Source: Camellia lanceoleosa (Eukaryota; Streptophyta; Magnoliopsida; Ericales; Theaceae). Taken from it: a stretch of 64,000 bases of DNA. Position numbers and translations under genes: made by a program. Each line of letters starts with the position of its first letter. The first letter of the stretch is position 1. The notes under the pieces were generated by a model that saw nothing but the letters and a program-made list of their open reading frames with translations, ran no database searches and was not told where the DNA came from. Positions 1 through 64,000 of the stretch are shown in pieces. The stretch is taken from positions 44,535,932-44,599,931 of the forward strand of contig CM045760.1 in the NCBI GenBank assembly GCA_025200525.1. The letters are read 5' to 3'.

Positions 1-221
1 ACACGCACAACACTTTTATAATATTTTTCTATATAAATATCGACATTTTTGGTCAATAAATTTTGTAATAAAAATAAAAGCTCTAATGATTATTTTGGTA
101 CCCTCATTTAAATATTACTTCTGCTCGCTTTTATTAATTTGTTTAAGAATTGGCCGGAGGTAACCTCAGTTACTGGCCATCACGATGCTTAACCCTTGGG
201 TACGGGGAGCAGGTCGTGACA
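1..221 (+). mobile_element. 3' terminus of a gypsy-type LTR (truncated by window edge)
   Basis: The stretch ends with a GGTCGTGACA terminus. The preceding bases (CCGGAGGTAACC, then TTACTGGCC) resemble, in the same order, the end of the solo LTR at 29874-32321 read on its sense strand. No primer-binding site follows position 221, so this is a 3' LTR or solo LTR rather than a 5' LTR. The rest of the element lies outside the window, so the TSD cannot be tested. Confidence 0.55.
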
Positions 222-1054
222 CATTGCATATGCATTTCACCATTATATCTTTGTTAAGATTATGTTGACTTTTTGGCTTTCGAAGGTTATTTTTGTAATT
301 GCGAGCGTGCCAGCAAGGATCAATCAGTCCTTACAAAAAATTAATTGCCAACCAATTATCAGACGATTGTGTTTTAATTCTTTCAGCCTCAATGAAGAGG
401 ACTTTTACTGGTGGCTTGATTTAGAAGAATTAAGCAAGATAACAATTAAATGAAGAACAATTGAAGCATTTTATTAAAATGAAAAACTTACAATGATCCA
501 AACTCAGCCTCGTAAAGGTTTACCGCAACAATCTACTACTTGAAACTACTCCTATGAACGAAGTGCAGTGCAAGAATTTAAAGTACAGGAATGTAAAGAA
601 CAGGAAATGTAAGACTGGAAATGTAAAACTAGAAAGGAAAATAAGTAGAATAAGACTAGTTTTTTGGATCTAAGTCTGGGGCTCTTTTTTTGGGCCTTCT
701 CTGCTATTTATACTTTTCAAGGATGACCATCGAACTGCATTTCCAACCGTCGAACTGCTCCTCCATGATCGCTGATCATATTGCCTTATAATTAGCTCTA
801 CTGTGCCATCACTTGCAATTAGGCTTCCTCCCTAAATTTGAATTTAAATGTGAGTAACCGTTGAAACCACATCACCTTGCATCTCTTTGTTGATCCATTG
901 CTACTCAGATCTCGTAATAACCAATACTAACTGCCACGTGTACGATCAGGATCGAAGACTTGAATAGCCTTCCTATATTACCCTTATTCTGCTACGCGTC
1001 AAATTGTAATTGGCTTGTACAAAATATGTAACCAACAGGTTCATATATTGCGTT
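222..1054 (-). mobile_element. Probable LTR promoter fragment, minus sense
   Basis: No protein-coding homology is visible. On the minus strand a good TATA box (TATAAATA) lies at 705-712. About 18 bp upstream of it in that sense are two copies of TCGAACTGC at 730-738 and 750-758, exactly 20 bp apart. This matches the array-plus-TATA arrangement of the clearer gypsy LTRs in the window. LTR identity is inferred from this arrangement only, and the element ends were not found. Confidence 0.35.
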
Positions 1055-1482
1055 GGATTATTTCTATTGGGTTTTGGCTTATCCTATATGGGAAAACTAT
1101 TTTCAGGTATTGGTGAGATGCCTCCGCCAATGCAGTAGCTTGGGAGGATTAGAGCAAAAGTTTCATTTTGTTTTCTTGTTATTATTTTGTACAAGCCTAA
1201 GGTTTTATATGTATTGGATTTAAATCCATTTTGAAGTAGCCAAGTGTAGTCTTGAAAAGTTGTAGCCTTCAGGGCATCCTATTATCTGTTTAAACTTCTA
1301 TTTCACGTATCTGTCGTTGACACATGCTATGGATTCAGGGTTATGGCTTATAAATGTATATTCGCATGTGTCACCTTTTTATACAACTAAATCTTATGTA
1401 ATGGAAGGATATTATACTCCGATTGCCTTGTTAATTACTTTTCGTAGTGGATGATTTATTATAATTACTTCAAGGCGTTACA
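1055..1482 (+). mobile_element. 3' part of a Tekay-like gypsy LTR
   Basis: The order CTATTGGG, GGCTTATCCTATATGGG, TTTTCAGGT, then GCTTGGGAGGATT follows the R/U5 part of the full gypsy LTR at 16485-16580 (CTACTGGG, GGCTCACCCTATACGGG, TTTTCAGGT, GCTTGGAAGGATT). It also shares the AGCC-GGGCAT block and the GGCGTTACA terminus, at 1474-1482. No PBS follows. It is a truncated LTR fragment of a related family. Confidence 0.6.
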
Positions 1483-2379
1483 GATTGTGTTTTGTTTAAG
1501 GATTTGATGAGAGAAATGAAAAAGAAAAAGAAAATGCAATTTGTTTTTTGTTTGATTATAATGGCGAAAAATTGAAAAACCCTCGAGATATTAATTTGTG
1601 ATTATGTTTTAATTTTAAATAGTGAATATCAATCCCAATCAAACAATCAACAACAAATCGGCACAATGATTTAACGTGAAAAAAATCACAATACCTCCAA
1701 TTGTGATAAAAAATCACAGGTCAAAGCCACAAAATAATTCACTAAAAAGATAAAAAGGAATTACATACGAGTACCCTCAATTACCTAGCAAGAATCCACT
1801 CCCGAATTAAACCAAACTCGATGTACCTCTTCCACCACCGTCTTCACCTCAGAATTGCTTTGTCCAACGTTAAATCCACAATGCTGATGTCAAATCCACG
1901 ACGATGAGAAACTCTAGAATCCACCAAAGTTTTAGACCCAAATTTTTTGAAATTCATCGAAAAACACCTCTTTTTTTTTGTGAATAAAATTATAAAAATA
2001 AACCCCCTTGATGATGTCAATATGAAACTCGTAAATCCATCGATCACTCTCAAATCATCAAGGAAACCAATATATAAACACCCTCCAATATAGAAAACCT
2101 TAGAAACTCTCCTCTCTGAGAATTTGGACGGATTAAACCCTGAAAATAGCAAACGACGCATTTTATACTAAACAAAGTCGCGAAAATCACTCAAGCGTAC
2201 ACTTTACCCCTCCAGTGGTGTGAGTAAAGGTGGTGCAAACATATATGCCAACGGCTCAAGCGCAACATCCACTGCTAGAGCGGTAAAACTTGTTTCCTAG
2301 AAGTTCAAACACAGATAGAGATACCGGATGAACCACTTCATTGCTCGAGCACACAAATGACCGCTCAAGCAGTCAAACA
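1483..2379 (-). mobile_element. Decayed LTR remnant with degenerate palindrome array
   Basis: No conserved coding sequence. CTCGAG-derived hexamers lie at 2190, 2210, 2255, 2275, 2344 and 2364, that is in pairs 20 bp apart. Most carry CpG decay (CTCAAG) or other single changes. A minus-strand TATA box (TATAAAA) lies at 2161-2167, about 22 bp downstream of the array in minus sense. The layout matches the LTRs near 15.0, 21.9 and 31.1 kb. The 318-bp open frame just beyond the TATA box (1844-2161, minus) has no recognisable product and is probably leader sequence. Confidence 0.4.
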
Positions 2380-2564
2380 ATTTTGGCTTTGGGTTGGATT
2401 CGCATCTAAACACTCATAGCCGCATTAAAACAAAAGAGCAAATACAATTACAACTAAAAGAAATTTTGTCAAATGGAATTGCCAATTACAAAAACTTAAC
2501 AAATGAAAAACATAAGAAAAAAGGAAGTGAGAGAGAAATGCAATCCCACTTTTTATCTTTTAAG

Positions 2565-2986
2565 GTTGTGTTTGGTTGAATAATTTGATGAGAGAAATAG
2601 AAAGGGAAAGAGAAATAGAAAGGAAAGGAAAAAGAATTGATAGAATTTTAATTCCAAGCTACGTTTGGTTAAGTTGGGAATTGAAAAAATAAAAGAGCCT
2701 AACTGAACCCATAACACAAAAAAGTGGGATTACATTTCCCTCTTATTTTCTTTTCTCTTGTGTTTTTCATTATAATCAAACAAAAAGTGATATTACATTT
2801 TCTTTTTCCTTTCTATTTCTTTTATCAAATCCTCTAACCAAACATAGTCTAAGCTCTTGTCTTTTTCCATTTCCCAATTCAACCAAATATAACTTAAAAT
2901 TCGAATCCTATCAATTATTTCTTCTTTTATTTCTATTTTCATTTTCCTTTTCATTTTTCTTATCAAATTCTCCAGCAAAACACAAC
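2565..2986. mobile_element. Inverted-repeat element (MITE-like)
   Basis: The left end GTTGTGTTTGGTTG followed by AATTTGATGAGAGAAATAG is matched in inverted orientation by the right end (GTTGTGTTTTGCTGG followed by AATTTGATAAGAAAAATG on the opposite strand). A second inverted pair (AAGTGGGATTACATTT near 2725; its complement near 2540) spans the left edge. A similar terminus occurs near 1485. There is no coding potential and no clear TSD. It is a non-autonomous inverted-repeat element or a nest of two. Confidence 0.5.
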
Positions 2987-3086
2987 GTTAATATTTTTAT
3001 TATTCATTACTTTTGCTTTTTTGTTTTTGTCTTTTCTAATTGTTTTGATCCAAGTGATTGAAGTTAACTTTAAGGAGTTTTCTTAA

Positions 3087-3317
3087 GTGTGCAAGTGCAC
3101 ACCATGTGCCACTTACACAAAAGGTGTGAGTGTAAGGTGTAAGTATAAGTATAAGGTGTAAGTGTAAGGTGTAAGTGTAAGGTGTAAGGTGTAAGTGGGT
3201 TGCATATGGTGTGCAACCTCAAAAAATGTGTAAGTGTAAGGTTTAATTTTTCACAAAAGGTGTAAGTGTAAGGTGTAAGTGTAAGGTATAAGGTGTAAGG
3301 TGCAAGTTGCACACCAT
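3087..3317. repeat. GTGTAAG minisatellite
   Basis: Imperfect tandem 6-7 bp units (GTGTAAG, GGTGTAA) form two blocks, about 3118-3200 and 3225-3300. Related palindromic borders flank them: GTGTGCAAGTGCACACCAT at 3087-3105 and GGTGCAAGTTGCACACCAT at 3299-3317. The array is open across its length on the minus strand, but that frame is a by-product of the repeat. Confidence 0.75.
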
Positions 3318-3601
3318 AACCAAACCCTAACTTTAATATTAAAATAACACATTCATGTATTCTCGTTTGTTTGCTGATAAAACAAAAAAAAAAAAAAAAC
3401 AAAAAAAACAAGACAAAACGTTTATAGATTAGCCTTCTTAACCAAGTTGACTCCCTTATTCCCTCCCCTTTGTTTTCTTCCCATGCAACATATATTCCTT
3501 TGCAATTTTTTTGGGGTACAATATTCTTCTGTTATTCACTAAAGAGAAATGTTATAAGTTGGGTAAATTACACTTAATAACCTTGCATGTTTATCAAAAC
3601 T

Positions 3602-4720
3602 TCTGTTTGGTTTAATTTTGAAATTCATTTTGGAAGATAAATTATTGAAAAGAGTTTTAAAATTTTAAAACTTGTTTGGTTATGAATTTTGAAACTAGTT
3701 TTTGAGTTGTATATTTTGAAAGTAGTTTTTAAAAATTTACAAATTAAAAACTTCTTTGGTTAGGATTTTTCAAAACTAGTTTTTAATTAGAGTTTTTTTG
3801 GGTCTTGTATTTTTTTTTTTGGTCTTATAGTCAAAACTTTTTACAATATTATAATCAATATTGTTTACTTTTTTTACATATGTAATCAAAACTTTTTACA
3901 ATATTATAGTCAATTTTATTTTTATTTTTTATTGTTATATATATATATATATAAATTTTTTATTTTGTTTACTTCTTTTACATACGTAATCTAAATGTAC
4001 TTTGTAAATAGATCTAATATAATCTATATGATAGAGTTTCATATATATTTATTAGTTTGTAAGAACGTTTTTAAAATTTTAAAACTGCTTTTCTTATTTA
4101 TATTTACTCAATCTACATATATTTAAAATGTTTCATATCTATTACATTTGTTTTCCATTTCTTCACATTTTGTTTGTTGTTTACGTATTTTTTGGATCGC
4201 CCATATATATCTAAAATATAACAAATTATTTGGACAATACTTAGAAAAAAAATTCAAAATCACTTTTTTTTCTACTATACATCAATCAATCATGTTTTCT
4301 CCTTCCTCTCTCTTTCTCAATCACTTTTTCTCTCACACCCATTTACTCAACTATAATAAAATATCAAATCATCCCAAACTTCAAAACTCTAAAATTATTT
4401 CAAAATATACAATCAAACAAATCTTCTAATTTTCTAAACTTTCTCTAGAAAATTATTTTGGAAATAATATCTCAAAACACAAACCAAAAAGGCCAAATTT
4501 AAAATTTGTTTGGTTATAAGTTTTGAAAAGAGTTTGAAAATTTAGAACTTATTTGTTTTTGAGTTTTGAAAAAAGTTTTAGAATTTTAGAACTTATTTGG
4601 TTATGAGTTTTGAAAAGAATTTTTAAATGGTTGAGTTGAATATATGTTTGAAAATCCAAAACCAAATATGTTTTTGGGTTTTGGGCTGTCAAATGCACTT
4701 TGAAAAGTAAACCAAACAGA
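3602..4720. mobile_element. MITE-like element with terminal inverted repeats
   Basis: The left terminus TCTGTTTGGTTTA, then TTTTGAAATTCATTT, is matched in inverse by the right terminus (TCTGTTTGGTTTA, then CTTTTCAAAGTGCATTT on the opposite strand, 4692-4720). The interior repeats GTTTGGTTATGAGTTTTGAAA-type blocks near both ends and is very AT-rich. No transposase is present. The interior is long for a MITE, so it may have grown by internal duplication. Confidence 0.6.
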
Positions 4721-6556
4721 GTCTTAGTTTGATCCTTTTATTCTCAATTGTAACAGTCAACCCCTTATATTTTAAATCAAGTTCCAATGTTATCCTTCCG
4801 TTCATCTGCAGTTAATAAAGCTAACGAAAATTGAAAATAAAGGGACTAAAGTGAGCTTTTGGTGAAAGCGTGAGGATTAAAGTGAGATTTTAACAAAAGT
4901 GTATGGGTTCTAATGAGACAACAAAAATATAACACATGTTTCAAATGACAAATTCTGTCAACTTTGTTAACGACAAATGGATGGAAAGGTGGGATTACAA
5001 TATGACTTAAAGTGTAAAAGATTGACTATTACAATTAAAAGTGCAGGGTTTAGTAAGTGTAATTTACCCTTGTATGTTATGGAAAATTCTATTTATACAT
5101 CACAAATTATTTCAGTACACACCATTATTTAGTTCTGACATTTAATATTTTTGATTTTTGATTTTTTACTCAAAACACACCACAATCTTTCTTTTTTACC
5201 CTAACACGCACACAAAAATAGGTTTTAGTACACACCACCATATATATCACACACAACACGTTCACTCTCACGTCCAGAGTAAAAAGCTATATCAACGACG
5301 ACTGATAACACGATACATCACTGGCGGCATTGAAGATACAACCCTCGCCTATTAGACTGAAGAAATTACACTCGCTGGCAACATTGTAACAACACATCAA
5401 CCCTCGCGAAGATCGACATCGCATTGAAAAAACTACTAAGCGAAGATCTTTGATTCTCCCCTCTAAATTCTGTGATTCTCACCTTTAAATCTCACTTAAT
5501 TTAGTTTTCCCCATTTTATTTTGATTTGGTTATCAATTCTCACATATCCATAGCAATTTTGATTTCAAATTTGGTTCAACATTGGTTGTTTGAACATAGT
5601 ATTATTGTATAACAAAATAAAATTGAACAAATTAAATACGTCCAAACTATTTATGTTGAACAAAGTTAACAAGTTCAAACATTTTATGCTTAACAAATTC
5701 AACTCGTTCGGACTCATTATGTTCAAAGTTTCTTTTATTTTTTATGTATGAACAATTTACAGTTGTTTGGCATTAATAATTTGAACAAAATATTTTTCTT
5801 CAAATGTAAATATTCTAACATTGTGAAAAACTTCAACTCTGGTTATCCGAACGTGTGCTGAATAGAAACGTCCTAGCAACTATACAAATGGAAAAAATAA
5901 AAATGCTATAAGCAACAAACTTTTCGTTGTTGCATTGTTTCAAATCAACAATTTGATTTCCGTTCATGGTGTCAAATCTTCAAAAAATGATTAATTTAAA
6001 TGTTCCAAAACCCTAAATATTCAAAGATAACAATGTTTTGAGTTGAGGAGAAGGATACTTCGAGAATAGAATGAAGTGAACTTGTTGATAATGAACGATA
6101 TGAGTATAGTGTATTAGATTATAATGGGAAAGATAATGAGTATTGGAAGACGATGATGATGTATGATATATGTTTATATGTAATGGTGTGTAAAGAATTT
6201 TTTGTATTTTGAGATTATATTCTTTGAATTGATAGAAGACACACAATTATTGTCCTCAATAGTAATTTTACTTGAGATTGTTCTAATGTTGTGTACTGAG
6301 AAGAAACATAGTGTAAATAGAATTTTCCAAATGTTTTATGTCATTGATTTTTTGTTACTATTTTATATCAGTACCTTTTACATGGATATTTTATTAATTT
6401 TTTTATTAGGTGATAATTATTAAGGAATTATTAAAAATAAATAATCTATTATTATGTGAATATATATATACAGTAATCCTCTTTACTAAATTTTTAAAGA
6501 AAAATGATGTTGGTTGACAACCCATTACTGACCAATTTAGTTTAGACTAGTGATAC
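4721..6556. other. AT-rich intergenic DNA, nothing recognised
   Basis: Open frames here are under 80 codons and none resembles a protein I know. Around 5600-5830 there is loosely repeated GTTCAAA/GAACAAA-rich sequence. No RNA gene, long inverted repeat or retroelement domain was seen. Confidence 0.6.
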
Positions 6557-6898
6557 TCTATGCCTGTTTGGCCCAGCTTAAAAGCTGCTTATTTCAGCTT
6601 TTAGCTTAATTTAAGTTAAAATATTGTGTTTGGTGCAACTTAACTCATCAGATTATAGCTTAATTTAAGACATTTTCAACTTATTTTCCAAAGCAGCTCG
6701 GGGGTGCTTATAAAAATCGACTTAAGTGAGCAGCTAGTAAGGGGGGCTAAAATTGCTTAAATGCCCTCGTCAATACCCAACTATTACCAAAAATCCAACT
6801 ATATAAATCCCATTTCACAAGACACTGTTCATTGCTCACTTGAGAGAAAGAGAGAGAGAGAGAGAGCCAATTTCTGGCAGAGATTTCCGGCGAGAGTG
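6557..6898. other. Left flank of copia insertion: possible end of an older element
   Basis: AGCTTAAAAGCTGCTTATTTCAGC and GTGTTTGGTGCAACTTAA (about 6577-6650) have inverted counterparts at 14470-14500 (GCTGCACCAAACAAGTTAA), beyond the copia element. A GA microsatellite lies at 6840-6866. This suggests the copia element landed in an older inverted-repeat transposon spanning about 6.56-14.58 kb. The terminal repeats are too diverged to prove it. Confidence 0.3.
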
Positions 6899-6903
6899 AT
6901 TTC

Positions 6904-7574
6904 TATTAGGGAAAATATATGATTTTTCACAAGTAAATAAATCAATGGGAATAAAAACTAATGCGGAAAAATTAAATCAAAAGTAACACAAAAATTTTTA
7001 CGTGGTTCCCTCAATGTGAGGTATATCCATGGGATCGAAATCCGATTCCACTATCAATCAAATAAGTTTCCAAACGATTACAAACGAGACATGAATGGTC
7101 TCACAAACCACCCTTAGGTGAATTCCAAATAATCACAAATAGACAAGAGGAAAGACCTCACCAAATAGATGAACCAAAATCTTCAAAACAGAATGTAAAA
7201 GACCCAAAATAACTGACCAAACAGCCAACCCAGCAGCTCTTTGAAGCTGAACCAATCAAGCTCAAAGCATTGACCAATTGTCAATCAATAAAGTTTGCCC
7301 AGCATAGTCACCAAGATGAATCAACAATGATAGTAGACGTTGTATATGATGCTTCGGAAGAAACAAAGCCATATATATGTATATATGGTTGAGTCTTGGA
7401 TTTTTTATATAAAATCCTAGTTGTTACCAAATTGAATATCCAATACCTATTAGGATTCCAAAAGTCAGATATAATATATAAAATATATTATACCCAAACC
7501 AAACCAAATCAAATTAAAATTCTTTTAACAAACCAATTGGGTCTCAAACTCCAATAAGGAGATATATCCCAACA
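6904..7574 (-). repeat. Copia 3' LTR
   Basis: On the minus strand the LTR begins TGTTGGGATATATCTCC (ending at 7574), directly after the polypurine tract. It ends at 6904, where the expected CTCTAACA terminus has mutated to CCCTAATA. It aligns over its length with 12571-13231. Confidence 0.93.
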
Positions 7575-7589
7575 ATTCTCCCCCTATCG
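7575..7589 (-). other. Copia polypurine tract
   Basis: The minus strand reads AGGGGGAGAAT immediately before the 3' LTR. This is the plus-strand priming site used during reverse transcription. Confidence 0.85.
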
Positions 7590-7591
7590 AC

Positions 7592-9359
7592 TTAGGTGGA
7601 GACGTCAACCATACCCGCCAAAGTTCGACACTTTAAATGTTTGTCCCTCGACAAAGTCTTAGTCAACATATCCAAAATATTATCATCTGTGTGAACCTTT
7701 TCGAGTTGCAAAAATTTGGAATCTAACACATCACGAATCCAATGGTATCTCACATCAATGTGTTTCGATCTCGAATGAAAAGTAGAATTTTTACTCAAAT
7801 GAATAGCACTTTGACTATCACAATAAAGTACATACTTTTCTTACTTCAAACCCAGCTCTTGCAAAAATTTCTTCAACCATAACTATTCTTTGCATGCTTT
7901 CGTAATGACAATAAATTCAGCTTCGGTTGTTGAGAGAGCAACACATTTTTGTAATTTAGATTGCCATGCCACAACTCCCCCTACAAAAGTCATCAAATAC
8001 CCCGAAGTAGATTTTCTAGAATCAACATCACTGGCCATGTCAGAATCCATGAACCCATCAAGCATCAACTTACCATCCCCAAAACACAAACACACATTCG
8101 AAGTCCCTCGAAGATACCTTAGAATCCATTTTACCACTGTTCAATGTTCTTTACCCGGATTAGAGAGAAACCGACTCACCACACCAACGGCGTGAGCAAT
8201 ATCCGACCTTGTACAAACCATGGCGTACATCAAAGAACCAACTGCTGAAGCATAAGGAATTTTCAACATCTCTTCTTTGTCTTTCTCACTTATAGAACAT
8301 TGATTCGAACTAAGCTTGAAGTGACCTGCAAGTGGACAACCAACCAGTTTTGCTTTATCCATGTTGAACCTCTCAAGAACTTTCTCAATGTAGCTTTCTA
8401 GAGACAACCAAATCAGCCCCCTCTTTGCGATCACGGACAATTTTCATACCAAGTATTTGCTTTGCTAGTCCCAAATCTTTCATAGCAAAAGACTTGCTCA
8501 ACTCTAATTTCAACTTGTTAATCATGGTAGAATTTTGACCCACAATTAACATGTCATCAACATAAAGCAAAAGAATAATAAATTTGCCATCCGAAAATTT
8601 TTTCACAAACACACAATGGTCCGAAGTGGTTTTAGAAAAACCATTATTCATCATGAAAGAGTCAAATTTTTTGTATCATTGCCGCAGAGCTTGCTTGAGA
8701 ACATACAAACTTTTCTTCAATTTGTAAACAAATTTCTCTTTCTCTTTTTCTACAAAACCTTCCAGTTACTCCATGTAAATTTTTTCTTCAAGATCACTAT
8801 GAAGAAATGCGGTTTTCACATCAAGTTGTTCAACTTCAAGGTTCATACTTGCAGCCATGCCAAGTACAACCTGAATAGAAGACATCTTCACAACTGGCGA
8901 GAAAATTTCATTAAAGTCAATACCTTTCTTTTGCCCAAAACTTTTCACAACAAGACGTGTTTTATACCTCAGATTCTTACTATCATTCTTCAATTTGAAA
9001 ACCCACTTATTTTTCAGAATTTTCCTCCCTTTAGGCAACTTCACTAAATCATAGGTGTAATTTTCAAGTAAGGAATTCATCTCCTCTTCCATGGCCTTTT
9101 TCCAATCATCTTTCTTTGCATGCTCAATTGCTTTTTGGTAGTTCTCAGGCTCCCCTAGATCGGATATCAGTACAAATTCATTGGGAGGATACTTTCTTGA
9201 AGGTTGTCGGTCCCTTGTAGATTTCCTCAACTCAAGTTGTGGTGGCGGTTCTTGAGTTTGATGATCTTCCTCAATTTTTGGCTCAACTTCATTTTGAATA
9301 GCATCATCATCTACATCTTCAAGTAGTGGCTGCACATCTCCCCCATTTTCATTATCCAC
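7592..9359 (-). pseudogene. pol: Copia reverse transcriptase and RNase H (broken)
   Basis: Reading from 9359 down to 7592, a linker is followed by copia RT. The frame from 9359 has DWKKAMEEEMNSLL, NKWVFKLK and QLDVKTAFLHSDLEE, the last holding the first catalytic Asp. The next fragment has LLYVDDMLIVG (active-site YVDD). The fragment at 8440-8141 covers the RT thumb region, and 8137-7883 starts RNase H (SRKSTSGYLMTFVGG, then ALSTTEAEF). The fragment 7798-7592 ends it with KHIDVRYHWIRD and DMLTK. Frame changes near 8766-8650, 8400, 8140 and 7880-7800 break the frame into five pieces, so no functional enzyme is expected. Confidence 0.93.
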
Positions 9360-9378
9360 CGAAGACGAAGGAGATGGA

Positions 9379-10788
9379 TCATGTCAATGAGATCACTAGT
9401 TTTTGGCTCCGGTTGATCATCTTTGCCAAAATCTTCAATTGTTTGGTCTTCAAGAAACACAACATCACGGCTTCGAATGACTTTCTTATCGATCGGATCC
9501 CAAAATCTATACCCGAATTCATCATGCCCATAGCCAAGAAAAATACATTATCTTGACTTACTATCAAGCTTGGACCTTTCATCCTTTGGAATGTGAACAA
9601 AAGCTCGGCAACCAAACACTCTCAAGTGCTCATAAGACACATCTTTGCTGGTCCAAACTCTTTCTGGAACATCACCATTCAAAGGATAAGAAGGAGACAA
9701 ATTGATCACGTCAACCGTTGTCCTCATTGCCTCACCCCAAAAGGATCTTAGCAATTTAGCTTGTGAAAGCAAACACCTTGTTCTTTCCATAATGGTGCGG
9801 TTCATCCTCTCGGTAACGCCATTTTGTTGAGGAGTCCTTTTAACTGTCTTTTGGTGTCGATTACCTTGGCTGGGACAATACTCATCAAATGGTCCAATGT
9901 ATTCACCACCATTGTCTGATCAGATGCACTTCAATTTTTGCCATGTTTCTCTTTTAACCATGGCCTGAAAATGCTTAAATATTTCTAGAACTTAATCTTT
10001 AATTTTTAGAATAAAAGCCCAAACTTTCCTTGAATAATCATCAATGAAAGTAACAAAATAAAGTGCACCACTATGTGTTCTAACTTTTAAGGACCACAAA
10101 CATCCGAATGAATTAACTCCAAAACATTTTCTTTCCTAGAAGCAATATTTTTATGAAAAGAAACTCTATGTTGTTTACCCTTCAAACAATTAACACAAGT
10201 TTTAAGATGTGTACCTTTCAAACTGGGTAGAAGCTTTTTCTTGAACAAAACTTGTAGCCCCTTTTCACTCATATGGCCAAGCCGCTTGTGCCACATTTCG
10301 GTAGAAGTATCATCTTCAAGTGCATTAACAACACCTTTACAAATTTTTCCTTGCATCGAATAAAGTGTATGAGTCTTCTTGCACTTAGCCATCACCAAAG
10401 AACCATTTGTGAGCTTCCATATTCCATCACCAAATTTGTTGTTGAAGCCTTTATCATCTAGCTTCCCGGTAGAGATCAAATTGAGGCGAATATCAGGAAC
10501 ATGCCTCACATTTTTAAGCAACAACTTGCAGCCCAAATTTGTTTCCAAACAAACATCACCCATGCCAATATTCTTGGACAAACCTTCATTACCCATTCGA
10601 ACAGAACCATAATCTCTTTTGGTGTAGGTAGTGAAGAAATCAACTCGAGAAGTCACATGAAAAGAAGCACCAGAATCAATCACCCAATTGCTCTCTTGGC
10701 CCACAAAATTGATACAATCATCTTCACAAACGACCATGAGATCACCATTGGTAGTAACTGTTATTGTGATTTCTTGCTTCTTATCCAC
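9379..10788 (-). pseudogene. pol: Copia protease and integrase (broken)
   Basis: The frame from 10788 contains the retroviral-type aspartic protease motif (WVIDSGASFHVTS, near 10690-10650). It is followed by the integrase zinc-binding region (WHKRLGHMSEKGL with two His, then CVNCLKGKQHR with two Cys) and ELIHSDVCGP. The integrase catalytic acids are visible after 10087 in shifting frames: FIDDYSRKVW, SDNGGEY and QQNGVTERMNRT. A stop interrupts the segment just before SDNGGEY. The frames from 9805 and 9615 carry the integrase C-terminal part (FWGEAMRTTVDVINLSPS, HLRVFGCRAFVHIP). Catalytic residues survive but the reading frame does not. Confidence 0.92.
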
Positions 10789-10827
10789 ACTTTTGTCACG
10801 CCTTTTCTCCTTGTTCTTGAGCTTTCA

Positions 10828-11571
10828 GCATTCTCGTTTCATGTGCTCTTTCTCATGGCAATAATAGCACTCATTGCCTTTCTTTGAAAAAGAACCATCT
10901 TTTCATTTGTCATTGCTTTGATCACGACCATGAGGAGTCTTACTCGTCCCCTTTGTTTTGCTTCGGCCTCTCACAACAACTGCTTCTGAATGAGAGGAAC
11001 TTGCTGATTTTCTTCTAGTTTCTTCATTCAACAAGCTACTAGTGACTTGGCCCATTGTGACAACTCCATCGGGTGCCGAATTACTAACTGTCACAACCAA
11101 AGTCTCCCAACTTTCAGGCAAAGAACTAAGTAGCATCAAAGCCTGCAACTTATATCAAAAATAATTTTCATAGAAGCAAGTTGGTTAACAATACTCTTTA
11201 TTTTATTCAGATGTTTCGGAATAGGGCTGTCCTCTTTATATTTTAAATTAACCAACTTACGAAACAAAAAAACTTTATTTGTGGCTGATTTCCTATCATA
11301 AAGGCTTTCTAATTTTTTTTCATAAATCATGTGCTGAAGTTTCAGTAGCAACATGATGAAACACACTGTCATCAATCCATTGACGGATAACACCAACGGC
11401 ATTTCGATTAAGCATCTTCCATTCATCATCTTGCATACCCTCGGGTTTACCACTATCACCCTCAATAGGCCCATACAAATCTTTACAAAATAATAGGTCC
11501 TCCATTTTAGTTTTCCAAGTTATCCAATTGCTTCCATTGAAGCTAGACATGCGACCCACATTCCCCTCCAT
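10828..11571 (-). pseudogene. gag: Copia gag with zinc knuckle (broken)
   Basis: The best start is the ATG at 11571-11569 (MEGNVGRMSSFNGSNW), a usual copia gag opening. The longer frame from 11583 begins with TTG. Sequence continues through WKTKMEDLLFCKDLYGPI, then shifts frame near 11330 and again near 11150 before MQALMLLSSLPESWETL. A CX2CX4HX4C zinc knuckle (CYYCHEKEHMKREC) is encoded at 10869-10828, immediately followed by a stop. Gag packages the element RNA in virus-like particles. The frameshifts make this copy defective. Confidence 0.88.
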
Positions 11572-11591
11572 TGATTTACACAAATAAATAA

Positions 11592-12530
11592 GGGAGCTTT
11601 TTTGATAAATCCTCTTTTTAAGAGTTTTATTCCATCCGACCCATATTCTTTTTGACTATTCTATTCGGTCCTATTTGAGGTAAGAAGACCAAAACACCCT
11701 TAATCTCTCATGCTCCCTATTAATGTTGATATTTAATGTTGATTGTCATTATATTTTGGTAGTTCCCATACATTAAGATGTTGTCATTATATTCATATTA
11801 ATTTGAAATAAATTTGTCATTGTGTAGTCAATTACATGATGTGAATATTCACATCATGTAAATGAAAAGAATATTCACATTAATTTGAAATAAATTTTTG
11901 TCATTGTGTTGTCAATTACATGATATGAATATTCATACTAAAACATACATATGTAAACGTTCACATCACTACATATTATGAATAAGAATGTGTTATCAAT
12001 TAAAAATATAATAAATGTTATTTTTAATGTGTTGTCAATTAAAAATAAGAAGGTTCACATGTTGTGAACATTCAAATCACTACATTAGATACGAGAGAAT
12101 TTTTTGGAGAGGTGTTGTGAACATTCACATTTGATGAGAGACGAGAATGTTCACATTATTTTTAATGTGTTATCAATTAAAAATATATTCACATCAGATG
12201 AGAGAGAATGTTTACATTATTTTTAATTTGTTGTCAATTAAAAATATATTCACAGTATATAATAATATAAAATAATAATATCAATGTTATTTAATTTATG
12301 TATGAAATTTCTTATACCTTGGTCATTTCCTTTCCCTTCTCTCTCCTCCCCCAACATTAAATATTAATATTAAATATAAGGATATAAGAGTCTTAAAAAA
12401 TAGTGTAAATCAAGAAAAATGACTTTATGGAATAAAAGTATAAACACATGAGACTAAATGGGTTAAAAAATTCCTTCATAGACTTCTTGGATTAGAACAC
12501 TTTTAAATGGGATTTATCAATAAAAATCTC
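11592..12530. mobile_element. MITE nested in copia leader, 9-bp TSD
   Basis: The termini GGGAGCTTTTTTGATAAATCC and, on the opposite strand, GAGATTTTTATTGATAAATCC form an inverted repeat that continues loosely (TTTTATTCCA / TTCTAATCCA). AATAAATAA flanks both sides (11583-11591 and 12531-12539), a 9-bp duplication typical of Mutator-like insertions. The interior holds repeated TTCACAT and GTTGTCAATTAAAAAT blocks (about 11820-12260) and no ORF. It separates the PBS from gag and therefore inserted after the copia element did. Confidence 0.72.
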
Positions 12531-12556
12531 AATAAATAAATCCAAATAAATCGTAA

Positions 12557-12570
12557 GCTCTAATACCAGT
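12557..12570 (-). other. Copia primer-binding site
   Basis: The minus strand after the 5' LTR reads ACTGGTATTAGAGCTT. This is the plant initiator tRNA-Met complement (TGGTATCAGAGC) with one C-to-T change, and it marks the start of minus-strand DNA synthesis. Confidence 0.85.
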
Positions 12571-13231
12571 TGTTAGAGAAAATATATGATTTTCCACAAG
12601 TAAATCAATCAATGGGAATAAAAACTAATGCGGAAAAATTAAATCAAAAGTAACACAAAAATTTTTACGTGGTTCCCTCTATGTGAGGTACATCCACGGG
12701 ATCGAAATCCGATTCCACTATCAATCAAATAAGTTTCCAAACGATTACAAACGAGACACGAATGGTCTCACAAACCACCCTTAGGTGAATTCCAAATAAT
12801 CACAAATAGACAAGAGAAAAGACCTCACCAAATAGATGAACCAAAATCTTCGAAACAGAATGTAGAAGACCCAAAATAACTGACCAAACAACCAACCCAG
12901 CAGCTCTTTGAAGCTGAACCAAATCAAGCTCAAAGCATTGACCAATAGTCAATCAATAAAGTTTGCCCAGCATAGTCACCAAGATGAATCAACAATGATA
13001 GTAGACGTTGTATATGATGCTTCGGAAGAAACAAAGCCATATATATATATATATATGGTTGAGTCTTGGATTTTTTATATAAAATTCTAGTTGTTACCAA
13101 ATTGAATATCCAATACCTATTAGGATTCCAAAAGTTAGATATAATATATTATATCCAAACCAAACCAAATTAAAATTCTTTTAACAAACCAATTGGGTCT
13201 CAAACTCCAATAAGGAGATATACCAAAAACA
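12571..13231 (-). repeat. Copia 5' LTR
   Basis: In plus-strand coordinates it starts TGTTAGAGAAAATATATG and ends in ...CCAAAAACA at 13231. It is followed by the TSD copy ATTTC. It is homologous to 6904-7574 and contains the same TATATATA tract near 13040-13057. Confidence 0.93.
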
Positions 13232-13236
13232 ATTTC

Positions 13237-13650
13237 TGGCGGAGGCAAACCAAAGTTCTCTTTCGTAATCTCTTCTCTCTCTTTTCGCGATCTCTCTTTT
13301 CTCTTTCTCTCTCTCACGATCTGAAAGTCTCTCTCCGGCACCACTGCCATTGCGATCTAAAACCCTAACCAAAGCGTCGCAATTTGGTCGGAGAACCAGA
13401 GCTCTCAACGAACCAGAGCTCATTCTCTCTCTCTCTCTTTCTCTTCGCGATCTGGTCGAACAATCATGCTAGGGTTCTGGTCGCGATCTGGTCAAACCAG
13501 AGCTTTCTCTCTTTCAACGAACTAGAGCTCTCTCTCTCTCAACGAACCAGAGCTCTCTTTCTCTCTCGCGCGCATCTCTGGCGTTGTTTCGACGGTGGCT
13601 GGATTATCGACGACAACGGTGAGTCATCTCCGGCCTGTACCCAACATTAA
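13237..13650 (+). repeat. CT-rich tract with GAACCAGAGCTC units
   Basis: After the copia TSD there is a CT microsatellite-rich region. From 13390 to 13560 it has several copies of (AAC)GAACCAGAGCTCTCTCT separated by CTCTCTC runs. A plus-strand frame is open from 13384 to 13650 but its product is low-complexity Ser/Leu/Arg and not a recognised protein. It could be an old 5'-UTR-like host sequence or part of the transposon hit by copia. Confidence 0.5.
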
Positions 13651-14731
13651 TATAAAAAATATATATATAAAATAACAATTTTTATATTAAATTATACCAT
13701 CTTAAATTTAAGAGTTTGAAAACTCGGAAAAAAACAAAATTTTAAAAAATATCCTAACCACTTGTTTTTGAAAGGGTTAAATGAACCAATTCCATATTTC
13801 AATCTAATAGAAAAATATTTAAAGTATCTAGTCTATAATTTAGATTGAAAGGTGTTGTCTTAGTTTATATCTATTAAATAAATGGCACAATTTATTTCAC
13901 AATTAATATTGATATAAATTGCACAATTGCACAATTTAAATAAAGAAATAAATTGCACAATTTATTTCAATTAATATTGATATAAATTTATTTCAATTAA
14001 ATATCTTCTATTAAAAGAATTTTATATTGATATAAAATTCTTTGGTATTGTAAAAAAAAAAAAAAAAAAAAAAACCATTTTTGTTAATTGATATTAATCA
14101 AAAAAAATGAAATAACTTTTATTAAATGAAATAAATTTAGCCATTAATGAAATAAATTTTATATTAATTGATAGTAATTAATAATTTTAGTATTAATTGA
14201 TGCTAATTAAGCCATTAATTGACACTAACTAATTTATAATGAAATAATTTTATACTAATTCATACTATTAATGAAAATAATAATTTTTGTAATACTAATT
14301 ATATTAACTTTTATTAATGAAATAATTTATTTAAAATTAAAACTGAAAAAAATGACAAAATAATCATTTTTGTATCATATAAGGGCAAAAAGGACAATTA
14401 TACAACAAAAAATAATTTTACAGCTTACCAACCAAACACTACTCTGCTATTTAAATCCATAATCCCACAGCTGCACCAAACAAGTTAACCGTTTATGTTC
14501 ACAGCTATAAGTTATAATCTGTTAAGTTATAATCTATAATCACTTATCTACAGTTCTACTAAACGGAGCCTCTATATAGAATGACACAACATTTTATAAA
14601 ATTTTTATTTCCAATCAATATAATTATAAATATGTCAATACCACATTATTCCAAACGTATTTTATGTATACAATTGTTTTTTTGTAAATTTTTTTTTCTT
14701 CAAATGTTCACATTAATAAGCTTGTTTAGTG
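13651..14731. other. AT-rich sequence with poly-A tract, nothing recognised
   Basis: A long A run lies at 14051-14073, followed by many ATTAATTGATA-type imperfect repeats (14080-14300). The GCTGCACCAAACAAGTTAA block near 14470 is the inverted partner of 6632-6650. No gene was seen. Confidence 0.55.
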
Positions 14732-14736
14732 GAGCT

Positions 14737-16854
14737 TATAGCGACCCCGGTCTTTTCCATTTGGTTGTTGTATCCGGACTTACGTTTCGTAGATCCTGTT
14801 GTTATATATTTGTTGTTGTCGTCCTTTAATTTCTTATTTTTGAGTTATAGGATGTTTTGGGACAGGTTGGTTACAGGTTGGGAGTATTTGGGAGCAAAGG
14901 GTTGCTGCCCAGAATTTTGGTCCTTCGCTCGAGCGAGCTCTTTGTTTTTGGTCCTTCGCTCGAGCCAGGGTGTCTTCGCTCGAGCGAGCGACTGCGTCTA
15001 GTATAGTCCTGAGAGCTATATTTCTTGGCTCGAGCGAGCTTTTCTTCTCTCGAGCGAGCGAGGTGTATGTTTTCGAGTTCTTCGCTCGAGCGAGCATTCT
15101 GTCGCTCGAGCGTGCTTCTGGGTTGCAGACCTGAACCATTGTGTTGTTGGCTCGAGCGAGTCTTTCTACGCTCAAGCGAGTATTCTTTGTGTCTGGTCGC
15201 TCGAGCGACCAAGTCTTCACTCGAGCGAGCCTGTTTTATTTAAATATGCAACAGCGGTTTTTAAAACACTTTTTCATCCTCTTTTTGATTTCAGAACCCT
15301 AGGTCCGTGTTTTCTCTCCCTCCACTCACCTTCTCTCTTAGGTTTCATCTATTATCAAGGTGTTCCTACCCTAGGTTCTTTATTAAAAAGATAGAGGGTT
15401 ACGAGGGTTTTACTTTAATCTGAGAGTTTGGCGGTTTGGAGCACTTTGGATTTTGGGTCATCATCTCCATCATCTCCATTTGAGTTCTTCACTTCGAGGT
15501 AGGGATTTCCTACTTCATATTATAGGTTTTGTCCTAAGTTTTGGTATTTTTGATATGTTGGTATCGTTCAGTAATTTTGGGAAAAACGGGGTTTGTATTA
15601 TAACTTGAGAAATAGGGAATTTGTTTATATATTAAATTCCATGTGATTGTGAATCATGAAAAATGGCATTGGTAGTGTCAAGTTGGTAAAATTGAACCTT
15701 AGGGTTAATTTTGAGGAAAGGGGGAAAAGCCCTAATTGTTGTAATAAATTAATTTGTATAATTAATTTTTGAGAAAATCGTGGAATTAAGTTTAATTCAT
15801 GAAATTGGGGAACTATGGGATTAAAAGGTGTAGTTGGTTAATTTAATCGCTCACCTATGAAAATGTTGAGTTTACATTTGTTGATACATTTATTTCCTGT
15901 TTAGAAATAACTGTTTTGGGCTATCGGTGAAGGATAGTCGTGATTATTGTAGACATCGCATGTTGATTAGGGAAAACTGAAACTAATCACATTGAATGAG
16001 TCATTAGATATGACAGTTGAATTAATACAACGAATCTGTGTATTGATTGAATATTGTGTATGACAAGTGTTTAATACATTGTATATGCATATTGTTTGGG
16101 AGGAGATAAGGAATGTACGCCATGGTTTGAGGGAAGATAGGGGATGGACTCTCAAACCTGTTTAGGAGGAGAAAGGGGATGGACTCCATTAGTATAGCAA
16201 ATATGTGTACTTATTGATTTATGGAAGTGTTTTAGTATGAGCCTTAGTCTCATTTGATTTGTTGATATTGGAAGTAATGTTAATGTGAGATGTAATCTCA
16301 TTATTATTGTTTGGCCAGGTTCTGAGCCATGTTTGTATAATTGGAAAGTTGAATAATAACGTAAAGTGAAACATGTCATGGACATTATTATCATGAAACT
16401 GTAGAGTGTTATAATGGATTTAAAAGTGTTAACTATATATCGAATGCTATTACTTTAGTCAATTCTTATATTTGGTTTAGTATATTCCTACTGGGTTGTG
16501 GCTCACCCTATACGGGAACATCATTTTCAGGTTCAGGTGATATGCTACCTCCAAGGAATTAGCTTGGAAGGATTTGGAGTTGAAGACTCTGTTTAGATTA
16601 GTTGTTATTTTGTTTTGTTTTGATATTACATGTAAACTCAAGGCAAGGGCTTAATATATAATTGAGTTAGTACTCAGACTTTTGTGTCCAAGTGTTGGCT
16701 TGGAAAGATGTAAGCCCGTAGGGCATTTACTTTCGTTATTACATGTAATGTCTTTTAATAAGATTACTCTGATGAATGGAATAAGGCTTTGGTTTTTTTT
16801 AATCAATGTATGTTAATATTGTATATATTATGGATTTATTTTGAGGGTGTTACA
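14737..16854 (+). repeat. Gypsy 5' LTR
   Basis: It begins TATAGCGACC immediately after TSD GAGCT and ends GGTGTTACA directly before the PBS. It contains the CTCGAG palindrome array (14928-15225), a TATA-like TTATTTAAATA at 15236-15246, and a long AT-rich transcribed part. It is nearly identical to the 3' LTR by eye, so the insertion is fairly recent. Confidence 0.95.
14924..15229 (+). promoter_or_regulatory. Paired CTCGAG palindrome array in 5' LTR
   Basis: CTCGAG cores, mostly inside CGCTCGAGCG, start at 14928, 14959, 14979, 15029, 15049, 15085, 15105, 15151, 15171 (as CTCAAG), 15200 and 15220. Apart from the first, they form five pairs exactly 20 bp apart, with 49-70 bp between pair starts. 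The array ends 11 bp before the TATA-like box. Position and spacing suggest promoter-proximal binding sites; this function is inferred. Confidence 0.7.
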
Positions 16855-16857
16855 ACT

Positions 16858-16869
16858 TGGTATCAGAGC
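16858..16869 (+). other. Gypsy primer-binding site
   Basis: TGGTATCAGAGC, three bases after the 5' LTR, is the exact complement of the 3' end of plant initiator tRNA-Met. Confidence 0.93.
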
Positions 16870-17263
16870 ATACCGGGTTTGAATACTTTGGGTACGTGGG
16901 GAGTGATTAGTATCACAATGGGTTTGTCTCGCTTGTTAGAGACTTATGTATGATAATATGTATTTATTTGATAACATGCTTATATGACTATTTGGGTATG
17001 GGATTTAATTTCTAGGATGTTTATTGGATCCTTGAGTTTCTATGAGTCTTGTTAGAAAAGCACTTGATCAATGCTGTTTGTAACCAGAACTCTAATAACG
17101 CCTCGGGACTATCATTATCCAGGAATGAAATTCGTAGGTGCTTATGTGATTATGTGCTTACGTGGAGTGAATTACTGTTGTCCAATGCATTAGGAAGCTG
17201 TTATAGCTTCAGCACATTTATTAATGTGCAAACGTATTAATTGTCTTTGTTACCTTTATTAGG

Positions 17264-18345
17264 ATGTCAGGACGAGGACGAGGACGTGGTAGGCATGGTA
17301 GGCAGGAGATGCCTATTCCGGATGAGATTCAGGCGGCGAGGAGGGAGTTGGCCGAGCCAATGTGGCCGGTGGAGTCAGGCTATGGGTGCTTTGGCCCGAG
17401 AGATAGCAGGGGCATTCAGGGAGTCTGTAGGCATTCTCAGAGCTGAGAATCAAGCCCCGGTTCATGTTGCAGACGCAGGACCTTCTTTTCTGAAGAGGGA
17501 GTTCTTCCGGTCTAACCCGGACAAATTTTTGGGTGATCATAAAGAGCCACTTAAGACAGATGAATGGCTCGAACAGACAACAAAGATGTTTGTGATGCTA
17601 GGCATCGAAGACGGGGTATTGAAGGTGACCTTGGCATCTTTCCAGTTTAAGGGGGATGGGGGTCAGTGGTGGAAGTTCACAAAGAGCCGTATAGGAAGGA
17701 CTTGGGAGGCTTTTGTGGATGCTTTCTAGGAGAAGTTCCTGTCTCCAGCTGTTAACGAGAGGTTGAGGGAGCAGTTCTGCCAGCTTAAGCAGCTGAGTTC
17801 TTTAGTGGCCGAGTTTGAGGCCGCATTTACTAGTTTATCCAAGTTTGCACCTGAGTTGGAGGCGTCTGAGGAACGCAGGCGTCTGAGGAACGCCGGTGTC
17901 TTGAGTTTGAAAAGAAGTTGAAGCATGGCCTCAAGATGAGAGTTGGGGGTTCTATGATCCGAGAGTACGGGCGTCTTGTGGATGCTGCAGCCCATATGGA
18001 GATCATGATGCAGAAGGAGGAGGAGAGGCAGAGGGGCTCCAAGAGGAGTCAGGATGATCAGAGTGATGGCAGGAGACAGAGGGGTTTTAACCCTCAGCAG
18101 TCTCAGAGTAGCTTTACTAGATCGACTTTTCCAAGTCTTGAGTCAGTTTAGGAAAGGCACCAGGAGACATTACTTGCTTCAAGTATGGTCACTGGGCCAC
18201 AAGTCTCAGCTTGCCCAGAAGGAGGAGGCGGCGTCATCTTGGCTCGATCTCGAGCCGAGTCGAGGTAGAGGCGGTCGCTCTCGTGTTATCAGTGTGGTCA
18301 GGCAGGGCACCTGTAGAGGTTTTGCCCGCAGTTGAGTGGCACATC
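17264..18345 (+). pseudogene. gag: Gypsy gag with CCHC zinc knuckle (broken)
   Basis: The ATG at 17264 opens with MSGRGRGRGRHGRQE, a common chromovirus gag start. The frame shifts near 17385 into the track carrying FLKREFFRSNPDKFLGDHKEPLKTDEWLEQTTKMF and WWKFTKS, the conserved retrotransposon gag core. A TAG at 17727 interrupts FQEKF. A 15-bp direct duplication (GCGTCTGAGGAACGC twice, 17864-17895) shifts the frame again. At 18284-18325 the knuckle CYQCGQAGHL-stop-RFC keeps all CX2CX4HX4C ligands but has TAG where Gln is usual. Gag would form the particle and bind RNA; this one cannot be made whole. Confidence 0.88.
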
Positions 18346-20390
18346 TGGTGCATCTAGTTTGAGGCAGACTCAGAGTCGTCAGGCAGCTCAATCTGTTCAG
18401 GCCTCGAAGGCCAATCAGGGGGCTTCATCGTCCCAGTCTGTGCAGCAGTCTTATGCTCCTAGAGGTGAGCAGGTTGATCAGAGACCGTCTGGGCGCGTGT
18501 ATGCTGTTATCGCGCAGGATCTTGTACCGGCTCCATCGGTTGTGAGAGGTACCTTCTTGTTTTACAACTCGGTTGCTAGTGTATTGATAGATACGGGAGC
18601 ATCTTATTCTTTTATATCTGCTGCATTTGCATCTGTTTTGGGATTGGAGTTGGCACAGTTAGCATCTCCTATATGTGTAGTATCGCCTGTTGGGGGTGAG
18701 TTGATTTTGAAACACGGGTGTAGAGGTTGTGATATAGAGGTCGCTGATCGTCGGCTTCCGTTTCCTTTTGTAGTTATGCCCATGTCGGGATTTGATGTTA
18801 TTTTAGGTATGGACTGGTTATCGTCATACTGGGCAGTTATTGATTGTTACCGTCAGAGGGTCACAGTATGTACCTTGAGCGGGGATTGTTTTTATTTCTT
18901 GGGGGATCGGGTTGGTAGTGTTTTGCCACCGGTGTATGATCTGCGAGGGCGGAGTGAGTTGAGTGGTCTTCTTGCTAGCCTTTTGAGTAGTGAGTGTGAT
19001 GAGACCCAGACTGTGTTGCCGAGAGTGGTTTGTGAGTACTCAGACGTCTTTCCCGAGGATCTTGTTAGTTTGCCACCTCACAGAGAGATTGAGTTCTCTA
19101 TTGACTTGGTGCCCGGCACGGCGCCGATTTCTATGGCACCATATCGTTTTGCCCCAGTCAAGTTGGTTGAGTTGAAGATTCAACTCCAGGAGTTGTTAGA
19201 TAAGGGCTATATTCGCCCAAGTGTTTCGCTGTGGGGAGCATCGGCCCTCTTTGCTAAAAAGAAATGAGGTGCTTTGAGACTCTGTATCGATTACCAGAAG
19301 TTGAATTGGGCTACGGTCAAGAATAAGTACTCTATGCCTCGTATAGATGATCTGTTCGATCAGTTGAAGGGTTCCTGTTGTTTCTCTAAGATAGATTTGA
19401 GATCAGGTTACCACCAGTTGAGAGTCAGGGAGGAGGATATTCCGAAGACGGCATTCCGTACGCGGTATGGCCATTATGAGTTTCTGGTGATGCCATTTGG
19501 GCTCACCAATGCACCGGCAGTCTTTATGGACTTGATGAACCGGATCTTCCGGGAATTCTTGGATCATTTTGTAGTCATTTTTGTGGACGACATTCTCATC
19601 TATTCACCTTCTGAGGAAGAGCACGAGGAGCACTTGAGAGGGGTGCTTGAGTTACTTAGAGCCCATAAGCTTTATGCCAAGTTTGGGAAGTGTGAGTTCT
19701 GGCTATGGGAAGTCAAGTTCTTAGGTCATGTGGTTTCAGGGGAAGGGGTGTCTGTTGATACAACCAAGATCAAGGCAGTGCAAGATTGGGCACAGCTTAA
19801 GAGTGTCTTTGAGATCCGCAGTTTTCTGGGATTAGCTAGGTACTACCGACGGTTTGTGAAGGATTTCTCCAGGTTAGCTTCGCCATTGACTAGACTGACT
19901 CAGAAGGGAGTCGAATTTGTATGGAGTGAGACTTGTGAAAAGTCGTTCCAAGAGCTGAAAGTTAGATTGACCACCGCTCCGGTCTTGATTATTCCGAAGA
20001 GAGGGTTGGGTTATGCGGTTTATTGTGATGCTTCAGGAGAGGGTTTGGGTTGTGTGTTGATGCAAGAAGGGAAAGTGGTAGCCTATGGCTCACGTCAGTT
20101 GAAAATACATGAGAAAAATTCCCTACGCATAGTCTAGAGTTAGCAGCTGTGATCTTTGCCTTGAAGATTTGGAGGCATTACCTTTATGGTGAGAGGTTCA
20201 AGGTATTCTCGGATCATAAGAGTCTGAAATATCTGTTTACACAGAAAGACTTGAACTTGAGGTAGAGGAGGTGGATAAAGTTCATTGAGGATTATGATTT
20301 CGAGTTGCATTATCATCCGGGGAAAGCCAATGTGGTGGCCGATGCCCTTAGCAGGAAATCTGTTGGTGACATAGCTAGTATAGCCATCCG
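18332..20390 (+). pseudogene. pol: Gypsy protease, reverse transcriptase, RNase H (broken)
   Basis: Protease: VLIDTGASYSFIS (DTG active site, about 18580-18620) and FDVILGMDWL. RT: the frame 18332-19267 runs into HREIEFSIDLVPGTAPIS and stops at TGA in the KKK-G linker. The second frame from 19274 has [44 protein letters not shown] and FVDDILIYS (catalytic Asp pair, about 19580-19590). RNase H begins with [19 protein letters not shown] one-base loss near 20127 shifts frame, and TAG at 20263 interrupts LNLR-RRW. The stop at 20263 and those in gag are single transitions from Gln or Trp codons. Confidence 0.93.
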
Positions 20391-20411
20391 GGAATGGGAG
20401 ATGTTGGGTGC

Positions 20412-22310
20412 TGTCACGCCCTCAAAATTAACCCATAATAAATGATATTAACATGCATCAATACATTAAAACAAGAAGATAATTCCATTCATCAGAGTAT
20501 CAAGAAATAAAACATCAAAATAAATGCCCTACGGGCTTACATCTTGCCAAGCCAATACTTGGACACAAATCCATGAGTTCTAACTCAAAAACAAGTAAAG
20601 CCCTAGGCTTGAGTGTTTTACATATAAAAGCAAATAAACTAAAATAAATCTTCAAGTCCAAATCCTCACAAGCTTAGTCCTTGGAGGTAGTGAACCGCCT
20701 GAACCTGAAAAAAAAGTTCCCATATAGGGTGAGCCACAGCCCAGTAGAGAAATACTAAACCAGACATAAGAATTAACTAAAGCATTAGTATCCAATATAT
20801 GGTTAGCACAAGGTAATAAATTCCCAATTTTAGGACATGTATGCCTACATTGTCTATGACACATGGTCTATGACACAATTCACTTTCCACTTATACCGAC
20901 ATGGCTCAGAACCTGGCCAAACAACTCAACAAGGATATCAAATCAGGTTAACTTCTCTTACAACACAATAAACACACATACTGGTGTTACATTACTCACA
21001 ATCAATTTCACTTCCATACTTCCCAACTGATACACATGGTGGTGATGTATCATATCAACAACAAATAAAGATAAGCACCCACATAAGTGATGCTACTGGA
21101 GTCCATCCCCTATCTCCTCCCAATAAAATCCGGTTTAGAGGTCCATCCCCTATCTTCCCCTAAACCGTGGAGTTCATCCCCTATCTCCTCCAAAACCAAA
21201 TGCATATGCAACACATAGTTAATACAAGTAATGTTCTGTATTAATTCAAGGGTCAGTATAAATGATTAAATTCCAGTTATACCTAAGCCACATGCAAGGT
21301 CTACAACAATCACTGGCTATCCTCCACCGATAGCCCCAAACCATTATTTCTAAGCAAGAAATAATTATCACAATATATATATTATCAATTTCACAGATGA
21401 GTGATTAAATATTCAACTACATCAACAAAATCTCAATTTCCCCAAATCTCATGAATTTAACCAATACACAATTCCCCCTTTAATTAATTACATGAATTAA
21501 TCTATAACGAAACCCTAAGGTTTTCCCAAAATTACCAAACTACCTCCCACATACCAAAACACCAACACTTAGGATTAAAACGTATGCAAGGAGTAGGAAA
21601 TCCCTACCTTAAACCGAAGATCGCAAAAGAAGAAGACGAAGAGGATGCCCGAAACTCCAAAATGCTCCAAATCAAAAACTGCTCCGATTAAAAGAAAGCT
21701 CTCACTCTCCTCTATCTTATTTGTAAGAGAACTAGGGTAGAAACACACCCTAACTAGATCAAACCTAGAGGAAAAGATGTTTAGAGAAGAAGAAAAGTCG
21801 GGCTTTAGGGTTTGGGATAAAAAAGAATGAAAGCGCCTAAAATCCATTGCTGCGTTTAAATCTTTGGACGAGCTCGCTCGAGCGAAGACCTGGTCGCTCG
21901 AGCGACCAGACACAAAAACATACCTCGCTCGAGCGAAAAGAAGCTCGCTCGAGCCAAAGACAAACCATCTCGCTCGAGCGAAGGAAAGCTCGCTCGAGCC
22001 AACAAATACTGCCCTCAGGTCTAGCACTGGACGCAACCCTCGCTCGAGCCAAGAAAGGTTCGCTCGAGCGACGAACCAAAAAGAAGGACCTCGCTCGAGC
22101 GAAGAGAAGCTCGCTCGAGCGACCAAGCTAAAAACTGAACATCAAGAATTGGTTTCTAGACTCAACCAACTTGTAATCAACCTGCCCAAAACATCTTATA
22201 ACCAAAGAATAATGAATCAAGGACAACAACGACAATAATATGGCAACGGAATCCACGGAACATAAGTCCGGATACAATAATCAAATGGGAAAAAGACCGG
22301 GGTCGCTATA
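20412..22310 (-). mobile_element. Solo LTR of related gypsy family nested in pol
   Basis: Read on the minus strand it begins TATAGCGACCCCGG and ends GAGGGCGTGACA, parallel to the host element's LTR but clearly diverged, so it is a different family. The 5-bp duplication GGTGC at 20407-20411 and 22311-22315 proves a single insertion followed by LTR-LTR recombination that removed the interior. It splits the host pol between RNase H and integrase. It has its own palindrome array (21877-22119) and a TTTAAA box (21855-21860). Confidence 0.93.
21873..22123 (-). promoter_or_regulatory. Paired CTCGAG palindrome array in solo LTR
   Basis: CTCGAG starts at 21877/21897, 21928/21948, 21973/21993, 22043/22063 and 22094/22114. 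These are five pairs, each exactly 20 bp apart, with 45-70 bp between pair starts. In minus sense the array ends 17 bp before TTTAAA at 21855-21860. The number of pairs and the spacing match the 5' LTR array, although the sequence between sites has diverged. Confidence 0.7.
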
Positions 22311-22315
22311 GGTGC

Positions 22316-23823
22316 ACTTGGGGAGTTTGATTTACTTCTGGGCGAATCTGTTGAGGCTGCGGCCTTGTTTTCCGTTGTTACGCAGCATACACTTGTGACC
22401 CGAGTGTTAGAGGCACAGAGAGGTGACCTTGAGGTGGAATCTCTCCGAGAGAAGATCTCCAGTGGGAAGGTTGAGAAGGGTTTGACGGTGTATCCCGACC
22501 AGAGTGTGAGATACCGAGACCGTCTGTTTGTGCTGGAGTCTTGCCGAGAGAAGGTAGTCCGAGAGTTTCATCATTCACATCTTGCGGTGCATCCGGGAGG
22601 CACTAAGATGTATCGGGATTTGGGTCGCCAGTTTTGGTGGCAAGGTATGAAGAGAGATGTGGCAGTTTTCGTGTCTAAGTGCCTTACTTGTCAGCAAGTG
22701 AAGGCCGAGCATCAGAGGCCAGCGGGTTTGTTACAACCCTTGCCTATTGCCGAGTGAAAGTGGGAGCATGTCACTATGGACTTCGTTGTAGGTCTTCCGA
22801 AGACTCAACGGGGTAGTGATGCTATTTGGGTGGTGGTAGACCGATTGATTAAGTCAGCGCACTTCATTCCTATGCGCGTGAAAGATTCAGTAGATCACTT
22901 GGCCGACTTGTATATTCGGGACATAGTGAGATTGCACGGGGTCCCAGTGACGATCGTCTCAGATAGAGACCCTCGTTTTACTGCTAGGTTGTGGCAGAGT
23001 TTGCAGAGTGCCTTAGGCACTAAGTTGACCTTTAGCACGGCTTATCATCCTCAGACTGACAGGCAGTCCGAGCGTACTATTCAGATCCTTGAGGATATGC
23101 TTCGGGGTTGTGTTCTCGATTTCAGTGGGTCGTAGGAGAGGCACTTGCCTTTAGTGGAGTTTGCCTACAACAACACTTTCCAGTCTAGTATCGATATGGC
23201 ACCGTTTGAGGCCTTGTATGGCCGACCATGTAGGTCTCCAGTTTGTTGGGCCGAGGTGGGTGATGCAACTTTGTTGGGTCCAAAGTTGGTGAGGGAAACG
23301 ACGGAGAAGGTTGAGCTTATCCGTAAGAGGCTTGTTACAGCCCAGAGTCGTCAGAAATCATATGCCGACCGTAGGAGGAGACCTTTGGTATTTGAGGTGG
23401 GTGATCATGTCTTTCTAAAGATATCACCTAGGCAGGGATTGATAAGATTCGGGAAGAGTGGGAAGTTGTCCCCTCGATTTATTGGCCCTTTTGAGATCCT
23501 TGAGAGGATCGGTGAAATTTACCTATCGTTTAGCTTTGCCACCGCAGTTATCCGGAGTACATGACGTGTTTCATGTGAGTATGCTTCGGAAGTATGAGCC
23601 GGATCCATTGCATGTGTTGGATTGGACCGACTTAGAGGTTGACGAGGATGCCTCGTATGAGGAGAGACCGGTTTGGGTCTTGGATAGGCGGGAGCAAGTC
23701 TTGCGAGGCAAGACCATCCCTTTGGTAAAAGTCTTGTGGAAATATCACGGAGTGGAGGAAGCCACTTGGGAGCGTGAGTTGGAAGTCCGCAAGAAATATC
23801 TGGACATGTTTGTTGATGTGTAA
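22316..23823 (+). pseudogene. pol: Gypsy integrase with chromodomain (broken)
   Basis: Continues the pol interrupted by the solo LTR. The zinc-binding HHCC region is seen as HHSHLAVHPGGTKMYRDLG with CLTCQQVK. The catalytic acids lie in [19 protein letters not shown] and [22 protein letters not shown] at 22755 and TAG at 23133 replace Trp codons, and a one-base insertion near 23512 shifts frame after GKLSPRFIGPFEILERIGE. The last frame gives HDVFHVSMLRKYEPDP and a chromodomain (VKVLWKYHGVEEATWERE), which in chromoviruses steers integration toward modified chromatin. It ends at the TAA after 23820. Confidence 0.93.
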
Positions 23824-24233
23824 TCATGTATTGAGACTTTATAATATTATCGAACTTTAAGAACATTATGTGTGTCTTAAGTTGTAAAACATTGAAAATG
23901 TTTTGGTTTAATGGAAGTATTTTGAAACTTGCCTCATAATGGAAGTTTATTGTAACATTGCATATGTTGAATGTGTTGTAGAATTGGAGTTATATCATAA
24001 AATTGAATATGATATGGAAATGGGAATCATGTATATTGAAAACTGTTGGAATTGAAAGGAAATTGCATATTGATAATGCAGGTTAAAATATATATTGTGA
24101 AATGCCTCTTGATAAGAGACGAAATGACCGGTATTGGGTCAAGTTGCTTATTATTGTAATGTAATATCATTGGAAATTGAGAAAAACCTGTTTTTTTTAA
24201 AACTTATGCTTAATTTCGGGGACGAAATTCTTT

Positions 24234-24246
24234 AAGGGGGGGAGGT
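24234..24246 (+). other. Gypsy polypurine tract
   Basis: AAGGGGGGGAGG directly precedes the 3' LTR. The box GGGGACGAAATTC just upstream is typical of Tekay/Del-type chromoviruses. Confidence 0.9.
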
Positions 24247-26362
24247 TATAGCGACCTCGGACTTTTCCATTTGGTTGTTGTATCCGGACTTACGTTCCGT
24301 AGATCCTGTTGTTATATATTTGTTGTTGTCGTCCTTTAATTCCTTATTTTTGAGTTATAGGATGTTTTGGGACAGGTTGGTTACAGGTTGGGAGTGTTTA
24401 GGAGCAAAGGGTTGCTGCCCAGAATTTTGGTCCTTCGCTCGAGCGAGCTCTTTGTTTTTGGTCCTTCGCTCGAGCCAAGGTGTCTTCGCTCGAGCGAGCA
24501 ACTGCATCTAGTATAGTCCTGAGAGCTATATTTCTTGGCTCGAGCGAGCTTTTCTTCGCTCGAGCGAGCGAGGTGTATGTTTTCGAGTTCTTCGCTCGAG
24601 CGAGCATTCATCGCTTCGGCGTGCTTCAGGTTCTGCGAACTGAAGCATTGTGTTGTTGGCTCGAGCGAGTCTTTCTACGCTCGAGCGAGTATTCTTTGTG
24701 TCTGGTCGCTCGAGCGACCAAGTCTTCACTCGAGCGAGCCTGTTTTATTTAAATATGCAACAGCGGTTTTTAAAACACTTTTTCATCCTCTTTTTGATTT
24801 CAGAACCCTAGGTCCGTGTTTTCTCTCCCTCCACTCACCTTCTCTCTTAGGTTTCATCTATTATCAAGGTGTTCCTACCCTAGGTTCTTTATTAAAAAGA
24901 TAGAGGGTTACGAGGGTTTTACTTTAATCTGAGAGTTTGGAGGTTTGGAGCACTTTGGATTTTGGGTCATCATCTCCATCATCTCCATTTGAGTTCTTCA
25001 CTTCGAGGTAGGAATTTCCTACTCCATATTATAGGTTTTGTCCTAAGTTTTGGTACTTTTGATATGTTGGTGTCGTTCAGTAATTTTGGGAAAAATAGGG
25101 TTTGTATTATAACTTGAGAAATAGGGAATTTGTTTATATATTAAATTCCATGTGATTGTGAATCATGAAAAATGGCATTGGTAGTGTCAAGTTGACAAAA
25201 TTGAACCTTAGGGTTAATTTTGAGGAAAGGGGAAAAAGCCCTAATTGTTGTAATAAATTAATTTGTATAATTAATTTTTGAGAAAATCGTGGAATTAAGT
25301 TTAATTCATGAAATTGGGGAACTATGGGATTAAAAGGTGTAGTTGGTTAATTTAATCGCTCACCTATGAAAATGTTGAGTTTACATTTGTTGATACATTT
25401 ATTTCCTGTTTAGAAACAACTATTTTTGGCTATCGGTGGAGGATAGTCGTGATTATTGTAGACATCGCATGTTGATTAGGGAAAACTGAAACTAATCACA
25501 TTGAATGAGTCATTAGATATGACAGTTGAATTAATACAGCGAATCTGTGTATTGATTGAATATTGTGTATGACAAGTGTTTAATACATTGTATATGCATA
25601 TTGTTTGGGAGGAGATAGGGAATGTACTCCATGGTTTGAGGGAAGATAGGGGATGGACTCCCAAACCTGTTTAGGAGGAGAAAGGGGATGGACTCCATTA
25701 GTACAACAAATATGTGTACTTATTGATTTATGGAAGTGTTTTAGTATGAGCCTTAGTCTCATTTGATTTGTTGATATTGGAAGTAATGTTAATGTGAGAT
25801 GTAATCTCATTATTATTGTTTGGCCAGGTTCTGAGCCATGTTTATATAATTGGAAAGTTGAATAATAACGTAAAGTGAAACATGTCATGGACATTATTGT
25901 CATGAAACTGTAAATTGTTATAATGGATTTAAAAGTGTTAACCATATATCGAATGCTATTGCTTTAGTCAATTCTTATATTTGGTTTAGTATATTCCTAC
26001 TGGGCTGTGGCTCACCCTATACGGAAACATCACTTTCAGGTTCAGGTGATATGCTACCTCCAAGGAATTAGCTTGAAAGGATTTGGAGTTGAAGACTCTG
26101 TTTAGATTAATTGTTATTTTGTTTTGTTTTGATATTACATGTAAACTCAAGCCAAGGGCTTAATATGTAATTGAGTTAGTACTCAGACTTTTGTGTCTAA
26201 GTGTTGACTTGGAAAGATGTAAGCCCGTAGGGCATTTACTTTCATTATTACATGTAATATCTTTTAATAAGATTACTCTGATGAATGGAATAAGGTTTTG
26301 TTTTTCTTAATCAATGCATGTTAATATTGTATATATTATGGATTTATTTTGAGAGCGTTACA
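24247..26362 (+). repeat. Gypsy 3' LTR
   Basis: Same structure as the 5' LTR, ending GCGTTACA at 26362 and followed by TSD GAGCT. CTCGAG sites start at 24438, 24469, 24489, 24539, 24559, 24595, 24660, 24680, 24709 and 24729. The partner expected at 24615 has been rewritten (CTTCGGCGTGC). The TATA-like TTATTTAAATA is at 24745-24755. Confidence 0.95.
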
Positions 26363-26367
26363 GAGCT

Positions 26368-26686
26368 AATGATCGGCCAGGTGTTCAACCGAAAATGACT
26401 ATCCATATTTATTGTTCAATGGTGTTAGAGACCCCCACTGTTTTCCCACCCCCACCACCCCCACACACATGTGCGGGTTGGTCATTGAAGAAAAAAAAAA
26501 GAAAAAAAAAATGAAGAAAATTGGGCCAATCAGCTCCCATTGGAGGTCTAGGGGTCTCCCCCAATCGGGGTACAAACCATTTTCCTTTATTGTTGGACTA
26601 AAATCAATATATATATACATGTTTATTTTTTACTATTCATTATTGGACTGTAATAAGGTGAGGGTCATAATTGCTCCGCTCTATTA
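26368..26686. other. Intergenic flank, nothing recognised
   Basis: Short C-rich and A-rich tracts (CCCACCCCCACCACC near 26448; A run near 26490-26510). No gene or element ends were seen. Confidence 0.5.
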
Positions 26687-27251
26687 GAGCATCTCCAATG
26701 CATCCTTCATAACTTCAAATATGAAGGATTTGCTCTTTCAACCCATCCTCTAAATCCATCTCTATTTGGGAGAAGAATGAGTTGATCCTCCATATTTGAA
26801 GGGAGGTTGAAAAATAGAGGATCCCCTCCAAAATACTATTAATTCTATATTTTTTGTTATATTACAAATAACTTTTAATATGTAAATTTAATTTTTATAA
26901 AATTGGCATCATTAAAAAGTATGAAATCATACCTGTAAAATGAGTATAATATTAAAAATATTTTACAAAAATTTCAAAATTAAATATTTGTTAATGAACA
27001 ATTTTTTTTTTTACTTTTTGATGAAATTTTTTTCGAGAGAAATCTTTATAGAAGAAAATGATGATTAATGTTTAAAAAAAAAATGCCCAACAAGTTAAAA
27101 AAAATAAAAAATTGCGGTAGATAACACCCATCCGGAAGAAAATGAAGGTTTGTGATTGGAGTTTCAAAGAATAGTGACGTCCTCTATATTTACTTTTTGA
27201 GTAAAAATTTATTTTCATCCTCTTGGTGGGAGGATTGGGTTGGAGATGCTC
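26687..27251. mobile_element. Tourist-like MITE (PIF/Harbinger type)
   Basis: Inverted termini GAGCATCTCCAATGCATCC and, on the other strand, GAGCATCTCCAACCCAATCC. The 3-bp duplication TTA (26684-26686, 27252-27254) is the hallmark of Tourist/PIF-Harbinger insertions. The interior is AT-rich and non-coding. Confidence 0.85.
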
Positions 27252-27254
27252 TTA

Positions 27255-28296
27255 GGCGGTGTTTGGGAAGTTTATTTTTTATTTTTTTCACTAAAAGACA
27301 AATTGGTTACTGAGAGGGTAATTTATATTTTGATAAGGCCGAGCTGAATTAAATGGGCCGATCTGGGTTAAGCGAAGTACGGGCAGGTTTGGGCCGCACT
27401 ACGAAGGGCTGAATAGAGTGACTGTGTAGTTTACTCCGGTCGAAATAGCCTTTGAATTAGACCGGTCGTGACCGTGGTAGTTAGTTCGGTCGCATAAGCC
27501 TTATTTCTACTTCGGCTGTGAAATGTGTTGTGGGGAGTTTGGTCCTCATTGGATAGTTCGGTCGTAGTACATGGAAACCGAGGTGTGCTGAGTCCCTGAG
27601 AGGCCTTGGTTCGGTAGACAGTTCGGCTCATCTCTCTTATGGTTAGCTCGGTTTTAGTATGGAAAAGCCGAGGTAAGAGAAAGGAAAGTTAGGGCCGAAC
27701 TAGTGGTTACTTCGGTCATATTGGAATTTGGCCATGATAAAACCATCTCACTTGGTTTAAGCTGTGAGGGGGGTGTTGGAAGATAAGCATTATCTTCCAG
27801 GAGTATGAGTCCTAGGAGGACTCTACATGAAGGAGTAAGAGTCCTACTAGGATTGTGCCACACGGAACCTATATAAGCTCACCAATATCACCTTTGGAAA
27901 GGTAATGCAATTTTGGCTTCCTGAATACACAGAGCTTTTGCCTATTTGATAATCTTTCTAACTTAGGCATCGGAGAGGTTTTCGGCACCCACCCGCCGGC
28001 CAGCTCACGTTTGTGTTTTCAGGTGATAAAACGACGTCTTACAGAGGAACGCAGACTTGATCAACAGGATTATATGAGAAGGTATATTTCTTTTCCGTAC
28101 AGTTACAAAATCAAAAAAACAAAGCCAAACAAAATATCACATCAAACTCCATAATCATTTTACTTTTTCTCTCACAAACATCACATTCAAATACAAAAAA
28201 ATCCAACTATCTTCCCAAACACAAAAAAAAAATATTCTCCAATACTATCCTACAACTAAAAAAACTTACAAAAAAACCAACTTCCCAAACACCCAC
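27255..28296. mobile_element. MITE interrupted by a solo LTR
   Basis: The left end GGCGGTGTTTGGGAAGTT and the inverted right end GTGGGTGTTTGGGAAGTT define the element. Without the nested LTR and one TSD copy it is about 246 bp, matching its inverted neighbour at 28451-28701 (251 bp) block by block (ACTAAAARACAAATTGGTTAC; ATATYACATC). Confidence 0.75.
27311..28101 (+). mobile_element. Solo LTR (791 bp) with promoter
   Basis: It starts TGAGAGGG, ends CCGTACA (canonical TG...CA) and is flanked by GTTAC at 27306-27310 and 28102-28106. Removing it restores the MITE sequence. A TATA box (TATATAAG) lies at 27870-27877, preceded at 27437-27690 by many CGGTCG/TTCGG motifs about 24-26 bp apart. The CATCGGAG...TTTTCGGCACCCACC block near 27968-27995 is of the kind seen in plant Tat-type gypsy LTRs, a tentative family call. 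Confidence 0.85.
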
Positions 28297-28450
28297 TTTA
28301 TTTCGGTCATACTACACGCATTAATTAACATATCAATTAGTGTACTAACATATGTTATGACATTATTACTTTAAAATTATGATTTCATTCATTATATAAA
28401 TTACAAATATCCAAATTCTAAAATTATGTCACATCATCTGTTAGTACACT

Positions 28451-28701
28451 GTGACTGTTTGGGAAGTAGGTTTTTTTTATAAGTTTTTTTAGTTGTAGGA
28501 TATTATTGGAGAAAAAAAATTTTGTGTTTGGAAAGATAATTAGATTTTTTTATGGTTGGATATGATGTTTGTGAGAGAAAAAATGAAATGAGATAAAATA
28601 TTTGATGTAATATTTTATTTGGATTTGTTTTTTTTTTTTTTGGTTTTGTAACCAATTTGTTTTTTAGTAAAAAAAAAAAAAAATCCTTCTCAAACACCGC
28701 C
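28451..28701. mobile_element. MITE, inverted partner of 27255-28296
   Basis: Same family as the previous MITE, in opposite orientation about 155 bp away. Termini GTGACTGTTTGGGAAG and, inverted, GGCGGTGTTTGAGAAGG. A transcript through both would fold into a long hairpin. Confidence 0.7.
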
Positions 28702-29873
28702 AATTGATATACCAATTGATACGTATAATATTATTTATTTTATTTTTCTCTTCACCTTAATTTATGGCTGTTAATTGCATATCTCTTTTTCTAGGTAAAA
28801 ATTTTATATAAGAATTCTCTTTATGTGTTTCGTAAGTATAAATTTATACCCCAAAAAATGAGTCTGTTGAGCAGGATTTTGAGTTATAAAAAAATAGTTA
28901 ATTACTCACCAGTATTGTTACAAGGACCTGTGCACCATTAAATCCTATAAGTGTTTATATAGATAAAAAAAATCCTAAAATTGACAATTAGTGATGGCAT
29001 TCTAAATCTGTCGCTAAATGTTGCTAAAAACTAACAATTAGTGACACATTTTATATAAAAATGCCATTAAAAAAAGAATTTTGTAATAACAATGAAAAAT
29101 GAATATGACTTTTTAATGCACCAAAAAGTTTAGAGGACTTATTGGTGCACCCATCTTCTTGAGCAAGTTCCTGTTAATGGAGTTGTATTAGCCTGCTATG
29201 GTTATAACATATATATATATATATATATAGTTTATTATAGTATCTCACTTTAAAATAAAAAATCTTTCGCAATGGCTCTCAATTCCAATACCAGATGCCG
29301 CTTAAGAAAATGACACTGCTAAAATGACTTTAAAATGCTTGTTTTTTGTTTTTTGTTTTTTTTATTCTTGTTTTTATCTACAATAGAAGGAAAACTTTAT
29401 TGATAAAAAAAAAAAAACATATATATGACAATCACATCAATAAAGAGAAGAGTATAAAAAATATCACAATATAATTACACAATCCCAATTAAATTGACAT
29501 CAACATTTGCTACCACACACCTCACAGTTGATAAGAAACCAACCCAAGAAGCACGCGGAACAGGGGAACAAGACAGCCAAAAAAAATTAATAGTAAATAG
29601 TGTTTTATTTATTTATCATTCTCGTGTTAAAGTAACTTAACAAAACATTAGAGAAAGACAAAGTTGGCCGGGGACCATACAACAGACATAGCCAATACAA
29701 ATTAATAAAGAGGGCTGCTATTAGCACTTTATCAATTATTTTGAACTATTTATTTCTTTGGATCCCTTCTTATAAATTTTAAAACTCTTAACAAAAAAAT
29801 TTCTCATCCTAAATAATATTAAAATTATTCTTGTGAAAACATTTCACCCATTCAATTAAATGCACACCCCCAC
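28702..29873. other. AT-rich intergenic DNA
   Basis: Contains a TA microsatellite (29209-29229) and small GTCGCTAA-type blocks near 28985-29060 that may be an old transposon scrap. No gene was seen. Confidence 0.55.
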
Positions 29874-32321
29874 TATCACGACCCAAACCCGTCCCTATGA
29901 GTTTAGTACCATAACCGGCCAGTAATCCGAGATTACCGAAGGCCTGCTTAACAGTGAAACAATAATACAGAGTACAGGGGTTGGCGGAAGCCAAAACAGT
30001 AATTAAAAGATGTCCAATGAGTTATGATAGTCTGTATGCAAAAAGACTTTTCATACATATATACATAAACGGTACATATACATTCATATACAGTCAGTAC
30101 CAAAACAGTATGCACAGTATTTACAATTATCCAGATCCGGGACTTGATCCCGATTAAGACAATACAGTACAAAAACATTTAGTCTAAATAGATCATAAAC
30201 AAACAGAGCCAAAAGGGGGAATCTAAAACACCCTAAACAGCCTTGGCTTGGACAGTTCTGAAACCTCAAGGTGAGGCACAAAGGTTGGCTTGACAAAACT
30301 GGAGTTACCCTGGCGCTCCTAGCAACGGTCCGGTACCTATTCACTTACATATATATATATATGAGCAGTGAGCTAACGCCCAGTGAATAACATAATGCGT
30401 AAAGAGGTTAAGAATGATTGTCCTTTCAGTATTGAAAACAGTCATTTCAATCAGTATATCAGTTACTCAGTCATAGCAGTCATATGTGGTACATCCAATA
30501 GCAAAATAATACAGTAGGTCTTAGCAGACCGAATAGTCAGTTGATGGCCATCATATCAGTAAACAGTAGTGATTCCAACATGGAAACCGACAGAGATCTC
30601 TGTCGATGGCGATATATCTGATATGATGAGTTGCTAAGGATGCCACAATACAATTCACAATTAGGACATCATTCATTCAGCAACAGTATCATTTTAGAAA
30701 ACAGTACAGTTCAATTGTTCAGAAGATAATCATTTTTGAACATATCTTTACAATATTGTTACTCACAGAGTTCTGGGCTACAGATAAGCTAAAGCGTCTC
30801 CGGATGCCAATCCTACACAGTTACAGAGTGAACACACACTAAGCTACACAGTTGGGAAAAATAATAACTTAATCCATAATTTGCCTCGGTGTGGTTCTAT
30901 ATCAATATCCTCATTAAGATACCTTAAACTAGGCCTAAGAATGCCTAGAATGGAATGAGGATGCAAAGATGCACTTTGAAACACTTTTCAAAATTTTTAG
31001 AAAATAGAGGTCACGCTCGAGCGTGTCTTTCTACGCTCGAGCGGACATGAAGACAAAGGTTCCGCGCTCGAATGTCACTTCCCACGCTCGAGCGGACTGC
31101 AAAACATGGCAAAAGTATTGGATATGTGAAAATCACACTCGATGGGCGCTCTACACCCGCTCGAGCGTGTGACTCAGGTCCCCGCTCAAGCGTAAGTTTC
31201 CCCGCTCGAGCGTACTGTAAAACAATGCAAAGTGTTGGGAGCACGAATTTCACGCTCGAGCGCCACTTTCCCCGCTCGAGCGTGAGTCCAAATTCTGGAA
31301 ATTCCAGATTCGAAGCTCAAGCTCAAAACTAAGTTTAAATGCCTCAAATTCGTTCCTTTTGGGCTAATTTTCTGAAAAACACTTGTAAACTCATAGTATT
31401 ACATGATTCAAAGCTCAATTTGTAAAATCAAATCCTAAAGGTGAGTTAATTAAATACCAATTTCAAACCAACTTTCATGAACATAATGTACATGCAACAT
31501 GCATGAATTGGAACAACTTCAAAGCTCAAATATATGTCCTAGTGAGCCAATTCTTCTCAAAACATGGTGAATTCATGGTCCAATGCAAAAATATGGACAT
31601 GCATGTGGAATTTCATGAACAATAACTTCAAAACTCAAGAATGGCAACGTGCATGCATGGATTAAGCTCTTAATTCAACAATCTAAACCAATTCTAGGCT
31701 CGACTCTTCAATTTAGCATGAAACATTCAAGAACTAACTTAAATACACAATCAAGAAGGTAATTACTCTACCTTAAGTCTCCAACTCCAAGTTTAGAAGC
31801 TAAATTTTGCAATCTCACTTCGAAATCTTCAAGACTCTAAGCAAATATGAAGAACACAAGCTCTTCTCCTACTCTCTAGCTCTCTCTCACGTTTGGTCTC
31901 TCAAGAAGGATGATGAAAAGTGAGGCCAACACATGTAAATCAAGACTAAACATTTGGTCTAGCAAAGTCCACTTAATGGCACTAAGGTAAACAAGTCCAA
32001 CTCTTGTAACTTAGCATTATTTAATCTAATTTAATTATACCAAATCACATTTCAATTAAATATGCCATAAGATCACATAAATTCCAATTAGCGTAAAACA
32101 TCAATCAATTTCGGATTTGGCCGCCGATAAGGCTTTCAATTTGCAGTTTAAAACATAAAACGTGAACAGATAGTTTAACAGTCGAACAGATAGAGATGCA
32201 CTTAAATAGATACAGACAATCAATCAGTTCCAGATTTCGGTCAGTCAGTCAATTAACATGTTTAGTTTCAGTTTAGCAGTAATCAGTAGTTAACCAGTAA
32301 TCAGTGGTGAGGGTTATTACA
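29874..32321 (-). mobile_element. Solo LTR (2.45 kb), gypsy type
   Basis: On the minus strand it runs from TGTAATAACCC to GGGTCGTGATA. CCCAC is duplicated at 29869-29873 and 32322-32326, fixing both ends; no internal coding region remains. The AGTGAGCTAACGCCCAGTGA block near 30365 corresponds to GGTGAGCCACAGCCCAGTAGA in the solo LTR at 20412, so it is distantly related to the Tekay-like LTRs. It carries a five-pair palindrome array at 31013-31282. Confidence 0.9.
31013..31283 (-). promoter_or_regulatory. Paired CTCGAG palindrome array in 29874 solo LTR
   Basis: Cores start at 31016/31036, 31067 (CTCGAA)/31087, 31138 (CTCGAT)/31160, 31185 (CTCAAG)/31205 and 31255/31275. These are five pairs; four are exactly 20 bp apart and one 22 bp. 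The surrounding sequence differs from the other two families, but pair number, pair spacing and inter-pair spacing (47-71 bp) are kept. A weak TATA-like TATTTTCTA lies just downstream in minus sense (near 31000-31008). Confidence 0.68.
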
Positions 32322-32326
32322 CCCAC

Positions 32327-33786
32327 ACCCCAAAAAACCTTTCCTCAAAAATCCTAACAAAACTTACGAAGGTGATTACTACTACTCCATCTTTACATAC
32401 TTGTTTATGACCTAAGAAAATAAATGTAGGATTTTTTGTTGTTGATTCAAAATTCCCCTTTTGTGGGTTCTACGATCTGTACGAGTTTGGAATTGTGATC
32501 TCTTAGGTGGGTTTCTTCGAATTCTTTGATAGTTTCAATTTTTGTTCTTTATCATACCTGGGTTTTGTGATTTTAAAGGTTGAAAAAGATTCATGAATAA
32601 TGTTCGGTTATTTATTCTTGAACAAATAATAAATGTTCAGTTACCTGTTCTCGAACACATAAACAATGTTTGGGCCTGTATTCCCGAATTTCGATTATAT
32701 GTTTAGGAGTTCAGTCCCAAAAAAATGATGAATAGTTTTTATTAGTTTTGGCATTTTTTTCAAAAAAACTTACTCTTACAAAACCAATCTTATCTGAGTT
32801 AAAAACACCATCGAAGTTATGAACCGCCTCTAAGTTTTTATTGTTATACTCCTCTCGTCTCATGGAATTGTGATTGTCGAAAAAAATTTCATTCATTGTC
32901 ATTGCCGGAGAAGTATAGGTAATCAAATGGTTGCCACTGTTACTGCCGGAATATTGCCGTCATATGGTTTTTAAGATTTTGAGAGTGGATAGGTTTTGAA
33001 GGTAGGATTTGAGGAAGATGGATGGGTGATGATGGAAGTGGGTGCTCTCATAAACCCTAACTAATTATATAGTGGGTGTGTAGGCTTAATTGTGAGATGG
33101 GGTGTCCCACAATTATTGATGTCATTTTTAGTAATTTCATTTGATGTTATTAATATAATTAAAAACAAAAAAACAAAAAAATGGAAGTTCAGAACAGTTG
33201 ATGAGATGCTAATAACAGCGCTCTTAATAAATCAGAACTAGTGGTTAGTGAATCCGTTAACATAATTAAATAACATATTAGGATTCTCTCTAATAATTTT
33301 TGGTGCAATAACAATGGGATGGTTTAAGAGTGAGAAACTCCAAAACATTATCAATTGGATGATTTAAGTGGTCATTTGTGACCAAACCATTACAACGTTA
33401 TTGCACTAAAAATTATTATACAGAGAATCACAATCCATAATAGGCTACCACATGTATAAAAGTGGAAGTTCGGGTCTATAGATTACCACAACTTGCCTTT
33501 TGTTGGACTCCGTATAAATTATATTCATAAAAAATAAAAGAAAAAGATATTATAATTGTACATAATTTCATCATATTTTCTTTTTTTTTTATATAAATAA
33601 ATGATATATTTTCTAGACTATATTTTTTTGTTTTTTTTATTTATTTATAGATAAATATAATGAAACCTTGTGATTATGATTATCAAATCAAATATGATTT
33701 TTCAGTAGATAATTCATATTTAAGAATCCACAAAATAAAATGTGTGAATGAGAAGCTTGGCCTCAATATTTATTTATTACTCTATG
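32327..33786. other. AT-rich intergenic DNA
   Basis: No ORF with recognisable similarity. Short repeated GTTCGG/GAACA phrases near 32600-32690 and (A/T) tracts. No RNA gene or element termini were found. Confidence 0.5.
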
Positions 33787-34779
33787 GTGTGTTTGTTTTG
33801 AAGGATTAGGGTGTGGGATTGAACTAGTAGTCTTACTGGACTAATACAATGTTTGAAAAATTTTGCTCCAGACTATTAGTCCCATAAATATGGGATTATC
33901 ATATCCCATGGGGGGAGTGGGATAGAAACCATGGAATTGGTATTCCATGAGATTATTTTGTGAAATGTTCATTTTACCCTCCATGCTATTACTTAGAAAA
34001 TAATTAGAAAATGGTAAAATAGTCTTTTGAACATTTATAAATTATTTTTTTAGTGTTGTTAATTTAAAATTATATATTAAATAAAAAATTTAAATTATAA
34101 ATTATAAATTATAAATTAAATTTAATTAAAAATAATAAATTAAAAATTTTGGCCTTATAACTTAAATTTTTTTAGTGTTGTTAAAAAATTAAATTTACAT
34201 ATTAAATAAAATTATTTTTTTAGTGTTGTTAATTTAAAATTATATATTAAATAAAAAATTTAAATTATAAATTAAATTTATTTAAAAATAATAAATTATA
34301 AATTATGGCCTTATAAATTAAATTTTTTTAGTGTTGTTGAAAATTTAATTTATATATTAAATAAAATTATTTTTTTATTGTCGTTAATTTAAAATTATAT
34401 ATTTAATAAAAAATATAAATTATAAATTATAAATTTAATTTAATTGAAAATTATAAATTAAAAATTATGGCCTTATAAATTAATTTTTTTTAGTGTTGTT
34501 AAATTATAAATTATAGATTACAAATTTAAAATTATATATTAAATAAAAATTATAAATTACAAGGGTAAAATAGTCTTTTGAACATTTATCTTTATCTAGT
34601 CCATCTAACCAAATATTCGATTCACTAAAAATAGTCTAATCCAGACATATAATCCCATGACTAAACAAACATAGGATACAAATCCAGTCCAACCAAATAG
34701 TCCGGAGACAATATATCCCGAGACTAATAGTCCGATAAATTACAATCCCTCCTTATCTAGTCAGTCCAAACAAACACAT
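33787..34779. mobile_element. MITE-like element with internal AT tandem repeats
   Basis: The left end GTGTGTTTGTTTTGAAGGATTAGGG and the inverted right end ATGTGTTTGTTTGGACTG...AAGGAGGGATT, with ACTAGTAGTC / ACTATTAGTC inside, form terminal inverted repeats. The middle (34040-34560) has repeated TTTTAGTGTTGTTAA - ATTATATATTAAATAAA - GGCCTTATAAATTAA modules. It is non-coding. The flanks show only a weak CTAT match, so the superfamily is uncertain. Confidence 0.6.
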
Positions 34780-34937
34780 CCTATACATATAGGGAATCCG
34801 ATTTAGTTGATAAAGTTTTTTTTTTCCTTTGCATTTGCATTTGTAAAAAATTAACATGCCAAACGACGTATAAATTTTTTTTTTTGGGCAAAATAAATTT
34901 ATAAGTCAACTTATAAGACCTTTCAAACATAGCCTTA

Positions 34938-35455
34938 GACCATCTCCAATGGTTCACCAAAACTGATATCAAATTTAAATTCTGATGAAAAGGGTACTGT
35001 TCACAGTTCCAACGGTTCATCAAAAGTGATATCAGATTGAGATTTCATCAAATGTTTCATCAGATTGAGGACGAAATACTGAATTCACCAAAACACTGTT
35101 ACAGACCGTTGGAGGGAGTACCCGGTCGACCAACCGGTTGTCCCGGAAAAGGTTCAGACAGTTCAGAAAAAGTTCAAACAATTTGAAAAAAAAAAAATCC
35201 TCCTAACTGGTCGACCGGCCGGTTGACCAACCGGTTGTCCCGGAAAAGGTTCAGACAGTTCAAAAAAAGGTGCAAACAATTTGAAAAAAAAAAAAAAAAA
35301 AAAAAAATTCCTCCTAACCGGTCGACCACCCGGTTGTCCCGAAGCACATTTCATGAATTTGGTGCACTGTTGGAGTGAGTAGTATCAAATTTGGTGAAAT
35401 GAGTCTTTTTTGACTCAGATTTTGTGAAAAATCTGAGTCACCGTTGAAGATGCTC
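34938..35455. mobile_element. Tourist-like MITE with duplicated CG-rich core
   Basis: Termini GACCATCTCCAATGGT and inverted GAGCATCTTCAACGGT, flanked by TTA at 34935-34937 and 35456-35458. The interior holds about 110-bp direct repeats (CAACCGGTTGTCCCGGAAAA twice, near 35131 and 35229) with palindromes GGTCGACC and ACCGGCCGGT. A partial third copy follows near 35320. Confidence 0.82.
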
Positions 35456-35458
35456 TTA

Positions 35459-36386
35459 GTTGTCAGCTCATCTTTTCAGTGTCTGAGAGTAAAACTCTAT
35501 CAAAACCTTAACTTGTAATGGGAACTTACTCTTTAGTCGCTAAAAACTTATTGGGAAATCAAATATAAGATAAATAAAAAATAAATGCAGATTTATGAAA
35601 TACAAGTGAAACATGTATTGAGTGCGAAATAACAATTATTCACTTACATACAATTACTTTATATTCCTTATTTATTTGATAGTTCCTCAAATATATGTAT
35701 ATATATATATATAAAATATATACACAAAATTTTCTCTATTTCTTATGTTGTCATCAAGTTTTGTGGTTCATGAACTCCCTTGCGTCTTGTTATACAAGGG
35801 AAATGTTAAAATATTAAAACTTTTTATATAGAATTTACTTTTATAATAATGCGATACTTACAAATGATAGGTGTTTTATAATTTAGTAAATTTAGGTTTG
35901 TTAAAAATAAAAAAAAAATAGTTAAAATTTTCCTTAAAAAAATTAGTATGCAATTTAGATGAGCCAGAACCACACCCACCACGGTGTGAACGATTTTACC
36001 GACTTTTAGAAGAGGCGAAGTTTACAACGGATGTCAGATATCCAAATTTGAGAGAGATGCACTTTTAAAGAAGAGATGATCACGATTGATGGTGATGAAA
36101 ACATTTTTAATCATCTACATTATTAACAAGAAGAATGTTTTCAATATATAAAAATTAATGGAATTGAAGAGGTTAAAAAACAATTGTTTGAAATAAGTAC
36201 ATAAATTGGCCTTGGCCTAGTAGCTTTGTCGCATCATCCGTGTTCAAGCCTCGGTACGAATATAGGTGTCTCCCACCCTTAAAACATGCAAAATGGTACA
36301 TGTTTTTTCCTTTTGCGACACATTTGTATCTTATTTTACGTTATCCCTGATCATATCTTGCATCAACTAGATACAAAATTGAGGTG

Positions 36387-36420
<34 letters not shown>

Positions 36421-36808
36421 GTTATTCTTTCTTCTTTTAGTTTATTTCTCTTGTGATATATTTTTTTATTTATAACTCGGTATTCAGTAACTGTTGATTA
36501 GATTATAATGTAGAAGATAGAGAGCAACACATGCGTCACCTCGCCATCAGGATAGCCAATGTCGTCGCTGTCACCGTTGCCATCATTGGCAGCACACTCA
36601 CACTATCAATTGGCCTCTAATGTTCTTGTCCAAGCTCCCTCCGATCTCGAAATCCAAGAGTCCATGCCTGGTTTAATTGAAGATTAAGTGGTTATTATCC
36701 CCTTGTTTGGTACAACTCATTTGAAATTATTAAGAATTGTTTTTTCTTTTTTAAGAATTTTGTGTGACAGTGTTTACTATGGGGTTTTTTTACATAATGT
36801 ATTTAAAT
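35459..36808. other. Intergenic DNA; possible short gene relic
   Basis: Mostly AT-rich, with CT microsatellite at 36390-36420. Around 36530-36690 the base composition changes and short frames read MRHLAIRIANVVAVTVAIIG and NVLVQAPSDLEIQESMPG. These could be scraps of a coding exon but match nothing I recognise. Confidence 0.35.
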
Positions 36809-38846
36809 GGCTTATAATGGATGGAGTGCTGATTGCTAATGAGATTATAGATTGGTGGAAGAAATCAAACAAGCAAGGGGTGATCATTAAGCTTGACTTT
36901 GAAAAAGCCTTTGACATGGTGAATTGGGAGTTCTTATTTGATTTGCTTGCAAAGTTTGGTTTTGGTTCAAAATGGCTGGGTTGGATGAAAACCTGCTTAT
37001 CAACTACCAGTATTTCCATCCTTGTCAATGGCTCACCTACTGATGAAATCCAACCGGAAAGAGGTCTCAGACAGGGCGATCCACTCTCACCCTTCCTCTT
37101 CAATATTGTAGCAGAGGGGCTGAATATCTTACTATCAAGAGCTAAGGTTATGGGCTTAATTAAAGGTGCTAATGTTGGACCTAATGGGCTGGAATTCACT
37201 CACCTGCAATTTGCTGACGACACCATTCTCTTTTGCGAGGCAGATTCAATGGAAATCACAACTTTAAAGAAGATACTTAGATGTTTTGAGATTATGTCAG
37301 GTCTGAAAATTAATTTCCACAAAAGTGTTGTTTGCGGTATTGGAATCTCTGAGACTTTAGTCAATGACTTCTCATCAAAACTGAACTGTCTCACCTAGAA
37401 GCTACCATTAAAGTATCTTGGTCTTCCACTTGGTGCCAATCCTAGAAGGAAAGCCACCTGGAAACCTGTTCTGGATAAATTTAAAAGTAAACTTTCTGGT
37501 TGGAAAAAACGACTTTTATCGTTTGCTGGAAGACTCACCCTTATTAAGTCAGTCTTATCAAACCTCCCAATCTTCTACCTTTTCCTGTTTAAAATGCCAA
37601 AGGGTGTAATCAAAGAGGTGGATAAAATTCAAGCTTCTTTTCTGTGGGGAGACACCGAGGTCAAAAGAAAGGTCCACTTGGTCAATTGGAAGGTTGTCTC
37701 TATGTCAAAAAATCAAGGAGGATTAGGTGTTAGAAGTTTGGGTCAAGTCAATGAGTGTTTACTTGCTAAATGGTGGTAGAGGTTCTGTAATGAGAAACAA
37801 GCCCTATGGAGGAGATTGATCTGTGGCAAGTACAGCAGCAGATCAGGTAGTTGGTTTCACTCCCAAGGTACTATTAGCAATTGCTCTTGGATCTGGAAAG
37901 ACATTATGGGTTTAGCTGCTGATAACCCTACCTTACTCAACTACTTCGTGGTTAACTCAGAATTGGTTGTTGGTAATGGGGCCAATATCTCATTTTGGAA
38001 GGATGGTTGGCTAGGTGGTAACTGTCTTCAATCCCTCTTTCCTAGACTATTTTGTCTTTCTTCTGATAAAGATGGTTCTCTTAAAGATTTTATGGATAGG
38101 AAAAGTAGCTACCCCAACTGGAACTTAACCTTCAGGAGACCTCTGTTGGCATGGGAAGAGGAGGAAGTTCAAAATTTGCAAGTCCTACTGGGTAATGGGC
38201 CATTATTAAGGCATGATGTGGAGGATGGTATGAGATGGAAAGCTTCAAATCAGAGTGCTTCAGATCATGTGACTTATTCTGTTGGTTGCAGTCTAATAGA
38301 GGTCCAGTTGTGTCCATGCCTAAGCTCATCTGGAATAACATCACACCACCAAAAGTTCAATTTTTTTCTTGGCTCGCTTGGAAAGGCAGAATCAAAACAT
38401 CTGTGTTCCTTCATAGCATTGGTGTTCTTCGAGGCGAGGCTGTTACTCAGTGTCACTTTTGCAGAGTAGAACCTGAGTCCCTTAACCATGTATTGCTCCT
38501 TTGCCCCTTTACCTGGAAAATTTGGTCTGACATTATAGATTGGTGGGGTTTTCACTGGGTATGTCCAGGCTCTGTGGTGGCCTTATTTGATTGGTGGATT
38601 GGCACTAAAATCAGGAAGAAGGAGCTCCAAATATGGAAAGCCTTACCACTTGCTGTTTTATGGTCAATTTGGAAGCTCAGGAATGATTGTGTGTTTAATA
38701 GTGCTCAACCTAACTCCCTGCAGCTTTGTGAGCTTATCAAGACTAGAGTTGCCATTTGGTTGAAGAGTCACTCTGTTGGGAACTCATACTCTTATTCCAT
38801 TCATGATTTTATATTTAACTTCAACCGCACTGTGAGGTGCATTTGA
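36809..38846 (+). pseudogene. LINE reverse transcriptase and zf-RVT domain (broken)
   Basis: RT palm motifs: IIKLDFEKAFDMVNWEF, GLRQGDPLSPFLFNIVAEGLN and LQFADDTILFCE (FADD catalytic pair, 37210-37221), then GLKINFHKS. TAG at 37396 interrupts before KLPLKYLGLPLG, and TAG at 37777 follows LAKWW; both fit single transitions from Gln or Trp codons. The connection and zf-RVT part continues (RKVHLVNWKVV, WIWKDIMGL, ISFWKDGW). A frame change near 38290 leads to ITPPKVQFFSWLAWKGR, CHFCRVEPESLNHVLLLCPF and IWKLRNDCVFN. The endonuclease and ORF1 are absent. Confidence 0.92.
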
Positions 38847-39923
38847 TGAATTACTCGCTTGAGTGCTCTGTGTGTGTGTTCTGCAGTGATACCAAGAGTA
38901 ATTTACTGTATATTCTCGCTACATTGTGTGTGCTCGCTTCGTGTTCTCGCTTCGTACCGCTTTGGTGTGCTTTTGGGGCTTCTGTGTTCTGATCTGGTGG
39001 TCTATGCACCATAAGAAAATAGGTTGTGCACTGTCGGGGTGTGGTGTGCTCTGAAGTGTTGGCATATCTGTTGGAGTATAGCTGGGAGTGGTGTTGAAGA
39101 ATCTGCTGGAGTGTTGCTGGGGTCAGTGTTCAGTATGCTGGTATTATTCCATTATATTGGTCTGTGTTGGTATGGACTGGGTTTTGTCTCAGGTAAATTA
39201 GTGTTGGTTTGCTGATATATTGGTCTGTGTTCCTTCATACCAAAAGTTCAATTTTTGAAGCTAGAGCTTTGCAATCCATAGTGGCTTCAAATTCATGGCT
39301 GTTTTGTGGTAGTGTGAGCTTAGGCGAGCTTGGCTGCACTAGGTGGTCTGTCTACTGCAAATGCTCTGCAAATGGACATCATGATCTGCTGCTGCTAATG
39401 GCTTCAGTATGTTAAGGTGACTTTGCCAACTCTCAAGAGTTTGAAGCAATGTATGGTAAACTGAGAGTTACCACAGAGATGTCTGCTCTGACTGTGCAAA
39501 TTCTAGTGTCTGCTCTGGTCCCAAGCAGATGTCTGCTCTGGCTGTGGTTTGGATTCTGTTTCATCCATGCTGCTGTGTTCACTCTACCCTGCTGTGGAGC
39601 TGGTCTGACTGTGTTTCTGCTCTCTAGGCTGCTGTGTTTATGCTCTCTAGGCTGCTGTGTTCATTCATGCTCTCCTTTGTTGCTGCGAGAGTGTTTTACT
39701 TGTTTTGTTTTTGCTCTGTACGTTGATTTCTCACCAACTTGGACCTTGGAGTTGGTGCTAGCAAATGATTTGGTGTGCATCTAGGTGCCAACGTAGTTGG
39801 GATCTTAATGTTTCACTTTGATGCTCTTTGCACCCTCCTTTTTATTGTTGTACGTTATCATACTTTGTATGTTTTCTTCATCAATAAATCTTCTTTTTGC
39901 TGATCAAAAAAAAAAAAAAAAAA
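36809..39923 (+). mobile_element. 5'-truncated L1-type LINE
   Basis: Begins inside the RT domain (MDGVLIANEIID) and ends with a poly-A tail at 39906-39923, 17 bases after an AATAAA signal (39883-39888). The 3' UTR (38850-39900) is rich in TGCTCTG/GCTGTG phrases, like that of the LINE ending at 46767, so the two are the same or sister families. No convincing target duplication was found. 5' truncation is usual for target-primed reverse transcription. Confidence 0.9.
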
Positions 39924-41114
39924 ATTTATACATATATATATATATATATTGGAGTTTGTAAGTAAAATTAACTCAAATAAATTTTAAAAAATTGTTTATA
40001 ACTCTATTTGGTGCAACGTATAGGTTGCTTATAAATAATAAATAAAAAAATAACATAAAAAAAAACCTCATTTTTTTGGAAGTCTATGTAAGCCTGGGCC
40101 ATAAATAGCTTAAACAAATTTTAAAATAATTATCATCGAGAAGCTAGGGGCGAATGGCTTTAATTTATACTTCTGATTATTATATTTCAATTTCAGAAAT
40201 GTTGAATTAAATAGGCCCTATTTGGAAACTAAGAGATAGGTATTTTTGACTTTTCTTTTCTAATTATCAACTTTTTTTTTTTTATCAACTTTTTTTTTTT
40301 TTTTGACTTTTCTTTTCTAATTATCAACTTTTTTTTATCAACTTTTTTTATTAACAACTTGTGAAATAAAAATAATTTAACTAGGTTGAAAAAAAAAATT
40401 TATTAAAAAGCAAGAGAAATAGTATTTTTAACTTTTAACTTGCAAAATATTGCACCCAGAGAACTCTGTGTAAAATTTGTCTAGCAAATAATATGTGATG
40501 TGATTGAGTTTCCAAATCATATTAATGCTTTTTTTTTTTTTTTTTTTAATGATTTTGGGTCTGGCATTTCATATATACACAGATTTATGTCACTTGAAAG
40601 TGGACGAAATCTGCAACTTAGTAGGCAAACAAGTGCTAATGAAGAAACCTTTCATTGGCCAAGAAGGTCCACTAACGAAGCCTTTAAGGTCCCTTTCTAT
40701 CTTCATTTAACTCTTCTTTTTTACTTTTTGCTTTTTTTTTTTAAAAAAAAAAAAATTTACAAAAATGCTATGCACACATAAATTAAATACAAATTCCAGA
40801 CATAATTCATATAAGTAGACAAGATTTGACAAAATCTATTAGGTTGTATTTAGTTCATGAATTTGAAAAGAATTTAAAAAGGTAAGTGAAATATGAATAA
40901 AATATAACTACGTTTCACACACATTTTTCATTTCTCTTTTGAAATCTTTTCCCGAATCTATGCACCAAACATAGTCTTAGTAACACCCAGTTATTTTTTG
41001 GCAAATTACGTCAATAGTCTCTGTATTTTCCCCTTTATTTTATTTTGATCCCTAACTTCAAATTTTAATCCTTAATTTTAAATTTTGTATCAATTTTGTC
41101 TGATTGATAATGCC
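39924..41114. other. AT-rich intergenic DNA
   Basis: TA microsatellite (39930-39950), T-rich repeats of ATTATCAACTTTTTT (40256-40360) and long T/A homopolymers. No gene was recognised. Confidence 0.5.
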
Positions 41115-41243
41115 AATTAGAGTTTTTGAAATAGAGAGAAAATAAGTGGATTAGAAATGGAGAGCGATAGGAGGGAGAGAAATGGTGGTTGGATTCCGGT
41201 GGTCAGTCAGTAGAAAGGTGGTCGAGGGCAAAGAAAGGAATCA

Positions 41244-42971
41244 GTGCATGGCCTTTTTACGGTCTTTGTGGATCACATTCCTTCACGTTTGGATGCTAAA
41301 TCAGTCCACAAACTTTTCTCCAACTTTGGCATCGTGAAAGATGTCTTCATCCCATTCAAAAGGAGAAAAGTGTCAAATTCCAGATTCGGTTTCGTGCGAT
41401 TCGACTGTAGTGTAGCAGCAGATGTAGCCATACAAAAAGCTAATGGTCTCCTGGTGGAAGATAAGATAATAGAAGTCAAAAATGCCACTTACGATAGAAG
41501 AAACAGAGAGGAACACAACTGGAGGAAGACTCAGTACATCAGAAAGCCACAGTTTATTACTACAGATCTTGTTTCCAACAGATCCAGAGGTCAAGTTCTA
41601 CCTGGTGGCCAAAGATCCTTCGCTGACATAGTAAGAGGTGTCCCCCCCTTGGAGGCTGGGAAAGTAACCACCACCATAGTAGTAAAGGAGGAGGGTCACG
41701 GATGGCTCTACAATAGTGCCATAATTCGCTTTAAAGCTGAATATTCCACCCACAGTATTCTCAAAGTTCTGAAGGAGAAAGGGTTGGAACATATCGAGGT
41801 CAGAATAGGGGGAGGTCGTGATGTTATCTTAACTTTCAACTCTTAGAAGGAGCTGCACTCACACATTGGGCATATCAAAGAGTGGTTCAAAGATTGGAGT
41901 CACTTCGTGGTGGAATGGAAGCACGGATTCTATCTGCAACCAGAAAGATGTGTATGGTTGCGTTGTTATGGCATACCCTTGAACGTATGGAACAGAACCA
42001 CTCTCAACAACATTGGTAGTGTTTGGGGCTCGGTACTTAACCTGGACGGTGATGTGTGTCATCCCAAATCCTTCTCGCATATCAGAATTCGAGTGGCGAC
42101 CCCATCGATGGAGTTCATTAATAAAACTTTGATCTTGGACTGTAAGGGCAAAACACACTACATCCTGGTGTGTGAGGAACATGTGTCTGGCTCTAATGTC
42201 TCGGATGAGTTCAGTTTCATCGAAACCTGCTGCAGTGTTCAGGAAGGAAACAAACCAGAGATAAAAGGGAGGGACAAAGAAGATGATGATGAGGTGGCAA
42301 AAGATAGTGCCTCGTTTGGCACTGGGCTTGCTTGTTCCCAGGAGAAAATTCAGACAAAGGAGCCTATTGTCTGCCAATTAGGTGAGGAGCTGGACACGGT
42401 TGTAGAGGAGACAGCTTTTGAAGCCAGCTTCAGCAGAGATGATGCATGTGTCAAGGAGCCTCTGATAGAAAAGTCAATACATAGGGAGGAAAACAATCAT
42501 GACAGCCTAAGGGGTGTAGAGCAAGTTTTCTCACCTGGGTTTATTCGGAGCCTTAATGGATCTGGTGAAGATTTTGGGCCCAGCATCAATTTGGAAGTAG
42601 TCCTGGCCCAGCTACCCAATAAGATCAAGAACCCAATTTCTGATCTTCCTCTTCAGCCCATTGAGCATACTGATGCCAGCTCGGGAGGTAAGGGTATTTC
42701 AGCCCCTTGTAACATTGATTTACAATCTTCAGGACCTTTGATAAAAAAGGGCCCTTATGGGAAGAGTATTTTAACCCAACATTCTTCCAGCCAATATTCA
42801 CCATCTGCTTCCTCTAATCTTCTTCTGCGAAAAGAGAAGCAAAAAGGGAAGATGAAGTCTCATATAGAGGGGTTTACAAGCTTTGCTAGGCTTCATGCCT
42901 TGACATCAGCTGCTGGTAGCAAGCCCTCTAAATCTGTCATCTTTAGGCCAGCAGTAGCTACCTTTGCATAA
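41244..42971 (+). pseudogene. LINE ORF1, RRM-containing RNA-binding protein (one stop)
   Basis: A 575-codon frame interrupted once, by TAG at 41844-41846. The first 75 residues form an RRM: FTVFVDHIPSRLDAKSVHKL (RNP2 region), then SRFGFVRFD (RNP1). After the stop, HFVVEWKHGFYLQPERCVWLRCYGIPLNVWN matches the plant L1 ORF1 region that follows the RRM. The rest is acidic and low in complexity. In plant L1 elements ORF1 binds the element RNA. ATG 41244 is the first Met in frame and lies 113 bp inside the element. The single stop suggests recent decay. Confidence 0.85.
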
Positions 42972-43203
42972 TCAGATCTATCTGAAGGTGATACATCTTT
43001 GAACAACTGCCTCCTCACCGAAGCCAAAGCCACTCTACAATTGGGGAAAACTCTTGGTATCCAATACAATGGGGCAAAAGATGTTGTCTTCAGCAAGATT
43101 GTTGATCTAGAACTAAAGGATAAGGAGAAGATTAACAAGAGTGGGAAGGCTCAGAAGTAAGCTGCCGCAGATGGGTGATTTTGAGTGCAACATTTGTTTC
43201 CTC

Positions 43204-43656
43204 ATGAAGCTTCTATCTTGGAATATTAGGGGGTTCGGAAAGGCTGAAAAGCAAGGCAAAATAAAAAAACTACTAAAAGATAGACAAATAGATATTGTCT
43301 TTTTTCAAGAGACCAAGAAGGCAGTGGTGTCTGAAATTGCTGTTAGAAGACTCTGGGGTTGTAGAAACATGGAATACATGTCTGTAGATCCTGAAGGAAC
43401 ACCTGGGGGGTTATTATGTATTTGGGACCCTGATGTATTTCAACTTTCTGCTTGCTGTTGTAGTAGGAGATTCATCTTGCTATCTGGTTCTCTTTATAAT
43501 TCTTTTAATTGTGTGTTGCTCAACATCTATGCTCCTAATGAAGTCAACAACAGATCCTTCTTTTGGGACAATCTTATTAAGCTCAAAGTCCCTTTCCCTA
43601 ATCCTTGGTGCTTGGGGGGTGACTTCAATGAAATCAGGCACAGATGGAGTTGCTAG
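43204..43656 (+). pseudogene. LINE ORF2 endonuclease domain, truncated at inversion
   Basis: Starts MKLLSWNIRGFGKAEKQGKI (ATG 43204), the standard start of the APE-like endonuclease. It continues with DIVFFQETKKA (catalytic Glu), LLNIYAPNEV and LGGDFNEIRH (catalytic Asp-Phe-Asn). Immediately after GDFNEIRH (about 43640) the homology ends and minus-strand RT sequence begins. The last third of the endonuclease and the linker to RT, about 250-300 residues in related elements, are missing. Confidence 0.88.
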
Positions 43657-45090
43657 AGGCCGAAATGGATAAGATGTCACTCCATATTCTAGAGTGCTTA
43701 TAAAAGGGCCTTATAGGAGGATGCCAACAATGCTCTATAATCTTATATTTGCTGCAAATTACTCTCCTCCAAAGAGCATTGACTTGGGTCCCAAATTTCC
43801 ACCACCATTTAAGTAGTAAAAAAGAATTTACATCTCTAATTCTTCTGATGCCCAAACCCCCTTGGTCAATACTTTTTGTAGTCTCCACCCACTTCACCAA
43901 ATGTACTTTCCTTTTCAGATTATTGCCACCCCATAGGAATGCAGCCTCAATCTTTTCCAGCTCTCTAGCCACATCTTTAGGCATTTTAAACAGGGAAAGA
44001 AAATAAATAGGTAAGTTTGAAAGAGTAGACTTAATCAAGGTTAGCCTGCCAGCAAATGATAATAACTTTCTCTTCCACCCAGACAGTTTAGATTTGATGT
44101 TGTCAAGAACAGGCTTCCAAGTAGATTTCCTACCAGGATTGGCTCTTAATGGTAGTCCCAGGAATTTTAAAGGGAGACTCTGCACCTTGCAGTTGAGAAG
44201 ATTGGCAAAGGAAAGCATAAGATCATCAGTTACACCAATACCACACACAACACTCTTATGATAGTTGATTTTGAGGCCGGATAGGAATTCAAAACATCTG
44301 AGAATTCTTTTGACTAACACCAATTGTTCCCAATGAGCTTCACAAAAGAGAATTGAATCATCAGCAAATTGCAAATGTGAAACACGAACATTATTAGCTC
44401 CAACTAACACACCTTTAAGGATGCCAAGGTTAAGTGCTCTAGATAGAAGAATGTTAAGCCCTTCAGCTACTATGTTAAACAAAAAAGGGGAGAGTGGGTC
44501 ACCCTGCCGAAGACCTCGTTGGGGAGAGAATTCCTCAGTAGGAGACCCATTTACTAGAATGGAGATTCTTGATGTAGTCACACAAGCTTTCATCCAAGAG
44601 ACCCATTGAACCCTAAAGCCAAAGCTAATCATCATGGAGAATAGAAAATCCCAATTTACAGAATCAAATGCTTTCTCGAAATCCAGCTTGAGGATCAACC
44701 CTTGCTTCTTGGTCTTCTTCTATCCATCCACTACTTCATTAGCAATTAACACCCCATCGAGAATATATCGCCCACCTATGAAAGCTGTCTGAGTTTCACC
44801 AATGATGAAGGGAAGCACTGACTTCAATCTGTGTACTAGAACTTTGGCTAAGATTTTGTAAATAGAACCCACAAGACTAATGGGCCTATAATCTGATAAG
44901 CCAATGGGGTTATCTAGCTTGGGGATGAGAGTAATGAAGGTGCTGTTAATGCCAAGCTCTTGTTTCATAACCATCCAAAACTTTTGAAAACATAGCAAGT
45001 TGAACCCATCAGGGCCTGGAGCTTTATTATTGTTGCATTCTTTGACTGCAGCCAAAATCTCTGCAGCACTGAACTCAGGTGTAAGATGGT
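43640..45090 (-). pseudogene. Inverted LINE reverse transcriptase segment
   Basis: Read on the minus strand from about 45100 down: HLTPEFSAAEI, NNNKAPGPDGFNLLCFQKFW, LIPKLDNPIGLSDYRPISLV, FIGGRYILDGVLIANEVVDG, then TAG (a former Trp, 44717-44719) and LILKLDFEKAFDSVNWDF. Next come GLRQGDPLSPFLFNIV, LQFADDSILFCE (FADD at 44369-44358) and KRKVHLVKWVETTKS, ending RIWSDILSISASSNSI at about 43640. Apart from one stop the frame is open for about 450 codons. Its ends fit the gap between the plus-strand endonuclease and zf-RVT pieces of the same element. Confidence 0.9.
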
Positions 45091-45976
45091 GAGAGACAAG
45101 ATCAGCCGCAATAGAATTAAGTTTTGGACTGATAGATGGTGTGGGGATTTTTTCCTGAAATCTGATTTTCCACTTCTCTTTAACCTCTCAACTGATAAAG
45201 AAGGCTCTCTCCATCACTTCTTTGCCAGGAAAACCAGCTCATGTGTCTGGAACTTCCCGTATAGAAGAGAGTTGTATGGTTGGGAATTGATTGAAGAAGC
45301 TAATCTGATTGCAGTTTTAGCCTCTGCTCCTCCTTTATGTAATGATATTGCAGATCACCTGTTATGATCTAATGATGTTGCAGCCCATAACCAGTTCTCC
45401 GTATCTGATCTATATGCCTACAGTACTTCCCTTCTTGGCCCTAATCTAAGAATCTGCAAGCAGGTTTGGAGCTCTTTGTTGCCCCCAAAAGTCTCCTTTT
45501 TTTGCTGGCTGGCCTGGAGAAATAGAGTGAAATCCTCAGAGTTCTTGCACAAGATTGGCATACTTGATAGCAGTACTTCGATTCTCTGTCCATTCTGTAA
45601 TTCTGAACCTGAAACCAACATCCATGTCTTGCTTCATTGTCCTTTCTCTTGGCTGATTTGGTCTTCAGTGATACAGGAATAGGGGCTTCAATGGTGCATT
45701 TCAAATTCAGTAGCTGGTTTATTTCATTGGTGAATGAGAGAGAAATTTCAGAAGTATGTTAGAATTATTTGGAGAGCCCTCCCTTTAGTCATATTGTGGT
45801 CTCTTTGGAAGCATAGGAATGATTGTGTCTTTTCTAAGGCTCAGCCCAATGTCTCTGGACTGCTTGATCTCATCAAATTTAGATCTGCCCTATGGCTCAA
45901 AGCATCAGTCAAGGACTTCCCCTTCTCAGTGGATGATGTAGTCTTCAAGTGGAAGCAGATCAGGGGCCCAGTTTGA
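45086..45976 (+). pseudogene. LINE zf-RVT / C-terminal part
   Basis: Plus-strand sequence resumes with RNRIKFWTDRWCGDFF and SLHHFFARKTSS, then the zf-RVT domain LLPPKVSFFCWLAWRNRVKS and CPFCNSEPETNIHVLLHCPFSWLIW, and ends with LVILWSLWKHRNDCVFSKAQPN. Stops at 45365-45367 (TGA) and 45680-45682 (TAG) break it. It corresponds to 37980-38790 of the neighbouring LINE. Confidence 0.88.
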
Positions 45977-46781
45977 TCTTCCTTGCTGCTGGATTCTGGC
46001 TCTGCTCTGTTTTGCTGATGTGATCTCTGATGCATCATCTTCTCCACAGTTGGTTAATCTGTTATTGAAGTTGTGTTACAGCAATGGTTGTTGGTATGGA
46101 TCAGATATGGGATGGTTGGTTTGCTGTTGGTCTACTGATAGGTTGTTTGCTGCTTGCTGGTTTAGAGTACTTCTATGCAGATTGGCTGTGTTGCTCTACT
46201 GTGTTGTTCTGCTTGTGCTGTGCTGTGTTGCTCTGCTGTGTGCTATCAGTTATGTTGTGAGCAAAACAAATGTTCTTCTGTCACCAGTCTTCCATTTCAG
46301 CTTGGCATGGTGTGGGTAACTCTGTTGTGTGCATTTGAGAGTTTTGTGTGCATCAGTTTATGCCTTATCTGGTATTTGTTTCTATGCATCAGTGTATTGG
46401 GGTATTGGGACATTGGAGTCAGATTTGGTATTTGTTTCTATGCCATATCTGTTGTGTGCTTCCAGTTATGTTGCTAAACAATTGACTTGGCTGCTGTTCT
46501 GTTATGTTCTGCTACCTTGGAGCCTCACAACTGACTTGTTGGTGTTTTGCTATAGGAGGTTTGGGAAGGCAAGTGAGCTACTACCAGTGTGTCCACTACC
46601 AGCTTGTTGTGTCCACTATCTTTTCTTTTGCTCTTCTTTGTTGGTGTCTCTCCAACTGGCGCTTGGAGCTTCCTCTTAGCTCCAAGCTCCTCTTTATTGT
46701 TGTAATATCTCAATCTTTGTTTCATCAATAAAGTTTTTGTTTAGCCGTTCAAAAAAAAAAAAAAAAATTAGAGTTTTTGAA

Positions 46782-48250
46782 GAAAAATAATTATTGAATT
46801 AATTGGCATTAACTCATTCAATTGAACAAATTCATAATTTTTCCTATAAAAATATAACACATGACGTCATATGCACATTTTCATTAAAAAAATTACATAT
46901 AATTGTAATTAATTAGATCAAGTTAAGACAAAATCATAAATTTAAAGTCAAAATCGAGCCAATTAAAACTATAAATATCAAAATGATACATTAAACAAAA
47001 TATAGAGACTATTGAAGAACTTATTGAAAATTTTATTATGGTTTTTACTCCGTCAAAGGTTCATTTCCCACTTTTTGATAACATTCCATTTGTTTGCTTT
47101 CATAATACATTGAATTTTGTTATAATGTGATCTATCCATTATATGTAATTAACATTTTGAACGATAATTGACAAAAAGACCACATTGCAACAAAATTAAA
47201 AGTGTAAAAGTTAAATTGTTTAAATTGAAACTGCGGAGATTAAAATGACATTTTACTCAAATTATAGAAACAATTAGTTTAATTTATCTTTTGTAAAATA
47301 ATGGCATATTATTTAATATTTGAGCATGTTATGATCATATTGTGAATGATAACAAAGTTTATAGCAGTTGTGGTTCCAAACCGAACCGAATCACATTTTC
47401 ATGGTTCAATATGGTTCGTATTTAAGATTTTCATGATTCGATTAGACTTCAAATTTCTTGAAATCATAAGTAATAATTGGGTCTTAGTTTACTTCAAAAC
47501 CTAACCGTGTTCATCCTAGATATTGCAACTACAAAAAATGTAGAAAGTTAACTTACAATTGAAATTGAAAAGAGTAAAGTGAGATTTTAGTAAAAATGTA
47601 GAAGTAGAAAATGTAATTTAGCCTTCTTTTAAGGGGCAAATTAGGCCCCAATTAAATTTTCAAAAAATAATTACATATTTATTATAAAAAAAAATTAAAA
47701 TTTTAATTAATTTTTTTATATAAAATTTATCACTAATATATATATATATATTTATAGAGTGTGGTCAGTGCAAACGAAGCTGTGTGGCGTGAAGTACTGA
47801 GAATGAAAGAGGTACAGAATTTTCTGCTGGAATTCAACCTAGGTTTTTTTTCTTATTTATTTACAATTTCTTAATTTTTTATGGGTAAATAGTTTCAGTA
47901 TGAATAATTTGAATTTTATATTATTAATTTTGTTACAATGTGATTCCTCCGTCGCTCAAAGGACTCAAGTAGAATTCAAATCAAATAAATTACACTTGTG
48001 GCCCCTATAAGTTCTTTTAAATTTTACTTCGGTTTATCTAGTTTTTTATAAGTGATATTTTTCCGTTCAAAATATCAATAGCGCAAGATGGTGAAACCAC
48101 ATTGTAACAAAATTAAAAGTGTATGATTTAAATTGTTTAAATTAAAATCACAAGAACCAAAAATATATATATAATTATACTTATCTCATTTTTTATTTAT
48201 TTATTTTAAACAAAGGGAGCTGCCAAAGGACATTTCCAAGAAGAGAAATA
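46782..48250. other. AT-rich intergenic DNA
   Basis: A TA/AT tract lies at 47736-47753, and AT-rich sequence continues with no recognisable domain or element termini. Confidence 0.5.
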
Positions 48251-48574
48251 ATGAGGAGGAATACAGGAAGAACTCCAATGTGTGGGTGTGGGATAAAGAT
48301 AAGCATAAGCATAAGCATAAGCATAAGACCAATGCTATTGAAAATTGCTGAAGCACTGAGAAATAAACTTGGATCATTTCTTGAAGAGGTTAACTCATCT
48401 TCCTCTATGTGCACCGATGACGATGTAGTTTTTCGCCTCATCCTCACCGTCACTGCCTTAATCTTGGAAGTCGTTCTTCGCCGCTTAGAAAGACTTTCAC
48501 TCTCTTTTAACTCTCCTGGTCCTGTTCCTCCTACTCCTACTGCTGTTCATGGTTTGGGAGAAGGAGAAAATTGA
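48251..48574 (+). CDS. Hypothetical 107-residue ORF
   Basis: Starts at ATG 48251. Residues 19-26 come from an AAGCAT microsatellite (48301-48330). The later part has balanced composition: MLLKIAEALRNKLGSFLEEV, an acidic CTDDDVV stretch, then a hydrophobic segment RLILTVTALILEVVLRRLERL that could be a membrane or amphipathic helix, and a Pro-rich tail. No family is recognised and no TATA box or intron is evident. It could be a real small gene, an exon relic or a chance frame. Confidence 0.3.
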   Translation: MRRNTGRTPMCGCGIKISISISISIRPMLLKIAEALRNKLGSFLEEVNSSSSMCTDDDVVFRLILTVTALILEVVLRRLERLSLSFNSPGPVPPTPTAVHGLGEGEN

Positions 48575-49898
48575 ACAATTAAAGTGGCAGGTACAAACAC
48601 AGAAATCGATCACGGAATCGAACACAAAATGTATACATATGGACAAGATTTGACAAATTTTGTAAAATCTGATTTATTTATGTGTATTTTGTATTCCTTT
48701 CTGTATTTAGTTTCTTTTTGTCTTTGATAAATTAAAGATTGATAAAAGTTTTTTTTTTTTTTTTTTTTTTTTTTGAATTTTGAACAAACATAAGCTGGGA
48801 AAAATATTGATGAAGTTTTTTTTGTTGATATTGAGGCCTAAATAATTGAACAACCCTAGTTAGGAGCCAAGCACGTCTACTAGACTTGGCAACCATTGAA
48901 GTCATTGGGGACTGATTGCTCATTTTATTCAAAGTGCAAGACTATATATATATAATATTAGGATTTGCTTACAAAACTTGAAATATGCCATCTGCAAAGT
49001 TCTTTACTATTGTAAAATAAAGTGTATGAATTAGATTTAAACTTTTTGAGTACTCTTGCGCTTTTTTGTTTTCTCCTATTTTGTGACAAAATTCAATAGC
49101 TGAAAAGAAATCCATTGAATATAACAACTTCTAATTCAATGCTATGACAACCTTTTACGCCGGGGTTGAAGGTTTGTACAGATTTAGCTTTTATATAAGC
49201 TAACTTATAAGTAATACCAAAAGATACCATAGTCAAGCCCTTTGTTAAAATATGTAAGTTCACAACACTTCTATGGTAGACACTAACCCAATAATAACCC
49301 AACACTTCTATGGTAGACACTAACCCAATAATAACCCTTGCTTTTATGATGGTTCCTCTCTATGGACAGTAAAATTTATGGTCACATAGCCAAACCCTTT
49401 GTTAAAAGGTGCAAGTCATAACAATACCACCACCTCTGCAGTCAACTTCCATGTTGGCTGGCCTACACTACAATAACCCTTTCCTTGCTTAAAGTAAGCA
49501 AATAATGACTACTAGGGTACGATATTTCTGACGACAATGTAATCATCTTACATCTCCTTCAACACAAATCTTTTGTTAAGCACAGTAATGTATGAAAGTA
49601 AAATAAATCAATCCAAAAAGATTCAAAAAGATTTTGACTACTTGTGGCTATAAAATTCAGACCACCTAGGGTTACCTCAACCAATGGTTTCAGGAGGCAC
49701 CAAATGATTCTGTTATTGTGAATCTATTAAAATTCTGTGGGGAATTTGGATTCACCAAAATAAGGCAGCATTTAATCAAACAATTGAGGACCCATCCTCG
49801 GTCATTCAGTTCATCTCTTCACTAGTCCACCCATAGGAATACAGTCAAGGAGTTAACGGACAGCCATGACCATGTGTTACCAACTGCGGAATTTAATG
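48575..49898. other. Intergenic DNA
   Basis: T homopolymer at 48750-48774. A near-exact ~44-bp direct repeat containing CACTTCTATGGTAGACACTA occurs at 49264 and 49304. No gene was recognised. Confidence 0.5.
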
Positions 49899-49903
49899 GA
49901 CAT

Positions 49904-50103
49904 TGTAGAAATATTTAATATATAGGGAAAGAGAGAGAGAATCAATTATGTATGTATTGATGTATTATTGATGGTTTTTAATATGTTTACAATGATTCCT
50001 ATATATAGAAGAGTAGAGTAGGTGAGTGTGTAGTAGGTGTGTAGTAGGTAGAGTAGGTGGTAGTGGTAGGTGGAGTAAGTAAGTGGAGTTTTTATATTTA
50101 ACA
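49904..50103 (-). repeat. 3' LTR of the 49.9-kb element
   Basis: Nearly identical to 53379-53576 except for differences in the GTAGTAGGTG microsatellite near its middle. The following CCCCCCTCAAATTC is the complement of the polypurine tract (minus strand GAGGGGGG). Confidence 0.9.
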
Positions 50104-50219
50104 GCCCCCCTCAAATTCAAAGGGGATAAGAACTAACCAACTTGAGTTTGGAGAGAGTAACAAAACAGGAAAATAATCTGACAAATAAAATAAAAGTGGA
50201 TAGGAGATACTGTATGGTC

Positions 50220-50640
50220 GTGTCAGACCGTTGTAGAAGACTTTATCGCAGACCGATGTAGAAGACACGGGCTCGTGTCGGACCGATGTAGAAGACAGTT
50301 TACGGGGTCATGTTGGACCGTTGTAGAAGACACTATATGGTTGTGTCGAACCGTTGTAGCAGCTAACCGAAAGCAATGTCGGGACAGTTTACGGAGTCTT
50401 ACCAGACCCATGTAGAAGCTAACCGGAATCAATGTCGGGATAGTTTACAGAGTCTTGTCGGACCTATGTAGAAGCTAACCGGAATCAATGTCGGGACAGT
50501 TTACAGAGTCTTGCCGGACCCCTGTAGAAGCTAACCGGAATCAATGTCGGGACAGTTTACAGAGTCTTGTCGGACCCATGTAGAAGCTAACCGAAATCAA
50601 TGTCGAGACAGTTTACAGAGTCTTGCCAGACCCCACAAAA
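50220..50640. repeat. Minisatellite, 56-bp units
   Basis: Units containing TGTAGAAGCTAACCG and AATGTCGGGACAGTTTACAG recur with TGTAG at 50411, 50467, 50523 and 50579, an exact 56-bp period. A more degenerate set (GTCGGACCGATGTAGAAGAC) occupies 50220-50360. The array lies upstream of the promoter of the antisense gene-like unit. Confidence 0.88.
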
Positions 50641-50813
50641 GTCGCACCCTCAAAAGGCGTGCCCAATCTATCAAAAGGCGTGCCATCAAAAGGTGTGCCC
50701 AATCCATAAAAAAGTGTGTCGGACATTATGGCGATGCGCGTGACTACCTTGGCTTGCGTGCCCGGTTTGTCGTCTAGCGTCGAGAGGCGCGCGATGCGCG
50801 TGTCTGCCTTGGC

Positions 50814-50821
50814 TATTTAAA
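50814..50821 (+). promoter_or_regulatory. TATA box of the antisense unit
   Basis: TATTTAAA lies 153 bp upstream of ATG 50974. Just before it, GATGCGCGTG-CT-CCTTGGCT occurs twice, at 50733 and 50793, 60 bp apart. It is a reasonable plant core promoter; no experimental support is visible. Confidence 0.5.
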
Positions 50822-50973
50822 CCAAGACGGAGGCTGAGGCTGAGGCATAACAAACCAGCTGAAACCTCTTCGTTCTCTGACACTCTACAACCAACCCTTA
50901 TTCTGCAGCCGACCCTTTCTGACATTACCAGTCTGAAATCTCTAATTCTCTGAAATACATAGCAACCCAGAAC

Positions 50974-51498
50974 ATGGCTGCATCTCGCCCTCTCTCTCTT
51001 TTTCTGGATCTTAATGGTCCATCGAGCTCCTCTGGGCCAAGTGCCCCTGCTCTTACTCAACCTAGTCTTCCCACACTATCAGTTGAGCAAGTGATGGCTA
51101 CTCAAAATGATATCGAGGCCAACCACTACACGTTGAGGTCCTGCATGGAGACAGTGGCGGCGGTCACTAACCTGTGTCACCGTCTACAAAACAAGACGTG
51201 CGAGGTATACCAGGTCAACGCCCAACTCTCCCTACTCCAGTGCATGTATAGAGATGCACGGGCAGAAATTTGTGCATTGAAGGCTGAAAACAAGGAGCTG
51301 AAAAGGCAAACCATCTCCATGGCTAGATTTAGGTCACCTACGTACCTCACCTTTGATGGCCGGCGGGGAGCCGACTCGCTCGGCGGAAACACTGTGGTAG
51401 TTCTTGGCGGAAGTACTGGAGACGGGCCTTCGAAGATAGACGATAAAAAGAACGACAAAAAACGGAAGAGCTCGGCGACGGAAGAGCCGAGTAAATGA
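50974..51498 (+). CDS. 174-residue protein carried antisense in a retrotransposon
   Basis: Complete frame from ATG (context CAGAACATGGCT) to TGA, with a TATA box at 50814-50821 and AATAAA at 51612-51617. The N-terminus reads [11 protein letters not shown]: an LxLxLxL run, which fits the EAR repression motif of plant transcriptional repressors. Residues 15-36 are Ser/Pro-rich. About residues 50-110 are helical and coiled-coil-like ([13 protein letters not shown]). The C-terminus is basic (KKNDKKRK), as in a nuclear localisation signal. No DNA-binding domain or known family is recognised. It is on the strand opposite to the retrotransposon and richer in GC than its surroundings. It may be a captured host gene or an element-borne accessory ORF; repressor activity is inference. 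Confidence 0.55.
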
Positions 51499-51611
51499 AG
51501 TTGGTGCGTGGCCGTCACCGGAGAAAAAAGAAGAAAAACAGATCCGTCGCCCTTTTTTTTTTTTTTTTTTTTGTTGGTGTAAAAGTGTGATCGGGATTGA
51601 ACCCCAACATG

Positions 51612-51617
51612 AATAAA
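51612..51617 (+). terminator. Possible poly-A signal for the 174-residue ORF
   Basis: AATAAA, 114 bp past the stop codon and in the same orientation. Isolated AATAAA is common in AT-rich DNA, so the assignment rests on position. Confidence 0.4.
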
Positions 51618-52102
51618 AATGAGTTTATTGTGCAAATCCGGATGACATGAAGGTACAAGACTGAACCGAAAAATCAGTTGGAATGAATGGAAGCCTCGTT
51701 TTTTTTTTTTTTTTTTTTTTAAATAAAAGAGAAAAAGTGGGGCGGTGGAAAGCAAAAAATAAAAGTAAAAATAAAAAATTTATATATATAGATATATGTA
51801 TGTATATAAAATAAAGAATGTTCGGGGTGGAAAATATGATGATGGTGTTGGGTAGAGAATATTTTAGAATGAAAAAGTGGATATAATATATCTCTCTATC
51901 TTTCCTGATGAGAAAAAAAACCGAAAATGAAATAATTGATTAAAATGTTTTGGGTCAAAAAGTGGTTGTGCAAGGCACAGGAAAAAATTGATTAAAAAGA
52001 AATAAAGAAGTGGAGGATGGGTTAGAAAGTGGACATAGTGATGGGTGTCTGTGAGTAGACGAGGGGAATGGGGATAGAATATTATTATTGGTGTAAGTGG
52101 GT

Positions 52103-52996
52103 TCAAAAGTGGTGGATGGGGAAAAAGTAAAGGGTGAGAGTGTGTGGAGGATATTTAAAAGATGGTGAGAAAATAATAAAATAAAATGATGATGGGTTTG
52201 TAAAGGAGACAGAATGATGAGAAGGATTTGGGAGAGTGGCTGCTGGAGCCGGCACAGGAGTTGGAGATGTAGGCTTCGAAGGCGTCGTCGTAAGAGGTGA
52301 GGAAGAAGTCACTGTAGACGCCCAAGTTTTGGTCGGAGAAGAAGCCAGAGACTGAGCTCTGACGCCTTTCGTAGCCATGGTGTGATTTTGGTCGATCTCG
52401 ATGGATCGATGCTTGATCTACGAGAAGGCGAGGCCGTGGCGGCGGTAGTGGTGGGTCGCCGTTGCCGGCGGTGAACAACCAGGATAAGGTGATGTTGGAG
52501 GTGTACTTGGGTCGGCAGATTTGCCACGGGGTGGCGTGTGAGGGTTCGGACCTGTTGGGTTCGAGTCGGTTCACAGTCGACTCGCATGTTGGTTGCTGAT
52601 GGTGGTGACCACGGCTGTCTTGGTTCTTGAGATGTTGGCAGGAAAACAGCCGCTCCAATCACCTGGGCGTGATGACATGGTGGATCTCCCGAGGTGGGTG
52701 CAATCGGTTGTGAGGGAGGAATGAATTGCTGAGGTTTTTTTATGTTGAGTTGATGAGGATTCAACAACATCGAAGAGATGGTGCAGATGCTGCAAATCGC
52801 CATGGCATGCATAGTAAGGGTGCCGGATATGCGACCAAGCATGGATGAAGTTGTCAGAATGATTGAAGAGATCCGGCAATCTGACTAGTAGCAGAGTTGT
52901 GGTGGTTGAACTTAACATAGATGCAGAGGATAAGTGGGATCCAACTGTTGTGATGGGATCTTCATCGATCTCGTAAACAGTAGGGTTAACACCCAT
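52103..52996 (-). other. Overlapping unknown frames on the element's sense strand
   Basis: Three minus-strand frames (52996-52571, 52842-52309, 52378-52103) overlap in a locally GC-richer stretch downstream of the PBS, where gag would be expected. Products are Ser/Thr/Pro/His-rich (for example SSPLTTTPSKPTSPTPVPAP) and show no gag signature or zinc knuckle. They may be a degenerate gag, a captured host fragment, or chance frames. Confidence 0.3.
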
Positions 52997-53362
52997 GCCG
53001 CAGAAGAGGCGTTCTGTCCATTGATTTGCTTCGTGATTGGCCGTGAAATGAGGTTTCAGGACTCAAGAGTGCTGAAGAGAAATGGCCTAAAGAAGATGAG
53101 ATTCTTGATGATAAGTGGGTTCAGGACAGTCGAAAGAAAGGTCAAGAACGCGGGTCTCAGTCCGCTACTGAATTGGAAGATAGTGGTGGTGTAAACAAAG
53201 GGCAGTAACAAAATTGGACTGTCTGATTGAATTGGAGGGATTGAATTGACGCAGATCGTCAAGTGAGTATGCGTAGAAAACTCCGGCGGAATAGGTTGAG
53301 GTCCGGCGGGCGGCCAAGGCGAGGTTGCCGCCCGCCGGTCAAACGAAAATAATAGATTCTAA

Positions 53363-53378
53363 CCTTGCTTTGATACCA
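53363..53378 (-). other. Primer-binding site of the 49.9-kb element
   Basis: The minus strand reads TGGTATCAAAGCAAGG directly inside the 5' LTR, close to the initiator-Met type TGGTATCAGAGC. Confidence 0.8.
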
Positions 53379-53576
53379 TGTAGAAATATTTAATATATAG
53401 GGAAAGAGAGAAAGAATCAATTATGTATGTATTGATGTATTATTGATGGTTTTTAATATGTTTACAATGATTCCTATATAAAAGAGTAGAGTAGGTGAGT
53501 GTATAGTAGGTGGTAGTAGGTGGTAGTAGGTGGTAGTGGTAGGTGGAGTAAGTAAGTGGAGTTTTTACATTTAACA
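53379..53576 (-). repeat. 5' LTR of the 49.9-kb element
   Basis: Matches 49904-50103 and is followed by the TSD copy GACAT. The GGTGGTAGTA microsatellite is longer here than in the other LTR. Confidence 0.9.
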
Positions 53577-53734
53577 GACATGATAAATTTATAATTACTA
53601 ATAATGCACATTGGATCCCAGAAACATGCATTAACAGGTTGTTGATTGACGGAGCTTAGAGAATTGATACAAGGCAAGCTGGAGCAGCATGGGTAGGACT
53701 AAACAATAAAGACAATCAGATGGTCAAGCACCAA

Positions 53735-53921
53735 ATATCATTGGGGAAACTACGTGTAGGTGAGAGAAGGGGAAACAAATTACTAACACACGAGGGGTAC
53801 AAGTGTGTCTGTGATGGGGTGCAAATGAAAGATTGTGGAGGTGCAAGTCTCACTTGCATCCCTCATGTGTTGGTAATTTTTTTTTTCCCCCTTTCTCCTA
53901 CCTATGTGCAGTTCTCCCAAT
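53735..53921. mobile_element. Hairpin MITE of about 190 bp
   Basis: TATCATTGGGGAAACTACGTG, GTAGGTGAGAGAAGGGG and TTACTAACACACGAGGGGTA are matched in inverse by the right arm (GATATTGGGAGAACTGCACAT, GTAGGAGAAAGGGGG, TTACCAACACATGAGGGATG). The arms reach about 80 bp each around a centre near 53828. It sits inside the RNase H-like relic. Confidence 0.68.
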
Positions 53922-54336
53922 ATCATTTTATGCACCTTTAGCCCTTTCAATGGAAGCTCGAGCATGTTTTGAATCTTTACAATGGTGCATCCAAAGTTGT
54001 GTTAAAGCAATACAGGTTCAGATTGATAGTCAAGACTAATGAGACAACTAAACAATGTTAATGATGTTGATTGGCATATTAAAACTGTCTTATTAGATAT
54101 TAAGGCTCTATCCCCCTTTCTCCTACCTACGTGCAGTTCTCCCAATATCATTTTATGCACCTTTAGCCCTTTCAATGGAAGCTCTAGCATGTTTTGAATC
54201 TTTACAATGGTGCATCCAAAGTTGTGTTAAAGCAATACAGGTTCAGATTGATAGTCAAGACTAATGAGACAACTAAACAATGTTAATGATGTTGATTGGC
54301 ATATTAAAACTGTCTTATTAGATATTAAGGCTCTAT
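53887..54336. repeat. 225-bp direct tandem duplication
   Basis: 53887-54111 and 54112-54336 are nearly identical (few differences, e.g. CCTATGTGC versus CCTACGTGC). The unit starts inside the right arm of the hairpin MITE and covers part of the RNase H-like relic, so it arose after the MITE inserted. The high identity suggests it is recent. Confidence 0.9.
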
Positions 54337-54372
54337 GTAAATCTATGAATTATGTATGCATTGTAAAGGTAT

Positions 54373-55274
54373 CTAGGAAGGTGGTTCAAGTTGCTCACAA
54401 TGCGGCGAAAGTAACTTCTTTAGGTGGTTCAAGCTGTCAACATCAATCACTTTCTCGCAGATGACATGCTTCGTACTACTACCGGCAATGCTGGGAGGGA
54501 ACATACACCCCTCACTGTTCACCTTCCATTGCCGCACCCACAAATCCAGATATTCAAATTCTAGCAGTTGTAAATTTTTTCTAACCTTCACTTTAATCTT
54601 ACGCACGAACGAGTTCGGACCACCAGATGCCCACCCACTTTCAGCCATTAATGGACAAACAACTACCACTTCAAGTTTGGCACACTGAACAACATCTGCG
54701 ACAACGCCACTCTCAATATGGTGGAATACTGCAAGGACAAACGATACAAGAGAGGCATCCAACACAATGTCCAGACATTCTAACGTGCAGCGTTGTTGCC
54801 CTCCACGTGCGTTGTCCCACAGCCACTCATTCCACCCACAATACCCTCATGACCCACATCCTCTCTATTGAACCACTATGTGACATTATGCACCACTTGA
54901 TCTGCCAACTGCTCTTCAAGAATGGTAACAGTTCTTTGCAACTCAGCATTTTCCAATGCAAGTCTCTTTTTTTCTTCGTCTTTCACCCTCAAAACACTCT
55001 CAAACCCTCCAACCAGATATACTGATTGCATCTCATTCTTCCTCTTCAAAGTAGTAACTTCTTCCTCTAACTTTGATATAAGTTCATCTTTGTCAATGTT
55101 ATGCATTCCAAACTCATGAATGCTCATCGCAACTCGCTTACATCTGACCGATCGGTCATCCATTCCACCAATGGGTTTTGACGTGCCAATTGGCGCACCC
55201 AACTGCTCCCAAACACATAATACATTTGGTCTTAACATGCTACTTTGTCCACACATGATCGATGTTGTAGGCAC
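54373..55274 (-). other. Two unknown minus-strand frames, one coiled coil
   Basis: The frame 55274-54876 (132 codons) gives CVWEQLGAPIGTSKPIGGMD and a clear heptad-type region (DELISKLEEEVTTLKRKNEM, later ALENAELQRTVTILEEQLAD). The frame 54765-54373 (130 codons) has no recognisable motif and overlaps the RNase H-like relic. They lie about 470 bp downstream, in minus sense, of the PBS at 55747-55757. They could therefore be a leader or gag-region ORF of the Tat-like element, or a host gene relic; there is no decisive motif. Confidence 0.3.
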
Positions 55275-55746
55275 ATCACCACCATATTCACTACTCCTAC
55301 TAATGCCATCAGCAATCCCTACTTTAACATCTCATCTCACCTTACACCCTTCGCCTCATTTTGGCCACATGAATCATGACCACTTTCGTTGCCCGTCAAA
55401 TCCATGTGATCACCTGCAACCATATCCTCTACTCTCAATATAATAATCTTGTGATCATCAGCAACAAGCTGACCCAGACTCACCTGCAAACAACAGACAT
55501 GAAATTAATTGATGTTAATATGGTTAAACATTCAAATACCAGAAAACTAACTAGTGTAGCTTGACTTTTAGTGCCCCTTTTCGGAAGACGAATAAGCCCT
55601 ACAATATTGGACTCCCGCGATTCTGAATCTAATCTCACAAGTGCAATGTGAAATAGATAAACAACAAAGAGTCCAAATATGGCAAATCTTTTGAAAAATC
55701 GATTTTGAATAAAAAAAATGTCAAAAATGGACTGCTTTGCCAGATA

Positions 55747-55757
55747 CAGAGTCGCCA
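55747..55757 (-). other. Primer-binding site of Tat/Ogre-like element
   Basis: The minus strand reads TGGCGACTCTG right after the LTR. This motif follows the 5' LTR in many plant Tat/Ogre gypsy elements and is thought to pair with a tRNA-Arg end. It fixes the orientation of the long LTR. Confidence 0.65.
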
Positions 55758-56519
55758 CCTAAATATTTTTGGAAAATTTAGGAAACCCATAACTAATGTC
55801 AAAGGCCACGTGTCTATCATCACCAAGATTGTCTCGGCTCGAGAACTTAGGTACAAGAGGGGAAGGTCATGAATTGAGCACCCCCGCTCACCTGATCAAA
55901 TATCGGCCTCTATTAATCATGAAGTGAATTTTATTTACATTATATGCTTTTGTTTCGATTATTAGACCAACTTACTATGTGATGCACACACACACAGGTA
56001 TAGACTAATTTGCAAGAATTTGAATATTTGGTTCATGTTTGTTTACAAAATTGTTTTAAATATGTATCACTTGAAAAAGTGATCGCATGTAAACATTACT
56101 CAAATTATTCCAATTTAAGTAACTAGCATTCATCCATAGGCATTCAAAACAGTTTATCATTTAAGCATTTATCCTAATGGTAAGCATGCTAGATATGGCA
56201 ACAATCACACGCATGCGACATGCTAAAGCGAGTAAAGGCTCACCTAGTACTCTAAGCCAAAAAGATGAAAGAGTTAGAAAAATGCATGATCCTAACTATG
56301 CAATATGACTAATGCAACACATGCGATATGCAATTACTAAGCTCGGCTACTAATATAGTATATGAATCATTTAAATAGCATATGGTCTAAACACGTATTC
56401 AAAGAATGTTTAACTAACAATTCAAGTTAGAATAATGAACCGAGCCTCAGTGCATGCAATACAAGTGGATACAAACATGGAGAATGCTAAACAAAACATG
56501 ATGCCTTCATCTAACCATC

Positions 56520-57250
56520 ATAAGTAGGTAAATAAAAGAGAGAAAGACGTGGGGTTAGAAGACATACACATTATTAAAATACTGCGCCTTCACACAGAAG
56601 GGTCCGAATGAATAAACTAGATAACTAATTAAAACTAAGCTAATTAATTAACTATTACAAACCCAAATGAATAATGTAGCTAAACTACTTAACTAATTAT
56701 TACAAACCGAATAAAATAATTAGTTAACTACTCTAGCTAATTAAATAATTACAATACGAAACGAATTAGTTATTACAAAGTCACTATTTCAAGCACAACA
56801 TTAATATTAACATCACTTCACATATCCCAAGGATCGAGGAAGGGTTCATGCATAAATGCATTTCTACCCGAAGAAGACCACTATTTTGCTACCAGATACC
56901 TCTCTTGCACAGTAGAACACTTACACTGTTTTTCTACTTCAAGACCAATTTTGTTCTGCTTCAAAAGTACACTGCTAGATTTTGCATAGGTGGCCGGCAC
57001 ATGCCCTAAAACTAACCATCAAAAGTTGGTAAATAAAAGGAAGAAAGACGTGGGGTTGGAAGACATTCACACATACACGCACACTTATTACAACATTTGC
57101 CCTCTCGACGGAGGGTCCGAATAATAAGCTAACTAGCTATGCTAATTAAACTAATTATTACAAACCACAACTAATTAACTAACTTAGCTAATTAATTATT
57201 ACAACACAAATTAAACTAATTAATTACAAAACATGCAATTAAATACAACT
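56520..57250. repeat. Direct repeat inside the long LTR, about 501-bp offset
   Basis: The block GTAAATAAAAG...GAAAGACGTGGGGTT...GAAGACAT...GAGGGTCCGAAT...CTAATTA occurs at about 56525-56760 and again at about 57026-57250. It includes the same run of AACTAATTATTACAAAC phrases. It shows how the LTR grew longer than its neighbour at 60520-62354. Confidence 0.75.
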
Positions 57251-57427
57251 AGCTAGTAAAGCGGTAAAATGGCCTTGCGGGCGAGGGAGGCATGCATGCT
57301 CGGTCGCGTCCTCCCTGAAATCCACCGCCTTGCCTCAAGATGCCTCTGTTTGCACACTTTTGTACTTCTAAAAATTATGCCAACTTCCAGAATGCTTCTG
57401 ACCGACCTTAGGAACATGCTGAGGGAT

Positions 57428-57545
57428 GGTCGGCCAAGAGGAGTGGTCATCGACCAAAGTTGATGGCCATCGGCCACTTTTGATAGCCGATCGGCAGCCT
57501 TGGTAGCCGGTCGGCAGCTTTGATGGCTGATCGGCCACTGCTTGC
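57428..57545 (-). promoter_or_regulatory. 20-bp tandem GGCCGATCGGCC-type units
   Basis: Units begin at 57445, 57465, 57485, 57505 and 57525, exactly 20 bp apart (pattern TGRTRGCYRRTCGGCMRCYT, with one further degenerate unit at 57428). Each carries a near-palindrome such as GGCCATCGGCC, GCCGATCGGC or GCCGGTCGGC. It lies in the transcribed part of the long LTR. Confidence 0.75.
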
Positions 57546-59661
57546 TGCAATTTCTCCTTTTGCTGCAATAGAGCACAAACAGAGGCATGGCAGTGTATTT
57601 GCAAGGAAATGTTTGTGCAACCACACTCTTTATTATGTCTCAAGCTCAAAAAAGTATAGTGCTCGGCTCTCAAGCCACCAATTGCGCATTTCGATGCTTG
57701 ATGACCAAAGAGTCAAGCTTGCATAATGTTGATGAATGCACAAATAACATATAAGACTCGAGAGGCCTCCGCCCTATCATGCACAATCAAGGGGGACGGC
57801 GACGAAGAAATGAGGCGCGTTTTATCACTTCAAGTATGAAACGCCCCTCGTTTCTCGTGTTTGGATCAACGTCCAATCCAAACACATGCAATGCATCACA
57901 CATGCAAATAACATGCTATCTAACAATGTTAGAGTGGCACTCATGAGGTTTCATCATATAAGCAATGCATGTATGGCATGTTTGGAGGCTAAAGCATCAA
58001 AACAAGTAAAGAGCATCATGCAAGAGGCATGCAATACCATGCTCAATGGACTTAAACCAACCCCAAACAGACCTCATGCATGCCCAAACAATGGCCAAAA
58101 TGTGCTAAAACTTAAACACAAGAAGCAAGAAAAGCATGCTCAACTCATGGCTCGCAAGCAAGACACAAAGCTCAACCCTCAAACGCATTGAAAGAGTGAT
58201 AAACATGAGAGTATAACAAGGCTATATACTCTAAAATTATGTATTAAATGATGCCATATCACTCAAACAACACAAGTATAGCATGCAAGAGGCCCTAAAG
58301 CACAAGGCTGGTAAAGAGCAATACATAATGAGCATGCAATACTTGTGACAGAGTTCAACCATGCCAAAACAAAACTAGCTCTGAACAGAGTTCAACCATG
58401 CCAAAACAAAGACCAAAACATGCTGAAGAGGGAGCCCAAAAGCTTATACAAGCATGCATACACATTGGCTCACAAACAAGGCATGAAGACACAAATCTCA
58501 AACACATTGAAGGAGTGGAAAATGTGAGAGTGTGGTAATGAAATATGCTCTGAAATAACATGCCAAATGATACCAAAACATGCAAATACCTCAAGCCAAG
58601 CATGCAAGGTACCTCAAAACTCAAAGCTATTGAAGGCACTTGCACTATAGCTATACAAAGCATGGCTCATATGACCAAGACCACTCAAAATAGTCCTAAA
58701 GCATGTCAAAACATTATCAAAAATGTGCTGGAATGGAGCCAATACATGCTAAAATAATAGGCTACAACATCAAGCATATTAAGCTAGTAAGCACAATTTG
58801 CACCACAAGTACAAAATGCAAGCAAGAAGTGACCAAACCAGCCAAAATCAGAGTTATATCAGGTCCTAAAATTCACAAAAACATGCTTGAAAAGAACTAA
58901 CATAAGCCACAAAAAGATGCTATTTTACAAGGCTAACAAGGCAAGGCATGGCATGGAGAGACAAGAAGTGGAGGCTATCCCCTCCTATTTGGAACCTCAA
59001 AACAAGTTTTCTACCACTGAAATTCCTCTGCAATTCGGTGGTTTTAAGGCCAAAAAGAAGTTGTTTGAAAAGCTTGAAAGATAGCTCAAAAGGCCTTACA
59101 AGCCAAGGAGCAAAATGGAGGAAACACCCACTAGCCAAACAAGGCTCAAACCAACACTTTTAGAAATGAAAAATAAAGGAAAAATAGAGGTTTTTGTAGT
59201 TCAACACCACCCCAAAAAAAGCCCTAAAGTAGTTGAAAACTATGGCAAAGCTAAAAGGGAGGTGAGTGATTACCTTTGAAACACAGCAGCAAAATAGCCA
59301 CTTTGTTGGCTCAAATGACCTTCCAACAGCCCAAAAATAAGTTCCGAGGGACCTCAGCCCATAGATATGCAACTTTGATGAAGGATGCCTAGGCAAACTA
59401 GTTGTGTTTCTCTACTTCTATGCACAAAATGGCAAGAGAGAGAGACAGAGATTTTACTCTAAAAATTTTATAGAAAGAGAAGGAGTTTAGTGAGAGAAGC
59501 TCTCAAACTTTTTAAAATGTTCTAACCCTCTAAAACAATAGATATGGCATCCATATATAGCAAAAAGAGAGGATTTGGTCGAAAATATCTGAGTTGGGAT
59601 AACTGGCACAAGCTGGAAACAGCTGGAGGAGAAATATCTTCAAAAATTCTAAGTTTGGATC

Positions 59662-59760
59662 ACTCTTGGCCGGCCGGCCATCTTTGGGGCCGACCTGCTA
59701 CTTGTGATGGCCGACCGGCCATCTCCATGGCCGACTGTGCACATTTGTGGCTGACAAGAC
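59662..59760 (-). promoter_or_regulatory. GGCC palindrome array upstream of LTR TATA box
   Basis: GGCCGG/GGCCGA/GGCTGA cores start at 59668, 59688, 59709, 59729 and 59749 (intervals 20, 21, 20, 20). In minus sense the array ends about 110 bp upstream of the TATA box at 59554-59559. The spacing equals that of the CTCGAG pairs in unrelated LTRs of this window. Confidence 0.65.
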
Positions 59761-60519
59761 ATTCTGCTCTGCAGGTTCAACTTCAAACGGGCATAACTCC
59801 TTCATATGGACTCCTTTTCAGGTCATTCTTGTGTCCAAATTGAAGCCCTGAAAGTAAACTTTTCAATAGTTGTAGCCTTGCATCAAAATTTCAAGTGTGC
59901 TAAGAAATATCCCTCTTTTAGTGAAGACTGCTCATTTCTGACTCAATCGGATTGATGCTTAACTTCAACCAACCATATCTCCCTCATCCGGACTCAACTT
60001 TAGGAGATTCTTGAGTGAAAAATGAAGCCCCGGAAGTCTTTTTTCCAACGGTGGTGGACTCATAGCTTAAATCTAAGTGTGTAGATGGATAGGCCTGATT
60101 TAGCGAGAGCTACTTGACTCTCTCTCAACGATTAATGCCCATCTTTTCCCCCAACTTGGTTTCTTCCCTCTCATCTTCTTTTCTTCAACTCCAAACCCCT
60201 AAACAAGATGTTTTAAAGATTTTTCAAAGAGTTCACCTCTCTTTCATTTATTTCCACTTTGTCCTTGCTCGGTTTACTGAAAAGCGCAACATTTAACGAA
60301 ATGTGAGCCTCGGAGCATCGCAGAAACCTTTTTCAAAATATTTTGAAAGAGAGGGTTTTAAGATCTAAAATCTTTTTGGTCCAACAATGGGGTGTGAGGT
60401 TTGGATTTGGAGTTCTCCTTGCCAAAGAAGTCAAACCTTTGCATAGCATAGCCTGCATCACTAAGTAAGCAATCAGCAGCGCCCAAGTCTTAAGAGCGGT
60501 CAAAAATGGGGTGTCTATA

Positions 60520-62354
60520 GCTGGTAGGTTAGAAGTGATGGCCTGTCAGCCACAAAAAGTGGCCTGCCGACCACTGTTGCCTGGTTCTTCCTATTATAAC
60601 AAAGAGCAAACAAAGCAAGAGCAGGGTATTCCCAAGGGTTATTAGCATAACTCACCCCTCCTTATAATTAAACAGCTCAAAAGAGTGGCAAAATTTGATT
60701 CACAAACCATCAACGAATGCAATTTCATTGCATGATGGCTCATGAACCAAAAATGTGCAAGTTCAATTAATGCAACAAAACCACCTCCCTATCATGAATG
60801 ATCGAAGGAAGTAGTTAACAATAAATATTGAGCCGTTTGCATCACTCATGTGTATGAAACGACTCAATACTCAAGGGTTCAATTAATGTCCAATTGAACC
60901 CAACAAAGTTATTATCTTGTATCATTTTTAGTCCCCAATTTTATTACTCCATTTTAAATTACCAAGCATTCTTTAGTTCAATAAGTCCAAAAGTGAGTTT
61001 AAGTTGCCTAAAGGAGAGAAGTGTCAAATCAAAAGTCTGTTTAAGGCATAAGAGAGATGTCATGCTATTCATAATGAACCCCTAAAAGAGATTAAACCAT
61101 TAACCATGACAACCTCAATCTCAAGCTTAAAAGAACAATAGGTTTGAAACAACTCTCAAAGAAAAGCCAAGCAAAAGCCAAGAAATGAGGGAGGTTGTAG
61201 AGGTGATTAACGATGATCACAAGTAAGGAAAGCCATAAATAAACACTATCAACTCAAATAGGATGATGGCTAAGGCCTACACCACCAAACCTATGAGGAA
61301 AATTGCACTACAAGCATGCAATACAAAGCTCAAATGCAACAAGCAGCTAAAAACAATCCTAAAACAATGCTAAATTAGTCCTAAAACATGCTGGAATTTA
61401 GCTAAACATAACTAGAACAATAAGCTAAAACGTGGAGCATACTAGGCTAGTAAACAAACACAAGGAGGGAAGGCTAACCCTTCCAATTTTGGGACTTCAA
61501 AACAACATTTTAGTCACTGAAAAAGCTTTGAAAATCAGTGTTTAAAAGTTCAAAAAGAGATGGTGTAAAGATGGGAAACACAAGGATAAAGGCTAGAAGA
61601 ACAAAGTGGAAAGAAAGGTGAACCACCCCTCCACCCTTTGAGGCCTTAAACCATAAGTTTCAACCCAAAAATATAGAGTTTATACGGCCCAAAAACAAAG
61701 GAAAAACAATAGGAAAAAGAGTAAATAAAGCAAGAAGAGAAACAAAGCTTTATACCTCTTGAAGAGGATAACCAATTCTAGGCAACAAATCAAGGCAAAC
61801 ACACCCTCAAGAGCTCAAACTAGGCTCAAAGGTACCTTAACTCAAATATGGTGAGGTTTGATTTAGAGTGTATATGTAAAAGGTTGCAAAAAAGCTAAGA
61901 AATTACAAGAGAGAGAGAGAGAGAGAGAAAATTTTTTCTCTAAAAATTCCAACCTTGAAAATAGAAGGGGAGGCCTCCTATATATAGAAAACCATGCAAC
62001 TCCCTCAGAAATATCAATACATACATGTATAAGAAGATGTATGCATTTGTGCCAACAGTTGGCACAGCTAGCACAGCTGGTAGAAAAATATCTGCAAAAC
62101 ATACTTGTGGCCGGCAGCCAAAATCAATGGCTGGCAGCCCATAAAAGTGGTTGGCAGGCCACAAGAGGTTGCAGGCTTGAAGATCTCTGGTTTTGGTCCA
62201 AAAATAAGGCAACAGGTGCGTAGGGTTTGAAAGGCTTAAAGTTGTGGCATTCTGTTGAAGACTCCAAGCACTCGACAAGCATATACACATTCATCATTGG
62301 GTGTGCAAGTGGTGACATCAAAGTCGTAAGGGAGGTCAAAATAGGGTGTCTACA
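60520..62354 (-). mobile_element. Second Tat-like LTR (3' LTR start), truncated
   Basis: On the minus strand it begins TGTAGACACCCTATTTTGACC at 62354, directly after a polypurine tract. It has a TATA box (61979-61986) and GGCC-type units at 62109, 62129 and 62149. It is homologous to but clearly diverged from 55758-60519, and stops where that LTR begins. The abutment suggests that LTR inserted into this one, or that the two recombined; no TSD was found at the junction. Confidence 0.7.
62103..62172 (-). promoter_or_regulatory. 20-bp-spaced GGCC units in second Tat-like LTR
   Basis: TGTGGCCGGCAGCC, AATGGCTGGCAGCC and AGTGGTTGGCAGGCC have GG at 62109, 62129 and 62149, exactly 20 bp apart. In minus sense they lie about 120 bp upstream of the TATA box. 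Confidence 0.6.
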
Positions 62355-62368
62355 GTTTCCCTTCTTTG
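62355..62368 (-). other. Polypurine tract of Tat-like element
   Basis: The minus strand reads CAAAGAAGGGAAAC directly before the LTR start TGTAGACACC. Confidence 0.75.
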
Positions 62369-62997
62369 ACAGAACTCGAAGTCATGAGATGACATGAGTG
62401 AATGTCAAAGCCCGAAGATGACCCATTTTGACAAGGCCGTAAGACTTGGACAAACAATCAAGACAGAAATAAATGGTTGCACTCGCAGGTTACCTACGTA
62501 TCCATTTATAAGGAATCAAACCAGCGTAGTTCTGGGGTAAGATGCAAATGAAAACTCATGATCATGCAAGGTGATGCAATAATCAAACCAGCATATCCGT
62601 TTGAAAACTAGACTCACACGCTTCGCGAAGCAGGCTATTTTGAAAACTCATGATCATACAAGGTGATACAATAAGCAATAACAGGTGCAATAAGCAAGAT
62701 AAAAATATATGAATGCGTAGTTTCAAGCTTAAAACTAACACAGGTTCCATGCAAAAAGATCCAAAACACAGTCTAACTAAGCAAAAACGCAGGACGAGGA
62801 AAGAAAACACTGCTTAGGGTTCTGTTTCGTGCGTCTTGAGAAACTGAGAAATGAAAACTGCTTGGGGTCGCATTTCAAGTGTCCCGAGATGAAAACCGCT
62901 CAAGGTCGCATTTCATGCGTCCCGAGATAAAAGAAAAATCGCTCAAGGGCACGGTTCACGTGTCCCGAGATAAAACCCGCCCAAGGCTGAGCTTCAC
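62369..62997 (-). mobile_element. Tat-like internal non-coding region with tandem repeats
   Basis: The GCAGGTTACCTACGTATCC...GGAATCAAACCAGCGTAGTTC block (about 62487-62535) is typical of the non-coding 3' region of plant Tat-type elements. A repeat of AAACYGCTCAAGGTCGCATTTCA-type units with CCCGAGAT (about 62820-62990, four to five degenerate copies) follows. No ORF is preserved. Confidence 0.6.
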
Positions 62998-63340
62998 CAC
63001 TACAAGAAATTGCACTTTTGGCGACTACTTTTGGCGACGACGTCATTTTTCCGTAGCGAAAAGTATATTTTTAGCGACACAGTGATCAATTTCGTTGGGA
63101 AAAGTAGACCTTTACTAACGCAATTTACTATCGTCGCTAAAAAAGCATAACATTGACTAGGCGCCAAAAATAGTGGTTGGCGCCAAAATTTCATAACTTT
63201 TAGCTACGAGACTTATTTTTTAGCAACGCAATAAGCGTCGCTATTAATGTGCTTACTTTTGGCGACGACAAATTGGCATGGGCAAAGAGTTAAACATTTA
63301 GCGACGATAATACTGTTCGTCGGTAAAAGTTTTGGTAGTG
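62998..63340. mobile_element. Small non-autonomous CACTA element
   Basis: The left end CACTACAAGAAAT and the inverted right end CACTACCAAAACTTTTACCGACG have the CACTA terminus. Subterminal GGCGAC/AGCGAC/GTCGCTA repeats occur throughout in both orientations, as in CACTA ends. It is 343 bp with no transposase. The expected 3-bp duplication is not clear (CAC left, AAA right). Confidence 0.8.
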
Positions 63341-64000
63341 AAATGAGGTGATTTAGTTACTTGTATTTTTATTATAATTTTTCAATTTTTTTAAAATATT
63401 CTAATTATTGAATTGTAAAATTAAAGTGATCATCGAATTAGATCACAAAATGAATCCATCAAGCCCAAAAACACTCTTAAGTTTAGATAGCTAATTTGAG
63501 ATAATCAAAACTTTTTCAAAGAATCTGGTTAAATTATCAATTTCAATATGTTTGATTTTATTTTTAGAAACTTATTTTAGAATTGTTTTTCTTAAAAAAC
63601 TTTTAAAAAAAAAATTGGTGAAAAAATTAAAAAATACTTATTATTTTTGTGTAATTTTATTTTTTATGAGGTCATAAATAATTTTTTAAAATTTAAAAAT
63701 ATAATTTTGATTTTTAGTGTTCAAATTAGTTTAATTTTTTTATTTATTTATAACATTCATTCCAATTTTAATAATCTTTTAAAAGATCAGTTAAGTTTAA
63801 AATGGCATTTATTTATAACATTTATTGATCATTCCAATTTTATTTATAACATTTATTTATAGCATTTTATTATTGTTATAAACCCACCGAAACACATGAA
63901 AATCAAAATCCCAAAATCCCTAAAATATTATTGGCGCGAACTTTCCCCGGTTTTGATCATGGATGGTTCCTTAATCCCCGCTGATTTGGGTTCCTTACTC
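63341..64000. other. AT-rich intergenic DNA
   Basis: No gene or element ends were recognised. AACATTTATTTATA phrases repeat near 63740-63865. The last 100 bases become less AT-rich and may lead into another element or gene beyond the window. Confidence 0.5.

What the first reader, a model, noticed from the sequence alone, without database searches (positions are those of the whole stretch)
14924..15246. Five pairs of CTCGAG palindromes at exact 20-bp spacing upstream of an LTR TATA box
Seen directly: CTCGAG (once CTCAAG) starts at 14959/14979, 15029/15049, 15085/15105, 15151/15171 and 15200/15220, plus a single at 14928. Every pair is 20 bp apart although the sequence between members varies. 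The array ends 11 bp before TTATTTAAATA. A 20-bp step is about two helical turns, so the two sites would face the same side of DNA. That fits cooperative dimer binding, or a nucleosome or methylation-sensitive switch, since each 10-mer holds up to three CpGs. I know of no described LTR module with this arrangement.
Basis: partly seen in the sequence, partly recalled or inferred. Interest (0 to 1): 0.9.

Follow-up and report, generated by a model that had tools for sequence, protein, structure and literature searches.

The report
Paired palindrome arrays in plant retrotransposons
Several different families of jumping genes in a large plant genome carry the same small DNA module, two copies of a 10-letter palindrome set almost always 20 letters apart, which looks like a docking site for an unidentified protein.

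Summary
The CTCGAG cores sit at every stated position, inside the LTR of a Ty3/gypsy element. The same two-site module occurs in three more arrays of this window: 21 degenerate pairs lie at exactly 20 bp, all within these arrays, and no two sites lie 40 bp apart. In 200 kb from preset genome positions, 11 degenerate pairs lie at 20 bp against 0.66 per other distance, though only 2 with exact cores; 19 composition-matched palindromes give 0 or 1.

Between LTR subfamilies A and B, sites are 97% identical while spacers (75%) drift like the rest (73%); site CpGs survive 22 of 23 versus 8 of 22. Family C against one relative agrees; against another it is weak. A pyrimidine tract partly marks the spacer. 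In the C lineage the array lies inverted and far from the LTR end.

Best reading: a selected, orientation-tolerant binding module for an unidentified DNA-binding protein, acting as LTR enhancer or anti-silencing platform. Binder and function are inferred, not shown.

The parts
14737..26362 (+). Ty3/gypsy LTR element A (LTRs 14737-16854 and 24247-26362; target duplication GAGCT at 14732-14736 and 26363-26367), interrupted by solo LTR B
   Evidence: self-BLAST 97%, ends and duplication read, primer site at 16858, protease/RT/integrase/Tf2-1 SH3 domains
14926..15227 (+). Array A in the 5' LTR: a probably truncated pair (14928), then pairs 14959/14979, 15029/15049, 15085/15105, 15151/15171, 15200/15220
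15236..15246 (+). TATA-like TTATTTAAATA, ten bases after the last core of array A
   Evidence: sequence
24436..24736 (+). Same array in the 3' LTR: 20-bp pairs 24469/24489, 24539/24559, 24660/24680, 24709/24729; the partner of 24595 is lost
20412..22310 (-). Solo LTR B nested in element A (target duplication GCACC), 68-73% identical to LTR A
21875..22121 (-). Array B, five pairs all at 20 bp: 21877/21897, 21928/21948, 21973/21993, 22043/22063, 22094/22114
29874..32321 (-). Solo LTR C (target duplication CCCAC, by eye); sense strand minus, inferred from the primer site of related copies
   Evidence: sequence; primer site on the minus strand beside a related LTR (L135) and in L128
31014..31282 (.). 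Array C: pairs 31016/31036, 31067/31087, 31185/31205, 31255/31275 at 20 bp and an exceptional group 31138/31160 (22 bp); pyrimidine-tract polarity opposite to the LTR sense
2188..2371 (.). Array D (decayed): pairs 2190/2210, 2255/2275, 2344/2364 at 20 bp; a TATA-like motif beside it on the minus strand, by eye
   Evidence: with 12 further copies, 35 pairs at 20 bp of 39 possible

Best explanation
The unit is a two-site binding module: CGCTCGAGCG, about four variable bases, a TTYCT-like pyrimidine tract, then a second CGCTCGAGCG, with core starts 20 bp apart. Three to six modules form an array in LTR-type DNA of several diverged families of this genome. SHOWN: the sites, the spacing, its recurrence across families, and, in two of three family comparisons, clearly stronger conservation of sites and of their CpGs than of the surrounding sequence. 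INFERRED: each palindrome is read by a dimer of a sequence-specific DNA-binding protein; two dimers sit about two helical turns apart on one face of the DNA and bind together; an array recruits many copies and drives or de-represses the LTR in a position- and orientation-tolerant way, like an enhancer or anti-silencing platform. Whether the protein is a host transcription factor or made by an element is unknown; a host factor seems somewhat more likely because LTR families that do not otherwise align share the motif.
For: Spacing: 15 of 15 exact-core pairs closer than 25 bp in the window are at 20 (both LTRs of A counted). In 38 further A copies, 207 degenerate pairs at 20, one at 19, two each at 4 and 16, three at 24 (chosen by similarity to A, so biased). 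In 200 kb from preset positions, 11 degenerate pairs at 20, Poisson P about 1e-10 against other distances (pairs of one array are not independent). In 13 D-family copies 35 of 39 possible pairs are at 20, while inter-pair gaps vary by 1-2 bp. Specificity: 19 same-composition palindromes give 0 or 1 pairs at 20 in that sample; among all 1024 palindromic 10-mers whose best spacing occurs in three or more sequences, CTCGAG-centred ones at 20 bp take the first places. Constraint: A versus B sites 97%, spacers 75%, other 73%; CpG kept 22/23 versus 8/22, P 2e-5. C versus L125 sites 83%, spacers 60%, other 56%; CpG 21/26 versus 4/32, P 2e-7. Orientation and place differ between lineages. Tandem motif arrays in mobile-element noncoding DNA that bind one protein are a known principle (VANC, PMC5735166, passages).
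Against: No binding, expression or methylation data. In the 200-kb sample only 2 exact-core pairs lie at 20, no more than at 41 or 50. C versus L122b supports constraint only weakly: sites 79%, spacers 50%, other 72%; CpG 17/23 versus 8/19, P 0.06. The 56% background for C versus L125 comes from a forced end-to-end alignment; local BLAST gives about 70%. No indel in the four pairs shared by A and B, but that alone is not significant (P 0.21 for 120 columns). The pyrimidine tract and two TRF hits leave room for an origin by 20-bp duplication. One triplet (L122 9392/9412/9432), a 22-bp or 11+11-bp group in C, and a 3-base deletion inside a site in one D copy (L146) break the strict rule. A and B arrays are homologous, and so are C, L122b and L125, so the independent lineages may be only three or four. 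One phrase search found no paper naming a factor for CTCGAG.
Confidence: 0.6

Rival explanations
1. Minisatellite drift: a ~20-bp unit, and larger units of 45-70 bp containing two of them, were duplicated by slippage or unequal crossing-over, and the spacing is a fossil of that process without present function.
For: TRF finds two 20-bp repeats of 2 to 2.5 copies in array A. The A-B alignment has a gap of exactly 20 columns just upstream of site 14928, and L122b has its triplet where 31 columns of C are missing. A pair-to-pair step of 51 bp recurs in A, B, C, L120 and L125. Ordinary tandem repeats in this genome do make such peaks: a control palindrome gives 13 pairs at 51 bp, from L118 and L117.
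Against: In A-B and C-L125, sites are conserved and their CpGs kept while spacers drift at background rate. D-family spacers differ between the three pairs but keep their length. No two sites lie 40 bp apart in the window or in 38 A copies; one pair does in the 200-kb sample.
Confidence: 0.21
2. RNA-level structure: the two palindromes of a pair are complementary to each other and form a stem of about 12 bp with an 8-base loop in the element RNA.
For: The pair geometry allows such a stem by construction; U3 is present at the 3' end of LTR element RNA (established knowledge).
Against: No sign of covariation in 26 pairs: the first base beyond the 10-mer is complementary across the pair in 58% (outer) and 54% (inner), much as for each site with itself (54%), and the next four positions in 8-23%. 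Differences found in several pairs, such as GGCTCGAGCG opposite CGCTCGAGCG, break the end of the stem.
Confidence: 0.05
3. TE-encoded anti-silencing platform: the module is the target of a protein made by one of these elements, as VANC proteins target motif arrays in VANDAL elements.
For: Motif arrays in noncoding element DNA shared across families, changing by gain and loss of repeats; VANC analogue.
Against: The pieces of element A searched show only gag, protease, RT, integrase, SH3 and a weak chromo match. One decayed copy is a poor test, and coding regions of the other families were not read.
Confidence: 0.14

Closest known systems
VANC target motif arrays of Arabidopsis VANDAL elements (PMC5735166 passages; PMC10398659 abstract)
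   Same: A short motif repeated at high density in noncoding parts of plant mobile elements; repeat gain and loss; the same motif can occur in an unrelated element (VANC6 motif in AT9TSD1).
   Different: VANDALs are not LTR elements; motifs are 8-9 bp and arrayed in the same orientation; no fixed two-site spacing appears in the passages seen; the binder is known and element-encoded.
Heat-responsive element in the ONSEN LTR (PMC3907296, passages)
   Same: A host factor's binding site inside a plant LTR couples the element to host signalling.
   Different: [quoted passage not shown] here sites are CpG-rich and paired at 20 bp.
Tnt1 BII-box and Tto1 repeats in U3 (recalled; only a listing seen)
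   Same: Repeated short activator motifs in U3 of plant LTR elements.
   Different: As recalled, tandem copies of one motif, not a palindrome pair with constant spacing shared across families.

Membership tests
Ty3/gypsy LTR retrotransposon (element A) | Two LTRs with 5-bp target duplication and a tRNA primer site | tested here: met
Ty3/gypsy LTR retrotransposon (element A) | Protease, RT-RNase H, then integrase | tested here: met
   RVP_2, RVT_1, RT_RNaseH_2, Integrase_H2C2, rve in that order
Chromovirus branch | Chromodomain after integrase | tested here: inconclusive
   Chromo E 0.0098, below the Pfam cut-off; SH3_Tf2-1 above its cut-off
LTR enhancer / transcription-factor site array | Sites more conserved than flanking LTR | tested here: met
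   clear in A-B and C-L125, weak in C-L122b
LTR enhancer / transcription-factor site array | Bound by an identified factor and alters transcription | not testable with these tools
   needs EMSA, DAP-seq, reporter
VANC-type anti-silencing target | Motif arrays in noncoding element DNA | tested here: met
VANC-type anti-silencing target | Element encodes the binding protein | tested here: inconclusive
   no extra domain in the element A pieces searched; other families' coding regions not read
Simple 20-bp tandem repeat | Inter-site sequence matches between units | tested here: inconclusive
   TRF sees it at two places in array A; D-family spacers differ

The most novel reading that the evidence does not exclude
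LTRs from several diverged families in one plant genome, probably thousands of copies judging by first-look candidate counts, have converged on or traded one spacing-locked two-palindrome module, so that a single dedicated protein controls or de-represses many of them at once: a shared regulatory address for a retrotransposon community.
Probability: 0.25. Interest if true: 0.82.

Novelty: new variant of a known kind. Interest (0 to 1): 0.6.

Why it matters
Why particular LTR families amplify in large plant genomes is an open question. A shared, spacing-locked module gives a single hypothesis to test: find the protein and one may have a switch for a sizeable part of the element load. It also offers a natural case of how spacing between dimer sites is kept while the sequence around them drifts, and of how methylation-prone CpG sites are retained in elements that hosts silence.

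Tried and rejected
Bacterial and viral collections: an exact scan for CGCTCGAGCG-N10-CGCTCGAGCG gave 2 viral and 18 genome stretches, and a looser 8-mer version 41 viral stretches. Of these, one search found more than one exact 20-bp CTCGAG pair only in L045, a viral contig with its own repeat of different make-up; I took the rest for chance and did not pursue them. The RT protein found no relative in viral contigs.

Literature (listings only unless said): 11- and 12-mers of the motif occur in 193 papers; none of the 30 listed has a title on plant mobile elements. 'CTCGAG motif', 'element', 'box', 'binding' and similar gave 5 papers: a Pseudomonas genome, prokaryotic and giant-virus methylation, grass rRNA genes. 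Further searches listed no title that describes this module; several lists were capped. In PMC11656987, on plant LTR binding sites, 'CTCGAG' and 'palindrom' have 0 occurrences in the main text. This is the whole basis for calling it undescribed.

RNA hairpin and extended palindromes: no support beyond the sixth base from the centre. The indel-rate argument from A versus B alone is not significant. The control palindrome CTCGCGCGAG reached 21 pairs at 20 in the window, but in all 21 both members lie within 4 bases of a CGCTCGAGCG site, so it is the same array read in a shifted register; it gives 1 in the 200-kb sample. Three other controls give 1 pair at 20 in the window.

Full report
OBSERVATION. 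The window lies in a 3.0-Gb genome (G000, 790 contigs). The stated CTCGAG cores are all present. They lie in the 5' LTR of an 11.6-kb element with LTRs at 14737-16854 and 24247-26362, target duplication GAGCT, and primer site at 16858. Domains found piece by piece are gag (below cut-off), protease, RT-RNase H, integrase, a Tf2-1-like SH3 and a sub-threshold chromo match, in Ty3/gypsy order.

THE SAME MODULE ELSEWHERE IN THE WINDOW. A scan allowing up to 3 mismatches in CGCTCGAGCG and 1 in its core gives 81 sites; 21 pairs lie exactly 20 bp apart and all fall in five arrays: A in both LTRs (5 and 4 pairs), B (5), C (4), D (3). Among all site distances up to 28 bp the others are one at 6, one at 22 and two at 25; none is at 40. 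B is a solo LTR nested in A on the minus strand, 68-73% identical to LTR A. C is a solo LTR with duplication CCCAC, read by eye. D is a decayed stretch that aligns to none of seven other arrays with flanks at E 1e-6. My LTR boundaries were refined, which used ends up to about a dozen bases off; this does not touch the arrays.

CHANCE. With sites placed at random within each array, the P for the observed number of 20-bp pairs, allowing any distance from 10 to 59, is 0.0004 (A), 0 of 5000 (B), 0.004 (C) and 0.005 (D) for degenerate sites; for exact sites 0.0016 (A), 0.0002 (B) and 0.21 (C), and D has one exact site only. The 11 come from L118 (1, which looks like chance), L120 (3), L122 (3) and L125 (4). 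The mean per other distance from 10 to 60 is 0.66. The 19 other palindromes with the same letters give 0 or 1 pairs at 20 in the same DNA; one of them has 13 pairs at 51, from plain tandem repeats in L118 and L117. Of all 1024 palindromic 10-mers in window plus sample, among those whose best spacing occurs in three or more sequences, CTCGAG-centred ones at 20 bp take the first places; CGCTCGAGCG is third by ratio and has the most pairs, 32 in 5 sequences.

OTHER COPIES. The array A query has 4128 first-look candidates in the genome, of which 40 were scored. In the 38 outside the window there are 207 degenerate pairs at 20, 1 at 19, 2 each at 4 and 16 (an extra site in two copies), 3 at 24 and none at 40. 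The pattern of six pairs with gaps 20,31,20,50,20,36,20,46,20,29,20 is exact in 8 of 38, and 24 of 38 begin with a 20-bp pair, so site 14928 is probably half of a damaged pair. These copies were picked by likeness to A and so are not independent support. Array C has 4901 candidates, 40 scored; of the eight cut out, one being the window itself, seven show four 20-bp pairs and one shows three, with an exceptional group of sites 11 or 22 bp apart in each. Array D has 1169 candidates, 40 scored; 12 fetched copies, 78-88% identical, plus the window give 35 of 39 possible pairs at 20, with inter-pair gaps of 45, 46 or 47 and 69 or 70; the other four pairs have lost a site, in L146 by a 3-base deletion inside it.

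CONSTRAINT. LTR A against LTR B: sites 96.7% identical over 90 columns, intra-pair spacers 75% over 40, rest of LTR 73.4% over 1569; a base counted as identical if B matched either LTR of A. CpGs of A kept in B: 22 of 23 in sites, 8 of 22 outside the array. Fisher P 1.5e-8 for site identity, 1.0 for spacers, 2.3e-5 for CpG. C against L125: sites 83%, spacers 60%, other 56% under a forced end-to-end alignment (local BLAST about 70%); CpG 21 of 26 against 4 of 32, P 1.6e-7. C against L122b is weaker: sites 79%, spacers 50%, other 72%; CpG 17 of 23 against 8 of 19, P 0.06. No indel occurs in the four pairs shared by A and B, but 0 was likely anyway (P 0.21).

ANATOMY OF THE MODULE. Over 26 pairs from 8 arrays, oriented by hand so that the tract reads as pyrimidines, both 10-mers are strongly conserved and the spacer holds a TTYCT-like tract at up to 1.15 bits per position, stronger than the similar bases before the first site. 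Because I chose the orientation, part of that skew is built in. Flanks differ by family: mostly TTCG or TTGG before and CGAG after in A and B, often CACG or CCCG before in C. Two-fold symmetry holds over five bases either side of the centre in most sites; the sixth is complementary in 19 of 21 A/B sites but 1 of 10 C sites.

POSITION AND ORIENTATION. In A and B the array ends about ten to fifteen bases before a TATA-like motif; by eye the same holds, within about 25 bases, for D and for L120 and L122a on their minus strands. In the C family a primer site on the minus strand beside a related LTR (L135), and one on the sense strand of L128, indicate that the LTR reads opposite to the array polarity and that the array lies about 1.1-1.4 kb before the LTR 3' end, seemingly after the promoter-like region (by eye). 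So orientation and place vary while the module stays.

MECHANISM. The most economical reading is a binding module for a dimeric protein acting in pairs. Selection on sites is supported; the spacing rule is supported by recurrence in the A/B, C/L125 and D lineages; cooperative binding, function and the binder are inferred. A duplication origin for the 20-bp step remains possible for A and B, yet even then the sites appear to be kept by selection. Gene conversion among sites is a further way to keep them alike and is not excluded, although it would have to spare spacers only ten bases long.

COMPARISON. The nearest principle is the VANC system, where a motif array in noncoding element DNA is bound by an element-encoded anti-silencing protein and evolves by repeat gain and loss (PMC5735166, passages; PMC10398659, abstract). 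ONSEN shows a host-factor site in an LTR (PMC3907296, passages). Neither, in what I saw, has a spacing-locked palindrome pair shared by several LTR families. I therefore rate it a new variant of a known kind.

Noticed in passing
L123:9387-9677: A second kind of palindrome array, G-box-like CGCACGTGCG sites spaced 19-23 bp within a ~146-bp repeat. The motif differs from CGCTCGAGCG only by swapping A and T at two positions, so related proteins might read both; that is speculation.
   Followed up: partly
window 14928-15227, 21875-22121, 31014-31282; L120:3614-3685; L125:3739-4042: Pair-to-pair steps of 51 bp (20-31-20) recur in A, B, C, L120 and L125, close to five helical turns; not explained.
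   Followed up: partly
window 1040-1482: A fragment resembling the 3' part of LTR A (66% over 264 columns) lies near array D, ending by eye in GGCGTTACA.
   Followed up: no
window 1492-2990: Array D sits between stretches that look like inverted terminal repeats of a DNA transposon, so an LTR-like fragment may have been captured by it. By eye only.
   Followed up: no
L118:7376-8114: Tandem repeat of about 45-51 bp with a GCTCCGAATCCGGAGAC-like unit, unrelated to the CTCGAG arrays.
   Followed up: no
window 28107-28640: Foldback element: the stretch matches its own reverse complement at 73%.
   Followed up: no
window 8766-10788 (-), 36688-37398 (+), 43634-44698 (-): Remnants of a Ty1/copia-type element (RVT_2, gag_pre-integrs) and of two other reverse transcriptases (RVT_1).
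   Followed up: no
L045:1616-3001: A viral contig with its own 20-bp repeats holding GCTCGAGC; different flanks and GC content 0.52, probably coincidence.
   Followed up: partly
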